Made by a program: the position numbers and the translations under genes. Below the pieces are notes generated by a model. That model had not been told where the DNA came from, ran no database searches, and saw nothing but the letters and a program-made list of their open reading frames with translations. Below, in pieces: positions 1 to 64,000 of a stretch of 64,000 nucleotides of DNA (position 1 is the first letter of the stretch; each line of letters opens with the position of its first letter). The DNA is from Conoideocrella luteorostrata. Taxonomy: Eukaryota; Ascomycota; Sordariomycetes; Hypocreales; Clavicipitaceae. Where the stretch lies: NCBI GenBank assembly GCA_032433595.1, contig JASWJB010000023.1:62001-126000 (forward strand). The letters run 5' to 3'.

Positions 1-345
1 GTTCGAGATACTATGCTCCATCATCCATTGCCACGGGTCGATCCGCTGCCCTTGACCATGATGCCGAAATCTTACTGCCATCGCCACCCCCCACCTGCCA
101 AACGGAGCAAAACTTTACTTGCGACTTATGCTGCATGATACTGGACAGCCGTGTGGGTAAAGAACTTGCCCAATGGAGGTATGCAACCCCCATGATTCTT
201 AGCCCCATATAAAGACACATGCACTCTCACGATAGTTGAAGAGCGCTAAAGCGACCGCCCGCGCGATCTTTGTTGATCTATATACCTAGTCCATTATATC
301 AACTATGTAAGTACTCTGGTTTGATGCTAGTCACCGGTTTTACAG
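1..345. other. left flank, no gene resolved
   Basis: No convincing coding exon is seen here. A perfect donor-like GTAAGT lies at 307-312 and an acceptor TTTTACAG ends at 345, so this stretch may hold an intron and an upstream exon of the gene that follows. However, the reading frame leading into 307 meets a TAG at 287-289, so the exon was not resolved. Confidence 0.4.
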
Positions 346-3300
346 AAAGCATGTGAAACAAGACTTAGACGCCTATGTTTGTCTCTTTGACCGCTGCGAC
401 CGGCCGTTCGATATCTTCTCGACGAACAAGGAATGGCTACGTCACATGCGGTCGGAGCACCTCGTCAAATGGGTTTGTCCGGCAACCGACCATGGCACTG
501 TCGAGTTTGGTACCAAAGAAGAACTCACGGCGCACATGGAGCAAGCACACTGCGACACATTCAGCCCCGAGCTGTTGCCGTACATGATGGACTCTTGCTG
601 CCAGACCTCAGAGGTCGTCTTCGAAGCCTGTCCCTTTTGCGACAAGACACACAGTGCCATGGAAACACATGTCGGCCACCATCTGCGCTACTTGGCCTTA
701 AAATCGATCCCTTGGCCGGACGGCGACAACGACATAGAGGAGGAGACCGAGGACGATGACGATCTTGTAGTTGCAGACAAGGATGTGGACAGGGAGACGC
801 TTGGCCAATCTTTTGGGTCCCTTGAATCTGGTTCCATCTACTATGGTGATCAGAAGAGCTTTCCCATTGCATCCGAGTACGGCGGCAACTCTTTCTTTCT
901 AGAGCCGGAGCAACAAGAAGAGTGGCAACGCCATGCCTCTGAGCCCAGAGACGTTGACGATGATCGCCAAGCAGAATGGGGATTTATAAGGAGAATCTTC
1001 GATCAACATAAAGAATGGAGAGCCATAATGAATCATGAACAGGTTTTCAACACGAAAGATCCCACAAAGAAGCCAGAAAAAGCCCCTCACAGTGACTGGT
1101 TCCAGCACATGGACAAACTGACTTCTCTCATGACTCCCCGAGAGGACGAACAAGATGAATTATATCGGGAACGGCCTGTGAGAATTGCAATTCTAGGTTC
1201 GGGTATTTCCAGTGAAGCTGAATCCCACTTATCAAATAGATTTGCAGGCGGGAGAACCTTCTTTGATGATGAATTGACTTGGAATGCGGATCCGATTGGC
1301 CATGGCTCCCGCGCCGCTACAATAATTGCGAGGATCTGCATTTCGTCCCGGATCTTCGTAGCTCGTCTCACTAATACTGGAACGTTTCATAAAGACGACA
1401 TGCTTCGGATTGCGAAGGTAATGTTCTTGTCAACTTTCTGTGCTGTTGCGAAAGGTCCTAACACTGGCCAGGCAATTTACTGGGCTGCAGATCTGCGTGT
1501 CGATATTATCCTCATGAGCTGTAACATGTCTGCTATCACCCAAGATATCATGGCTGCCATTGACCAAGCAGCTAAGAGAGGAATACTGATGTTTTCACCA
1601 ATGGTGAACACCGGTCGATCTATAAGCATTAGATTTCCCTCCAATACGACCGACGTCTTCGGCGTGTTTGCAGCTAATTCCGACGGGAAGCTGTTTGAAT
1701 TCAGCCCACGTGCTCCTGCGTCCCTCCATGACTTTTCATTTCCTAGGGAAGGCATGGAAGGCCTATTGCCCGAGACCTCGGGGGGCGATAATGCCGCTGC
1801 TGTCGCCGCAGGAGTCGCAGGAAACTTACTCGATTTTTTTCGGCAGCCCGTTTGTCAGAATTTAAGGGAACATCCCATAACCAAGTTAGATATAGGTACT
1901 ATTTTTAATGCCATGTGTATAACCGGGATGGGACAGTATCGCTATGTTCGCCCTTGGCAATTGCTAGGGGAAGCTTCAGGCAGCCAAGACCGCGCAGGGA
2001 AGCGGGCACGATTGGCTTTGTTGTTCTCACATGTAGGCCAATACCTCTCCCATGTGGTAGTTTGTTACTGATAATGACTATGGCCTGGATGCAGTTGCTC
2101 AACAAACCCTTGGAGGCCCCGTCGGATGATGTCTATGAGCATAATAACTTAAAGCATGCTGCTCTCTCGGAACAGCTTGCTGCCGCTACTGAGTCTTCTA
2201 GTGGCAAACTCGTTCATGCCCCTACCGAAGACACACCGGAACAGCCTGCAGGTAATGAACAGTCGGCTGCTGATGAAGAACTTGCTACCGGTAATGAACC
2301 TACTGCTGGCAGAAGAATTGCCGCTAGCAAGGAAATTACCGGTGCAAATGAGCTTTCCATCCACAAGCCCGCTCATTCCTCTGCTACAGCCCCTCGAAAT
2401 CCACCCAAGTTGGCAACAAGCGGCCAGAATATTGAGGATCAGGACGCCGCCAAAGAAGCTGCAGAGGCTGTCGAAGCTGCCGACAAGGAGCCGGAGGCCC
2501 CTAAGAAACGCCTTCAGGAGGAAACCAAGGCAAGCTCGGAGGAGGCAGACAAGAACAGTCGGAAAGCCCCCATCGAATTTAAGGACGCTGTGGGAAGGAA
2601 GTTTAGCTTTCCCTTTCACCTCTGTTACACCTGGCAGGTAAAATTCCCAAAACATTGGTTTGGTCGCAATGGTTTCTGCTTCCGTCTTTGCCATTTTAAT
2701 GCGCGAGAATACACTAACGTCCATAAAATTCTCAGGGCATAGAAGAGCTTATCAAGCAAGCATTTTTACAGGTAGATGAGCTGGGACCGCATGTTCAACA
2801 AGGTCATTATGACCTGTTCGGTCCGAATGGCGAAATCATCCTACCGTCTGTTTGGGAAAGGGTCATCCAGCCGGGTTGGAGTATCACAATGACCATGTGG
2901 CCGCTCAATGAGGCACCGCCGATTCCGTCGAGATTTCCTGGGACGCGAAACACACCCCACAGGATCACTCTACCTAAACTTCTCAGGATATCACCCTATG
3001 GTCTAGGCCCAGAAATTTTAGAGCAAAACGGTTGGTTCGTGATTGAGCGAGGCATACCCGCTCCCAATCTGGAGAATATGGCAGGTGGTGGGCATCCCGG
3101 TCCACTGTCATTAGGTCACATCATAGCCAATCTCAAGGATCTGGACAAACCATTAAACCTGGATAATATTATGCCGTTCCCGAAGGATATGGAAATTTGG
3201 AGGAAAACCGAATTGCAGGGGGAATTCGCTGACAATTCATACAAATTTACTGCTCACCTCTGTCGACCCCCTCGTAGCTACGTCGCGGATTGTCTCGAGT

Positions 3301-3437
3301 CACCATCGATAGCCAGTTACATTAAGAACTCTCGGTCATTTAGGACCTGGACTCTGTTTATGATAACTGGGCTCTATACAGCTCGTAACTTAAAGCTTAA
3401 TGTTGGACATCAGGAGAGTGCTGACTTGCAATTGTGA
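346..3437 (+). CDS. C2H2 / subtilisin-like (S8, pseudo-catalytic) / ubiquitin-like multidomain protein, 5' end unresolved
   Basis: The best model has four exons, all joined in phase 0: about 346-1417, 1472-2032, 2095-2637 and 2736-3437. The introns are 54, 62 and 98 nt, and the first and third have CTAAC branch sites. Counted from codon 353, the protein has three Cys/His-rich finger-like segments (about 8-117), an acidic stretch, and a subtilase fold (about 270-530). The usual catalytic Asp is Gly in ILGSG, the His is kept in GHGS, and the Ser position reads GGD instead of GTS, so it should be proteolytically dead. Exons 3-4 carry a Glu/Ala-rich linker and a fungal ubiquitin-like domain (IEFKDAVGRKFSFPFHL before the 98-nt intron, GIEELIKQAF after it). 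The C-terminal region ending LFMITGL is conserved-looking but unnamed. The family is linked to fungal NLR and immune-type architectures. The 353 codon is GTG, so the true start lies upstream or is lost. Alternatively, exons 3-4 are a separate gene starting at ATG 2074. Confidence 0.62.
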
Positions 3438-4134
3438 GTCAGCCGTAACTTTGCGTCTCTATCGAAAAAGACAATATTAACGAGCATCCAGCCTACCGTC
3501 ACACCTAGGGTTCAGCGGGCAAGCACAATTGGAAGCGGCTAAGGGTGTGGAGACATCTATTGATAGGGTAGTTTTCGCAGTTCGGCTTGTAAAAATATCC
3601 AAAAGCTTTCTGAGTCGAGATTGGACGATGAAGGAAGAGGCTAAAGGTACCTTGCTCTAGGTCTTCCCCGCTGTGCTGAGTCTCCTTAGTCAACATTTGC
3701 AACCCGGGTTTTTCTCTCGCGAATGACTCTGAACTACGGGTAGAGACAATGTTGCACAGCTTTTCCACGGAGGCTTCCATACGAAAACTGCTATTGGTAT
3801 GATTAAGGTTGCTCAAAAACTCACAACCTTAGTGGATACGGCAAGTTGAATCAAGGCGGCAGAAACGACAATAACCAGAATACTCATAATACTATCAGTC
3901 GTAATAGATCAAATACTAGCAAGGGAGGAAGAGGAGGTTCCGAAAGAAAGCGTGTGATAGAGAGGTGACACGCAACAATACGCTGCCATGGCGTCTAGCA
4001 GCATTATTTGGACTACTTCAGAACCTCTATATGTGCAATAGTAACGAAACTAATATACCATTTTATGAGTTCTCGTAAATTATTAGAGCTCGCTGTAAGT
4101 GCAATTATTGTGATAATTATATGTGCGATGGAAA
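3438..4134. other. intergenic, nothing recognised
   Basis: Only short overlapping frames are present and none looks like a known protein. A 103-codon minus-strand frame (3505-3816) lacks domain-like character and is not supported. Confidence 0.4.
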
Positions 4135-4488
4135 ATGCTAATGAGATCGCATGTGTCTTTGGGCTTGTCTGTATACGCAACGTTCATAGCCATCTGGGCA
4201 CTTCTCGGTGACGAGCATTCCTTTATGCACGACCTAGAGTTTTATTTCTGGGTACTCTTCTGGATTTATATCCATTACAATGATCCGGGCAAAGATATAG
4301 GTTTTACCGAGTCCAATAGCTGGAATTATGAGAAGGTCAGCAGGTTAGTTCAATCTAAAGTTGGTACGACTACTGATGAGAGCATATTTTTGAAGATCGC
4401 GAGTGACAACTTCACGCTTCCCGTTACTTTAAGCGTGGCCAAAGTCATAGAGCAATTGAAAACAGTGGAGATTGATAGAAATAGATGA
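4135..4488 (+). CDS. possible small membrane protein, unrecognised
   Basis: This is an open frame of 117 codons from ATG 4135. It shows two hydrophobic stretches, SLGLSVYATFIAIWALL and FYFWVLFWIYIHY, separated by a short acidic/His loop, followed by a hydrophilic tail of about 65 residues. A GTAAGT donor lies upstream at 4095-4100, and an ATG in good context (CCATGG) is at 3988, so the gene may have an earlier exon that I could not join. I recognise no family. It could be a chance frame, although its composition is membrane-protein-like. Confidence 0.3.
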   Translation: MLMRSHVSLGLSVYATFIAIWALLGDEHSFMHDLEFYFWVLFWIYIHYNDPGKDIGFTESNSWNYEKVSRLVQSKVGTTTDESIFLKIASDNFTLPVTLSVAKVIEQLKTVEIDRNR

Positions 4489-4640
4489 ATTGATATTGTC
4501 TAATGCCTTCTACATCAATCAACATGGATGCCACAAAACAAAACCAAGCGTGACGGAACTAATGATAACTTTGTTCGGTAGTACATCGTTTTAGGTGCAG
4601 ATGTGATCAAATCAGCCGTCGATATGACGCCAACGTTTAT

Positions 4641-4723
4641 TCTCACACAAAAAATGGCGTAGCCAGAGGCCACTTTTCATCTGTAGTTATGACCATTAGA
4701 TAGGTTCATATTTTCCTGTGACA
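4641..4723. mobile_element. 83-bp MITE-like element, copy A
   Basis: The 83-bp unit has short terminal inverted repeats (here TCTCACAC at the left, the other copy has TGTCACAC; right end CTGTGACA). It is flanked on both sides by TTTAT, an exact 5-bp target duplication (4636-4640 and 4724-4728). A second copy of identical length sits at 62898-62980. It contains no coding capacity. Confidence 0.75.
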
Positions 4724-4844
4724 TTTATGTTATCATTCGGCGCAATGGCCTATACAATCACTGCAATTCAATATCAGAGCCAAATTTTCCCGCTGCAATG
4801 TCTGAGCTCGTGAGTGCAGACGAATGTGAACGGAGGAGCAAGTT

Positions 4845-5195
4845 GTTGCGTTATGTGCCTTCATACGTGTAAGGGAGCAGTTTACAATAATGGCAATTGG
4901 CAGGAATAGATGGATTTGAATACGAATGAATTGAATTGAAAGAGCCTTGAAATTAATGACTTCTGACGATGATGATCCTCTTCTGAAGAATAGGAGGGTT
5001 TCAGCTGTGCAGGTCATCGTGGAGTTCGAAGGAATCTGACGGGTTAGTTGAAGTCAGACAAAAAAGGAAGGAATTCCCCGTCAATTTGGAAGGCATCAGA
5101 TATCATCAATTCAATTCAATCTATTTATTCCTGCCAAGTTCCCACTGTGCAATTACTCTGGCCTCAATAACGTAACGGACTGGTCTCAATTCTCT
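4845..5195. repeat. dispersed repeat with imperfect inverted halves
   Basis: The left part starts GTTGCGTTATGTGCCTTCAT and matches sequence at 35104 and 57692 in the same orientation. The right part (about 4990-5190), read on the minus strand, matches 41797-41975 (start GTTACGTTATTGAG, then GGCAGGAATA...ATTGAATT). The two halves therefore face each other, as in a foldback element or two abutting copies. No transposase reading frame is present. Confidence 0.55.
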
Positions 5196-5686
5196 ATCAA
5201 AACGTGAAAGAATTTCCTGCTGATTGTGACTCTGGCTTCCGAATGTTTCCTTGGAAAATAAAATGCAGCCTTCAGCTGTCACACTTGATATATCTGCCGC
5301 AGCCTAGCGCAAAGAAAAAGGTGCCAAAAGGCCCTATTAATATGTTTGTCCAACTGCATTAAATACGCCCGTTAAGGATAGATTTTCACGCAATGTGCGA
5401 GCACCAGAATACTTCGTAAAACGTTTCTCTTTATTTAAGCCAACAGCCAACAGCCGGTCGAGCTTAAACTCCAGCGGAGAACTCCATACATCGGCCTTGG
5501 CATCCCCCCTCTAGACCTATTATGCTATCACAACAGACCCCAGATAGCTGACTCCAGACTAACTAGCTCACGTTTTGAATAGACAAGGGTAAATACCGCT
5601 AACTGATAAATGACCAGACATTCATCCATGTATAGGTCTGCCTCCCCTATCTCTCCACAACATATCGCGCAGCCAGGTCAGGACAA
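5196..5686. other. intergenic, nothing recognised
   Basis: AT-rich sequence without a supported gene. It forms the 3' flank of the secreted-protein gene on the minus strand. Confidence 0.4.
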
Positions 5687-6233
5687 TCAGCCAAAGCATT
5701 TGAGAGAGGTAACCAAATCATTGAATCCCGGTTTATCAACAATGATATCATCGAGTTCGGGATATCTAGACTCAAATGCACTATCTCGGCAATTATAATC
5801 CCTAGATTTGTGAGCTGTTGCGCATATGTAATAGGCTGAGAGATTACCACCTGGGGAGGACAACTTACTTGAAAGGGTAGCACTTCCCGGCATCCGGCGA
5901 AGGGCGAAGAGACATTACTGAATCATTCCACTCGCTGTGTAAATTGACTTTAGCCACAATAGCTGGGAAAATGACAAACACAATGTTTCTGCAGTTCTGC
6001 AGGAGAAAAACAAAAACCAGAAAAAAAAGTATAAGCACAACAATACTCACGAGCTAGAACGTACCGCATTCTCCTCTCAGGTCAGATTTAAAGGTGAAGG
6101 GACCCTCATAGTGTCTATGTTTACAGAGATAGACGTCAAGGCCTTGACGCACAACAAGTGACGAGTCACCCGGAGCAGCCAAGGCCACGGTTGAGAGGCT
6201 GAAGATTGCAGCTGCGGGCTTGGAGAAAAACAT
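5687..6233 (-). CDS. small secreted protein, beta/gamma-crystallin-like
   Basis: A three-exon gene on the minus strand: 6233-6065, 5962-5869 and 5801-5687. The introns are 102 nt (GTACGT...CCCAG) and 67 nt (GTAAGT...CTAG). The predicted protein is 125 residues. A signal peptide covers about 1-20 (hydrophobic core AAAIFSLSTVALAA). The mature part contains YLCKHRHYEGPF, a Cys-containing turn GEC, NLHSEWNDSV, GKCYPFKDYNC and a final KCFG. The aromatic/Gly strand pattern and five cysteines resemble fungal small secreted proteins of the beta/gamma-crystallin type; that family link is inference. The reading frame is kept across all three exons and uses proper splice signals, which is the main support. 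It is probably secreted and may interact with a host or competitor. The exon 1/2 acceptor was chosen because the nearer acceptors give immediate stops. Confidence 0.62.
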
Positions 6234-7075
6234 GTTGCAAGAACTTTTGCGAGTTGCAATGAGCTTGGCTGTTTAAAAGAATTTTATGAGTCTATGGGAA
6301 AATAGAGGAGAGTAGTCCTTGAAGCTTGCCATAAATTCCCCGAGGTACAAGCCACTTATATACTTTTTCATTCGGCCTTGTCCAAGGGTTATCAAGAGGA
6401 TGCAAGTACCGTGACATCAGAGAGCCATGGGGCTACACGCAAGTCAGACAAACATGAGAGTCTTCTTCTCAGTGTCTCGGCATGTTGTTTCAGTCGTTGT
6501 GTAAAATGTGAACCCGGCCTAGATCTGGCACAAAATTGAGACATTGTCAGCCCCTTGCCGGCTCTTGCCATAGACTTGTTTTTGATCAGAAAACCTCGAT
6601 GGTACAGACAGTTCGCTAGAACGAGTGTAGGCATGCAAAAAAAAAAAATCCTACTCAGCGTCACAGTATACTATTGATGACTCTTGAGGAAGTGTCTGAG
6701 GCAAGTGGCGAAGAGTGTAGGTCAGAATTCCCGAGCAATGAATCCAAGAGATCACATTATGAAACTTTTCCAAAGCCCTTCTGCCGCTAAATCTCGTGTT
6801 GCGTTACATCTAGAATATCCTCTAGACTCAGGATCAGCAGCGCTGCTTATGCGACACCGCCGTAACAATCGATCGGAGTCGCTTCATCTACTCTCTGGGA
6901 ACTAAGTGCACTTAGTAGTCTTGTTAATTTTATTTCATCCCCGGTGTCCAAGATACGAGTAATTGGAAAAGAGCATTGCGGAAAGGGGGTGTAAAGAGGT
7001 CATGATTTCTGACTAAATACGGTCTGTACTCTATCTCGGTACGTCCAGCTTGAGGACTTTGAGAAGCCGACGAGA
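6234..7075. other. intergenic, promoter side of the secreted-protein gene
   Basis: No supported coding sequence. The first hundred or so bases should contain the promoter of the minus-strand secreted-protein gene. The remainder is the 3' flank of the HET gene. Confidence 0.4.
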
Positions 7076-10000
7076 CTAACCGGAGAGGAATGTTTGTGTA
7101 AGCCTATCAGTCTTCCGTAATCGGAATATATCATGCTTTTCAACTTCCCCAAATCGCCCCTGGCTATGACACCAGCCACCCGTGATTGGATGGGTTCGAT
7201 CAGCGGTCAGGTTGCACATGAAGCAATAGTCGATACAGCCGCAGTTGCCGCAAGTGAAGCGTGGTCCACAGATGTCCTAAGAAAGCGCATTAGAGCAACT
7301 CACCGAGATACGGATACTCAAATGCCAAGTGCACATACCAGACGACAGCCGTGGCAAACGGACACTCCGTCTTTGGGGCCCGGTGCCGGTGCTTGAATAA
7401 CAGGGACCTTGCACTTGTGGCTCTCTAGGTCTGTCGCTTGAAGCCTGCGGGCTGTGAACAGCGAAACGATGTCCCGATTGTTGTGGAATGCAGCAATATC
7501 ACCAGGAGTCCATTGGCCCGGTGGCTTGACCGTGACAACGCTGCACTCAAGGTATGCGGAATAGCCACGCTTCAGCAATCGCTCGACGACCGACACATCT
7601 CCCGCTCGGCAGGCCCAGTGCAGAGGCGACCAGTCATTCGAGCCAGCCGGAGAGGCACGAAAGAAAGGGAGCACTTGGTCTACCATATCAGCCGATCCGC
7701 TGCGGGAGGCGAAGTGCAGAAGGCCAGCCCGCTGAAGGTCCAGGGTTCGCGGGTCCACGCCCCTTCGTAACAGGTAGTCTAGGAGGTCAACTTGGCCGGA
7801 CTGGGCCGCCATATGTGCTGTGGTTCGAGCGTGGAAGTCTATCTGAGTGCAGTCGATACGGTAACGGTTGACGACCACCTCTGCGGCGAGGTGGTGGCCG
7901 TTCCACACGAGCTCGAAGAATACTTTCATAAGCGCTGCTCGGCTGACATGGTTCAGTCGGTCAAGTAGCATTATCACGATAGCGGCGTGGCCTGACACTA
8001 CCGCGGCCGTGATGGCCGTCTGCCCTTCCTTGTTGACCAAGGTAGGATCAGCTCCATACGCGAGGAGTGCTTTGACTGCAGCGGTACAACCGGCCTCGGA
8101 AGCCAGGTGTAACGGAGTGCATCCGCGATTGTCGACATCGTTCATGCCTCTATACGCACTATTGTTCCGAAGCAATGCCTGAACTACATCGCCGCGTCCG
8201 TTATGTGACGCCAAGTGTAGCGGTTTGCGCCCGTCACTATCAGGCTTGGATGCGTCGCAGCCATTCTTCGGGAGAGTCTCTACAGTCTCGAGGCGATGCG
8301 AACTTGCCGCCAGGTGGAGCTCCGTCCAATCATCTGGCGACTGCAGGTCGCTATCAGGTCTATCCGTGACAGTAGTTGCATCGCCATCCTCGGCGCCCCC
8401 TCGCTGAATAAAGACTCGGATGATGGAAGGCTCACCAATCAGCTCGACAGCGGACAAAACATCACCATAGTACCCGCCCTTGGCATTCGCATCGGCACCG
8501 CTGTCGAGCAGAAGACGAAGCACATATTCGCAGATTTCGGCTTTCCTGTCGCGAAACCCGGCTGCGAACCCGGCCACGGCCGCCTGCAGTGCATTTCCAA
8601 AGACACCTCCCTGGACATTGACATGGGCATCATTCTCAAGCAGGACCTCGCAGACGAGCGAATAGCCGTAATACGCAGCTTCCTGCAGCGCCGTAGCGAA
8701 GGACCCGCCGCTGCACAGGTTGACGTTGGCCCCCATAGCGATCAGGGCACGCACCATGTCCACCGAGTTGTTCCTGCAAGCCATCTGCAGCGCGCTCCGG
8801 CAAAGCCATCCGTCCCGTGTAGCGAAGACGCCCTCGACACTGTTGATATCGGCCCCGTGATCCACCAGCTGCTTCGCTAGGTCAAGCGAGGGGGGGTCGT
8901 GTGCCTGCGCCGCCATCAGGCAAGTGCCATACGGACCGCCGACGGCATTGACGTCCGCTCCGCAGGCGAGAAGCAGCCGGACGACTCGCTGGCTGTAGGG
9001 CAGCTTCAGGGCCGCGTGGAGGGCGCTGCCGTCCGGTCCAGCCATAGCGTTGACATCGACGCCTCCCTGCTCGATGAGCTGGTGGGCTACCGGCTCGTGG
9101 TCCAGGATGCAGGCTGCCTGAAGAGGCGTCCCGTACCACGGACCAAGGCTGGTTGGAGCGAGATCGAGCGAAGAGATTTCGGCCGGCCGGTTGGCGTCAG
9201 CGCCTCGGGACAGGAGAAGCCCGACTACCCGCGCGCTGCCCTGGAAGCTGGCTAGAAGCAAAGCCGTGCCGTGGTATTGGACTTGACGGTTAGGGTCGGC
9301 TCCGCGATCCAACAGGCGTTCGATGTTGGGTACGTCCTCCCTGGACACTGCCTCTGCCAAGAGCGAAGCCAGTTGGTCGGCATCCATCTCTTCTCCGATG
9401 TAGTCGTGAGCTTGAGGGGCTTTAGGGCAATCGCATTCTACAGGTTTCTCGTCTGCGCTCCCCATTCCAACTCTCATGTGCCTTCTTGGGAGCCTGCCGA
9501 TGGCCGCACGAGACAGGAGCGGGTCACGTAGCCAGCCAGCCCCCATCTTCTGCCGCGTGCCTTTCTCAGTTCCGAGAAAAAATATGAAGCGACTCTCTGA
9601 GTCGACGTGCCTGTCCATGTCCCCCGGCGTGGTGTAGTCTCCTATCACGACGGCGACCTCACCCACCCGCCCCTTAAGTGTGCAGACGCACTCCACCGTC
9701 TGTTCTCCGGCACCCGAAAGAGACAGCTCAACTGTGTGAAACGAGAGCCTATCGGCACCCGGCTCGTCATCATCGCGGCGCGAAACGAAATTGACAACAT
9801 TAAAAATGATGGCGCAAATGAAGTGACCCTCGGTCGGAGAGGACTTCAAGAATTTAATGTCGAAGCTTCGGCAGAAGAACTCGTCTTTGCAGATCAAGTC
9901 ACTGGCCGACACAATCTTTCCGTCAATGTGGTAAGTCGGGTTCAAGTTGGGCGTAAACGTGGGAAACGCCGGTATCAACCCGGATTCGGGTCTAACCGGG

Positions 10001-11547
10001 AGATTGTAGCCGATCGTGAGCCATGCAGGCATGGACCAGCTCGAATTGCTGACTATGAGGTCGAAAACAAGTTCATCAAGCGGTCGGTTATAATCCACGT
10101 CGAGTTCCGTATCAAGTAGATGCATCATGCTGTAGACCATGTCCTGTTCTTTTGTCGAAGTTCTTAACCACATGCTGCGCCAGACGGCGCTGTAGCGGGC
10201 TTCAGGCCCCGGGTGTATCCTGTAGGACCCTTCGCTAGAATCATCTTCCTCCTCAGAATCATCCGATTGTAGCATGTTGGTGCGCCAGCCAGTTGTGGGC
10301 CTGAATCTTTTGTGACTCGAGGAACTCACAATAGGGGCGGATTCTCCGGGCCGGGGAAGGACGGTAAGCCGCCGAAAAGGCCCGTCCGAGTGGTCGCTGC
10401 TGTAATGGGATTCCCAGTCCGAAGACCGATCCGACACATCGGGGTTGGAGCACGGGGATTGTCGCCTACTTATTGCGCCATTACCGCCATCAGGAAAATC
10501 GGAGACGGTTGACGGGTCGGGAAGGGAGCCGCCTTGGGAGAATTCCCCATCCCAAGACGAAAATGAAATGCAGGAATCAGACGACTTGGGTTTAGGAGCA
10601 CGGACCGTTTTATCCTCGATGATAGAGGAGAGGATCGAAAGGACGGCAGGCTCGTCGCCCAGGCATCGCAGAATAAGATCTGACTCAAACTGGCGTATTC
10701 CCGTGCCGTCCTGCGCCGCCAGCATCGAAACGCCAAGGCTCTTAGTAGGGCCGTGTCGGACCAGAGCCTCGAGAGGAGCCAGGCCAACGCTGCCGCTGCC
10801 ATCGGGACAGCTCAGCTTTGAGAAGTAGGAAAAGGAGCCCGGGAGCGCCCAGTTGACGAGTACGTATCCGGGCCAGCCGAGCGTGGCCTCCTGCAGGGTC
10901 CACGCCCGGTGAATCCATGACGATGGCTGGTCGAGATTCTGGGCCGCGACAACGCCTCCGGGCAGCACAACGACGGCAGTGGCATTTTGGTAGATGTTTG
11001 CCATGTTCCGGATCTGGATCTTCTTGTCCTCGCGCGACTGCTGGTTGAGACACAGTAAGTCCAGCCAGAGGTACTGGCATCCCAGGGCCTGCGCCGCAAC
11101 GGCGGCTTGTACAAGTCCAAGCCAGCTGATCTGATGCGGCGGCTCCCGCTTGTCGACGCGGACCCGCAGCGGCCTGTTCGCCTCGTTGGCCAGCCGAGCT
11201 GCGTCGTCGCTAGGCTTCCAGACGTGAGAGATGGCGGCGTATTTTGGCCAGTGCCGGGGCAGCTTTACTCCGTGGCGTGAAGCGCCATCGCGCGGCCAAG
11301 AGAGGATGCCGCCCCATTCTATCAGGTCGACGGCTGGTGTGCCCTCCGATGACAGGAGGTTTTCAACGGAAAGGAGCCGAAAAGCGCCGTCTTTGCTTTC
11401 CCACGGTTCTTGAAACTCCCAGACGTGTCGGTCCGCCTCGGTTGTGCTGAAGAGTGTCCTGCCGCTGATTCCGCGGAACTCAGCCTCGTCCCTCGACACT
11501 TGGACAGGAGGAGGGGGTTTTCGTCTCCCAAATCTCCGCCGGCCCAT
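7076..11547 (-). CDS. HET-domain / ankyrin-repeat / ZZ zinc-finger protein
   Basis: Two exons on the minus strand: 11547-7339 and 7276-7076, joined across a 62-nt intron (GTATGT...TTAG), giving about 1,469 residues. The N-terminal HET domain has YAAISHVW (about 103-110), YLWLDLLCLNQ (about 159-169) and IQIRNMANIYQNA followed by the typical VVLPGG. An Asp/Ser-rich linker follows. From about residue 735 there are roughly 16 ankyrin repeats (e.g. GCTPLHLASEAG, DWSPLHWACRAG). The C terminus, recovered only by splicing, is a ZZ-type finger: CHGC at the end of exon 1, then CGPRFTCGNCGCIDYCFMC and a His in the HP motif. HET proteins act in fungal heterokaryon incompatibility and programmed cell death; ankyrin repeats usually act as the sensor. 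It sits directly next to the biosynthetic cluster but shows no sign of being part of it. The frame is intact. Confidence 0.88.
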
Positions 11548-13818
11548 GTCTAAAGAATGAAAATTTCAAGGGTCAGATGATTAGGTGGGTGCAACTGATG
11601 TAAAGGCAGCGTCGAGGACTTGGTTTGACGACGGTTACATTAGGCATGAAAGTTGACGGCTGTGGTCGGCGACTTGGAGTTGACCTCAGCTACTCTAATC
11701 GCGGTCACTCTAGAAAGTGGGGTCTACTCTGCTGCGGCTCTGGTCGGGCTTGTGCCGATGATGATAGCGACATGGGTCATGAGGGATAGCGTTCGTTGGC
11801 TGTGATGTTTTGTTAAGAAGAACGCTTGCGGGATTAAAAAGAGAGCCATATGGGGAATTAATTGGATCTCCCCAATTTGGTAACCGTATCGCACACAATT
11901 TGTAAGCACGGGGTCAAGCCAGCGAATCGCCGGGGTCACGTAGGCATACTGCGGCATGGGCTTATTCAAGACCATATAATTACCAAGCCTGGGGCATTTA
12001 AATAATAGTTGTTTGTCGTCTCGATTGAGCTAGGACAAGCAGGATGTTACGCCGTGCTTTGGCAGGCAGACAGCGCTTCTTCTCCAGCTATTAGCGGGAT
12101 CGAAGGAAGCTGGGGCTGTGAAATCGGTTTGCGACGGAGACAAGAGGCCGGATAGACTCTCTTACTTCTATGCTGTATGCATTAATGTGGCAAACGTTGT
12201 ATTAACATACTATAGTATCCAACAGTATCTAAAAGTGTGAGAGACAAATTTGCGACGCGAAACTTGTTGCGGACTTCTCTTGTCACCTGGGCTCCTTACC
12301 CGATGGTCACTCCAGATTCCAGGTGAAGAGTGTATGTACTAGCCAGCCCACCAGCCCCTGTAGCTTGCTCATTACAGCTTCTTTTGTGGGTCGAAACACA
12401 CAGCGGAGCTCCAAACGTCAGTGCAGAATGAGGAAGCTTCAGGAGACCCACCAGATGCTCACTGCCAGAGGCCACTTTTCATGTTTAAACTATTTGCGCC
12501 AGCCGAACAAGTGGCAAGCGGGACGGAGCTACACGTCGAACGTCAACCATTTAGCCCTACCCTATACTTTCAAAACTCAGCCACTTTTGGCACTCTCTCT
12601 AGTCAATTCCCATCGTAAGGGTAACAGCTCCAATGTTGGAACAGACGCCGCGAACTGCGTTGAGAAGGACCTTGAGAAGGACCTTGAGAAGGAGAGGCAT
12701 GGAGGGATTGTGAGCTGGTAAACTCCTTTGCACAAATAGCCCCCGCAATTTGGGGCGAGGCTGGAACTCACGCTAAGTGGAGTGCCGACTTTGCAGCCGC
12801 CGCCACGACTCGACCGAAACGTAAGCAAGGCAAGAGACCAAGCGGCTTGATTGCAGCGGTGGAAGCTGCTGGTAGAAGAGGAGAACCGCATGCTCCGCTG
12901 TATATTGAAAGAAATGCCCTGTGGGACTGCCGTTCACCAAGTCTTGAGATCTACGTCATTGCAGAGCACACCACCAGTCGCGACCGTTTGCAGGCTTAGC
13001 TTTATCGCCGATTCATCCAACGGGTTTCTTGGCCGCTGTCCGGTTCTAACTGCGACAGCGATGGCGGACAATGAAAGGATCAATCGCCCAGCGCCACTTG
13101 GTCGATTGCAAGAAAGGATGCTGCAAGAGCGAGGGTATAATGTACACGCTGCAGGTAATCCCCTTATCATACATACGCGAGGCAGAGAGTATTAAAATGA
13201 GAGATGGCTAAGTCGCGGAGCTTGGCATAGCCAGCCCGCGTCGGTCCTCTCCACCTGTGATTGCACTTACTGTCACAACATCGCCTATAGAGGTTGCATC
13301 CTGTCACACGCAACAGCACAACAAGGCGTCACTTGCGCATGCATGGAATTGCACATAATCCGGTGGAATTTAATTCCAATCCTTCAGGCCTTTGAATTAC
13401 TAATAATTCTGAAAGCCTTAAATTAGCTCACAATGGAAGAACTAAAAAATAGTCGCACGCCACGATATGTGGCCATAGACGCCGGTAAGGGGTATCGTGA
13501 GATTAGCTCAAGCCACCGAATCCTTCCACGACAGAATAAATAGGAATCATCGGAAACTGGCAAACTTGGTGAATTCAGTCTTGGAAGCTATCGAATTCAA
13601 TGAATTTGGCTTGTTCTAACGGAATTCTAGATAAACGGCATATGGGGAGAGATTTCAGGGATAAATAGTCGTCAAATCCCTCGTCAAACTAGAAAGAAAT
13701 CAGGGACATAATTCCGCTGTACGCATCAGATGATCATAGCGGCTCAAATCATGTCAGATTCTCTCTGAGCTTGCGCTGCCTGAGCGTCATATCGCGTGAC
13801 CCCTGCGATGAGATCTAA
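11548..13818. other. 2.3-kb intergenic stretch, no gene supported
   Basis: Only short, mutually overlapping frames are present. At 12463-12485 a short exact match of about 21 bases (GCCAGAGGCCACTTTTCATG plus T) to the 83-bp element is seen without its termini. A 12-base tandem (CTTGAGAAGGAC) lies near 12660-12700. The part around 13540-13720 resembles decayed LTR-like sequence. Confidence 0.4.
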
Positions 13819-16800
13819 CTAGCCCGAGGAACACGTCTGTGTAACAATGTCTCGCAGTTTTGGATGGCGGAATATATTTGCCACAGTCATCTCAAGCCCA
13901 ACTTGACGGGCTTCGGCTATCGCCTTCATAGCAGTAATAGAGTTACCCCCAAGCTGGAAGAAACTATCGTCCAAACCGATCGTAGCAGGTTCAATATTCA
14001 GAACGTTGCCCCAAATCTTCTGGACTTTGGATTCTGCCAATGTTGTCGGTTGCTGAATGGACTTTAGTCCACTGATTTGTGTTTGAAAGCTGGTCGGCAG
14101 AGCTCGGCGGTCAATCTTTCCACTCGCATTGACAGGCATCCTGTCCAGGACAGTGACCATCCGTGGAACCATGTATGACGGCAGTTTAGCTTGCAGTGCG
14201 TCGTTGAGCTCATCTATAATTTTGCGTCGCACCTGTTCCTGCAGCGGTTGACTGGTGAGCGAGTGATACGGTCTACCATGGTTCTCTACAGGGAATCGGA
14301 ACAAGACTCTGCTCGTGCCATGCTTTGGTAAATGGCGGTGGAATATGGCGTCTAAAGCGCCCCTTCCAGACGCTTGTCGAGCCCAGCTTATTTCGACGCG
14401 GTAGCCCGCTTGTCTTGCCAGTTCAACCAGATCCATTGTGGACAGCGAAGGGCGATCGTGGGCAGATTTATGAACGGACGAGAGCCAATGTTGGTCGGAG
14501 TTTTCGACTCCTTGCGCTCGTGTGGCAAGTGCTTCAACTACGTTTCTCTCAATCGCAATTTTGCTGTTAGGGATATTGCTAATGGCGACAATAGATGAGG
14601 TAGAAGGGCCTTGTAAGATCTGCCGGAGAGATTGGTGATCTAGCCCTTGCTCTACGAAGTCGATCCATTCATTGTCAATAGTCTCTTGAATCTGCAAATG
14701 CTTCTGGGTGTTGTGAGTCCGGACATGGACAACAGCGGCATATCGAAAACAACTAAGCTCGTTGGTGGCGTGCACTCTTTTAGGGAGAATCTCCACGTGC
14801 TGCACTCGACCTGGAAATTGACTCGGCAAGGCAGTGAAAAACGCAGGATCAATGAGCAGTTCTGACTCAGCTCTCTCCATGTCGGTCACTATCCGTCGAA
14901 TCTCATCCTTGGTTGCATTTGCGCCAGAAACCTTTAGTGCTCTTGCAACAAGAAACTCTTTGTGGAGAGGATAGGATCGAATGTCCCCGAAGAATAGTGT
15001 TTTGACACCTTCGAATCGCAACAAATCCTGGATGACTCTGAAGAGGTACGTCTGGCTGGGGAAGTATTGAACAACCGAGTTTAGAACGACAAGTTTTGGT
15101 GAAATCAGGTTATGCAGCTGTACAAGATCTGCCGCTGTGGCATTTAACATTCTGACCTTGTCTGCCAGAGCGGGAACCGAGCTTGCACCATTGACGATAA
15201 AGTCGACCGCCCGCCGAGACGGTTCCAGGCCAAAGTAGCTTCGTAAGCCCTGGGCTAGATTGAAGAGGATCATACCGGAGCCTGTTCCTATCTCAAGAAC
15301 GTCCTCAGGAGGACAGCCGTTACGTATTGCTTCAAGTGTGTCATCCAGCCACTCATTCATTTCCCCCTTGTCGATATCGCTCCCATCGTACATGGAAGTC
15401 CATCCAATAAAATCTCTTCCAATGGTCTCCGACGAAATGTTATTGATAGGTGCATATTCAGCGTCCCATTGCTTCTTTCGCACGTCAACATGCTCCATCT
15501 CTTCACTATTTCGTGGCTGTTCCGCAACTGCAGCCGCGCCATCCTGGAGCGTGACAAAACCGGCAACAAGTGTCTCTTGGTTGTCTTGATGTTTTAATAT
15601 GGCGGCAGCATCAGTCACGCTCTCGTGACTGCGAAGGACATGCTCAATTTCACCAAGCTCAACACGCTGTCCTCGGATCTTGACCTGAGTATCCTTACGA
15701 CCGACGAACGTCAGGCTTCCATCCTCGTTATACCGGACAAGATCGCCTGTTTTGTAGAGCCGGCCGCTTCGTCCGGGTCTGCCCGGGGCGCCTCGCAACA
15801 GCCATGTCGGGTCGTCAATAAATGCAGCTGCGGTCCTTTCTGAGTCGTTGAGATAGCCATCACCCACAAGGGGGCCTTCGAGGAGCAGCTCGCCGATGCA
15901 GCCAGGCGGCAGTAAGGAGTCATGGTCGTCCGAGTCGACAACCCAACACAGCACACCGACTCCTTTTCCTATATGTGTGGCATCTACAAGACGCGCCGGC
16001 TTGTCATTGACGGTACTGATTGGCGTGCATTCGCAGGGCCCGTACAAGTTAATCGTTCGCGCTTTTCCCCACCAAGCACAAACATCTCGGACATGTAACG
16101 CCTCACCAATGAACATGATGGTCTGAACTTTAGCCATCCGTTCGGGAGCTAGTACCCTGGCAACTGATGGAGTCAGGATCATAGAATTAGCATCAAGCAA
16201 TGTGATAGCCTTTTCCGGATTGTCCAGCCGACTTTTCTCATCTGGAACGCACAGGCAACCGCCTGCCGTGAGTGTTGCGAAGACGTTGTAGATAGATGCA
16301 TCAAAGCTGTACGAAGAGAAATCGAAAACCCGAGATGTTGCTGTAAACCCCAACATTCTCTGCTGATAATATAGGGCGGATGACATGTTCCGGTGTGTTA
16401 TCACCGTGCCTTTTGGTGTTCCAGTGCTTCCTGAGGTGAATACCACGTACATAGGAGCGGATGGGCTGGGAAGGCACGGTTGCATGTCGGGTTGCAAGTC
16501 TGGCTGATCTCCCGACGCGGTAAAGAAGTGAGGATCAACTATAATTACCTCTGATGCTAACTCCAAGCTTAACAAATAGTTCGAGCGTGATGATAAAATA
16601 AAGTGTGCTTTAGCTTGCTGAGTAATGCCGTGGAGGCGCTGCTTAGGCTGGGAAGAATCAAGCAACAGAAATGCAGCACCTGTTTTTAATACACCCAGTA
16701 TTGCAACAGTAGTCCACATGGACTTCTCGAAGCATAATGGCACCAACACTCCAGGCTTGATACCAAGGTTGGTAAGCCGGTTTGCCAAACGTATGGCAAG

Positions 16801-18339
16801 ACGTTCAAGTTCGTCGTATGTCAATTCACCATCCCAAGCACACACGGCAGGTGCACCGGGTTGAGCTCTAGATCTTTCAGTAATCATTTCTTGGACGTGT
16901 TTCTCAGATGATACCGGGACCACGCTATTCCACTCCCAAATCTCTCCTAGATCCTCAGGGTTTGACATTCCAATTTCTGCCAGCACCTGGTCGGGGGATG
17001 CGTGATCGAGTTGATGCATCACGAACTCCAGTCTCTTCAACAACTTCCGAACTACCCATGGTACGATCATTCTTGGGTCGAAAAATGCTGAGGCCGTAAT
17101 ATTATCGGCTTCGAGCTGTATCTCGATTGTTAAACCGTAAGAGGTGAACAGCCGTCCTTGGTTGTTGATTCTCCACTTCCCAATTGCATCTTGGGTTACA
17201 GGAGCCTTTTCCGATTGGATAATTAGGTTTGTCTGAATTGCACATGCCTGGCTTGCCCCAGGACATATCTTAGAAATGTGTTGCAGCCCCACATGTTCGA
17301 ACGGGATCATGTCTGTTGATTGCTGTTGCACTCTCTGGAGATACTCTGATACCCTCTGAGTCTTTGCCCATTTTATGCACACAGGGACCGTTGTAGCTGT
17401 TGGAGCGATCATTCCTTCAATGCCAACAACTGGGGCATTCCTTCCGGATAGAGTGGCGCCAAACACAACATCCTCAGAATTGATCATCCGACCTGCCACG
17501 AGAGCCCATGAAGCGCGTATTAAATTTGAAGTTGTAATGCCGTTGGAATGTCGATGAGGTAGTAGAAAATGATGCTGGGTTACCTCATCTGCGACTGGCT
17601 GGTCCAGCGACGTAGAGACGGAAGGGAACGACGAGGGTTTGCAATCCGCCAACGCATGTTTCCAATAGCTCACCAGTCCTTCGCGACCTTGGTTCTTGAT
17701 GTAATTAATGTATGCTTGGAACTGTGATCCGTTTTTGACTGACCCGCTTCGGTATATCTGGTTTAGTGAGTCCATTATTAGGCGTACAGACCAATTGTCG
17801 CAAATTGCGTCATGTATCGTCCATATCAGCCATCTTGGTGTTCCTGCGTCTTTTATGAGTGCATAACGGGTCAGCGGTTGGCCCAAATGCATCGATTGTT
17901 CCTTGTCAGCCTCAAGATATCCATCTAGGCTGTCAGCTTCAATCCAGCCGATCTCTTCATCCAACACTACTTGTAGAAGGCCAAAGCTCTCGTACTCAAC
18001 AAGTCTTGTCCGAAGGATGGGCGTGGCACGAGATAGCTGCTCAAATGCTGTACATATGTCTTTGACTACCACGCTGTGAGCCAATTCCAGGACGTTTTGC
18101 CGTATGAAATCTCCTGGACGTTTCGATTTCGACGACATAAGGCTTTCTTGGCGTGGCGTGCAGGGATAGGCATCGTGTATAGCAGTAGTCTCTAGTGTAT
18201 AATGGTTGGCGATTTCTTGACGAAAAGATTCGACATCAAATACCTTGCCCAGAAGAGCAAATGGCTCAATTCCTCCTGGCGTGGCCTTAGGTGTGTGGAA
18301 TCCTTGGTGGGCATTCTCAGAATCGTTGACGGTCATCAT
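13819..18339 (-). CDS. non-ribosomal peptide synthetase, single module C-A-nMT-T
   Basis: An intronless 1,506-residue protein starting at tandem ATGs. The domains in order are: condensation (about 50-450), adenylation (about 480-930) with FTSGSTGTPKGT at 634-645, FDASIYN at 679, YGPCEC at 766 and GRKDTQVKIRGQRVELGEIE at 880-899; an inserted N-methyltransferase (about 950-1230) with VLEIGTGSGM at 1014 and NSVVQYFP at 1087; the end of the A domain with LPSYMVP and NASGKIDRR at 1404; and a carrier domain whose phosphopantetheine Ser is S1467 in LGGNS. The layout equals the N-methylating module of enniatin/beauvericin-type synthetases, so the product should contain an N-methyl amino or related acid. 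The condensation motif reads HDAICDN rather than HHxxxDG, so the second catalytic His is Asp. There is no starter A-T, no terminal condensation, thioesterase or reductase domain, and no other NRPS or PKS is in the window. The hand-read A-domain code is about D-A-Y-I-M-I-L-P-I-K; the substrate is not assigned. Confidence 0.93.
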   Translation of the reverse strand: MMTVNDSENAHQGFHTPKATPGGIEPFALLGKVFDVESFRQEIANHYTLETTAIHDAYPCTPRQESLMSSKSKRPGDFIRQNVLELAHSVVVKDICTAFEQLSRATPILRTRLVEYESFGLLQVVLDEEIGWIEADSLDGYLEADKEQSMHLGQPLTRYALIKDAGTPRWLIWTIHDAICDNWSVRLIMDSLNQIYRSGSVKNGSQFQAYINYIKNQGREGLVSYWKHALADCKPSSFPSVSTSLDQPVADEVTQHHFLLPHRHSNGITTSNLIRASWALVAGRMINSEDVVFGATLSGRNAPVVGIEGMIAPTATTVPVCIKWAKTQRVSEYLQRVQQQSTDMIPFEHVGLQHISKICPGASQACAIQTNLIIQSEKAPVTQDAIGKWRINNQGRLFTSYGLTIEIQLEADNITASAFFDPRMIVPWVVRKLLKRLEFVMHQLDHASPDQVLAEIGMSNPEDLGEIWEWNSVVPVSSEKHVQEMITERSRAQPGAPAVCAWDGELTYDELERLAIRLANRLTNLGIKPGVLVPLCFEKSMWTTVAILGVLKTGAAFLLLDSSQPKQRLHGITQQAKAHFILSSRSNYLLSLELASEVIIVDPHFFTASGDQPDLQPDMQPCLPSPSAPMYVVFTSGSTGTPKGTVITHRNMSSALYYQQRMLGFTATSRVFDFSSYSFDASIYNVFATLTAGGCLCVPDEKSRLDNPEKAITLLDANSMILTPSVARVLAPERMAKVQTIMFIGEALHVRDVCAWWGKARTINLYGPCECTPISTVNDKPARLVDATHIGKGVGVLCWVVDSDDHDSLLPPGCIGELLLEGPLVGDGYLNDSERTAAAFIDDPTWLLRGAPGRPGRSGRLYKTGDLVRYNEDGSLTFVGRKDTQVKIRGQRVELGEIEHVLRSHESVTDAAAILKHQDNQETLVAGFVTLQDGAAAVAEQPRNSEEMEHVDVRKKQWDAEYAPINNISSETIGRDFIGWTSMYDGSDIDKGEMNEWLDDTLEAIRNGCPPEDVLEIGTGSGMILFNLAQGLRSYFGLEPSRRAVDFIVNGASSVPALADKVRMLNATAADLVQLHNLISPKLVVLNSVVQYFPSQTYLFRVIQDLLRFEGVKTLFFGDIRSYPLHKEFLVARALKVSGANATKDEIRRIVTDMERAESELLIDPAFFTALPSQFPGRVQHVEILPKRVHATNELSCFRYAAVVHVRTHNTQKHLQIQETIDNEWIDFVEQGLDHQSLRQILQGPSTSSIVAISNIPNSKIAIERNVVEALATRAQGVENSDQHWLSSVHKSAHDRPSLSTMDLVELARQAGYRVEISWARQASGRGALDAIFHRHLPKHGTSRVLFRFPVENHGRPYHSLTSQPLQEQVRRKIIDELNDALQAKLPSYMVPRMVTVLDRMPVNASGKIDRRALPTSFQTQISGLKSIQQPTTLAESKVQKIWGNVLNIEPATIGLDDSFFQLGGNSITAMKAIAEARQVGLEMTVANIFRHPKLRDIVTQTCSSG

Positions 18340-18957
18340 TACAGACTCGATGAAGATGTAAAACGTTATCGCGCCAGAATTAGGTCTTAAATTATTTGGG
18401 GCAAATGTCCGTCGCTAATCGATATCCAAAAATCTTGAGGCAGAATGGGGGAGGTAGAACTGCGTCTAATAGAAGTCGCAGATAACGACACCACCATTGT
18501 CAAGAAGAGCATGTTACAAATGTGTTACGGATCACAGTGAGCCGGTTACGGATTCTGACCCAGTGGAGATATCGTGAGACAACCTTCCGGGTCCGATGAC
18601 GGAATTCATAGATAGTAGTCATCTATAAGAAGAGGTCTAATTCCTCGTCATATTAGATAGAATACAAGGACAATTCCACACATTCAGACATCCATAGCTG
18701 CTCACATTGTGACAACCATGTTATACTACCTCGGCAGAATTAGAAACCGGCTGGCGCAGTAGATTAAATTACAACTAAAGGTTAGGGGTCTATAGAACTG
18801 GGCATCTACTGAACCATGCATCGATAATTCGGGTTTATGCGATGCGTTCATCAGCAGCTGCGAGGATTCAGCAGTGACAAGTATACTGTACAAAGGGTGC
18901 CTCAATGTGATTTGACATCGTATGGACTTCGTTACTGTCCCCGTCTCCGCTAATCTG
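18340..18957. other. NRPS upstream region with LTR-like relic
   Basis: The promoter side of the minus-strand NRPS. At about 18600-18714 lies an LTR-like relic that reads, on the minus strand, TGTCACAATGTGAGCAGC... to GAATTGTCCTTGTATT and then TGACGAGGAATTAGACC. Similar copies lie at about 30470-30583 and 60478-60561. A direct role in regulation is not shown. Confidence 0.45.
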
Positions 18958-19225
18958 TAGCTGTGCGATGCTTTGATTATGCAATTGTGCCGTGCTATAG
19001 TTATACAACTGTGCTATGCCCTAATTATGCAGCTGTGCCGTGTTCTGTCGTCATTGACTATGCAGCTGTGCTGTGCTCTGCCGTACTCTGCCTTGCTCTG
19101 ATTATGCAACTATGCTGTGCTCTGGCTTGGTAACTATGCCATGCCATGCCGTGCTTTGACGTGCTCTGATTATGCGGCTTGCCGTATTCTGATTATGCAA
19201 CTGTACCGTGCTCTGGTTATGTATG
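18958..19225. repeat. degenerate minisatellite (about 25-36 bp units)
   Basis: A run of about nine imperfect units built on the core CTCTGATTATGCAACTGTGC followed by CGTG. Units vary by short insertions. One more unit (CGTACTCTGATTATGCAGC) reappears at 19331-19349 after about 105 bases of unrelated sequence. There is no open frame through the array. It lies between the NRPS and ALA synthase genes. Confidence 0.75.
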
Positions 19226-19349
19226 TAGGGTGCAATGCAAGCAGTCGCTTCCATTGGCGGATCTTTTTAGTCTATTGGGGTAACAAGCTCACCTTCTTGT
19301 TTTCTTACAATGTAACTGTTACCTGTTTTACCGTACTCTGATTATGCAG

Positions 19350-20794
19350 CTCTGCCCAAGTTAATTCACAGAAGAAACTATCATCGGTATACCAGGCTAA
19401 AAAAATGCCTTGGCTAGCCGTTTGGACGACTCTCGCATGCATGGTTGGACTTTTCACAACATCGCGCTGGCTGTGGCTTAGGTCGATATGTGGAGATGCC
19501 TTGAGTTGGAGTAATTGAAGTGAGACCTGTCTTGTACGTAAAAGCGCATAATCTCATTATCTATCCAGGCACTCATTGGCTAGGCATGGCTCTTTACTGA
19601 TGAATCAATGGCTAATCAGCATCGCTATTTCAATTATTTCGTTAGCTCGCTTGAGGTTATTACTGCCGCGCTATTGACAGGCGGATATGGCCGGCTCAGT
19701 GGGTGTGACATTTACCAGTGCCAAGACAACTCACAGTGGTAACAGTCCAACCTCCAGTCGATGCCTGTCAAAAGTCATCAGACCACTTGTCTTTTGTGAG
19801 GACGTCTGTGTTCCACGGCCGCGGGAAATATAGCCAAATTCGGTTACCCGGCGCCGGCCACTTCCAACGATCTGTGGAGCAACTCCACTGTAGGTAGAGC
19901 TTGGCAAGCTAGGGGGGGGCTGTGCATTTTGGTGAAGAGTGAAGTTGTATGTTTCGGCACACACACACAAGATAGATTGGAGTCCGGGTTCGGTGTCCAC
20001 TAAGGTCTTACCGATTTGCTGAGATGTGCCGAGTGGTCAGGCGGCTCGGCGGTAATGTTTCGAAAGCAAACCGGCGGACGCTGAGATCGGACTCCACGGT
20101 GACAAGCAAGACATAGAGGTAATTTCTATTGAGCGCCACGGCTAAACATACACAATGCTGAGATAGGAAGAGTGTGTTGTGTAGTGCCACAATCCAGAGA
20201 TATCACCGAGTTGGGCTGTTTTAGGAAGACATGGGCTGGATCTTGGACATGACAAGTGTATTATGTCCAATAATCCCAACATAACCCAGCGCTCATGTAT
20301 TTGGGTATCTTTGTTTCTCATCACTAACGGTTCTGCCAGAATCGCATTAGGCAGTACTCCTACTAAGCCTTTGCGTGAGTTATGATTATATCGTGAAGGA
20401 GACTTCTCAAATGGCGTGATAGATATCATTATCGAACATCCATAACGCCTCCACAACAAATCACATCGCGCTAATATCATAAACTAATACGATTCAAAAA
20501 ACAAGAGACTGAAATATAGCAATGATTCGTTGAGACTATCTGTAATCACTAGCCTTCCTCGGTCTGAATCTATCCAACATATATCCTAAATTCCTTTTAA
20601 AAATTTCGCTTATCCATTTCCCGACACCTCAACTCATTTTCCTCTCCCACGATGGGTCGGGACCTGGCCGTTAACCCAATACATGCAAGAAATGGTATCG
20701 TGAATCGTGTGAGCCCTAAGAGATGATAGCGGCGTTCTGTTGCCTCTGCCTTCCTGGAATACCCCCCGAGATATTTACGCGCGTCAAAGTTTCC
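19350..20794. other. intergenic between NRPS and ALA synthase genes
   Basis: No supported gene. A segment near 20025-20105 has a tRNA A-box-like string (GCCGAGTGGTCAGGCGG) but does not fold as a tRNA. The final part is the 3' flank of the ALA synthase gene. Confidence 0.4.
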
Positions 20795-22330
20795 CTAAGG
20801 GTTGGAAGGGACATACTGTGGCTCACGCAAACTGAGTTGTTCATTAGTCCATAGCGGCTTATTCAGAGCCTTTTCCGGTTGGCAGACACCGAGAAATCCC
20901 TCGGGTCGAATCGCCGCCCAATGACTCGTGCGTTTGATGTCCAGCTGAGTCCAGACGGCATCGATAGCCGTAATAAGATGCTCAATGTGCTCAGAAGTGT
21001 GTCCCGAGGTTGGTGTGATCCGAAGCCTCTCCTCACCTTTAGGCACGGTGGGATAGTTGATGGCCTGGATATAAATACCCCAATTTTCAAGTAAGAGGTC
21101 CGACGCCTTTTTAGAGAGCTCAGCATCGCCGACGAGCAGCGGAACAATGTGTGAGGGGTTAGGGATAACGGGAATATCTTTCGCGATAAGCGCCTGCTTT
21201 GTCTGACGGGTATGGAGCTGCTGGAGAAGACGGTCGCCATCGAAGGAAGCCTGGTACTCGATTGAAGTCTTCGCGCCGGCAAGTACAGCTGGCGGCAGGG
21301 AAGTTGTGAAGATGAAGCCGGGTGCGAGAGAGCGAATCATATCGACTAGCTTGGATTTACCCGCTATATAGCCACCAACACATCCGTATGCCTTGCCAAG
21401 AGTCCCAGTGATAATGTCGACCCTATCCTGGATGGCCGATCTGCCCACGACACCCCACGGCCGCTGGGCGTTGGCTTCGAAGTCAAGATGCTCTGCGACG
21501 CCAGCGCCCCGGGGTCCGTACATGCCAACGGCGTGGACCTCGTCGAGAAAAGTCAGAGCGCCGTACTTTTCAGCCAGGTCGCAGATCTTCTCAATTGGAC
21601 TAACGGAGCCGCTCATGCTGTAGACACTCTCAAACACGACGATCTTGGGGACCTCTGACGGCAGCGAAGCAAGCTTGGCCTCCAGGTCAGCCACGTCATT
21701 GTGCTTAAAAATTATTCTCTTGGCCTTTGAATGTCTCATGCCTTGGATGAGAGAAGCATGGTTCATGCTGTCGGATAGGAAGACACAGTCCGGAAACAAT
21801 GACCCCAACGTGGCCAGAGTGGCATCGTTGGCCACATAGCACGACGAGAACACAAGTGCCGCCTCCTTGGAGTGCAGGCTGGCAATCGTCTCTTCTAGGG
21901 CAACGGCATGTTGATTGTGACCGGAGATGTTTCTTGTGCCTCCGGAGCTGACACCGTACGTGTCAAGCGTCTCGTGCATATCCTTGAGCACCTTGGAATT
22001 CCTACTCATGCCAAGATAGTCGTTGGAGCACCACACGATAACTTTGCGACTTTTCTGAGCGAGATGAGCCTGGGGGAATTCCTTGGCCAGACGGTTCACA
22101 TTATTGAAGTACCGATACGACTTGTCGGCGTGCTTCTTGTCTAGCTCGTTCTGGTAGACTTGGTCATAATCGAAATAGTGTGTGACTTTGGCTTCAGAGT
22201 CGGTGCGCAGATGGCGCGTCTGCACATGCCTGAAAGTAGCGCGAGGTGTGAAGCAATTCCCGAGAGGGGCTCGACATATAGTCTTGCTTATCGTGCCGAC
22301 GCAGCGTGCTATAAACTGAGTAGTAGACAT
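20795..22330 (-). CDS. 5-aminolevulinate synthase, cluster-associated copy
   Basis: An intronless 511-residue protein. It condenses glycine with succinyl-CoA to 5-aminolevulinate using PLP and normally works in the mitochondrial matrix. The first 45 or so residues are Arg/Thr/Ser-rich and presequence-like. The catalytic core is complete: [12 protein letters not shown] (about 131-142), [31 protein letters not shown] (Asp of the PLP pyridine contact), and the PLP lysine in [15 protein letters not shown] fungal-type C-terminal extension follows. No Cys-Pro dipeptide occurs anywhere, so the haem-regulatory motifs usual in eukaryotic ALA synthase presequences are absent. It is also shorter than typical fungal housekeeping enzymes of about 600 residues or more. 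A housekeeping copy must exist elsewhere for this to be a paralog; that is inference. It is co-oriented with the NRPS and separated from the oxidase gene by a 2.9-kb region. Confidence 0.95.
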
Positions 22331-25277
22331 AAAGAGTGCAAGGCTTACCGGAGCAGCCTAGTTAACTATATTCCTAAACTTTAGCTTTTAGATCGCCTAC
22401 CATCTATCTCGAGCTATCAAAGGCTGAAAATAGCACTCATGCCGGACGTTACTCCGACATTTGGTGCATCAAGAGTCTATATTTACAGTCGATCCCGCGA
22501 GCTTGATGCTCTAGCTTAGAGATATAGTGTCGCACTTCACATATAAATTTAGCGTTGATCCCGACAGTTGAAGATCAGATGCACTTTGCCTCATACGAAC
22601 CGGCCCCTGAGCCTAGCTCCGCCGAAACCCTGCTCAATAACCGTCGATATATAGTTCCTCAATTGTGGAGTCTGGGGCTGTTTGTGCTGCTTCCTTCGCC
22701 TCCTAAAGCTAGTGCACTGCAAATTGTGATTACTGATGTAGCTGGTACGAGTACTGTGAATATGCAGCATCCCACGAATTCATGATTTAGCGTCGGCCGG
22801 ATGCTACGGGGCCGGAGAGACGCGTGCAGGCAAATGATGCGATACACGGGCTAGCAAGTTAGGTCGCGCATCTTCGATTTTAAAGCGGGAATAACCGTAT
22901 CCAATTACAACTGGGTACAGTATTTCTTATCTTCCAGTTGATTTATGACAAATCACCCGCTTTGTAATTGGTTCAGTATGGCATAGCCTCCTTCTGTCGG
23001 TCCGACCCCTCTTAGCTATTTCGTCTTTTCTTGCGTACGTCGCTCGAGCCCGTTCGCTCAAATCGCCTGCCAAGCCGAGTGCCAAGCAACTGGCCAATTC
23101 CATCAGGGTGGTCTGCAGGTGTCGCGTCTTGTCACAACTGGGATTCTGATATAGCAGAGTGAAGGGCAAGACTTCTCATGTATTTCCTTGCTTGGTAGTG
23201 ACAAGGTAGCACTCAATTCTTGGCGGTCTTAATCTCTAACCCTCACCTTAGATTTGGTCCTTCTCCTCTATTTATGCTTGCTACTACCCTGCAGTGAAAC
23301 GTTTGCTAGCCGCATGATATTCTCCCCCCGATGACCTTAGGTGCATTGCTAGTTCTACGACTCCGCGCGGGTCATCGAGATCGGTGGTCTCTGACACATC
23401 TGCTGCTACGCTTAACATTTTGACGGCACGATTGAGATCGTCCACCGAGCCTTCCCGCTCAGATCATTGACCGGGCATGTTCGCATCTGGTGTTTCTACT
23501 TGGAACCACCCGCGTCTGAGAAGTCTAGGCACCCGCTCCTCGCGACGTTGTGCCCACACACCAAAGGGCCTTGCGCGAAAGGGTCTTGTGCACTGCAACT
23601 AACCCTTTAAACCGTGGATTGTATAGGCAACTTCCACATTAGTATTGAAAAGACCCGTCTTTGAGTGCCAGTAACGGCCTGCGCTGTAAATTGTTCCCCG
23701 AAAGAGATGTTGCGGCTGTCAATATCAAAGGTACGTCTAGCAACCGAATATAGTCGCGTTCCACAAACTACGGAAGCATAGACCATACGGCGATCAAAAA
23801 TGTCATATAGGATTAACACATATCATTACTCTATTCTCCAGCAGTGACACTTGACCATCCCCACCACGAGTCCTACCACGGAGCCGTGGCAAACCCGACG
23901 ATACCCGTTGCAGCCCATATAATTGCGTGATGACATGCAGATGGCTAGCAATGTTAATCGGCCGGCCTTGGCGGATGCAAGCGACGCAGCAACCGGAAAC
24001 AATCCGTAGCGGATATTGTAGTGGCTGTCCAGCACGTCGTACCCGAAAATCAAGTACAACCTGTTTGGAGAAGATATATTGGTGCCCCGCATCCCTGTCG
24101 ACTTTCTTTGTGGATCTAGCGGTGCTGTCAAGAGGGGCGCCAAACATGTCTTGTACTAGCCTCAGTCAAGACTTCCAGATGTGGATCAGATGGCAGGTTT
24201 ACGCGTAACGGCTTGCCCTTTGAGGCATGGTTGGCGCTCCAATACGTCAAGACCATCGCCGTGCCCAGCCAAGTGGGCTGCAACTCTTACCCAAACGGAA
24301 TCAGCCTACTTCTCTTGCAATATCAGCATCAAGATTTCATCGAGAGTATTGAGATCAGTACGGATACCGTCCAATATCTGTGGACGCGTCTTCTCCCGGG
24401 CCGACACCAAAAGAAGTCAACGAATAGTAGATGCCATCTTACCTGAAATTGGCTCGTGAAGATTTTGATTTTGCCCAGACGCTGAGTCAGGAGCTCCTCA
24501 CAGCCCTTCAGAAGACGGAAATAGAGCACGTCTTCGACGGCAGATTGTCGTTAACGCCGGACAGTGGCCCCCCGGTCGGATAAGTACCTGAGGTTGACAA
24601 ATTCTACGTTGCTAGGGTCGTCTAGGTAACGCACTCGGCAGGTGTCTACGCGCTCTGGCTGAGGTTTTGAGGGGCAAATCGCACATGGCTGTCCAATAGT
24701 GTTAATCATCAAGGCGAGTAACATCTTGCATTCTCGTACACGAGGAGAAGCATCCGTAGCCCTTCATCTACTCCGTACACCTTGTTGGGTCTGTTGTCAA
24801 CAGAATCCGAGAATTGACCAAGATGCACCGTATTATCACCACCTCGTTCAAGTATCTGTCAGGCTCTAAAGTGTTGTCACTCTTAGGCTGGAACCAGATT
24901 TGGGCATGAGCAAGCAACCTCCAACCCCGATGCCAGCTCACAACGCTAAGCGGTATGATGATACAATGGCAGCAAACATGACCGCCACGCCTTATCCGCT
25001 TCCTCCGCCAACTTGGCAGCAGCAACTCAGGCGTGAGCGGCCGCTTCCGAGGCACCAACGCGGATGCTCGATCCGCCCAGCTGACGGCTAGCAATAACAA
25101 GTGCGGTACAGTTGCCGTGGGCCTGTCCATCTGGCCCAGATAAGCAATCAAAATGCGCTAGCTCTACTGCCGCGCCCCTGGCTCTCGGGGCGAAATACAT
25201 ATAAAATAAATTCGCAACTCGTGCGGCGATTAAAAATTCCATCGAGGCATCCACGTCTCAAGTTCCCTTCAGCAGCC
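22331..25277. other. 2.9-kb divergent region between ALA synthase and oxidase genes
   Basis: It holds the promoters of the minus-strand ALA synthase and the plus-strand FAD oxidase. No intact gene is supported. Protein-like stretches survive without a start or common frame, for example GLPFEAWLALQYVKTIAVPS in the plus frame ending at 24446, and SVVNRIRELTKMHRIITTSF in the plus frame ending at about 24909. These suggest a decayed gene, family unknown. An inverted CGG-N8-CCG site lies at 22443-22456. Confidence 0.4.
22443..22456. promoter_or_regulatory. CGG-N8-CCG inverted site, possible Zn2Cys6 factor site
   Basis: The sequence CGGACGTTACTCCG lies 113 bases upstream of the ALA synthase start. 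Inverted CGG half-sites are the usual targets of fungal Zn2Cys6 regulators. One occurrence is weak evidence. I did not find the same spacing in front of all other cluster genes. Confidence 0.2.
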
Positions 25278-26775
25278 ATGGCATCGGCTCATTCGTCCTT
25301 CATCATTGTCGGCGCCGGCGTTTTCGGGGTATCGACCGCATATCATCTCATAAAGCAGTATCCCAAGGCATCTGTAACAATTGTGGACCGGGATAATTAT
25401 GATGCCGACCATCGCGTTGCTGCCTCTTGGGACTGGAACAAGGTAATGCGGGCTGATTACCAGGACCCTGTGTACTGCGAATTGGCTCTGGAAGCACAGG
25501 ATGTCTTCACATCAGACCCCCTTTGGAAGCCCTTCTTTCATCAAACCGGGCTCTACTGGATGTGTGGGCGCGACTACGCCCGAAACTGCATGGCGAACTT
25601 CGAAAGGCTGGGCCGCACAACTGGTATAACCGTATGGTCGGTAGAAGAGGCCCGCAAGATGTTTGGAGGCTTGTTCGAGGCGTCTGACTACACTGATGTT
25701 GAGCAAGTGCTTGTCAACGAGACGAGTGGCTGGGTCGCGTCCACAGACTGCCTGCGGGCCGTCACTCAGAGGATTTTAGAGCTGGGCGTCAAGTACGTTT
25801 CCGAAGAAGTGGCCACTCTGCTACTCGACCGCGACGGCAACTGTATTGGCGTTCAAACCGCAACAGAACGACAACTGCGTGGCTCTCATGTCATTTTGTG
25901 TACTGGAGCTTTTACACCGAAACTGCTTGAGCTTAGTGCAGCAGCAGCCGGGGTGGACGATCTGCGTGCTGGGTCAAGAATCCTCGCCGGTGCTGTCACC
26001 ACGGGCATGGTACCGCTGGACGACGACGCTTGTGCCCGCTTTGCAGAGATGCCAGTGGGTTTCCAAGGATACACGAGTAAAAAATGTCTGGTGTTGACCC
26101 CCGAATGAGATTTATAATCCCGATGCAGCACGTAATACTGACAAGAGGTTCACAACCTGCAGTGCCCTTCATCGGCAGTCTCCCCCCAACCAAGGACCGG
26201 GAGCTCAAGTGGTGGGGACAAAAGATCTTCAAAAACACAACGGAGGTACTTCCCGGTCGCTTCATCTCCATGCCACCCACAGATGCAGACTACGCCCAAT
26301 GGCGAGTTTCTAAGACGCTGAAAGAGGATGTTGCGCAAGTCAGCAGCGCATTTTACGGCAGCGAGGCTGCGACTTGGAAGCTGGAAAAGCACCGCATCTG
26401 CTGGTAAGTCTCCCTGCTGCATTGTATTTCCTTGTATCTCCCCAGAAGCACCTCAAAACAGGGGCGTGTACATGTACAGGGTAAATGTGCTAACTTCGGT
26501 CACGATACAGGGACGCCTTCACCACCAGTTCCGACTTCATCATCTCACCGCACTCGTCCTCCAAGGGCCTATATCTCGCCACGTGCGGCTCTTTTCACGG
26601 CTACAAGTTCTTCCCGGTGATTGGAAAATACATTGTCCAAATGCTGCATGGTTCGTTGCCGGAGAAGCTTGCAAAGAGATGGGCCTGGGACCGCGAACGG
26701 CCTGAGCCGGCCGTCAATTGGCCTCGCTGGGAGATGAGGGATTTGATGGATCCAGCCGGGACTTCGAGACCGTAG
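25278..26775 (+). CDS. FAD-dependent amine oxidase (fructosyl-amine / sarcosine oxidase family)
   Basis: Three exons: 25278-26076, 26163-26403 and 26511-26775, with introns of 86 nt (GTAAAA...GCAG) and 107 nt (GTAAGT...ACAG, CTAAC branch). This gives a 434-residue protein. The start sits in a good context (AGCCATGGC). The N-terminal Rossmann motif is IIVGAGVFGVSTAYHL, followed by acidic VDRD. The cysteine that carries covalent 8a-linked FAD in this family is seen in RICWDA, split by intron 2, and the C-terminal FAD loop is CGSFHGYKFFPVIGKYI. Family members oxidise secondary amines such as N-methyl or N-fructosyl amino acids to imines, making H2O2. There is no clear C-terminal peroxisomal SKL (it ends SRP). 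Lying 7 kb from an N-methylating NRPS, it could act on an N-methyl amino acid or on the product; that is inference. Frames and splice sites are intact. Confidence 0.88.
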
Positions 26776-28091
26776 CCGCAAGAATCTGTATCTCTGCTTT
26801 AATTGATTCTGTTCATGTTGAAGAAGTGAAATGATATTGTTACTGTGTAATGTAATAGGAAAGTGCGCCCACTACACCAATAGACCAGAAGATCCGCCAG
26901 TACTACCAGACAGCAATTCTGCACCTTGCAATTTTGAAGTCGCGAAAAAAAAACACGGAAATAGCGTTGCGTACCTATGATACTGAATTACATTATTTTA
27001 CGCGACGAAGGTTATTAGAGCAGGTAGCTAGCACAATTTAATTAAAGTGGTGTTCCAAAAGTAGGCGTTGGGCCGATGCCGGGCAAGAAAGTATGGGAAC
27101 TCTCTGTATTGCACTGAAGCTTGCCTCGCAGGATGCGTGCCTGGAGCTCTGCTCGTCAGAAAGAGGGGTGAGTCGGACAGCATGCACCAGCTCTCGAGCA
27201 ATCGGTCCACCTGACTCCTAGTTGTGCGAGCGCAGGCTTGGGTTTTGCAAGCGATTCGCTGATGTCATATGGAGTCAGCCGTGGCTGACCCACGATGGCG
27301 GTGCGCGCCGCCCCGCCCCCGCGCCACCTGACAGATTGACAGATAAGCACCATCTTTTAGTGAGGTGGGGAGGAGCTGGAGGAGTTGTCTCGCTCCAACC
27401 ATGCAGTCTCGTATCACTTGAGAGGAGTTATACAAGCCGCCAGTAGAACGGTGAGGCTAACAGGAGCCCACAATAGCATGGCCAGTGAAGGCGAGCGATG
27501 CGTGCACGTGCTTCAGATAGGACATCAGGGTCGTCGAGTTGCTGTCCTTCCGCGATAGCAGCATTGCATCTCCTAGAATTTCGAGCGGTCCAGTTAGTGC
27601 AGCCCAGGCCCACTTTACCCACTTTTGACCCTTTTATTCTGGGAACTTCTAGTGACAACTTGTCACCGGCCAAATCCCTGGCGACGTGATGTAGCTCTTT
27701 GTAAAGAACGAGTCTGATGACTTCTATCACCATAGAGAAATAAGCGGCAACAAAGTAGTTACCTATTATTTGCTTAGTTCTATTGTTTGGCCTACCCCAC
27801 AGTAAATAAACTGGACCGCTCGGATTTCTAGGAGATATTCCGTATCCGGGTACGTTAAAGACGGCGTCTGGGCCAACAGGCCACGCCACTTATTGGTGAG
27901 ATGCCGATATCGGTGCAACTGTCAAGAAAGCTGATGACAAAGCAAGGGCTAGCCCCCATAAATCCAAATGTAGGTTGGGGCACCATTTCATATTCCTACA
28001 CTCACACCAGACGACTGACTCTTTTTGAAAAGTCGTACTCGGGCGTAACTAGCAACGCCACACATCACCATTGCCAGGCAAATCCGTCAGA
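26776..28091. other. intergenic upstream of the deaminase gene
   Basis: Contains the 3' flank of the oxidase and the promoter of the deaminase, plus one unit of a 120-bp repeat (27218-27336). A 153-codon minus-strand frame (27428-27889) has no recognisable domain and is not called. Confidence 0.4.
27218..27336 (+). repeat. about 120-bp direct repeat, unit 1
   Basis: Begins TAGTTGTGCGAGCGCAGGCT and ends near CCGCGCCACCTG. It is about three-quarters identical to 30783-30905 in the same orientation. The two units bracket the hydroxymethylbilane synthase gene. It contains the shared palindromic core AGCGATTCGCT. Confidence 0.6.
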
Positions 28092-29078
28092 ATGGCCAAT
28101 ACCATTACCGTGGGCACTCGTGATTCCCTGCTCGCCATCGTGCAGGCTGAGCTCGTTGTGTCTGCGCTCCGAAAGCATTTCCCGAACGATTCCTTTCCCA
28201 TCGACGGCTCCAAGACCACAGGCGATCTGGACACCAAGACAGCCCTTCGCGACTTTGAAGGCACGGGTATCTGGACCACAGACCTCCAGAATAGGCTCAT
28301 CAACGGCGAAGTCGACATCGTTGTCCATTCCCTCAAGGACGTGCAAACAACACTTCCCGAAAGCACGGTCCTCGGAGCCATCACAATTCGTGACGATCCC
28401 CGCGACGTCCTCGTGATAAAAGAAGCACTGGTCAAAAAACACGGCTACAAGCACATTAGTGAACTGCCTGAGGGCAGCATCATTGCAACTAGTAGCATTC
28501 GTCGGGTTGCCCTGCTGGCAAGGAAGTACCCGCACCTGAAGTTCAAGGATGTACGAGGAAACCTTCCGACGAGACTCAGAAAGATGGAAGACGACCCGGA
28601 GATGAGTGCTCTTGTCACCGCTGCTGCGGGATTAGCCCGCATGAACTGGGAAAATCGCATCTCACAATACCTGGACGCTGACAACGGCGGTATCCTCTAC
28701 GCCGTAGGACAGGGCGCTCTTGGAATAGAGTGTCGAGCTGGAGATGAGAGGGTTTTGCAGGCTCTGCAAAAGCTTGAGAACCCCGACACTCTTCTGCCGT
28801 GTCTGGCAGAGAGGAGCATGCTGCGGGAGTTGAATGGTGGCTGCAGCGTGCCCATTGGAGTTGAGACCAAATGGGCGGATGGGAAGCTGAAACTGAGAGC
28901 CACTGTGGTATCTGCGGATGGGAAAGAGGGCGTGGACATCGAGCTCGAGGAGCCCGTTGACACCAGGGAAAGGGCAGAGGACATGGGCAAGAAGGCAGCG
29001 AGTGAGCTGGTAGCCAAGGGAGCAGACAAGATTTTGGACGCCATCATCAAGGCTAGCCCACATGGCAATACTCAGTGA
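28092..29078 (+). CDS. hydroxymethylbilane synthase (porphobilinogen deaminase), cluster-associated copy
   Basis: A single exon of 328 residues from ATG 28092 (context CAGAATGGCC). It polymerises four porphobilinogens to hydroxymethylbilane on a dipyrromethane cofactor and is usually cytosolic. Visible motifs are ITVGTRDSLLAIVQAELV at the N terminus, catalytic Asp in HSLKD, TSSIRR, DVRGNLPTRL, AVGQGALGIECR and the cofactor-binding Cys in LNGGCSVPIGV. Deviations from the family are notable: the stretch normally reading G-x-K-[SGA]-[LI]-[WF]-T-x-E-L-E reads EGTGIWTTDLQ, so the conserved Lys (E. coli Lys55, human Lys98) is Thr; HSLKDMP reads HSLKDVQ; and the Gln after the RR motif is Leu. Length is near normal, and there is no intron. 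It is probably a diverged paralog with altered activity, or a reduced-activity enzyme. It shares the region with ALA synthase, but no PBG synthase is present. Confidence 0.95.
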   Translation: MANTITVGTRDSLLAIVQAELVVSALRKHFPNDSFPIDGSKTTGDLDTKTALRDFEGTGIWTTDLQNRLINGEVDIVVHSLKDVQTTLPESTVLGAITIRDDPRDVLVIKEALVKKHGYKHISELPEGSIIATSSIRRVALLARKYPHLKFKDVRGNLPTRLRKMEDDPEMSALVTAAAGLARMNWENRISQYLDADNGGILYAVGQGALGIECRAGDERVLQALQKLENPDTLLPCLAERSMLRELNGGCSVPIGVETKWADGKLKLRATVVSADGKEGVDIELEEPVDTRERAEDMGKKAASELVAKGADKILDAIIKASPHGNTQ

Positions 29079-30469
29079 CCTCGTATTGAAAAGATTCAAT
29101 ACCGGGAAGGTTCCATAAATAGATGTGTAGTAGGATGAAGACTACCAGACCTAGAGACTCGCCGATAGTCATGAACAACTTTTCCCATGAAGCCCTGGGT
29201 AAATCCTGATTGCGAGCCATAAGTAAATCTCGTCAACTGTCACGTCAGTCCACGCCTGTTTGGGCGGGCTTAGACCTACATCTAAAGCCGCACAGCTTCA
29301 TTGGTGTACCAGACCCATCGTTTAACTGAAAGAACAGGTATAAATGCTTGGAAGAGTGACAAAAGCGCTGCAGACAGTGGCTTAATTAATGTCTCGCGAG
29401 GTGTAAGTTGCAGAGGTTGAAAATGAGAACCATTTCGCCGCGCTCATCAAGCCGCTCCGGGGGGCTGTTGTAGTGTTTCTGGTGGTCTGGAATTCATCCG
29501 CACAGGCAGCCTTGCGTTGCGGTCCTTTCAAGCACATCGTCTAGGACGTCAATGCGGGTGATCAGAGCCAAGGTTCCATACGACTGCCACTCCATCTAAT
29601 TTATCCGGGCATGCCATCAGCTCAAAGGCGCTTTAGTTCACGACGGCACACACAAGGGCACCACCCCGTCAGCGGGAACGAACCCTCCTCTGACCCACCT
29701 TACCAAAAGGCGGGGCCGTCGTGTCTCCCAAGATTGCCAGTCGCTGCCACCAAGGTCATGCATCCTTCGGGGAAAAACCCTCGCGGGAGAAAGGCCCAAG
29801 GAGGTCAGAACGCTGTTTTGTAGAGGAGACACTCGCCTCCTCTGCGGTCTTCAGTCAAGTCCTGTGCCCTGTTGACCCAGCAGTTTGTGTCCGTTGTCTC
29901 GAGTGATGAGACTAATTGTCGGGCCTGATGGTGCCCCAGAGAGCAGCAAAAGGCTGCGGAAGAAGGGAATTTTCTAGGCAGCCGAAGCTACAAAAGTCGG
30001 TCGGAGGGAATTATCAGAGGCCCCGGCCCGTCATGTCGTTGGCTCGCGGGGTCGGAATGTCATGCTCGAGAGAGCCGGAAACACGACGCAGGAAACACCC
30101 AAGGGCAATGCTAGGCGCTTGCGAAGCTCGATGTCTCTGGGGGAAGCGTCGCAGAGAAAGGTAAACTCAAACTCCTAAAATCCCTTTCTTGGGATCATTG
30201 TTAGGGTTCCGATAGACCCGTGGTCGATTATGCCGCCATCGTTAGCCCCCGAAAAATCCCCACCTAGCGAATCGCTAACAGCGGGTGCCAAGGAAAGAAT
30301 TTTTTTCAGGAAAGGGTTGGGTTACTAGCTCGCGGAACAACAGATTATATGTCGCACGGAATCACATGTCCGACGATCTTCGTCACGATCGGGGCTAAAG
30401 TCTGACCACAAACGAAGCCGAAGATGACCTCGGATAATAAAGCCGACAATAACCTCGAATAGCCATATC
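29079..30469. other. intergenic, no gene supported
   Basis: Includes a GC-richer block (29600-30170) with open but unrecognisable frames in several phases. The block looks like anonymous or decayed sequence. Confidence 0.4.
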
Positions 30470-30583
30470 TAGCGATGGAATCTACGCATAAATAAATAAC
30501 AGTGTAACTCCTTGTTGGAATAGCTAGAATACAAAGACAATTCCACTGCATCAACCACTTCCATAGCTGCTCACATTGTGACA
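30470..30583. repeat. LTR-like relic, copy 2
   Basis: The minus-strand reading begins TGTCACAATGTGAGCAGCTA and contains GAATTGTCTTTGTATTCTAG. It is related to 18600-18714 and 60478-60561. No internal retroelement genes accompany it. Confidence 0.5.
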
Positions 30584-30782
30584 AATACACTCACCAAAGA
30601 GCACGGCTTTTCATTCATCGCAGTGACAGTGATTCATAGCATTTCGGCGACATAAACACTGCTCCATTATCTGCTACATCACTGGCTCTTTGATCTAGCG
30701 ATTCCACTCGTGGAACTGGCATCCAACTGGATGAGTGTTTTTGTTAGGTTATAGTCACGTGGCTAGGCGAGAACGAACGCAC

Positions 30783-30905
30783 AGTTAGTTGTGCGAGTGC
30801 AAGCATGGGGTTTTGCTAGCGATTCGCTGAGGTCACGCAGGGTTAGCCGTGGCTTGCCCGCGATGGCGGGGCGCTGGGCCCTGCCCCCGTGCCACCTGGC
30901 GATTT
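30783..30905 (+). repeat. about 120-bp direct repeat, unit 2
   Basis: Begins AGTTAGTTGTGCGAGTGCAA and ends near CGTGCCACCTGGC. It matches 27218-27336 in the same orientation, including AGCGATTCGCT and the GCCGTGGCT / CGATGGCGG blocks. Confidence 0.6.
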
Positions 30906-31402
30906 CAATGTAGCGCCGCCCATCTTACGATAAATTCATGATTATGCCGCTGGTTTGGATCACGGATGTGGGCACTTTGGTCCGCGTAAGGCTATTTCTT
31001 TTCCAGCATGAATTCTGCCGAAGCAGGACGTCATGGAAGCTCCGCAGTCAGCAGACCATTGAAACCTCCCCGATATTATTGATAAGCTGCGGTCGAAGGG
31101 AGTTAGCCGATATGTTGACCTCCCGCAGACCGTTTGTTTGCGGCGATTAACCCGCTGGCAAGACCTCGGGCCTCAGCCTTCCAAGCCATTTCTAGAATGA
31201 CCTCTCCTACAAAATACAATATTTGCACGCGAATTGCAACTGAGCTAGTACATCGTCACCAAGGCACACAAGCAGCCAACATTTCTATTCACACTGGCCC
31301 GGAGAGGACAGACTAGGTGACTGAGTGAGTGAGTGAAACTTAGTCGCAACCAATCAGGCAACCCCAATTCTTCAGTGACACGATGTCGGACAAGTCGTTG
31401 CT
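30906..31402. other. intergenic, nothing recognised
   Basis: No supported gene. A GTGA/CTGAGTGA short tandem is seen near 31315-31336. Confidence 0.35.
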
Positions 31403-31869
31403 CTACGCGTAGCTGGCAAACTCATGGATGAAAGGGCCCCACGCAACAGCTGGGATGGTCTTAATCTTGCTGTTCACGGCGTTGGGTGTTTCTTTAATAC
31501 CATACTCGCATGCAACCAGATTGCCCTCGGTTGATACCATCTAGAGAAGAGGTATAAGACAATATTTTTGATAGACTCGTCGACTTTCATCACCTAAGCG
31601 ACGCCAATTTGAATGGGCGCATGACTGCCGTTCCCTGCAACGTAGAGGTCACGGTGGACGAGGATCTCGCCCCCATGAGGATCAAAGTGACGATGGGGAA
31701 GATGGGGCTCGAGGAGCTCGTCGAGGCTGTTCTTCTCCTGGATTGCGTATTGCCGAAGAATTTGGTTCTCCTTCAAAGCAATGGCCGCAGCACGCTTAGT
31801 AGCATAATGATCGACGAGGAAACTGTTGCGCAGCTTAACCGGAATGACGGTGTTAATGCTTTGGAACAT
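31403..31869 (-). CDS. small unrecognised protein, two exons
   Basis: The proposed model is 31869-31603 and 31540-31403, joined over a 62-nt intron (GTCGCT...TCTAG), giving 134 residues. The first exon has a Lys/Glu-rich helix-like part and then HLPHRHFDPHGGEILVHRD and GSHAPIQIG. The second exon runs smoothly from that point to FIHEFASYA and a stop. The matching of frames on both sides of plausible splice sites is the support. I do not recognise the family. The protein is short and could be the surviving C-terminal part of a larger gene whose upstream exons are lost. No signal peptide or membrane segment is seen. Confidence 0.35.
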
Positions 31870-32779
31870 TGTGAAATATAAGACGTGGTGTCAAAGGTGC
31901 AAACTAAGATGGTCGCTGTGGGAATGGTGAAGACGACTGAACATGTTCTGGACATCTGGGACCGCTTTTATAGACTGCTTGACGGACCTTCCTGTGTTTG
32001 ATTTCCAGCACCTTGTACCCATCTCCTCCATTTTCTAGTAGGGCTTGATCATCCAAAATGTAGACACAAACAAATTGAGCCTTTCGCAGGTGATAATACG
32101 GACAGTAGTATGATCATGCTACTGGTGAACTGCAGATTGGTTGATGGTGGCTCTTGCGGGCGACGACTCGGAAGGTAAAATAATATAATTGTGCTGTTGC
32201 TAATATATTATGTAAACGAAATAATTAACAGCTCTCGCCGCAAGTGGGCAGTTACAGCCCTTCAGGACGATATGTGGCTGCATGACAGCAAAGCGTGTAA
32301 TTGGTAATAGCTCTCGTGGTTGAGAGATGGCTCATTAGTAATGTGCTAAATCGTACTTTTCTTGCTCTTGACAGTAGCCGTCTCAGGATAGCAGGCTTCG
32401 CTCCTGGGGTGATACGTTTGTAGATTAGGGCACCATATGGCACCTACGCATCCCACAAACGGCACCCAACGTTATGAATCGGGCGCCGATATCGCATAGT
32501 TCCCATGTGCGCCGCACATCAGCATGTTGGTTGGATAGAGCGGGGAAAAAAAGTAAGAAACGAACAAGTGATAAACGGTGGTTGAACATCAACCTAATAG
32601 TCCGAGCGAGTCTTTTCGATCCACCGCCTTTGCTCAAATGCCGTCTTCCGCCGACCGACGGGTCAGATCTCTTCACTCCGACTATGAAGCGTACTACGAA
32701 TTGCCGGCCGTTTCTATCTCTAAGCTTTGACGTGCGGCTCTTCTCGTGCCCCTTCAGCGACCTGCACATTCTCAGCAAC
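31870..32779. other. intergenic, promoter side of the phosphotransferase-like gene
   Basis: No independent gene is supported. The frame of the next gene stays open back to 32474, so its start could lie within this stretch (ATGs at 32474 and 32684). Confidence 0.4.
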
Positions 32780-34102
32780 ATGACTCCCGCTGACCCCATC
32801 GACCAGTATGAGGCAGCAGATGCGCTACTCAAGTACGTTTATTCAGGCATACTCGGCCCTACGAAAGGAATGGCCGTATATTACGCCGTAATGCATACCA
32901 CAAATAGTACATTTACCTTTTCGGCGACGCTCAGGCCTCCTCATAATCCACCAAACTTTGTCGATAGGTACCAGATTGAGGTTGATAGGCGGAGTGGAAG
33001 GCCATCGGCTTCGAAGATGATCGAGATCACGAACGAGGACATGCAAAAAGCTATTTTGGCTGTAATGGGTGAGAAAGTCGCGTCTACTTGCCGATTTACC
33101 CACGGAGGGTTCAGCATCTCATACAAAGTAACTATGACGCGCAGGCCCGATACTACCTATATTGTCCAGCCACGCTTTCACGGTAACGTGGCATCTATGG
33201 ACGCCTTGATCAAATTCGTCCGCGCGAACAATAGTCCAGAGGGGATATTGATGCCTACCGTCTATTCTATACCAGGCGAGGCAGAACATCAACGGACAAC
33301 AGGGTTCGGAAGGAAGATAACGCAGTTCGTACCTGGTGTCATAGCAGAACGAGTCTATCCCGATATGTCTCATGCTGAAAGACTCGAACTTGGGCGCAAA
33401 ATGGCTCTAGCCTGGCAGGCCTGTTGGAACCTGCCCCTTCCGTCGCCTCGTCAGATAGGCGGACTGATGGCTACAGATAATGACGGCAACATCAGCCTTA
33501 CTGTCGGACCTGACCGACACTTTAGTCTCGGAGGGCCGTTCACGTCCGTGCGCGAAAGGCTCAGAGCTCGGCTTCAGCATGCTATTGGCAGTTTGCAGAT
33601 AACAAATGGCATTAATGACTACAAGGAAGAAAATATGGCCCCTATCCAGACCATCGTGGATAATCGATTGGACAAAATTCCTCAAGCTGTTGAGGAGTGT
33701 CCAATCGTGGCTCTCCACGTTGATATGGGTGTTCATAATATGCTGGTATCAGCGGATGATCACAAGGAAATTAACGCCATTATCGACTGGGAACTCTGCG
33801 CTAGCGCTCCGTTTCTTGCGGCTCATGAATTCCTTGAAGGGCTTTTCCGAATGGGAGCCTCGAACGGCTCCGGTGTTGAGTATCCGCGAGCCGATCAGCG
33901 TCGTAGCGCTTTTTGTGATGCAATTCGTACATGGAAGCGTCGTTGGGAGAGTCCGCGTGCAAAAGACTGTATGGAATGGCTTCGATTTGCTCTTTTTATG
34001 CAGCCCGAGTACTGCTCTAACAAGCTACCTAGGTCTGAGAAGTGGCAGTTTAGGGCTGAGAATAGGCGTGTTGTCGAGGCCATGATCGAGAAGTATGAAT
34101 GA
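32780..34102 (+). CDS. APH-fold phosphotransferase-like protein
   Basis: A 440-residue protein from ATG 32780, with an in-frame extension possible to 32684 or 32474. The late start was chosen because MTPADPIDQYEAADALLKYV begins the folded-looking part, while the upstream residues are basic and unstructured. The aminoglycoside phosphotransferase/kinase-like signature is clear: Brenner-type catalytic loop HVDMGVHNMLV (Asp and Asn present) and the metal-binding IIDWE in place of DFG, with a kinase-like small lobe before it (GGFSISYKV). Such genes are widespread in filamentous fungi and their substrates are unknown. They are sometimes found beside secondary-metabolite genes, but membership of the nearby cluster is not shown. 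There is no intron and the frame is intact. Confidence 0.82.
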   Translation: MTPADPIDQYEAADALLKYVYSGILGPTKGMAVYYAVMHTTNSTFTFSATLRPPHNPPNFVDRYQIEVDRRSGRPSASKMIEITNEDMQKAILAVMGEKVASTCRFTHGGFSISYKVTMTRRPDTTYIVQPRFHGNVASMDALIKFVRANNSPEGILMPTVYSIPGEAEHQRTTGFGRKITQFVPGVIAERVYPDMSHAERLELGRKMALAWQACWNLPLPSPRQIGGLMATDNDGNISLTVGPDRHFSLGGPFTSVRERLRARLQHAIGSLQITNGINDYKEENMAPIQTIVDNRLDKIPQAVEECPIVALHVDMGVHNMLVSADDHKEINAIIDWELCASAPFLAAHEFLEGLFRMGASNGSGVEYPRADQRRSAFCDAIRTWKRRWESPRAKDCMEWLRFALFMQPEYCSNKLPRSEKWQFRAENRRVVEAMIEKYE

Positions 34103-37100
34103 TAAGTAACACTTGCTACTTATAGATAGGAAGAGGGACATGCACCACGACTATATATGCCGTTAGCGACGATGGGTGTTGTTAGCCTTCTTCGACTCCA
34201 AGTTATTAGTCTTGGTTAAAACTTGATTCTGATTGTTTATGGCACCGAGGTAACTAATCGCGCTATTTTGCAGATATAGGCTATGGAAATTAGCTTCTTT
34301 GTAAAATCGAACTAGCGGGAGCTAATCTGAGATTTAGCTAATGGCCTAGCCTGTTCGAAGCCACTAGCCACGGGAGTTTATGTCACGCCGTACACTATCT
34401 AGCCGCATGGGGCATTAATGAATTGATTGCCACTAGAGCGCCAAAGCTATAGTCCGTTCACCCGTTAAGGTCTAGGCCGCGAACCCATCCCTGCCGCCGT
34501 CGCTTGCCGACCCGCCGTTAAGTTAGGCATATGTATGGCCGAGGCTTGAGAAGATCATTTCCTTCGCTAACGGATGCGCTTAATAAAGTGAATGGAGACT
34601 TATCTACCGGCCGATCGTGCCGTGTGTTTGTATCCGGTCACGTGGCTAAATTAGTGTAGCCAAAAAAAAAAAAACATCGGCCGGCTTTTTGAAGATTCAA
34701 TTCGAGCTTAGTAAAGGACTATTTCCACTAGAACAAACAGGGCATTCTTTTCCCCGAGAGGATAAACATGCAACCGGTATGAGGTGCATAGATTCTGTTG
34801 GATTTTCAATCTTTTCTGCTTCGCTGAAAAGTCCGCTTTTTTTTAATTCTATATACGTGGGAAATGGATGAGCTTGGAATGGCTCCAGCAACAGCAAAGT
34901 CCTAGTTGACTTTCACGGCGGGATTCTTCTGGGGCTGATATATATCGGGAACCCAGGAACCCCGTGGATCATTTCTGTGTGTAATGACGTAGACATAGCC
35001 AATTTGATTGTTGTCGGCAGGTGGGCCAAAGGCGTATTTTCGAGCCGTATAATGGGATTTAGTCAGTGACACGAACCCACATTGTATGGTGTGCACGGGT
35101 CACGTTGTTGCGTTATGTGCCTTCATAAGTAGATGAAGGAGAGCAATTTGCAGCAGTGGTAATTAGCAGGAATGGATGGACTTGAATATGATGAAGAGCG
35201 TAAGCAGTGATATTGATAGTGATGATCTGAATGATGATGCCCTCTGTAGGGCACCGTGACCGTTCTATGTAGTCCTTCAGTGACCGGAACATTCCCTTGA
35301 AATTAGTGGCCTTAGGCCTACATTTCTTGGCATCGTGCCACCTTCTTCCACTATCGTACGAATCTAGCTAATACGAGGCATCGGTCATTTCCGAAGGTGC
35401 CACTCTAATCTCAACACACGTAGCCCCGCCAATTCGCTAGCATATTGGGAGTCACGCGCACACATTTAACTTGAAAAAGCAAGCTTAAGAATAGCGATGA
35501 CGATAACGAAGTCAATAAAGACCGTAATATAATCAGCTCCGAGTCGGACTATAAAGATGACACTTTCTCTCTCGCAAAATTTCTCGCCCTAATTAAATTA
35601 ACGAGATAATATCTTATTAATTTTTGATGTTTCCATTGGAAGCAATTAGATAGTTTCAAATCCACGTGCTATGATGGGAAGAGCTGTGTTACAGTGATGA
35701 TGGAGGAAGAATTCCTCGTCGAACGGCCTCGCCTAAATCCCCGTATGTATAGATAACCCCACAATCCGAGATGCCATTGTCCCGGATTCCTGACTCAGGC
35801 CCAGAGGCCAAGTACCCCTTCCACCTCCGCACGTGCATACAAGTTATCTAACAGTTTCGAATCATGCACGACTTCAGCCAATGGTGGGGACGCGGGCCTG
35901 AACGATCCCGCTCGGTCTGATGATAAGGATGGACCAGGGGAGGTTATACTGGACAAAGTATCTTAAACTATTTATACCGACTTCGCCAGCGCTGCAGTAC
36001 TCCTGTTGCCCGCATCAAAGGTATTGGCGCTAATTCTGCCCGCGAATGTTTCAGCGAAGACGTGTTTCATTCTAAGGCTTATTCTTATCAAAAGCTAATC
36101 TTTACATGAATGCTGCATGCTCCCTGGTGAATCTGAAGGTATCGACGTACAATCTATTCTTTCACTATTGGGCGAAAAAGAATTTGACTAGCTGATTCAA
36201 AGCCGACGAAACATATTGGACGAATATCAAGACGTTTAGGGTATCGATGTAAATTTAGTTCATCTCGACTTTAACACAGGTTTTTCTTTACACCACGGTG
36301 ACACGAAGAAGAGTGAAGATGACTAGAACAAAAGAGGCTCGGCCGACGAGCTGCTAGCACTCCACAGTTTTAATTACCAGCGGCTTAAAGTGCTGGTAAC
36401 TCAGTGCCCCGGCGGTTCCAGTAGCCCCCCAGCGCCTCATGCTAGTAACAAAAGCTGGTGGCAACGATCAAACAGCAACCCCCTTCACGCTCGCATCTTC
36501 AACCTTGATGGGATTAGCTGATCACGAAGGATGCCAGCCTTGGGGGCAACCAAAGGATGAATTGGGGGGCGCCCGGGCGCCCACTTATCAGTTCCCCCAA
36601 AACTGCAAGGGGTTACTTAATGGAAATCGTTGAGATAGACTCGACCAGCATTCGCAACCTCAACTCATAGTTTTACTATTTTTCTCTAATGTGTATGTTG
36701 CAAGTAGCCCTGCTTGCGCCCGGTGGATTTGCGATAACATGGCCGATAACGATCGCGCATAAAATGCGAAATTTGCAGGCACTTGGAGAAGTGGGGTAAT
36801 CGATGCATCAAACAGTTCCCAGAGGCTACACCTTGGTCGCATGTTCGAAGGGTGCGAATTGGGGTTAGACCGAGCCTGACACAGTGGCAAGTTTTGCTTA
36901 CAAATAACTTTAACCATAGATAGTGGCTTTGAGCTATTTCAGACATCATGCTGGCTACTTTCGCCTTATCAATCGATAAATATCGCCCATGTTAGCAAAT
37001 CGATCTTGGGGCAGTCTCTCGTTAATCTTAATTTGCATTATAGTGGCTGTTTTGGAAGTTATGATAAGAACAATTCGTTCATCGAGTATAAAGCTGCTAA

Positions 37101-37216
37101 TTTCCTCGTCTAACCACAATAAACTGGCAATAGAGTCATCGCTAAAGAAACACTCTTCTCTATATTTTACCATACTTTTGTATCCCTCTTTGTTCCACGC
37201 TGTGGTCTTACCCGCA
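34103..37216. other. 3.1-kb AT-rich intergenic stretch with repeats
   Basis: No gene is supported. It holds one copy of the GTTGCGTTATGTGCC family at about 35104-35230, poly-A tracts (34662-34674), and segments around 35690-35730 resembling the LTR-like relics (TGTTACAGTGATG, GAATTCCTCGTCG). Confidence 0.45.
35104..35230 (+). repeat. GTTGCGTTATGTGCC family repeat
   Basis: The stretch GTTGTTGCGTTATGTGCCTT through GCAGGAATGGATGGACTTGA is closely similar to 4845-4960 and 57692-57770. Terminal fragments only; no coding sequence. Confidence 0.5.
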
Positions 37217-38395
37217 ATGACCATCAAGCACTTTCTTTTCTCGTGGCTATTTGCTGCGGTCGCTGTTGCAGATTTGAACCGAGTTCAAGTCGGGGCTATG
37301 ATTCAAGATACGCCCCAGGCCAAGCTTTTCATCAAAGACATCAAGGGCAAGATCCTGGCTCAACCTCCTCGCGTGGATAGAAGGCTGAAACAGCAAGGCA
37401 CGCGGTTGGACACAACAGAGACAAATTCTTTAGTAGATTCAGCCCAGTCTGCGCATCTCAATCATCACTGGGGCTACGATTGCTATTGTACGATGCAGCA
37501 GTTCAACCTTACTGAAGGCAATATTGAAGTCGCAATCGTTGCAAACGAGAATCGGGCGGTTGTCAGTGGATCGACGGAGACAAAGATGGACATCAAGGAG
37601 ATCATCGCCGTTATTGATTCCGAAAGTAGTGGATGGAAAGTATCAGGCCAGAAAATAACAGAATGGAGTGGCTCCGTAGACCTCGACATTCCCTATTTCA
37701 AACCGTCCGGGTCCTATAAGTTCACCAAATGGGATACCGACGAAAATAGCGGTGGCAAAGACAATAAGAACGAAATACGTGAGGAGTTTAACCAAAATCG
37801 CGTCTGTCCAGCAAATACATCGTGTTCCGTTCAGACCTGGACTTTTACCACAAAGCTTCGCGGACACTGCCCCGTTATACCTATGGTTGATCCAGTATGT
37901 TTCTCTAATGCAAAGGGCCAAAAGCGGATTAAAACGAACAGACCTTTTTTCAAGTTTTTAACGCAAAACAATTGGATGCGAGATAATATTTCGCTTGCCG
38001 CTGTTAACGAGCAATTCTCAAATTGGACCATTCTTGGCTCGCACTTCTATGACATCAAAAACAAGAATGGTTCTGCCGCAGGCAAGGTCCAACCAGCAAA
38101 GCAGGTTGATGAAATTTTCCGGCAAAGCGATGAATATATCGTTAATTACAAGAACAACCCATCGTGCGAGCTATTAAAGTCGCCCGTGTACCGCCTAGAT
38201 GGAAGTCCACAGAGAGTAACCGTTATGATTGAGAAAGCTGTTCCACTTGAGAAACGCATGGTGGGCAGGGCTGAAGCTGACCAGTACCTGTCTGAGAGAC
38301 ACCGGACGGAATCAAAAAACAGTCCCACTAGAAGGCTGAGCGGCAAGGCTGAGCCGGATGTGAAGGTTATTGTTCTGAAAGGACTCGAGTGGTAA
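37217..38395 (+). CDS. secreted protein of unknown function
   Basis: A 392-residue protein from ATG 37217. The frame is open further upstream, but this Met begins a good signal peptide (MTIKHFLFSWLFAAVAVADL, cleavage near 18). The mature protein has Cys pairs around DCYCTM, NRVCPANTSCS, GHCP and VCFS, and a central Ser/Lys/Asp-rich strand-like region (SGSVDLDIPYF, SGSYKFTKWD). A basic tail contains KR and RR sites, for example LEKRMVGR. I recognise no family. It could be an effector or secreted virulence-type protein; that is inference from secretion and lack of homology cues. It lies alone in a repeat-rich, gene-poor stretch 2 kb from a second secreted protein. The frame is intact and intronless. 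Confidence 0.65.
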   Translation: MTIKHFLFSWLFAAVAVADLNRVQVGAMIQDTPQAKLFIKDIKGKILAQPPRVDRRLKQQGTRLDTTETNSLVDSAQSAHLNHHWGYDCYCTMQQFNLTEGNIEVAIVANENRAVVSGSTETKMDIKEIIAVIDSESSGWKVSGQKITEWSGSVDLDIPYFKPSGSYKFTKWDTDENSGGKDNKNEIREEFNQNRVCPANTSCSVQTWTFTTKLRGHCPVIPMVDPVCFSNAKGQKRIKTNRPFFKFLTQNNWMRDNISLAAVNEQFSNWTILGSHFYDIKNKNGSAAGKVQPAKQVDEIFRQSDEYIVNYKNNPSCELLKSPVYRLDGSPQRVTVMIEKAVPLEKRMVGRAEADQYLSERHRTESKNSPTRRLSGKAEPDVKVIVLKGLEW

Positions 38396-40513
38396 ACGGG
38401 CTGCTTATTGGCGAGGTGTGAACACTGTGTCCGTCAAACGGGACGCATCATGTCCTTAACAGAGCTGCGCCGAAAAGGATGAATTAACTTTTTGGGATTA
38501 TGTTAGATTGAATCTTTTGTAAATCAGTTCTTTTTACTCCAGAATAGTAGGCATTGGGCTTCCTACAAATTAAATGTTTTGTTTTATTAGCAAAAAAGGT
38601 CAAAACAGGTCACGTTCCTAATTATTATGCCCGTGATCCCAACCTACACTGTTCAACTCTTCGTCCCATATTAGCCAAGTCCTTCGATTTTAATCATACA
38701 TCTGTCTCACGATGCCGAGTCAGGGTCGGGACCCTTTGCAAGCGAGACTCCTCTCCTTTCTCTTGTCGTGATTTCTCTTACTCTTTAGTTTTAGACACTC
38801 GTAGTCGCCTAGCCAGTTATCGGTATACTTGGTTAGACCGGTACATCTTCCTTGGTCGATTTCTCTCTCCAGCTCTGAGGTAAAATGCGCTATTTGCCTA
38901 TTTGTGTATGATCTTAGCACTACATAAATCTTTCTCTGAAATATCATCACAAATCTAAGGCTCTTTAATGCACGTCAATTCTTCTTTAAACATCCCCTTT
39001 TGTTAGCTTTTATACTAAGCAAGTTTTTTCAAGGCATATTACTATGACGACCGTGATAGGCCCAAAGGATAAGTCTAGTCTGAATCTAAGTTGGTAGATA
39101 CGTTGGTTGGATAATGCAGCTTTGTGGGCTGAGGCGGGAAGGAATAAGCAAGCATGGTGCAGAAAAGAGGTATGTATAGGTTAAATACTAGTATTATTAG
39201 TGCTTTAAAGCTAATTAGTAGGATTCTTTTTATTACTTAGGAAAATACTCACTCCACCCAGCCACCCTGGGGGTGCTGAAATTCAAGCACAAAGTATTTA
39301 ATATATTAAGTAGTTTACCTGCTCCTCTGAAATATTCTACTCTCTTCATTATATGTTGTGCTAGATTGTAAGTCTGCAGCTTAGAAGGCTTATCAGACCT
39401 TCTTTAACTAATTATATTAATAATAGTTGAATTCGCTTTTAAAGGAGGCTACAAAGTCTTTTGCTGATTAATTGCAATAGTCTTCTCATATTGAAGCAAC
39501 AGGGTAGAGGGGCCACCGTCGCGAGGGGCATCGGACGCAAAGGCGGCGCCGTAAGGCTCTAAAAATGGGTCCCAAGACTGTACATTGTAATATCCACACT
39601 TAATTCACATACAGCTTGTACCATGCATTGTCGGCTGATAAGATTGCTTGTTTTCGTGCCACAACCTGGCTTTTAAGTCGTCGCTCGTTTAAAGAAGTGG
39701 GCCCATTGGGGTCGCGTGCCTGTCAGCCAGCCAGCCACCCCTAGCACCAATGGAAATGTTAGTTGTCTGTCATACTTATATTGTTGCAATGTGCCAAGCG
39801 ATTGCTATACCGCTTTGTGAAGAGGAAAGCCTTGGCACTGGCGCCGGCCAGCCGCGGAGGTGGTTGTTGGCCTATGCGCTGGCCACAGCGAACTTCCAAA
39901 TAGTCTAGCCTAGGAAACTCGATCATTTCTGCAAATTTTGAATACCAATTGCGCTCGGTGTTGTCACAGAGAGCAGTGGCTTGCCCCAAGGCCGCTCGGG
40001 CTCATTTTGCCATTGATGCGAAGCATTGAACAACCACCTGCAACAGCCAAGGCTCGTGATACACGCCCATAGTGGAGCTGACGAGTGTACCTTGGGTGCG
40101 TATCAGATGTTCACTTCCGGACGTGCTCGATCGTAATACATATGAACCGGGGCAATTAGGAAGGAATAGCCAAAGGTCTTCAACCGCACCAGCCCGCCAT
40201 ATGAGCCGCACCGAGAGTTTCGTGGGGAGTCTAGTCCCGTTTCAACTGTGGGTATTATGGCTTCCAGTAACAACACGACACAGAGCCCAAGCAAAATAGT
40301 CTCACAGCAAAATCTTGTGGAATGGTCTCCATAAGATAGTGATTGCACAGGGCCTGGCTCTGCGCTGTCTACTCAGCAGTACATCTTCACAACGTATAAT
40401 ATGCGAGGTATAGTGTTGTAACGCGATCGGTCTCTTGAGCGTAACAAAGACTTTGAAGCTAAAGCTATGTGGATTTGGATGAAATTCCTAGCGAGGGACC
40501 GCCATTCTTGTGA
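38396..40513. other. AT-rich intergenic stretch, no gene supported
   Basis: Strongly AT-rich between about 38500 and 39500, as expected for repeat-derived or RIP-affected sequence. No transposon genes are readable. Short frames near 40000-40350 are not convincing. Confidence 0.4.
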
Positions 40514-40945
40514 TTAACAACCACACCCACACGAGTTGGGTTTTCCAGAGCAGCCTACCCCGCAGCCAAATTTCACATTGTCGGTTCCGCAGTCCAGATC
40601 CTTCGAACACTTGTGCCAAGGCCCTTGCCCGCTGTTGGGAGCTGTCCAGCACCACCACAAATTATTGAGGCCAGCACCACAGTACTTCCAGCAATAACCC
40701 TTCCAACAACCTTTGCTCTTCTTTAGGGGTTCACAAGCCTGGGCTTTGACATCTAACACCGACAGAGCTAAGACAGCGTTAGTAAGATCTCCTGAGCTTT
40801 CGAGCTCTAATAGAGACAGCATACCGTCGTTAGGTGAATTGTCACTCTCTGGCCTCAAACTGCTGTTGGGGTGGTCTTCCCTGTCTCTTGGTACGGCTGC
40901 GCTTGCCAGGCCAACCAGCAGCAACGTGGTAACGGGCAGTCTCAT
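40514..40945 (-). CDS. small secreted cysteine-rich protein, candidate effector
   Basis: Two exons on the minus strand: 40945-40825 and 40767-40514. The intron is 57 nt (GTATGC...ACTAAC...CTTAG), a multiple of three, so reading through it also leaves an open frame (143 residues); the spliced protein is 124 residues. A clear signal peptide MRLPVTTLLLVGLASA is followed by an acidic spacer. The C-terminal 75 or so residues hold 12 cysteines, including CWKGYCWKYCGAG, WWCWT, KCSKDLDC, GCGVGC and a final SCGCGC. The even number and spacing suggest a disulfide-rich, knottin-like fold. Such proteins are typical candidate effectors or antimicrobials; activity is inference. Confidence 0.75.
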   Translation of the reverse strand: MRLPVTTLLLVGLASAAVPRDREDHPNSSLRPESDNSPNDGMLSLLELESSGDLTNAVLALSVLDVKAQACEPLKKSKGCWKGYCWKYCGAGLNNLWWCWTAPNSGQGPWHKCSKDLDCGTDNVKFGCGVGCSGKPNSCGCGC

Positions 40946-41796
40946 AGTTAATATGTCAAAGCCAACCAGAGAAGAAAAGAGAATATCAAGTAGTATATGT
41001 CTGGCACAATGATCTTACAAGTTCTGACCACATGCCTTGAATGAATTCAGCTTCATCATAGAGGCGGCGACAGCCCCTATATATACACTTAAGTCTGCAA
41101 TACTTGCTAGTCACTCTGCTTAATACGAAGCCCCTCACTGCAGGCGCACCATGACCCCTTTTCAGGCTACTCGCGCCTCCGGGCTGACAAGTCAGCCTAA
41201 GCCCCTTGAGGTAAATGCCGCGCCAAGAGGCTGACAAGTCAGCGTAAGCCACTCAAGGCAAGCGCTGCTTATGATCTTTTTATAATAATTGTAAGACAAG
41301 ACTTTTGATGCCTGGATTAGGAAAAGTTAAGAACATCTAATGCATGGATCTTTGGTCTAGAACTTCTGATTTTTCCGGCTTTCTGGGGGACAAATTAAAT
41401 ATTCCCCGCCTAAGGTTATGTCACTGCTGAACGATGCCTCGCTTTGAGGTCCGGATATGATGATGTGCTATTTTCCCTTTCACGAGCGGGGAGACGCAGT
41501 GCATGCGACCCATGTTGGAGAGAAACACAGCGAGGGGGGCGGAGATGGGTGCTGTTGATCGTGCCACTTGCATAATCTCACCCCTTTAAAGAACCTTTAT
41601 TTTTTTAGTGCCACCACCATAGTCTGCTCTTTACTCTTCTTAGAAATATTCTGGGTTATTATTGCTAAGGTCTGCCTTTAATAGTAATAACAGACGAAGG
41701 TAGAAGGGCTATACAGTATATAACCGCTTTAACAACCGATCTTACTGATAAGATTTGTCGCAGGGTTTCTGGTCTGGATAAGTCCGGCGATGTGTT
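40946..41796. other. intergenic, promoter side of the cysteine-rich protein
   Basis: No gene seen. A pair of short similar blocks (CTGACAAGTCAGCCTAAGCC and CTGACAAGTCAGCGTAAGCC) occurs at about 41186 and 41231. Confidence 0.4.
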
Positions 41797-42080
41797 ACGT
41801 TATTGAGACCAGAGCAATTGCTCAGTGAACACTTGGTAGGAATGAATAGATTGAATTGTATTGATGATGTCCTATGACTTCCAACTTGATGGGGAATTCC
41901 TTCATTTTTTGCCTGGCTTCAACTAATACGTCAGGTTCCTTCGGATTCCATGATGCCCTGCACAGCTGAAACCTCCTGCAGTCATCCTTTAGTCCGTTTA
42001 GCTGCTTCAGTAATTCCCTCTCTAATCTAGCTATTTACGGCCCTGATCTTCCTGACGGAAGCAATTCTCCTCTCAACACG
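41797..42080 (+). repeat. dispersed repeat related to 4990-5190
   Basis: The forward sequence (GTTACGTTATTGAGACCAGA ... CAGCTGAAACCTCCT) is the reverse complement homolog of 4985-5195. Its distal part (AGCTATTTACGGCCCTGATC) matches 57945-57970. It is a non-coding repeat copy. Confidence 0.55.
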
Positions 42081-42759
42081 ATGTTTCGTCTGATTGGTAA
42101 CGAACAGTTGGGTATTGCGGATAGTTGTCAGGTTGTATTTATCCCATTCAATTGTAATAGAATGCTTAGATTGAACGCTGAGGAACTCATCCTCGCGTTG
42201 GTAGAAGTAGAAGTTGTTTATATAGTTAGGATCTCTCCATACTTATCCTTTTTGAACCTTCGCTCCTTTTGCTCTATCTGCGCTGTCTGCTCTGACGAGA
42301 GCAAACAGATCCAACCGATCCAACAGAGCACTGGCCTTGGCGAGTGGATTCCTTGCCGCTTCTGTCTGCGGTATGTTCTCCCGTGGTCCTTCTAGATTCC
42401 AGGATATGGCCACCCCGGAAACTTTGTAGCCCAGCGGCCCGTTGTCTGACCTGTATTGAGTGGTTCGTAACAGCCGTTTGTGCAGCTTAAATATATATAT
42501 ATATGTATGTATATTCTTAATTACCTTTACTCAAGTGAAGTTCCTACGACTCTTCACGTTTTTGCTTGAAGGGGAATATTAAATAAAGGTATATAAGACG
42601 CTAAATATATTACTGCGTAGAATTTTCTATAAAACTGAATCGGGAGGACTGCGCCCACATTTGACTTGGAAGATCTAGTAAGTTATCGTGAGTTTGTTGG
42701 ATAGCACGTGTGTGTGGGTGGATGCGTGGATACAAGGGCAGTGAGAGAAAGGATACGTG
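42081..42759. other. intergenic, nothing recognised
   Basis: No supported gene. A TA dinucleotide tract is at about 42490-42502. Confidence 0.35.
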
Positions 42760-43381
42760 GCCCCTGGGCCTAAGGCAGGAGTCGGAGACAATGGCGTCTC
42801 GGATTGTAGGGGATTTTATAGGGGGATTTGGACCGGGCCATCAGATGAGGAGTTCTTTCTCAATTATCACCGTAGCACAGCTCTTCCCATAAATGCACAA
42901 GAATTTAAACGTCTCCAATTTATTCCAACAGTAATTGAACAGCAACTCCAGGCTATGGCAAAAGGTGCAAAGCAAAGAAAATCGTACTTCTCGAAAAGCA
43001 TCATGTGGCAACAAGACCCGATGGTGCAAGAAGACGCAACCGTTCAAGGAAACCCGATGACCAAAGAGAATTTTATGATGCGAGAAAACCTGATAGTGCA
43101 GCAAAAGGCCCCATGGTGGCCGAATAAGCATGATGGTGCTGCTGTCCAGAATGGGGGTGCACCACGCGCAAAAGGGGCTAGATTTGTTACACACGACAGA
43201 CAGTGACGGGAATACGCCAATGGAGTTGGCGGAAAGAACCCATGGCAAAGCGGCGGAAAAGTTACTGGATGCTTTGGAGGAGCTTGCCGCTGATGAAAAA
43301 TGGATCGATTGTACTTGGTATGGATTTCAAAAAATTGGGGAATCGAGTCTCACCACACAATTAAGTTTGCTAGTGAACTAA
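42760..43381 (+). pseudogene. relic of a multicopy gene, ankyrin-like C terminus
   Basis: The first frame reads GIWTGPSDEEFFLNYHRS, LPINAQEFKRLQFIPTVIEQ and then a Met/Gln-rich tail up to 43206. A second frame from about 43190 reads TDSDGNTPMELAERTHGKAAEKLL, which is ankyrin-repeat-like, and stops at 43381. The two parts lie in different frames without a clean intron between them, so this looks like a frameshifted relic. The front part is repeated in decayed form at 57515-57690 and 59505-59645, so the family is dispersed in the region. Confidence 0.5.
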
Positions 43382-44140
43382 AAATTTTCAATCGGAAATT
43401 TTTTTCGTCACATACTGGCCGATCCATCGTGCTACAGAAACCATATTAGCAGCTATACCAAGTAGCTTGTAAAGTATGCTGTACCTACTGTCTAATTGGT
43501 GGTTGCCTTTTGTTGCGCTATAATTAACCACTGCAGGCGTAAAGTAAAGGTTCCGGATTGGTGTATGTGTGTGTGCGGAATTGGATGTTGTTAGAAGTGA
43601 TGAAAATCGTGATTGCAATTGGGGGATTTCTCTTAATTTGTACTGCACGCGAACTCCAATCAGTTCGGAATTTGACTTCGACGATCGGTAGAGACGCTGA
43701 ACTTGGCGCAGCAGTCTGCGTCGAAGGAATGCTCGCTTTCACTCCCGTCGTTGCCGTGTATGAAGCGCTGCCCGGGCGCCTGTAAGATCTTTATAATGGT
43801 CGGCCTCGTCCGCCGCCATAAGCCATTGCATACACCATGAGCGAATTGAAACCCGGTACAAGCAGCATCGCTGTATCGCCGGTTCATCGTCCGCCATCTT
43901 GACCAGCTGACCATGACGGGGAAGTGGGAGGATGCTGCTCACGTCTTTCCCATTTTCCGTCCATAGTCGTGAGCATGATATGGCGTTCATATGTGTCGAT
44001 GTAGAAGGTTACGTCCCAGTCCTGCTTATCAGTTAGCTCGATGTTTTTTTTTTTTTCGCAGTCGTGTGCATTCGTTCCGAGAATAAAAAAAAAAGTTTGT
44101 GTGCGTTTGTAGAGAGGTACGTACATGCAGCTTCGGGCTG
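43382..44140. other. intergenic, nothing firmly recognised
   Basis: Several medium open frames exist on both strands, but none has domain-like sequence. A poly-T run lies at about 44044-44056. Confidence 0.35.
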
Positions 44141-44900
44141 GTCAGACCCACCGGGCTGCTCGTTCCTCGTGGACTGCATTGCTCAACAGTTCCTTTCCCC
44201 ATGGGCTACATCGCACAAGAATAGTTCTTTTCCTGTAAAATAATAATTCGAGCGCTTTACTTTTTTTACTACACCTGGCTCTAAAACCCCTTTTCAGTAA
44301 CACCAACAACAACGAGGACAAAGAGGAAGACGACGACGAAGAGACGACGACGAATAGACGACGACAAGACACGACGACGAAGAGACGACGACAAGACACG
44401 ACGACAAGACACGACGACGAAGAGACGACAAGAAGATAACGATAACGACGATAACGACGATAACGACGACGACGATGCTACTTTGAAGTGGCATAATATG
44501 CGTTTTTGGATGGATGTCTTGGCCATCGTTACCATCACCGTATCCTCATGCTCACCTCCTCCCACGCACCACCTCTACCTCCACTTCCACCTCCACCATC
44601 ACTTCTACCTCCCTCATCATCATCCTTCTCCCTCTCCCTCCTCTCCTACTCTAACTCGCCCCCACCCCCTCCGACTTCGGCCGTAGTACCGATGCCCTTG
44701 CTACCACCCGCGCGGCCACCCGCACCGCTACATCTCAGTAGGCGAGCGACGTGTTGAAAAGGTAGATGAATCACTTGTGGGGCAGGCGCCCGTGAACGTC
44801 AACCGCGTAAACAAACGCCGCATCGACATTTGCGATGCATGATTTGGTACGTGTTCTTGATGTCGGGGCGTTGGGAGTGCACTTGGGCCACCTAACATTG
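44141..44900 (+). repeat. left arm of a long imperfect inverted repeat, with gene relic
   Basis: Read forward, this arm matches the reverse complement of about 49160-49235 and 50085-51050. Landmarks are the TCGTGGACTGCA block, a GACGAC-rich low-complexity tract (44330-44475), a membrane-segment coding piece (LKWHNMRFWMDVLAIV at 44485-44530), a pyrimidine-rich tract, CATCTCAGTAGGCGAGCGAC at 44732 and GGTACGTGTTCTTGATGTCG at 44846. The gene copy here has lost its ATG and exon structure. Confidence 0.6.
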
Positions 44901-45906
44901 CTAGTTTTCTCGGTATAGCTCCACCACGACAGCTCCGAAATCACAATATTCTCACCAGCGTCAGGCCCCCCGATGTCGATATTGATCAACATTGTCTCCG
45001 GTAATTCTTGCACCTTGCAGCGATGATGCTTTCTTTGGTGGATTTGGGCCCCACACAAGCGAAGAGCATCGACATACAGAGCTATTTCTCATTACCTCAG
45101 CTCTTCAGGTGTGAATGAATGCTCAGGGTCCTTGGTTCGGCGATTGGTTTCTTAAAGGGACCGAGAATTTCAGAGTTCGACGGAGTATATAATGAGCGAC
45201 AAGGGCTGGTTGTTGGAAGAGACAGTGGGATGAGACTCTCAAATCAGAAGTTACTACCTAGGTACTTAAATGGCACAATGGGATCTCTTGACTTGCTGCT
45301 CCATCCCTATAATCACAACCTGTGATATGATATTGGACCCTGTGAGACTTCTGTACTGTTTTAACAGATACTATTGAAGAATAGAACCGGCAAATCCATT
45401 GCGCACCGTTTCAAGGCATGGCGTGGTGGACGAATGTTCGATTGACTGTAACAGTAATTGCCAGTATTTGGCCACAATTGCTTGGCTGGGCTCTCAACGG
45501 CCCCCGGAGAGAGTCATGAACATCAACGTCATCATCATCATAATCGTTAACGTCAATAGCATCAAGACCGTCGGTCAAGCCCTTCGTCGGTCGGGACATT
45601 CATCAGCAGCAACCTCAGCGTCAGCAATATCGTCAGTCAGGACCTTCATCAGTCAAGGCCTTCCAATCGGCACCTTTGGTTGAGGACCTTCATTAACGGC
45701 AATATTGTTGACTATTAGGGCTCACACGGCTCTGCGCCATCTATAACAAGATAGTCATCGCTGCTAGTGGATATTTTATAATAATTTAAAGTTAATAGAC
45801 ACTAATGGTAACTCTTTAAACTAAAGTATAAGCTCTAAGAATACAGCCCCAAGTATTAATACTCCTATTACTACCCCTGTAGCCTTCCTGTTTTACTTCC
45901 ATTGTC
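44901..45906. other. intergenic, nothing recognised
   Basis: No gene supported. GGACCTTCATCAGTCAAGGC-type short irregular repeats occur at about 45640-45695. Confidence 0.35.
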
Positions 45907-47618
45907 TCACCATTCTTGAAGAGATCCAAGCTTCGATGCTTTCCACGTCTCTCGACAATCCCAGCTGGAGGTATAGCTGTCGTCCGACACATCGAACCAG
46001 GAATCCTCGAGACCATCGTCTGAAGTAATTCCTTGACCTTTGTGGCTATCAGCCCCGCCTCTAGTACATCGGGTGCGAGCGTGATAAACTTCCCTCCTCA
46101 TATTGTCTTTCACAACCGTTTCCCACAGCCCTCGTTTGTTCGTTTGGCAATCTGGAGTCTCACACCAAAAGACATGCTTGTTGTACTCGGTAAAATAATG
46201 CGTCTTGTCTATCAAGCCGAGCCATCCCAAACTTGTCGGTTCATGAATACGCCAAAGGTACCGCATCGAGAGAATCACGTGGCCATAAAAGAGGAGCCAC
46301 AAGTATACAGCCCCGCAGACTCGGCATTCCAATCTATTTTGTCTTCCACAGCTGCAGGCTTCGAGAAACTCGTCACGGTATGGACTAATGTGTCTGCGTG
46401 TCCGGAAACAGTTGCAAATACCAGAATGAACGAAATCCTGGAGCTCTTTGGTGATGGAGATGTGCTGACAGGTCTTTACAGAAGCAAGAGCGCTTTTAAG
46501 CAGACAGGAAATAGTTTCTCGGATCAACGCCAATGGGATAAGATCTCCATCGTCGATTTCGACCAGAGGTATATCCCAACCATACCCCAAGTCGAATATT
46601 CCAGGCAGTCGCTGATGCAATATTGAACGGGAGACAATCAGCCGCGGAAAGCCACAACCGCCCGCATAGAAGGAATGCAGATACGACCCTTCTGGGTAAT
46701 GTGACAAGTCTTTGCATGCTTGATAATTCTTGAAGTGCCCCCATGTAGTAGATGTGCTTGATTCGTGGTTGCAAACTGTAATATGTCCGCGCCGTCCGAT
46801 ACAAGTTTGCAGACCAGACACATCATATTGTGGGCTATCGTCAGGGAAGAAGAATGCCCTTGCGTGTTCCCGCTTACATCCATGGCAGTACATCAAGCTG
46901 CGTAGGTCGTTCAATTTCTCACTAGCGATCCCATTCTGTTTGACGGTAAGACATGCGCCGCAGTATACTTCAGGGTGTAGGATTTCACGAAGCCGACATA
47001 TTTCGGATTGTGGCATCCTATGCGGAGTGAAACGCCGATGCCGGGTGACTGGGTCGAGTTCTTGTTGATGATAAGTGCCGAATAATTCCGAACTGAACAG
47101 TACCATGAACAAAGGCGATGTCTGGCGGAGGCAATAAAGCGATGCTGGTGTTAAATAAGACATTATATGTAGTATCAACTCCCGAGGTAGTGCACATAGA
47201 GGTGATCTTGCAGTGGTGATGACCGAGTGAGGTTCATCCTGGGAGGATACGGACGAGTCTAAATTCGGACTCTTTTCGAAAGATCCAATAACCTACTAAA
47301 CAATTAGTTCCAAGTTAAACAGATGCCCAGTGCTGAATTTCTCACCTTAGTCCGCGCTTCCAGTACTTTTCCATCGGTTCTTCTTTCACGCCAATCGAAA
47401 CAATACGCGAAGACTCCTTCCATAACCGACTTCAAGGACTTGACTATGGGCTTAGTTGGTGTTGGTTGCAGAACAGGCACCGCTGGTGCACGAGCTCCAT
47501 GGCGCGGATAGGCAGAAGGAACACCTTGCACTAAAGAAGATTTGTATTCAAACCTGTACCTTCGCCTGAGTAAGTACGGCGTACGGACTAGCTCAGTCGA
47601 GCCGCTCGATGATGACAT
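45907..47618 (-). CDS. F-box protein with Cys-rich C-terminal region
   Basis: Two exons: 47618-47346 and 47292-45907, with a 53-nt intron (GTGAGA...AGTAG), giving about 552 residues. The first ATG in frame is 47618, since the frame further upstream begins with TTG. Exon 1 ends in a basic segment (VFAYCFDWRERR). Exon 2 opens with a linker and then an F-box: ALPRELILHIMSYLTPASL, CLRQTSPLF. Downstream there are many Cys pairs (YCGACL, YCHGCKREH, ACSCGRQNRLECRVC), suggesting zinc binding. F-box proteins act as SCF ubiquitin-ligase adaptors; the target is unknown. It lies between the arms of the long inverted repeat. The frame is intact. Confidence 0.72.
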
Positions 47619-49089
47619 GAGCGGGTGAGAAGCCCACAAGGGCTCAACAGCTATGTCAGCGTGCTGACAATTTCAACCGATGACGCGGTTTCTTGCTGGA
47701 CAAAAAGGTGCTGGTAGAGTGTATCAATAATCTCTGGCATGGCGCTGTCCTTGTGGGTGGTGGGAAATTCGGGGTTTTTGTCTTGACGCGAGGTAGTGCG
47801 GATCAAGGGTATAAACTTTTCACTACGTATACCTAGTGAATGTAAGGAGAATGACACAGCAGCCTGCGCCATTGGTGTGGCTGCTAACTTTAATTCTGCT
47901 ACTCTTGAACCAAAACTTGTCACAGCCATCAGGATGGCCCTCCGGCATCACAGGTCAGGCAACTGAACATCGAGCTCGCGATTTCATTTTGAAACTCGTC
48001 GTTAGCTTGGTAACACGTGCGGCGGTGCATGCCCTGCTATTATAGCTGCAGAGAAAAGTGACGTTTTGATGTATTTTGTTAAAGAGTGCGCTGTAAATAT
48101 GCCGCTACTGGAGTTTACTGTGTGTAGCGTTGTATGCGTTATGGGCCTTGTAACCAATGGTGGGGTACTTAGCACGTTTTAGGTTAGGTCGGGCTTGAAG
48201 TTTGAAATCGCAGGCTCGATGTTTAGTTGCCCTCACAGGTCTAAGAGAGGAAGAGGATGACAAAAGCAGATATTGAAACAAAAGTCTGCTACTCTTGGCA
48301 GTTGACGATTTACTCTCGCGAGGAAATTTTTCACAAAGCAATTCGAAATCTTGCCACAGACCCTTCCTCCATTACACAAAGTGCACGATGCAAATACACT
48401 TCACATTGGCTCATTGCGCCGGGTCATGGTGTCGGATAGAAAGGAAGACTACGGAGGAATCTGGTCAATAGTGCTCACTAGATCTGGAGAAAATCGGTAA
48501 GGCTGAACGTGCGGGGATACGAGAAATACGAGATATCAGGCAGGTAGGAAAGCAGGCATAAAAGGAAGCATTTGGACGGAAATTGGAAGGGCTATCAGAA
48601 CATCGATCATTATCGTCAATATTCATCAATTTACATGCCTATCATTTTCCCTTCTAATTCACCTCCATACTATCGCTTCCGACACGTGGACAGAGTCTTC
48701 ATGAGTGAATCCGGTAATGGAAACGCTACTACGCGGTAGTAGCAGAGCAAATCCCCCAAAACATCTTGTCCTCCGTTTTTTGATCAAGAGAATGTGTCCG
48801 CTATGAAGAGTCATAACTTACGGCTACTCAACATGTGGCCAGAACAATCACCAGGTCCTCTCAGTATCTTTGCTTCAGCGTGGACCATTCAAGATGTTAT
48901 TACCTCTTTTTTCTCGATCGCGATAGCGGCATCCACGTAGTAGTAGTAGTAGTGGATGAAAGCGGCGAGGAGCCTGTTGCGCTAGTACTCCCAGCGTTGC
49001 TGTCCTGCACATGCCATCCTTACACCTAATGGTACGGTGCTACATGTACATCCAACGTTACTTTTTCGGGCGGTGTTTTGTTAAGCACG
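47619..49089. other. intergenic, promoter side of the F-box gene
   Basis: No supported gene. A short inverted similarity is visible (GGTCAGGCAACTGAACATCGAGC at about 47952, and its reverse near 48210-48240, both with the GATTTCAAA... motif), which may be a small foldback. A GTA trinucleotide run is at 48938-48954. Confidence 0.4.
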
Positions 49090-50144
49090 AAAGTGTCATC
49101 CGCCGCTGTCGAATTTGGGTAGATGATGACCTGATTGCCCCACCCTAAAATATAAATTAGCCGTAGAGCAATAGATTGGGGACCCCCAGCGCCCCGACAT
49201 CAAGAACACGTACCAAATCATGCATCGCAACCATCTGGCAAGATGCGAGGTGTTTCTGAGGTCGGTTACAAATGGAGCCAAGTGCCCTTCTCTTATCAGA
49301 GCCGCTATTGTTGATAGGAATGCCAAGAATGCCGGCGATGCTGACGATGCTGAAGATGTCAAAGTGTTGTGCCGAAGATGATGAAGATGCTGACATCATC
49401 AAAGATGCTATGGTGCGGGAAATGTCAAGGATTGTGAAGAAATTGACCAATGACGAGGACCTTGGCGATACAAAGTGTGCCAAAAGAACAACACTAGGCC
49501 TCTGGCTGGTGTAGTCTGCCCATTATCGTTGTTGTGAAAGAGTGAAAGTACTTGATGGCTGTCGTTGCCGGTGCCTCCTTTGAAGAAAGTCAGGGGGTAA
49601 CTAGGACGTTGTCCAAGCATGGCAGTTTGTCGCATGACGTGTACTTGGTGACAGAAGAATAGTCTCTACATCGCGAACCAAGAAAAAAAGAAAGCATTAG
49701 CGAAGCCAACTTCCCGACGCACCTTATGTACTTACATGAGCGATGGGGCCGACAAATATGAAAGATGTAAATGGAACGTTGCGACCGAGAGTATGGTGTC
49801 GAGAATGAGATGATCGACGTGCAAGATTTGTACGTGACTTGCCTTCCTGGGGAGGAAACTTGGTTGAGTGGACATCTTTTCATACCAGCTGCCGGCAAGG
49901 CAAGCATGGCAAAGGGGCTGCTTTAGCTTCACCAATTGTTATTGTAGTGGTTACTAGACCCGGACAAGGTGCGCGTGTTTGATTGACGATGCGCCTGACC
50001 TACAGACCCGTGGTACCGGGCCAGCCTCAGGACTGTGACCTGTCATGAGGCTGGGGGATGTCGTTCCTCCCTGGAACTCGGTGCGGCGTTTGTTGTCGTG
50101 GTTGACGTCCACGGGTGTTATTTGTACGTGATTTGTCTACCTAT

Positions 50145-50829
50145 TCAACACGTTGCTCGCCTACTGAGATGCGTCGGCGTGGCGGGCGGCGCGGGCGGCG
50201 GCGCGGGCGGCGGCACGGGCTTCGGTATTACGGCCGAAGCCAGAAGAGGAAGGAGAAGAAGAGGAGGGAGGCGGAGCAGGACGGGGGGAGGGAGAGTGGG
50301 AGCGAGAAGAAGGATGGTGGCGAGGGAGGTAGAGGTGGAGGCGGAGGAAGTGGAGGTGGATGGTGGGAGGAGGTGAAGGTGAGGGTGAGGATGAGGATGA
50401 GGATGAGGGGGATGGAGGCGCGGCGGCTTCTGCAGCAGCGGCTTCTGCAGCAACTTGCTCTTCTGCGTCCTGGATATCGGCGGTCTCCCTCTTCCGCCTA
50501 TACTCCCATTCTTCCTCACCTAGATATGTCGTTAGTGATGTTACTACATGGATGGACACCTAGCTGATGTAGTATTAATGAGGGGATTACACATACGGCG
50601 CTTGTCCACTTCTTCCACTCTCTTTTCCGTTTCCTGTTCTACTAAATATTAGCATCGATATATCAATAATAAAAAGTGCGTCTTATTAACTGGTCTTAAG
50701 CTTGGCCCGCTCGTCCGCCCTCTAGGCGAACCAGAGGGTTGCCGCGTAATAGCACAACTGTCCGGTTAGGCTTATGGTGACCCAGATGGCCACCCAAAAA
50801 CGGATATCGTGCCAATCCAAGAGTGGCAT
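50145..50829 (-). pseudogene. single-pass membrane / coiled-coil protein gene, one in-frame stop
   Basis: Three exons read on the minus strand: 50829-50691, 50641-50597 and 50519 to about 50145, with introns of 49 and 77 nt. Exon 1 encodes MPLLDWHDIRFWVAIWVTIS plus a hydrophobic segment. After LWFA comes a TAG (50722-50724), beyond which the frame resumes RADERAKLKT. Exon 2 reads EQETEKRVEEVDKR and exon 3 REEEWEYRRKRETADIQDAE, followed by Ala-, Ser- and Pro-rich low-complexity sequence. The single stop in an otherwise coherent frame indicates recent inactivation, or a sequencing error. The family is unnamed. A more decayed paralog lies in the left arm. Confidence 0.5.
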
Positions 50830-51000
50830 TGTCATCGTCGTCGTCATCGTCATCGTCGTTGTCGTTGTCGTCGTCGTCCTAGTTGTCGTTGGTGTTGTCG
50901 TCTTCGTTGTCGTCTTCGTTCTCGATGTTGTTGCTGTTACAAAGTGTCAAGTTCAGAAAATAAAAGCCCGCACGAAAAAAAACTTTTCTTGTGCAATGTG

Positions 51001-51110
51001 ATCCACGAGGAAAGTGCAAATGTGACCCACGAGGAAAGTGCAATGTGGCCCACGAGGAAAGTGCAAATGTGACCCACGAGGAAAGTGCAACGTAGTCCGC
51101 GAGGAAAGAT
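51001..51110 (+). repeat. tandem repeat, five units of about 22-24 bp
   Basis: Units of the form CCACGAGGAAAGTGCAA followed by ATGTGA or TGTGG are repeated five times with small length changes. The matching left arm (about 44150-44190) has about one unit, so the array expanded in one arm only. Confidence 0.65.
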
Positions 51111-51699
51111 GTATGTCTTTTAGGGACGAACTTTGCCTTCCGGCCAAACAAGTGCCACGCCCTTTCCGAATTATCGGTCAAAATCCCATTCCCATGATGA
51201 TGGTCTCGCTGTCGTTGTTCGTAACGTTGACGATCTCTTCGGTCTGCGACAGCCGTAGAGTGTATTGTAGAAGCGAAGCATGATCTTAGGGACAGATGTA
51301 CCAAAATAGCAGAAGAATAACTCTTACACATTTAAATCTATGTTGATCTATAATATGTAAAGAATTAGTCAAACAGTGACCCGTAGCCATTTAGTTGCTG
51401 GGACGATCCAACTCCACCCCTTGACTCTCGCTGCATACACGGCTCCAAATGGCAATCCTCCTCCTGTTGACGACCTTTTGGGTTACTTTGGTAGCTACGA
51501 AGCTCCTGAGATAAAGGCTTCAATTAAAGTATCTTGATTGAAGGTCCTGGCTGACGAAGATGCTGGCTAATGGTCTCGATGATGTTGACGCTTTTGGTGC
51601 CGACAAAGTTTTTTGATCTGCATGCCTTTGTAGATGTGGGCTTCGGCCGACAGTCCGGCTGATTAGTCCGCTGACAATATTGACGAAGACCTTGTATCG
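51111..51699. other. intergenic, nothing recognised
   Basis: No gene supported. Short GA/TGATG-rich blocks near 51540-51610. Confidence 0.35.
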
Positions 51700-52196
51700 G
51701 GGATCTCGATTGAGCATCTTTGTTCAAGTCATACCTGGCTGCTGCTGGAGACGATGCTTGCAGAAGACGGCGCGGGCATCGCCACAGGTAGGCCCCGTCA
51801 CAGGATTTTCCCAGCCAGATTTCCATGGCAATAGCGAATGCACTTTTGTATGATCCAGACACGATGTTGAGCGGCAAGATCCAGACAGGCTCCAGGCAAG
51901 ACGGCGAAAGATCCGGACGCGAAGGCGATGCAGTACAAGGGACGGTATCGCGCGTTGAAGGAGACGTGCTGCTGATTTAGCAAAATGATGTACCCGATAA
52001 CGGCCACAAAACTAGCCAGAGCAAAGCCCAAGCGAAGCTTTATCTTGTCCGACATGTATGCGATGGCCAGGGTCCAGAGCAAAGCAGCGACGAAAATTGA
52101 AATGACCAATGCTTGGAGTTGCTTCACTGTGGAGGCGGGTCTCAGGACTTTGACGATTGTAGACGCAAATGGTGTGCATGAGCATGCGCTCGACAT
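51700..52196 (-). pseudogene. MFS transporter relic (allantoate/organic-anion permease-like)
   Basis: The minus-strand frame starting at 52196 carries the middle part of an MFS permease: TVKQLQALVISIFVAALLWT, AIAYMSDKIKLRLGFALASF, GYIILLNQQHVSFNARY and ASGSFAVLPG. It then shifts frame near 51870, and the next frame continues with SGSYKSAFAIAMEIWLGK before losing similarity. The N-terminal half and the last helices are missing. The pattern matches Dal5-type anion:cation symporters; the exact substrate class is inference. It is non-functional as seen. Confidence 0.7.
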
Positions 52197-53961
52197 GTTG
52201 CCAATAATGATCGGAACACTGCATCGTCAGTATGGGTAACAAAAGGCGGAAGCGCAGTCAACGTATCTAAGATGCACTTTCCAATCTGTGACGCATCGCA
52301 TGACGGCAAGCCTTGTTCAAGATGTTCATGCGACCGATAATGCCGTCGTCTGGAACGCGCTTCTCAAGGAAAAATCTCTCCTCCGTCTTCAATCACTTGG
52401 CAGTGATTGGCCAGCTGCTCACAAACGGTGCCACGTCTGACGACAGCCGCTTTGGGCGGTACTGTCACAATCAACAATGCTCCGAGACAGAGATGTCCCA
52501 AACATGAAATCTCCCCGTTACGCCTCCCTATGGGGCTATACCAAACTATAATAAGCCATCACTACCATCAAGTTAGTGATACGCAGCCTAAAATGGTGTA
52601 CATTTGGAAATGGAGGGACGGACAGACGGATCTAACCGGAACTCCACATCGACTCCTTTGAACCGTCCTGCTGTGTGCAACAATGCTATATTCATAGCGC
52701 GACAAAAGCTGCGTCGCAGCACATTGACCATCCGCTGACGGAAGCTAACCTTGCACATTCTTGCCAATTGGCGCGAACCTGCTGCTGCTGGAGGTGAAGT
52801 TAGGTCGCGAAGTTGTTTTGGAAGTCCCTGGGTCAACGTGGACGCGCCCCCAAGCGCGCCCCGTCACGCCTACTAAAGACAATGACATAATCACCTGTAC
52901 CCAGCACGTCCCTTTGCTTACCGTAGAGCCATATCCGAATTAGACATCAAATGATACATACAACCGTCCTGCTGCTTCAGCAATGTGACACATCTGGCTA
53001 GACCGTCGACCGTTTTCTTCCAACCTTTGCATTTTTTCCGATGCGCGCGAGGCCACGAAGGCCGCCCGACAAATGAACAATTGGCTTTCCGGAGCTGGAG
53101 GTGTCTCCGAGCAGAGGACCGTCGCCGCGCACCCAAACTTTATCGTCAACAAAAGAAGTTGCTTGTCCCCCGTGGACGCCGCTCTCCCGCAGCGCCGTTC
53201 ATATTTAACGACCAAGATGCAAAACGCTGCAATACCACGACTCATTGCACAAGTCCTGAATCATCAAGTAGATATTCTGGGGTAGCTTTTGAAGTGTCTT
53301 TTTAAAGTACGCAACTCCCCAACATTGGTGTTGATATCTGTGAGTACCTTCTCTTCCGAATTATCCAAGTCCTCAACAACAGTGTTGATGTCGGAGACAT
53401 GGATAGTATGTTCGGGCTGAATGTTCAGGCATGGGTCACGTCGCCAAGTTTTTTTCCATGCAGCCGCTACTCGCAGAAGGCAACGCTTGTCTTGGGTGCT
53501 AAGTTTCTTCGCATAATGCAACTCAACTTGGGATATTTGGCGCAAAAACAGCGCTATACAGCTGGCATGTGTAGGGAACTCGGGAAAGTAAACGTACCAT
53601 ATTTGATGAGCCTAGCTGGCGGCGAAAACATCGTGCAAACCGTATTCAGCTCCAGCCGTAGTTATTATCCTGGGAGTCGGAGATACGGGTAGGATCTGGA
53701 TCCAGCCTGAAACTGAAACTGACTATGACGCGATGGTGGCTTGATTTCTTTCCTAATTAATCCGAATGACAGCACCTACTTAGCCCGACAATACCGAAGC
53801 CTACTATACGAGACTGAGTCTTGGAAAATCTCTGCATGCTTGCGTAACTATAACTACAATATGCATAACTAGTTAGACACTTACTCTAGAGAAGTATGAG
53901 ACTGTGCATTACAGCTTGATCACTATATTTTAAAAAGCAAGAGTAATATCGCGACGCCGCC
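52197..53961. other. intergenic, no gene supported
   Basis: Short frames on both strands (for example 53399-53692) show no recognisable domain. It may include the lost N-terminal part of the transporter relic, but I see no matching sequence. Confidence 0.35.
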
Positions 53962-55723
53962 ATGACGCGAATGAAATTTCTCCTGTTCGTCGTCGGACTT
54001 GTTTACAATCCTGCATTTGCAGGCGTGCATGAGAGGAGATGCTGGCTGGGAGATCACTTCCCTTTTTGTCCTGGGAGAGGTGAAAACCCTTTCACATCGT
54101 CGCTGACCAAGTTTGTTCAAATCGAAATGAAAACCTGGGATGTCCCTGGGACGTCCATTGCTATAATCAAAGAAAAAAAAGTATTTACCAAGGTATACAA
54201 GTGGTTATGTCCAATCCCTCGAACCAAGGCTCACATTAGTAGGGATTTGGCTTCTCAACGCTACCCAATGTAAAAGTTACACCGGACACCCTTTTTTATG
54301 CCGGTTCCACGACAAAGGCTCAAACCGCAGCTTGCCTTTCGTCGATGATTCAGAGCGGCGCCTATAAGTCGCTAATGTGGTCAACCAAAATATCCTCCAT
54401 AATTAGAGATGACTTTGTCGTGCAGGATAAATGGGCAACGCAACACCTAACTCTCGAGGATGCCGTCAGTCATCGCAGCGGACTATCTCGCCATGACCGG
54501 TCTCTGCAGAGAGACCACTACAATGGAAAGCCACTTTCGACACAATCTATTGTTCGTAATATGAGAAATCTCCCTTATCTACACGAACCACGCGCCCAGT
54601 TTATTTACGGAAACTATATGTTTATTACACTATCCCATGTCATTGGGAGGCTCACAAAAAAGCCGCTTGCGCAAGTTATGCGAGAGACAATATGGCAACC
54701 TCTCGGTATGCGGTCAACGTACTTTGGATTACAAGATGTCAAGGCTCATAAAGTCCGAAGTCGCCAGATTGCTAAAGGATATACCTGGAACAATAATACT
54801 AAAAAACATGACCAAGTTGCTTACATGCCGCTCACCGACTTAAGTGGCGCGGCGGCGGTCATCTCCAACGCCAGGGATTATGCAAAATGGATACAAGGTC
54901 TCCTTGGCGAAACGAATCTATTCTCACAAGACGTTCATGGAGATATTCGCAAGGGACGAATGATCCACTTTCCGAGTGCCTCGGGCGGCTTCGATGTTTC
55001 ATTATATTCCCTTGGTTGGTTTCGACGAACGTACAATGGTCGGGTATACTATTGGCATGACGGAAGCATGATTGGATTCAAGTGTCTGGTTTATTGGTTT
55101 CCTAATGACAAATTTGGATTCGTGATATTCGCAAACGGGGACGACGCAGAGCCCTCCAATAACAACATTGCATGGAAAATCATCGCTGACCGATTTCAAA
55201 TTCCGGAGAAGGATGTTGGGGTGGGCCATTGGCATGTCACGGCCAATCCGTTATTTAGCAATAAGCGAAAATTGATCTAGCTAACATGTACCAACGCAGG
55301 CCACGAGTGAGAACAACAGAAGAGCAAAGAGTGAAGGATGCAGTCAACCTTTATTACCCAAACCGATCTCAAGATCCCCCAGACCTGGCTCTCGATGACA
55401 TAGTGGGTGTGTACTCGAACAAAGGATACGGTCGAATGCGAGTGGCAGCCGAAATAAAGAAAAAATCGCAAGGGCCTATAAGAACCGGCAATCTCGTTGT
55501 AGAACGTCCAGAGATGACTTGGCATTATGGATTGAGGCTGAAACACGTCTTTGGCCCAAATTGGATTGCTTGTGAGTCTTGGATAGAGGATTTGGACAAC
55601 CCTGGTCAGTTTCACCCGGCCATGTTCATAAAAGACGCTAGGGGGAAGGCCTCGGCGTTGAAGATCGGATGGTGGGCAAACGGAGCCTTCGAAGGCAACG
55701 TGACATTCACCAAGATTGCTTAA
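53962..55723 (+). pseudogene. secreted beta-lactamase/esterase-family protein, frameshifted before its C-terminal domain
   Basis: Exon 1 is 53962-54192 and exon 2 is 54243-55280, joined in phase 0 over a 50-nt intron (GTATAC...AGTAG), giving 422 residues before a TAG. A signal peptide (MKFLLFVVGLVYNPAFAG) is at the start. The serine hydrolase motifs are complete: SxxK in GSTTKAQ, YxN in YGN, and HxG in HDGS. The usual C-terminal beta-rich domain is present but in another frame (to 55723, with DIVGVYSNKGYGRM, VERPEMTWHY and FEGNVTFTKIA). No donor/acceptor pair I tried restores the frame, so a frameshift near 55200-55300 is likely. The catalytic half could still be made. Such fungal proteins act as esterases or hydrolases on unknown secreted substrates. 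Confidence 0.72.
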
Positions 55724-56274
55724 TCCAAAAAGAGTGTCTAGAGATGTTCTGAGCGCAGTGTCCATACCATTCAGCCAGTGTACGTCGGCGCCAGCCGCCA
55801 CAATGTCCTGCAGCACAAACATTAATATCCCTACGAACTTGCTGCTAACTGCTGCCACGTGAGCCGCCCTGTATTAGAAAATTCGTGCAGGGGACCAGCG
55901 ACATGCCGGGAAATAAAGAAGAGCAGAAAAATGAATAGACTGACGAACTGCTGGGCAGTATCCGGCGTTCCGCTGTATGATAGCTCAAGTACGCATAGCA
56001 ATGGGCTGAAAATTTTACGCCCAGTGAAGATGGCATTAGGTGAATCAAAATCTGAAGATATCTATTATTAAGTTCGTGGCACGCTTTCTGGGCTGCTTAG
56101 CCAATTTGCACGGTACCAGCAGTTCTGCAAAACTTTATTGCCTCATACTGTGGTTCATCCAGTTCTGCCTGACTGAGACTGCAATATAGCACCTTGGGGA
56201 ACGCGGTTCTTCCTCACCCTTCCATCCTCTTCCATATCCTGCTCCTATATCTTCCTCTTTCATCCTACATAAAC
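55724..56274. other. intergenic, nothing recognised
   Basis: No supported gene. A pyrimidine-rich tract at about 56205-56265 resembles a fungal promoter/leader just before the possible exon at 56275. Confidence 0.35.
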
Positions 56275-56368
56275 ATGCCGCTCCCACAATGCAAAGCACC
56301 AAAACACAATACCGAGTCCGAGAAGACAGACTGCCCTTGGTTAGCTAAGACGTGGCACACTTCGCAAG
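56275..56368 (+). CDS. possible first exon of an unrecognised gene
   Basis: The ATG follows a CT-rich leader and AAAC, encodes MPLPQCKAPKHNTESEKTDC and then PWLAKTWHTSQ, and ends at a good donor (AAG/GTATGT). No downstream exon could be joined, and the following sequence is stop-rich. It is probably a truncated gene, or a chance match to promoter-like features. Confidence 0.22.
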
Positions 56369-57514
56369 GTATGTGTACACGAAGAACACTGATGCAGTGA
56401 TCAAGGCACTAGTTCAGTAGCCTCAGCATGCGTCGGGGTGGCTTTGGTGATAGCCTTGGAACTTGGCTGGTGATGGCTTCCGGCAGTACCCAAGAGGCAG
56501 TTCAGACATGTTTGCCAATATTACACTAATACAGTGATTAAAGCAAGAATTTAGTAGCTTCATAGCAATGACTACCAGAAAAACAGATGGGCGGTGATGC
56601 TGAACCTTGCTTTTTTTGGTTTTCCCCCTTCCGAGCGGGCCTCCGTGACCGACCGATCAACCGACTTGGTCGTGCCACCAATACCATCCAGGTTTTGAAC
56701 ATGTTGGTTGGTAGCTGATTCTGATTATACAATAAGAATTTGTTATGCCTCTATCGTTAATTATTTAAATCAATACCACCTCCCCTTTAGGAGTTGGCTT
56801 ACGAAGCCACTAGTAGTGTAGCATCCCCCCAATCACCCGTTTACTGGCGCCATATGCATATATGTCCCAAATGCTTTGTCCGCGCGTATTATTGCTACAA
56901 ATCTATGTGCACATGAGCTTTCCCATGCTAAATCACAGCAGCTAGAAAGCCTGTCGCGTTGAAAGCCGTTCACATTTTGCTGCTTCGGCTCGTCGAAACT
57001 TGTCGACGTTGTCGAGGAAACCCGCCGCCTACGCAGCCGTCAGTCTTAGCAGCAGCATGGCCCGAACAACCAGGGCGATGACTAGAGTACCACGGTTCGT
57101 GGTCACACAAAACATAATCCTACACACCATAGCAACATCCTTCAATTACCTGTATGTAGCCTAGGATGAGCCTACGTGCGTTGGTGGTGAAGCTCATATA
57201 ATTTACAGGACAGCCGATTTCAAGCAACAAATGACCGGATCGAATAGCCTTTAGCGCTCTTCCTTGGGCGGCGAACTCCCTTTGTGACTCTTCTCATATT
57301 CTTCCCTGGTCGTGGTCGCGGTCTTCTTTCCTCTCGTGCATGTTTCCCATTTGACAATGTTCTTCCAAGGGTTGTAGTCTTTTACTGAAAATGCCCTCTC
57401 CTCATGATGAGGGTGGTTTTCTTTGCCTTCTTGAACTCTTTAACGGTGTCGACAATATTAAGGCCCGAGGAGTTAATATAGTAAACGTAAACATCGCCGG
57501 GGGATTTGGCACAA
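56369..57514. other. intergenic, nothing recognised
   Basis: No supported gene on either strand. Confidence 0.35.
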
Positions 57515-58010
57515 GGGTGTCTCGGATTGTAAGGGGTATGAATAAGGAGATTGGACGAAGCCATTAGGCAAGGAATTACATATCCATTATTACCGTAACA
57601 TAGCTCTTCCCACCAATGCACATGAATTTGAACCTCTCCAATTGCTTCTAGTGAATATAAGACAACTCCTCCATGCTTGCCAGAGAGCTTTTGCGTTATG
57701 TGCCTTCATGAGCATGTGAGCAATTTGCAATAGTGGAAATCGGCAGAAATAGAAGGGTTCAACTCAATAGATAGCTGTGATATCATATGATAATCGATGA
57801 TGATGGACAAAGTGATGAATTTCTCCTCCGACGAACCCGTTAGAATGCTTTAATTTATACCTCTTCTTCCTGCCTGTGAGATCTCCGAATTCCTCGTGAC
57901 CTCGGAGTCTTCTGACCCTGACTCAGCTGACAATCTTACTCTCTAGCTATTCACGGCACTGATCTTCCTCACAGGGAGCTATTCTCGGCTCAACAAGAGC
58001 CTTCTGCGGG
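57515..58010 (+). repeat. two abutting repeat copies (gene-fragment family, then GTTGCGTTATG-type family)
   Basis: 57515-57690 resembles 42790-42960 (GTGTCTCGGATTGTAAGGGG ... CCAATGCACATGAATTTGAA). Directly after it, 57692-58010 starts TTTTGCGTTATGTGCCTTCA and ends with CAGGGAGCTATTCTCGGCTC, which pairs with the distal block at 42020-42075. Both are decayed and non-coding. Confidence 0.55.
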
Positions 58011-58023
58011 AGGCCCTAGTAAC

Positions 58024-58599
58024 CTATTCCGCATCTAGCTTCTTATAAGCACTAGAATCCCAAAACATCCAGCCCGGATAGTGCGGGAGCGCCTCAAGCT
58101 CGCATTTAAGGTGGCCTCTACAAAGTATTACGGCCTCCTTCTGGGCCTGCTCTACATCGCATTGCAACCCCGCCTTATTCCCTTCCCAGGTAATGCTTTC
58201 GATCTTTGCACTCCCGCCCTCATCGTTGCTTGGTTTCGGGACGATGTGAAGAATATAACACTCCTCCTGCAACCAGCTTCGAATAATATGAATAGATAGA
58301 TTGCCGTTTTCGTCCGGATCCTCAATTAGTATATTCCATTTATCGTCCATACTTCGCGACTGAAACCCAACTTTGAGCTTTTCCACGTCCGCGTCGCTGA
58401 TGGGCACACCCCAAGATGCTGTGAGCGGCTCCTTCATAGGGTTTGCCGAGCCGCGCCGGTACGTTGCCGAATACCACATCGTGACCTCCTCGTCGGTCAT
58501 CTTCTCGTTTTCCGCGTCGGATCCGCTGTCCGTCGTCGGAAGCTCGGTTAGGGGCTCGACTGCAGGCTCGTCCAGTTCTGCATTGCTGTGCGGCGCCAT
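58024..58599 (-). CDS. conserved-looking hypothetical protein
   Basis: A 191-residue protein with an acidic, disordered N terminus (about 1-40) followed by a compact region: GVPISDADVEKLKVGFQSRS, then DDKWNILIEDPDENGNLSIH, WLQEECYILHI, and a C-terminal stretch with CRGHLKCELEALP and WMFWDSS. There is no signal peptide or membrane segment, so it is likely cytosolic or nuclear. The regular alternation of strand-like segments suggests a real folded domain. I do not recognise the family. Single exon; the ATG lies in good context (GCGCCATG on the reverse strand). Confidence 0.6.
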   Translation of the reverse strand: MAPHSNAELDEPAVEPLTELPTTDSGSDAENEKMTDEEVTMWYSATYRRGSANPMKEPLTASWGVPISDADVEKLKVGFQSRSMDDKWNILIEDPDENGNLSIHIIRSWLQEECYILHIVPKPSNDEGGSAKIESITWEGNKAGLQCDVEQAQKEAVILCRGHLKCELEALPHYPGWMFWDSSAYKKLDAE

Positions 58600-59504
58600 G
58601 CTGAAATCTGCGCCGCGGAATATGTTAGAGGATTGTGATGCAAGTTCGCATGTACCTGTTCTTAGACGGTCACGGCAGTCGATGGTAAATGCGTTGATTA
58701 CTCAAGATGAAGCTCTTTGGTAACGTAACAGGGGAAAAGGTCTAAATAAATAGATGTTGTGCGTCATTAAGTGCATGACAAGGATGACAATTGATGACAA
58801 TGATGACATCAGCTCCGCAGCTCTCCTTGCGGGGCTGGTGTTAGGAGCACACTCCTCCGCGCAGTGCAGCTAGTAGACGTGTGTGCTTGCCACAGTAGGT
58901 CGTCATCTGCTGATGTTTAGTTGGATCAGTAGATTCAAGTAAAAGACAGTTTTTGAGAGCGGCCCAGCTACCTATCTAAAAGAGTGAAATTTCTGCACAT
59001 GGACCAGTTGGCTCCCGCTGCAAGGCCCTCAGCCCTGGCCGCTTGGAACACCCGCGCCCGCGTCATGCCCAGGGCCGAGGCCGCGAATCGCTTACTTCGC
59101 AAAGACGTAGTCTGGTTCTGCTTATATCGAGGGAAGACAAAATGGCCCGCACCGCACATCACGACCTCGCCCAACCAAGTGCGAAAGTTTCATAGCCTCG
59201 TTGCCCCATTTAATGCATGCATCTAGGCAGCAGCATCCCCTGTTACCAACCAGCCCCCCCTCAGAACTACCGCCTCAGTGGATTTCAAAAGGCATGCGAT
59301 CCCATTCAAACCGAGCATCACTGATGTTTTAGCTAGAAAAAATGGATGTTCTCCGGGTGATAAGCGTGGAGACCGTGGCGACACCTGTTGAGTTGCCATA
59401 GCGTCAGGACACTACCCATGTCAATTGAATTGATGAACGAGCTGTCACAGAGTCCGGGTTCTCCCTCCATCAGAGGCCACAGGGCAGGAAGTTATGACAA
59501 GGGC

Positions 59505-59645
59505 GTCCAGGAATGTATGGGTATAAATTGGGGGATTTGGACAGGGCCGTCAGACGAGGGATTTCTCTTCCATCATCACTGTAACACAGATCTTCCCATC
59601 AATGCACAAGAATTTGAACCTCTCCAATCTATTCCAACAGTTATG
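59505..59645 (+). repeat. gene-fragment family, copy 3
   Basis: Encodes GIWTGPSDEGFLFHHHCNT and DLPINAQEFEPLQSIPTV in one frame, closely matching the relic at 42820-42930. It ends abruptly at about 59645. Confidence 0.6.
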
Positions 59646-60477
59646 AGCCCGGGAGGGCAGCAAAGACGCTAACCTGTACGGAGTAACTTCCGGGAAAACT
59701 AGTCCACACTACTACCCCCTCCAGTGGGTAAAGGCTATGGGTCAACTCTGCCGACTTGGGAGTCAAGAGGACCTTAGGTGAGCCGCGTACTCCGTAGGAA
59801 AGACAGAGAATCTGCCTCTCCGGAGGGGGTCGATTCACAGATGTGTAATAGTTGTTGTTTCATCTACTAGCGTTTTGGAACCTCTCTTGTATGGGGTGGC
59901 TCCGTCACGTGAGTGACTGTGCTCGACTAGCCTATTTTGCTCACAACAAATCTACCCACCACCCCATCACGTTATTACTCGGCAGCGTATTCTTTTTTTG
60001 GATAATATTTGAAGCTCCCAGACGCCACCTCGGCAACATGGCGCTGACAACCATCACACCGCAGGCCATTGACTCGACAGCCAGAGACAACAGGGTCCAG
60101 AACCCACTCGGCCCCGTCGGGTGCTATTGCTGGTGGTACCTCTTCTACAGCGGCGTCTGCGGCCATCTTCTCCGGCAACATCCTCTGCGCTGTGATGCAA
60201 AGAAAACTCTATCCGGCAGGAGAGCATTTTGCACGGTTCCGGCGCCGCAACATCATATGCATGCTGTTTTGGCCGAGCCTTGCCCTCAGTGCCGTTAGGG
60301 CTTCCCATCGTAGAAATTAGCATAGACCGAGACCATATTTCGTGTGAGTTATGCCCTCTTATGCTCCCTCGTGGCGCTTTTACTAAGCTTGTAGCTGTCG
60401 ACAAGGGGGCATCGTCGAGCGACAAGGGATGAATACTGCTTCGGCCAAGGAAGGGGCAGCGGATGGCATTAAACACA

Positions 60478-60561
60478 GACGAGGTCTAATTCCTCGTCGA
60501 TAACCAGATTACAAGGACAATTCCACGAATTAGACCTGTCGTAGCTGCTCACATCGTGACA
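60478..60561. repeat. LTR-like relic, copy 3
   Basis: The minus-strand reading begins TGTCACGATGTGAGCAGCTA and includes GAATTGTCCTTGTAATC and CGACGAGGAATTAGACCTC. It is related to 18600-18714 and 30470-30583. Confidence 0.55.
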
Positions 60562-61370
60562 CTATTAATTATAAGAAATACTTCATTATACTGCCCAAGT
60601 TTAGATACCTCCTACTTTGGACATAGAATATACTCGGTATATAAGAGCTCGACCCAACCTCGATCAGGGCCCGCGATCATGCTCTACGCGAGCAGCACCC
60701 GGACGATGGGGCGTTGGGCTGTTAGTGCTTGGAACGTGCGGGGTACTCTGTAGTCTGGCCCGCAGTGTCCGACACCACCAAACAGCGGCGGCACGAAACC
60801 TGTAGCAGGACCCCGACTACGCCAAAGGCTGGGCTTGGAGGAACCTGAGTGCGCCGAAACGTGGATACGAATTGCTGATTGATACGCCAACCTGACCAAC
60901 TGTTCTGCATTCCTCAAACTCCCCATCACATCGTACTCGAGATGCCACCAACTCTGGAGCTTGTCAGATGACGCCCTACATCAATCGCATCTGCCCTTGA
61001 CGAAGAAAGAAATGTCATCAATTGGGCCTCTGACGGGCCCGCCACCGACAGGCTCTATGACGAGCTTTGGGTACAAAGAGAATCAATAGTGGCACTTGTT
61101 GAAAATCACTAAGCACTGCGCAGGCGAGATACGTGCGCTGTGCTGCCGTCGTCCTGCTGGGTTCGGGGCAGCTTCAACGTTTGCGTTCTTGTTGAGGTCA
61201 ACTCCAACCGTGCACATGAGAAGGTATCTTCCGCTGTCCGATGCCACACAAGCTTGCTGAAGCCGAATATCCGGGCAGTATTGATAAAAAAAATGTGCGG
61301 CCAAATGAAACCTTGTAATCCCACAAGAAATTATATACACAACAGCCAATCATCCTCTTGATGATAGAAA

Positions 61371-62429
61371 TCACCTCCTCCACGATCCTGGCGCATTTTC
61401 AAATCCATCCTGGAGCCTCATCTGCGGCGGTCTCAGGTATTGGTCTTCCCAGTCTCCAGGATCCGCCAGTTGATCTTGGAAGCCGGGATACTCGGTTGTC
61501 TCCATATACATCCAACCAACATTTTCAAATTCACTTTCCGTTATACCCCCCTCCCATTCCGAATCTTCTTTCCTGGGGCCTAGTTCCTCAATTTCGTCCG
61601 CCGAGTAGCCACCGTCCGCATCACCACGATAATCTCCTTGCACAAGCTTCACCACAGCGCCACAATCCTGATCCAGAGACTCAAGACAGATGTCATCTAT
61701 CACCAGGAAGAAGTTATAGCGAGTCCCGGGTGCAGAGATATCGTCTGGACCTATAGAGAGATCTTCTTTGCAGTTGGCACGATACTCGTTAACCGCCCAC
61801 ACAGAGAACTTCTCACGCAAGGCGTCTATAGTGGCGCCCTCGAATTGGCTCCGGTCGTCCATAATTTCAAATCGGTGTCTAGGAAATAGCTCAGGGTTGG
61901 GGGCGGGCTCATACGGCAGCGACTCAAGAGAGTCATTAAGCTCGTCCAGCATCCGGTTCCAGGCATTATCATCACCATAGGCCGTTCGATAAATCACCAA
62001 GCCCCAAGGAGCATCCGGCTTCAAATTTCTTGAGTTAATCTGCCTCGCAACGTGTCGCAAGGGGTCAGCAAATTGAGCGTTCTTCTCAAGTGACCATGCC
62101 GATCGGACTTCTTGGCTGAGAGGGTAGGCTGCCTCTACTTCTGCTCTGACACGGAGTTGGCCATCATAATCTTTACCGTCGACCTGACTCAAAGCTGTTT
62201 CCAAGGCGCTGCTGAAGGCGTTTACGCGCTGGCGCTCCTCGGCGGTAAGAAGTTTTCTCGGCATGTTCGAAAAAGAACGAGAATATGTGGTACCAGGCGC
62301 GAAGGGCTGAGGTGGACGGTAGAATGCCGGTGTGTTCCCTGAGAAAGGTTTACAAAGTAGACAGGAAATCCTCCAAACGCAGATGGGATGAGAGGCCAAG
62401 GCAGGTTCGGTGTAGCGCAGAAACCGCAT
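61371..62429 (-). CDS. conserved-looking hypothetical protein, possible organelle presequence
   Basis: A single-exon frame of 352 residues from ATG 62429. An internal ATG at 62264 (MPRKLLTAEERQRVNAFSSA) is an alternative start. The extra 55 N-terminal residues are Arg/Ser/Pro-rich and could be a mitochondrial presequence or an untranslated leader. The core reads PWGLVIYRTAYGDDNAWNRM, LFPRHRFEIMDD, FEGATIDALREKFSVWAVNE, FFLVIDDICLESL and an acidic C-terminal region. The order and composition suggest a folded soluble domain. I recognise a pattern common among unnamed fungal proteins but no function. There is no intron and the frame is intact. Confidence 0.6.
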   Translation of the reverse strand: MRFLRYTEPALASHPICVWRISCLLCKPFSGNTPAFYRPPQPFAPGTTYSRSFSNMPRKLLTAEERQRVNAFSSALETALSQVDGKDYDGQLRVRAEVEAAYPLSQEVRSAWSLEKNAQFADPLRHVARQINSRNLKPDAPWGLVIYRTAYGDDNAWNRMLDELNDSLESLPYEPAPNPELFPRHRFEIMDDRSQFEGATIDALREKFSVWAVNEYRANCKEDLSIGPDDISAPGTRYNFFLVIDDICLESLDQDCGAVVKLVQGDYRGDADGGYSADEIEELGPRKEDSEWEGGITESEFENVGWMYMETTEYPGFQDQLADPGDWEDQYLRPPQMRLQDGFENAPGSWRR

Positions 62430-62897
62430 TAAATCTCACGTGTCGTTGCTTTACTAGAGGATCTGCAGCGGGCTCGGGCATTGCATTGTGAGAGGAGAAT
62501 AAGTTTTGCGCTTTGGCGGGGACGATGACTATTTAACACTAGCCATCCCCTGGATCGTCCAAAATAAGCAACGAAGTGGTCCGCAGCAGCGGAGTGGGGG
62601 GGTCCGAGCGGGAGAGCCGCACTGATGGTCAATCGGGTTGTTATTGACGATGATCTCCCCTCTGCTATCTCGCGCGTGTGTGCGTGCAGCTAACCATGGT
62701 TACGCCCCACCACCTGTTACGTAAACTACATCCATACGCTACAGACGCACAAAGCCCTAGCTAGCACTGGTAGTTTATCGCGTAATTCATAGAACGGGTA
62801 CGGAGGCATGACAAAATTATTTGATACGTACTCGAGCTCGGAATCCGTCAGAGATTGTAGAGAAACCCGGATTGCATGGAAATACAAAGAGAGTATG
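62430..62897. other. intergenic, promoter side of the 61-62 kb gene
   Basis: No gene seen. It presumably holds the promoter of the minus-strand hypothetical gene. Confidence 0.4.
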
Positions 62898-62980
62898 TGT
62901 CACACAAAAAATGGCGTAGCCAGAGGCCACTTTTCATGTGTAGGTATGACCCTTAAAATGGCTCATACTTTCCTGTGACA
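62898..62980. mobile_element. 83-bp MITE-like element, copy B
   Basis: Ends TGTCACAC and CTGTGACA, and flanked by the exact 5-bp duplication GTATG (62893-62897 and 62981-62985). The same length and about 85-90% identity to 4641-4723. No coding capacity. Confidence 0.78.
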
Positions 62981-63340
62981 GTATGCTGTGAGTGTCTTGA
63001 TACCATTTTACACACGAACAGCTACGGTTATCCGATAAGTAGAATTGTCCTTGTCTTCTGGCTATTCTGACGAGGGATTGAACTGCTATTTACCACTGGG
63101 TTCCGTCACTAGATATCGTTCTCAGAGGTCATCCTCGGCTTCATTTATCCAAGATTATCGTGTGGTCAGACCTCTAGCTTCGACCTTGACTGTGGCGTTC
63201 ACCCAGTCTTCCAAAATATCGTCGGGCGTGTGATTCCCTGCGACATCCAAAATTTCGAAGCCCAACAGAATACAAAAATGAACCAAAAAAAAAAAAAACG
63301 GCAAACAAATGATCAAGAGGCGGACAAAAAGAAATAATTC
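62981..63340. other. intergenic with LTR-like fragment
   Basis: At 63040-63080 the forward strand shows AGAATTGTCCTTGTCTTCTG and TGACGAGGGATTGAAC, a fragment of the LTR-like family in the opposite orientation to the other copies. A poly-A run lies at 63286-63298. Confidence 0.4.
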
Positions 63341-63994
63341 TCAATCGCGGGTATTACCGGGCTGCCACTTCAACTTGTCGACATTGTTGAGGAAGAAATT
63401 AACATCGTCGCGCAGTTGTTCGAGATGGGGGACACCAGCCGCCACAGCAGCAGGGATCTCGTCAAAAATTGTCCCGTGAGCCATTGTAATGAACGAGACC
63501 GCCTTGTTGGAAACAGCCGTTCGCATTGCAGGAACGAATTCGAGCCAAATAGCTTTGATACCTTTGAGCTCTGGAATATAGCTATCCATATAGCCAATCT
63601 CGGCAGTGAGCTGTTGCAAGGATTCTCGCTCAGTGATCTCGGAGTAGGCATCATTCATGTAACTAAAGACGGCGAAAACCTGTAGTTGTGACGAATCAGT
63701 TATCATATCGCACATCCGGGCCACCAATTCACTCGAATTTAGTAAAAAAGGTCCGGTGGCGTTGAGGGAAATTGATCGACGGTAAAATAAAAATAAAAAA
63801 CTTACATTTTGCAGCATACTCGAAATATGCTGAGCTTCGGTAACCTTGCCGCCAAGTGCCTTCTTGATACTTGTTCTCAACGTCTTTTCTGAAATGGGAT
63901 TTTTTAAGCTAAACAGCTTACCCTTGATCCAGTTGATACGATCTTGGACCAGAAGCAGATTCTTCATGTTGCCCCAGTCGCCAATGGCACTCAT
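63341..63994 (-). CDS. unrecognised mostly helical protein at the window edge
   Basis: Exons 63994-63806 and 63679-63341 are joined over a 126-nt intron (GTAAGT...ACAG, with AACTGAT branch-like sequence). The intron is a multiple of three and open, so it is easily missed. The spliced product is 175 residues. It begins MSAIGDWGNMKNLLLVQDRI and continues with amphipathic, helix-like segments (TLRTSIKKALGG, SYMNDAYSEITERESLQQL, VAAGVPHLEQLRDDVNFFL) and a hydrophobic stretch AMRTAVSNKAVSFITMAHG. No signal peptide is seen. The start lies 6 bases from the window end, so further upstream exons are possible. The family is not assigned. Confidence 0.5.
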   Translation of the reverse strand: MSAIGDWGNMKNLLLVQDRINWIKGKLFSLKNPISEKTLRTSIKKALGGKVTEAQHISSMLQNVSFLFLFYRRSISLNATGPFLLNSSELVARMCDMITDSSQLQVFAVFSYMNDAYSEITERESLQQLTAEIGYMDSYIPELKGIKAIWLEFVPAMRTAVSNKAVSFITMAHGTIFDEIPAAVAAGVPHLEQLRDDVNFFLNNVDKLKWQPGNTRD

Positions 63995-64000
63995 TATACG

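What the first reader, a model, noticed from the sequence alone, without database searches (positions are those of the whole stretch)
13819..29078. NRPS locus carrying two haem-pathway enzyme copies and an amine oxidase: candidate undescribed pathway
Seen: within 15 kb lie an N-methylating single-module NRPS, an ALA synthase, a fructosyl-amine/sarcosine-type FAD oxidase and a hydroxymethylbilane synthase, with no unrelated intact gene between them. Known: ALA synthase and HMBS are steps 1 and 3 of haem synthesis and are normally single-copy, unlinked housekeeping genes in fungi; in bacteria, pathway-dedicated ALA synthases feed C5N units into natural products. Inference: the locus makes a product that uses 5-aminolevulinate or a pyrrole, or it protects or supplies haem during such synthesis. 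I know of no described fungal cluster with this combination, but I could not search.
Basis: partly seen in the sequence, partly recalled or inferred. Interest (0 to 1): 0.88.

Follow-up and report, generated by a model that had tools for sequence, protein, structure and literature searches.

The report
Fungal locus with spare haem enzymes
In an insect-killing fungus, extra and altered copies of two haem-making enzymes lie beside a one-module peptide synthetase and an amine oxidase; together they likely form a small dedicated pathway whose product would be built from haem precursors, and our searches found a similar gene partnership reported only once before in fungi.

Summary
The window is from Conoideocrella luteorostrata (Clavicipitaceae). 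Its four genes (NRPS, ALA synthase, FAD amine oxidase, hydroxymethylbilane synthase) are open and consecutive; no other gene was recognised between them. ALAS and HMBS are extra copies: 2 ALAS and 3 HMBS genes were found, against single ALAD, UROS, UROD and ferrochelatase genes. The two have separate origins. The ALAS belongs to a well-supported clade with proteins of Claussenomyces, Penicillium coprophilum and a metagenome; it lacks the haem regulatory CP motifs of the housekeeping copy. The HMBS branches within Clavicipitaceae and is diverged, but 13 of 13 key catalytic residues are kept. The NRPS keeps A, N-methyltransferase and carrier motifs, while its condensation domain has lost the catalytic histidine. 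Best reading: a dedicated tetrapyrrole-precursor branch, likely free of haem feedback, beside an A-nMT-T/amine-oxidase pair resembling fumisoquin chemistry. Linkage of the four genes in another genome was not shown; the product is unknown; no expression data were available.

The parts
13819..18339 (-). NRPS gene, C-A-nMT-T, about 1505 aa; motifs of A (TSGSTGTPKG), nMT (VLEIGTGSG), A10 (ASGKIDR) and T (GGNSI) kept; C-domain HHxxxDG reads HDAICDN (catalytic His replaced)
   Evidence: nearest relative P0242, 84% over full length
20795..22330 (-). extra 5-aminolevulinate synthase, 511 aa, no CP (haem regulatory) motif in its N-terminus
25278..26085 (+). amine oxidase exon 1 (donor at 26077 or 26086; the C143 paralogue favours 26086)
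26163..26403 (+). amine oxidase exon 2
26511..26775 (+). amine oxidase exon 3; the RICW motif that spans exons 2 and 3 aligns with the CW of the fructosyl-peptide-oxidase relative (FAD-linking Cys; its role is recalled)
28092..29078 (+). extra hydroxymethylbilane synthase (porphobilinogen deaminase), 328 aa

Best explanation
The four genes likely form a small specialised-metabolite locus in which extra copies of two haem-pathway enzymes would feed a product-dedicated tetrapyrrole branch beside an N-methylating NRPS module and an amine oxidase. Shown: ALAS and HMBS are extra, diverged copies that keep the key catalytic residues; the ALAS lacks the CP (haem regulatory) motifs that its housekeeping paralogue carries; the NRPS keeps A-nMT-T motifs while its C domain is losing constrained residues; the oxidase belongs to the fructosyl-amine/sarcosine oxidase family. 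Inferred: the ALAS enters mitochondria without haem control and overproduces 5-aminolevulinate; the only ALAD gene found in the genome (on another contig) turns it into porphobilinogen; the extra HMBS draws this into hydroxymethylbilane, which would partly close to uroporphyrin I because no extra uroporphyrinogen III synthase was found. In parallel the NRPS works as A-nMT-T, and the oxidase oxidises its N-methyl-aminoacyl group, as FsqB does on FsqF in fumisoquin synthesis. How the two halves join is not known.
For: Extra copies: 2 ALAS genes (window and C77, 71%) and 3 HMBS genes (window, C287 65%, C14 51%), with single ALAD, UROS, UROD and ferrochelatase genes. ALAS: with Claussenomyces, P. 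coprophilum and P0004 it forms a clade (support 100/100, stem 0.88); of 289 near-invariant columns 12 are changed in all four, against 3 changed in the own housekeeping copy. None of the four has a CP motif before the catalytic core, while C77 has MCPFL and RCPVM. ALAS equivalog 620.3 bits against cut-off 338.55; BioF, KBL and SPT models stay below theirs. HMBS: clade with P0122 and P0123 (100/100) nested in Clavicipitaceae (95/93); 13 of 13 recalled catalytic positions kept. So two independent origins meet in one place. NRPS: window-only losses at conserved columns are 6 of 76 in C and 0 of 89 in A+MT+T (Fisher p 0.009); the HH motif lost in the window is present in P0242 and in 23 of 23 further relatives checked. 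The closest own paralogue of the oxidase (77%, C143) lies next to a dimethylglycine-dehydrogenase-like gene. Raising ALAS (HRM cysteines mutated), PBGD, UROD and CPO together with a haem-binding globin gave fourfold haem in A. oryzae (PMC10940619, passages). Precedent cluster in M. gypseum.
Against: No other genome was shown to hold the four genes together: contig lengths of the close relatives differ (ALAS 449773, 554438, 50253; HMBS 15253, 87474; NRPS 25216). No transporter, regulator, P450 or release enzyme was recognised among the C23 ORFs scanned. HMBS changes 11 of 113 near-invariant columns (P0122 5, P0123 11), and the NRPS C domain is degenerate, which also fits decay. Of 32 human HMBS positions compared, six differ (K74T, F77W, P101Q, H120R, A151V, Q153L). 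Shared promoter words: one 8-mer, reached in 9 of 200 shuffles. 44 of the other 116 ALAS hits also lack CP motifs, many of them metagenome gene calls with short N-termini. No expression or metabolite data.
Confidence: 0.42

Rival explanations
1. The four genes are neighbours by accident: diverged duplicates gathered in a gene-poor stretch, with the NRPS decaying, and no common pathway.
Against: Two haem-pathway genes of independent origin this close together have a chance of about 3e-4 (my arithmetic, after the fact); all frames are open; differences from paralogues fall mainly at third codon positions (0.56-0.65 against 0.11-0.26); the M. gypseum precedent joins the same enzyme types.
Confidence: 0.25
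2. The ALAS and HMBS copies are a haem booster: they raise haem for stress defence or for haem enzymes elsewhere, and the NRPS is unrelated or needs that haem indirectly.
For: ALAS and PBGD are among the enzymes treated as predicted rate-limiting for haem in A. oryzae, where haem feedback on ALAS was also removed (PMC10940619, passages); title only, in its reference list: PBGD protects A. nidulans from nitrosative stress (the paper itself is not held).
Against: No P450, globin or other haem protein recognised among the C23 ORFs scanned; one UROD and one ferrochelatase gene only; it does not explain the NRPS and the oxidase.
Confidence: 0.18
3. Self-protection: the NRPS product inhibits haem synthesis, and the locus copies are resistant stand-ins for the targets.
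For: Diverged duplicates of primary enzymes beside an NRPS are a known pattern of target-based resistance (general knowledge); HMBS K74T, P101Q and Q153L and 12 clade-wide ALAS replacements.
Against: Two different targets in one pathway would both need replacing; the key catalytic residues are unchanged; loss of the regulatory motifs is not explained by resistance.
Confidence: 0.08
4. The oxidase is a sarcosine-type demethylase that supplies glycine to the ALAS, so oxidase, ALAS and HMBS form a glycine-to-tetrapyrrole line and the NRPS is separate. (This overlaps with the best explanation, so the odds given do not exclude each other.)
For: The closest own paralogue of the oxidase (77%) lies next to a DAO-FAO_M-GCV_T protein of the dimethylglycine/sarcosine dehydrogenase type; glycine is the ALAS substrate.
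Against: Sarcosine-oxidase models match far below their cut-offs (66.9 against 479.65 bits), and fructosyl peptide oxidases are closer in the PDB; glycine is rarely limiting (general knowledge).
Confidence: 0.12

Closest known systems
VLB cluster of Microsporum gypseum (Zhang, Rokas and Slot 2012, PMC3408471)
   Same: An NRPS gene beside ALAS and HMBS genes that have unclustered homologues; patchy distribution
   Different: VLB has 12 genes with ALAD, two ALAS, an ABC-type pump and a Zn2Cys6 regulator, and no amine oxidase is named for it in the text read; here there is one ALAS, no linked ALAD found, and an amine oxidase. Whether the genes are orthologous was not tested
Fumisoquin pair FsqF/FsqB of Aspergillus fumigatus (PMC6222107, abstract and passages)
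   Same: Carrier-bound N-methyl amino acid and a flavin amine oxidase of the fructosyl-amine/sarcosine oxidase family
   Different: The oxidase here is closer to fructosyl peptide oxidases than to FsqB (117.3 against 55.9 bits); the methyltransferase is inside the NRPS; ALAS and HMBS are present
Cyclizing ALAS triads of actinomycetes (C5N unit, PMC4525017, one section and passages)
   Same: An ALAS recruited to secondary metabolism
   Different: Positions 83 and 365 are Thr here, as in classical ALAS; the triads consist of amide synthase, ALAS and ALA-CoA ligase, without HMBS; no amide synthase or ALA-CoA ligase recognised among the C23 ORFs scanned here
Engineered haem overproduction in Aspergillus oryzae (PMC10940619, passages)
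   Same: ALAS freed of its haem regulatory motifs (there by mutated cysteines) combined with extra PBGD
   Different: Man-made, with UROD, CPO and a globin sink; no NRPS

Membership tests
classical 5-aminolevulinate synthase | passes the ALAS equivalog cut-off and not those of other alpha-oxoamine synthases | tested here: met
   620.3 against 338.55 bits; BioF 310.7 against 426.45, KBL 304.5 against 460; best PDB matches are mitochondrial ALAS entries 8eim and 5txr, 564 bits
classical 5-aminolevulinate synthase | active-site residues (R. capsulatus numbering, roles recalled) | tested here: met
   R21, N54, T83, N85, H142, S189, D214, H217, K248, T365 and R374 kept, K156 is R; 27 of all 31 positions compared are the same
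haem-feedback-regulated fungal ALAS | CP (haem regulatory) motifs in the presequence | tested here: not met
   0 CP in the window N-terminus; the own housekeeping C77 copy has MCPFL and RCPVM; in 2.1 kb upstream only two minus-strand ORFs, of 41 and 27 aa, hold a CP, neither like that exon
cyclizing ALAS (C5N) | T83S and T365S (also I149L/V, D231T) | tested here: not met
   83 and 365 are Thr; 149 is Met; 231 not assigned
hydroxymethylbilane synthase | hemC equivalog cut-off; dipyrromethane Cys and catalytic Asp/Arg residues | tested here: met
   286.2 against 164 bits; C261, D99, K98, R26, R149, R150, R167, R173 and R195 kept, human numbering, roles recalled
complete NRPS elongation module | intact C, A and T motifs | tested here: not met
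   A and T motifs intact; C motif HDAICDN in the window against HHAICDD in P0242
VLB-type NRPS-porphyrin cluster | NRPS with linked ALAS and HMBS | tested here: met
VLB-type NRPS-porphyrin cluster | linked ALAD, ABC transporter and Zn2Cys6 regulator | tested here: not met
   the only ALAD found is on C17; no transporter or regulator among the C23 ORFs scanned
VLB-type NRPS-porphyrin cluster | common descent of the genes with VLB | not tested
FsqB-type amine oxidase | closest to FsqB in sequence among solved structures | tested here: not met
   5t1e 117.3 bits, FsqB entry 6gg2 55.9 bits
fungal biosynthetic gene cluster | same genes linked in other species or co-expressed | tested here: inconclusive
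   no contig length shared by close relatives in the protein lists, which show 120 rows each; no expression data

The most novel reading that the evidence does not exclude
The locus makes a pyrrole-peptide hybrid: the oxidase turns the N-methyl group of a carrier-bound amino acid into a methylene iminium, which porphobilinogen or hydroxymethylbilane attacks through its free alpha carbon, giving the first natural product that joins an NRPS residue to a haem-pathway pyrrole. It would be fumisoquin chemistry with a pyrrole in place of the catechol.
Probability: 0.07. Interest if true: 0.92.

Novelty: new variant of a known kind. Interest (0 to 1): 0.57.

Why it matters
If true, fungi recruited haem-pathway enzymes beside NRPS genes more than once, here with genes of separate origin, and one step of that recruitment was the loss of haem feedback on ALA synthase. 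It would point to a class of fungal metabolites made from ALA, porphobilinogen or linear tetrapyrroles that genome-mining rules for NRPS clusters may overlook. It would also give natural ALA synthases without haem regulatory motifs, the same change that engineers made by hand.

Tried and rejected
Only ALAS/HMBS copies of the genome: rejected. Contaminant or chimeric contig: unlikely, since the HMBS nests within Clavicipitaceae. ALAS as a mislabelled alpha-oxoamine synthase: rejected; the label occurs in other settings, for example a '5-aminolevulinate synthase' beside sphinganine-type genes in a Pseudocercospora PKS cluster (passages of PMC8550591). Cyclizing ALAS: rejected. Hidden genes in the gaps: codon scoring and Pfam on 24 gap ORFs (4, 20) found none; 18 of the 39 gap ORFs of 60 aa or more were not scanned. 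The first codon scoring used two training genes out of frame and was redone, but the choice of window and flank ORFs sent to Pfam rests on the first version. Shared promoter motif: nothing convincing. A-domain code read as DAYIMILPIK by motif anchors (numbering recalled): no substrate assigned; the script failed on most relatives. Structure prediction was not used. Literature: ten searches, each showing at most 20 rows; in those listings and the seven papers opened only PMC3408471 described a fungal NRPS with ALAS and HMBS. Seen of the papers: PMC3408471 parts 1-3 of 4 and passages; PMC12352038 part 1 of 2 and passages; PMC4525017 one section and passages; PMC6222107 abstract and passages; PMC10940619, PMC8550591 and PMC9329541 passages only.
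Full report
What the window is. The ALAS of the window is identical over the 97% aligned to a protein named from Conoideocrella luteorostrata on a contig of 262,331 bases, the length of contig C23 in which the window lies. C. luteorostrata is a member of the Clavicipitaceae and a scale-insect pathogen. Its genome announcement (PMC12352038, part 1 of 2 and passages seen) names cephalosporin C and cyclopiazonic acid clusters; 'heme' and 'aminolevulin' do not occur in its main text.

The four genes. NRPS (-), ALAS (-), amine oxidase (+) and HMBS (+) follow each other over 15 kb. In the three gaps the best-scoring ORFs are 46-58 aa; one of the three top scores (8.2 against a shuffled 95th percentile of 6.0) goes slightly above chance. 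The gaps also hold 39 stop-to-stop ORFs of 60 aa or more, up to 153 aa. Pfam was run on 21 of them and three shorter ones, and no match reached a curated cut-off. The next genes are a HET-ankyrin protein on the left and an APH-like kinase on the right. Outside the gaps, Pfam was run on the four locus genes, one oxidase exon and further window ORFs (6, 10, 8, four of these last in the gaps), on 10 ORFs of the left flank and 4 of the right flank of C23; no P450, transporter or Zn2Cys6 regulator was seen there. C23 was fetched from 1 to 156,000 of 262,331, and short exons can be missed.

Extra copies. ALAS: window and C77 (71%); the six further matches are 25-38% identical. HMBS: window, C287 (65%) and C14 (51%, at least two exons). 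ALAD, UROS, UROD and ferrochelatase give one gene each (UROD as two matches at one place). CPOX and PPOX were not searched. C287 stands next to a glycine-cleavage H-protein gene, and Hypocreales proteins, many of them at 56-67% to the window copy, fill the list; in the tree C287 sits with those of its own family, so it is taken as the vertical copy.

Origins. HMBS: in a tree of 35 rows the window copy, P0122 and P0123 (metagenome proteins) form a clade (100/100, stem 0.33) that nests with Claviceps, Epichloe and the own C287 copy (95/93); the C14 copy has an end branch of 1.49 and its place is unsure. ALAS: in a tree of 34 rows the window copy, Claussenomyces P0002 (88%, from a metagenome-assembled genome), Penicillium coprophilum P0003 (76%) and P0004 (72%) form a clade (100/100, stem 0.88), apart from the own C77 copy. 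The named carriers belong to Sordariomycetes and Leotiomycetes and Eurotiomycetes (Penicillium, general knowledge), which fits horizontal spread or repeated loss; the data do not decide. The rows of both trees were chosen by me from the 120 best hits of each search, with the own copies added.

ALAS. It passes the ALAS equivalog cut-off, while its sister families stay below theirs. Eleven of twelve recalled active-site positions of R. capsulatus ALAS are kept and K156 is Arg; of all 31 positions compared 27 are the same. In the 120 listed hits the anchor YFN..NR lies 57-68 residues from the start in the four clade members, none with a CP motif, and 147-194 residues in the 54 hits with two CP motifs; 48 of 120 hits have none, which includes many metagenome gene calls with short N-termini, so absence in a single row proves little. 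The stronger points are the own comparison (C77 exon 1 carries MCPFL and RCPVM) and the lack of a comparable exon in 2.1 kb upstream of the window ALAS (on its strand only ORFs of 41 and 27 aa hold a CP). The first 43 residues hold seven Arg/Lys and no Asp/Glu, as in mitochondrial presequences (read from the sequence). In vertebrate ALAS the first two HRMs sit in the import signal and bind haem to stop import (PMC9329541, passages). Twelve of 289 near-invariant columns are changed in all four clade members.

HMBS. Thirteen of thirteen recalled catalytic positions of human HMBS are kept; of all 32 positions compared six differ (K74T, F77W, P101Q, H120R, A151V, Q153L), and Trp at 77 is also found in the own C287 copy (sequence). 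Against 117 other HMBS rows the window copy changes 11 of 113 near-invariant columns, P0122 5, P0123 11 and the own C287 copy 1. So the whole small clade evolves under altered constraint.

NRPS. Nearest relative P0242, 84% over the whole length and of the same size; most of the next ones align over about 60% of the query, as parts of larger synthetases, while P0252 (51%) covers 98%. The N-terminus reads like the linker before an internal C domain (my reading), so the gene looks like a module cut out of a larger enzyme and kept as such. The C motif is TIHDAICDNWS in the window and TTHHAICDDWS in P0242; the HH is present in 22 of 23 further relatives by pattern and in the last, P0252, by alignment. 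Window-only losses at conserved columns are 6 of 76 in C and 0 of 89 in A+MT+T (p 0.009; only 2 of those 89 lie in MT); P0242 itself has 3 of its own, and 6 more are shared, all in C, against 3 shared in A. Identity to P0242 is 78% in C and 83-88% in A, MT and T. The working unit is therefore likely A-nMT-T.

Amine oxidase. Best PDB relatives are 5t1e/5t1f and fructosyl peptide or amine oxidases; FsqB and monomeric sarcosine oxidases come after. A paralogue at C143 is 71-77% identical per exon and lies beside an 867-aa frame with DAO, FAO_M, GCV_T and GCV_T_C domains, the make-up of dimethylglycine/sarcosine dehydrogenases. [quoted passage not shown]

Selection. Against their paralogues the ALAS, HMBS and oxidase exon 1 differ at 0.56-0.65 of third codon positions and 0.11-0.26 of first and second ones, as expected of genes kept for their proteins; part of this was laid down in the paralogues.

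Precedent. In M. gypseum the VLB locus holds an NRPS, HMBS, ALAD, two ALAS, an ABC-type pump and a Zn2Cys6 gene, and its authors proposed porphyrin metabolism and iron acquisition; they stated that clustering of porphyrin genes was unique to M. gypseum among the 128 fungal genomes they compared. The C. luteorostrata locus is thus a second fungal case of NRPS plus ALAS plus HMBS as far as the listings show.

What is missing. No genome other than this one was shown here to hold two or more of the four genes together; each protein list shows 120 rows only. No expression or chemistry was available. The name of the product, the A-domain substrate and the way in which the two halves meet remain inference.

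Noticed in passing
G000:C14:184552-185563 (L029): Third HMBS copy with an intron and a very long branch (1.49), near three ORFs of the Na/Ca-exchanger family and one with a fungal transcription-factor domain; it belongs to neither the locus clade nor the C287 clade.
   Followed up: partly
G000:C143:96313-101187 (L041, L042): Paralogue of the amine oxidase (77% in exon 1) beside a dimethylglycine/sarcosine-dehydrogenase-like gene.
   Followed up: partly
window 7318-11565 (-): Large HET-domain protein with ankyrin repeats, a heterokaryon-incompatibility-type gene.
   Followed up: no
window 32429-34102 (+): APH-type kinase-like gene, the next gene right of the HMBS, possibly a member of the locus; not tested.
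   Followed up: no
window 31558-31890: ORFs on both strands (98 and 107 aa) with coding-like codon scores (15.3 and 14.1 against a shuffled 95th percentile of 8.4) but no Pfam match.
   Followed up: partly
window 54243-55720 (+): Beta-lactamase-family (PF00144) ORF followed by a second, slightly overlapping frame, likely one gene with an intron.
   Followed up: no
window 40514-41014 (-): Small ORF, rich in cysteine and tryptophan, with a signal-peptide-like start.
   Followed up: no
G000:C23:126001-132242 (L024): Glycosyl hydrolase 18 (chitinase-type) ORFs beside an ORF with LysM domains.
   Followed up: no
P0123 (JGI contig of 87,474 bases) and P0242 (contig of 25,216 bases): Metagenome proteins that are close relatives of the locus HMBS and NRPS; their contigs would settle the synteny question.
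   Followed up: no
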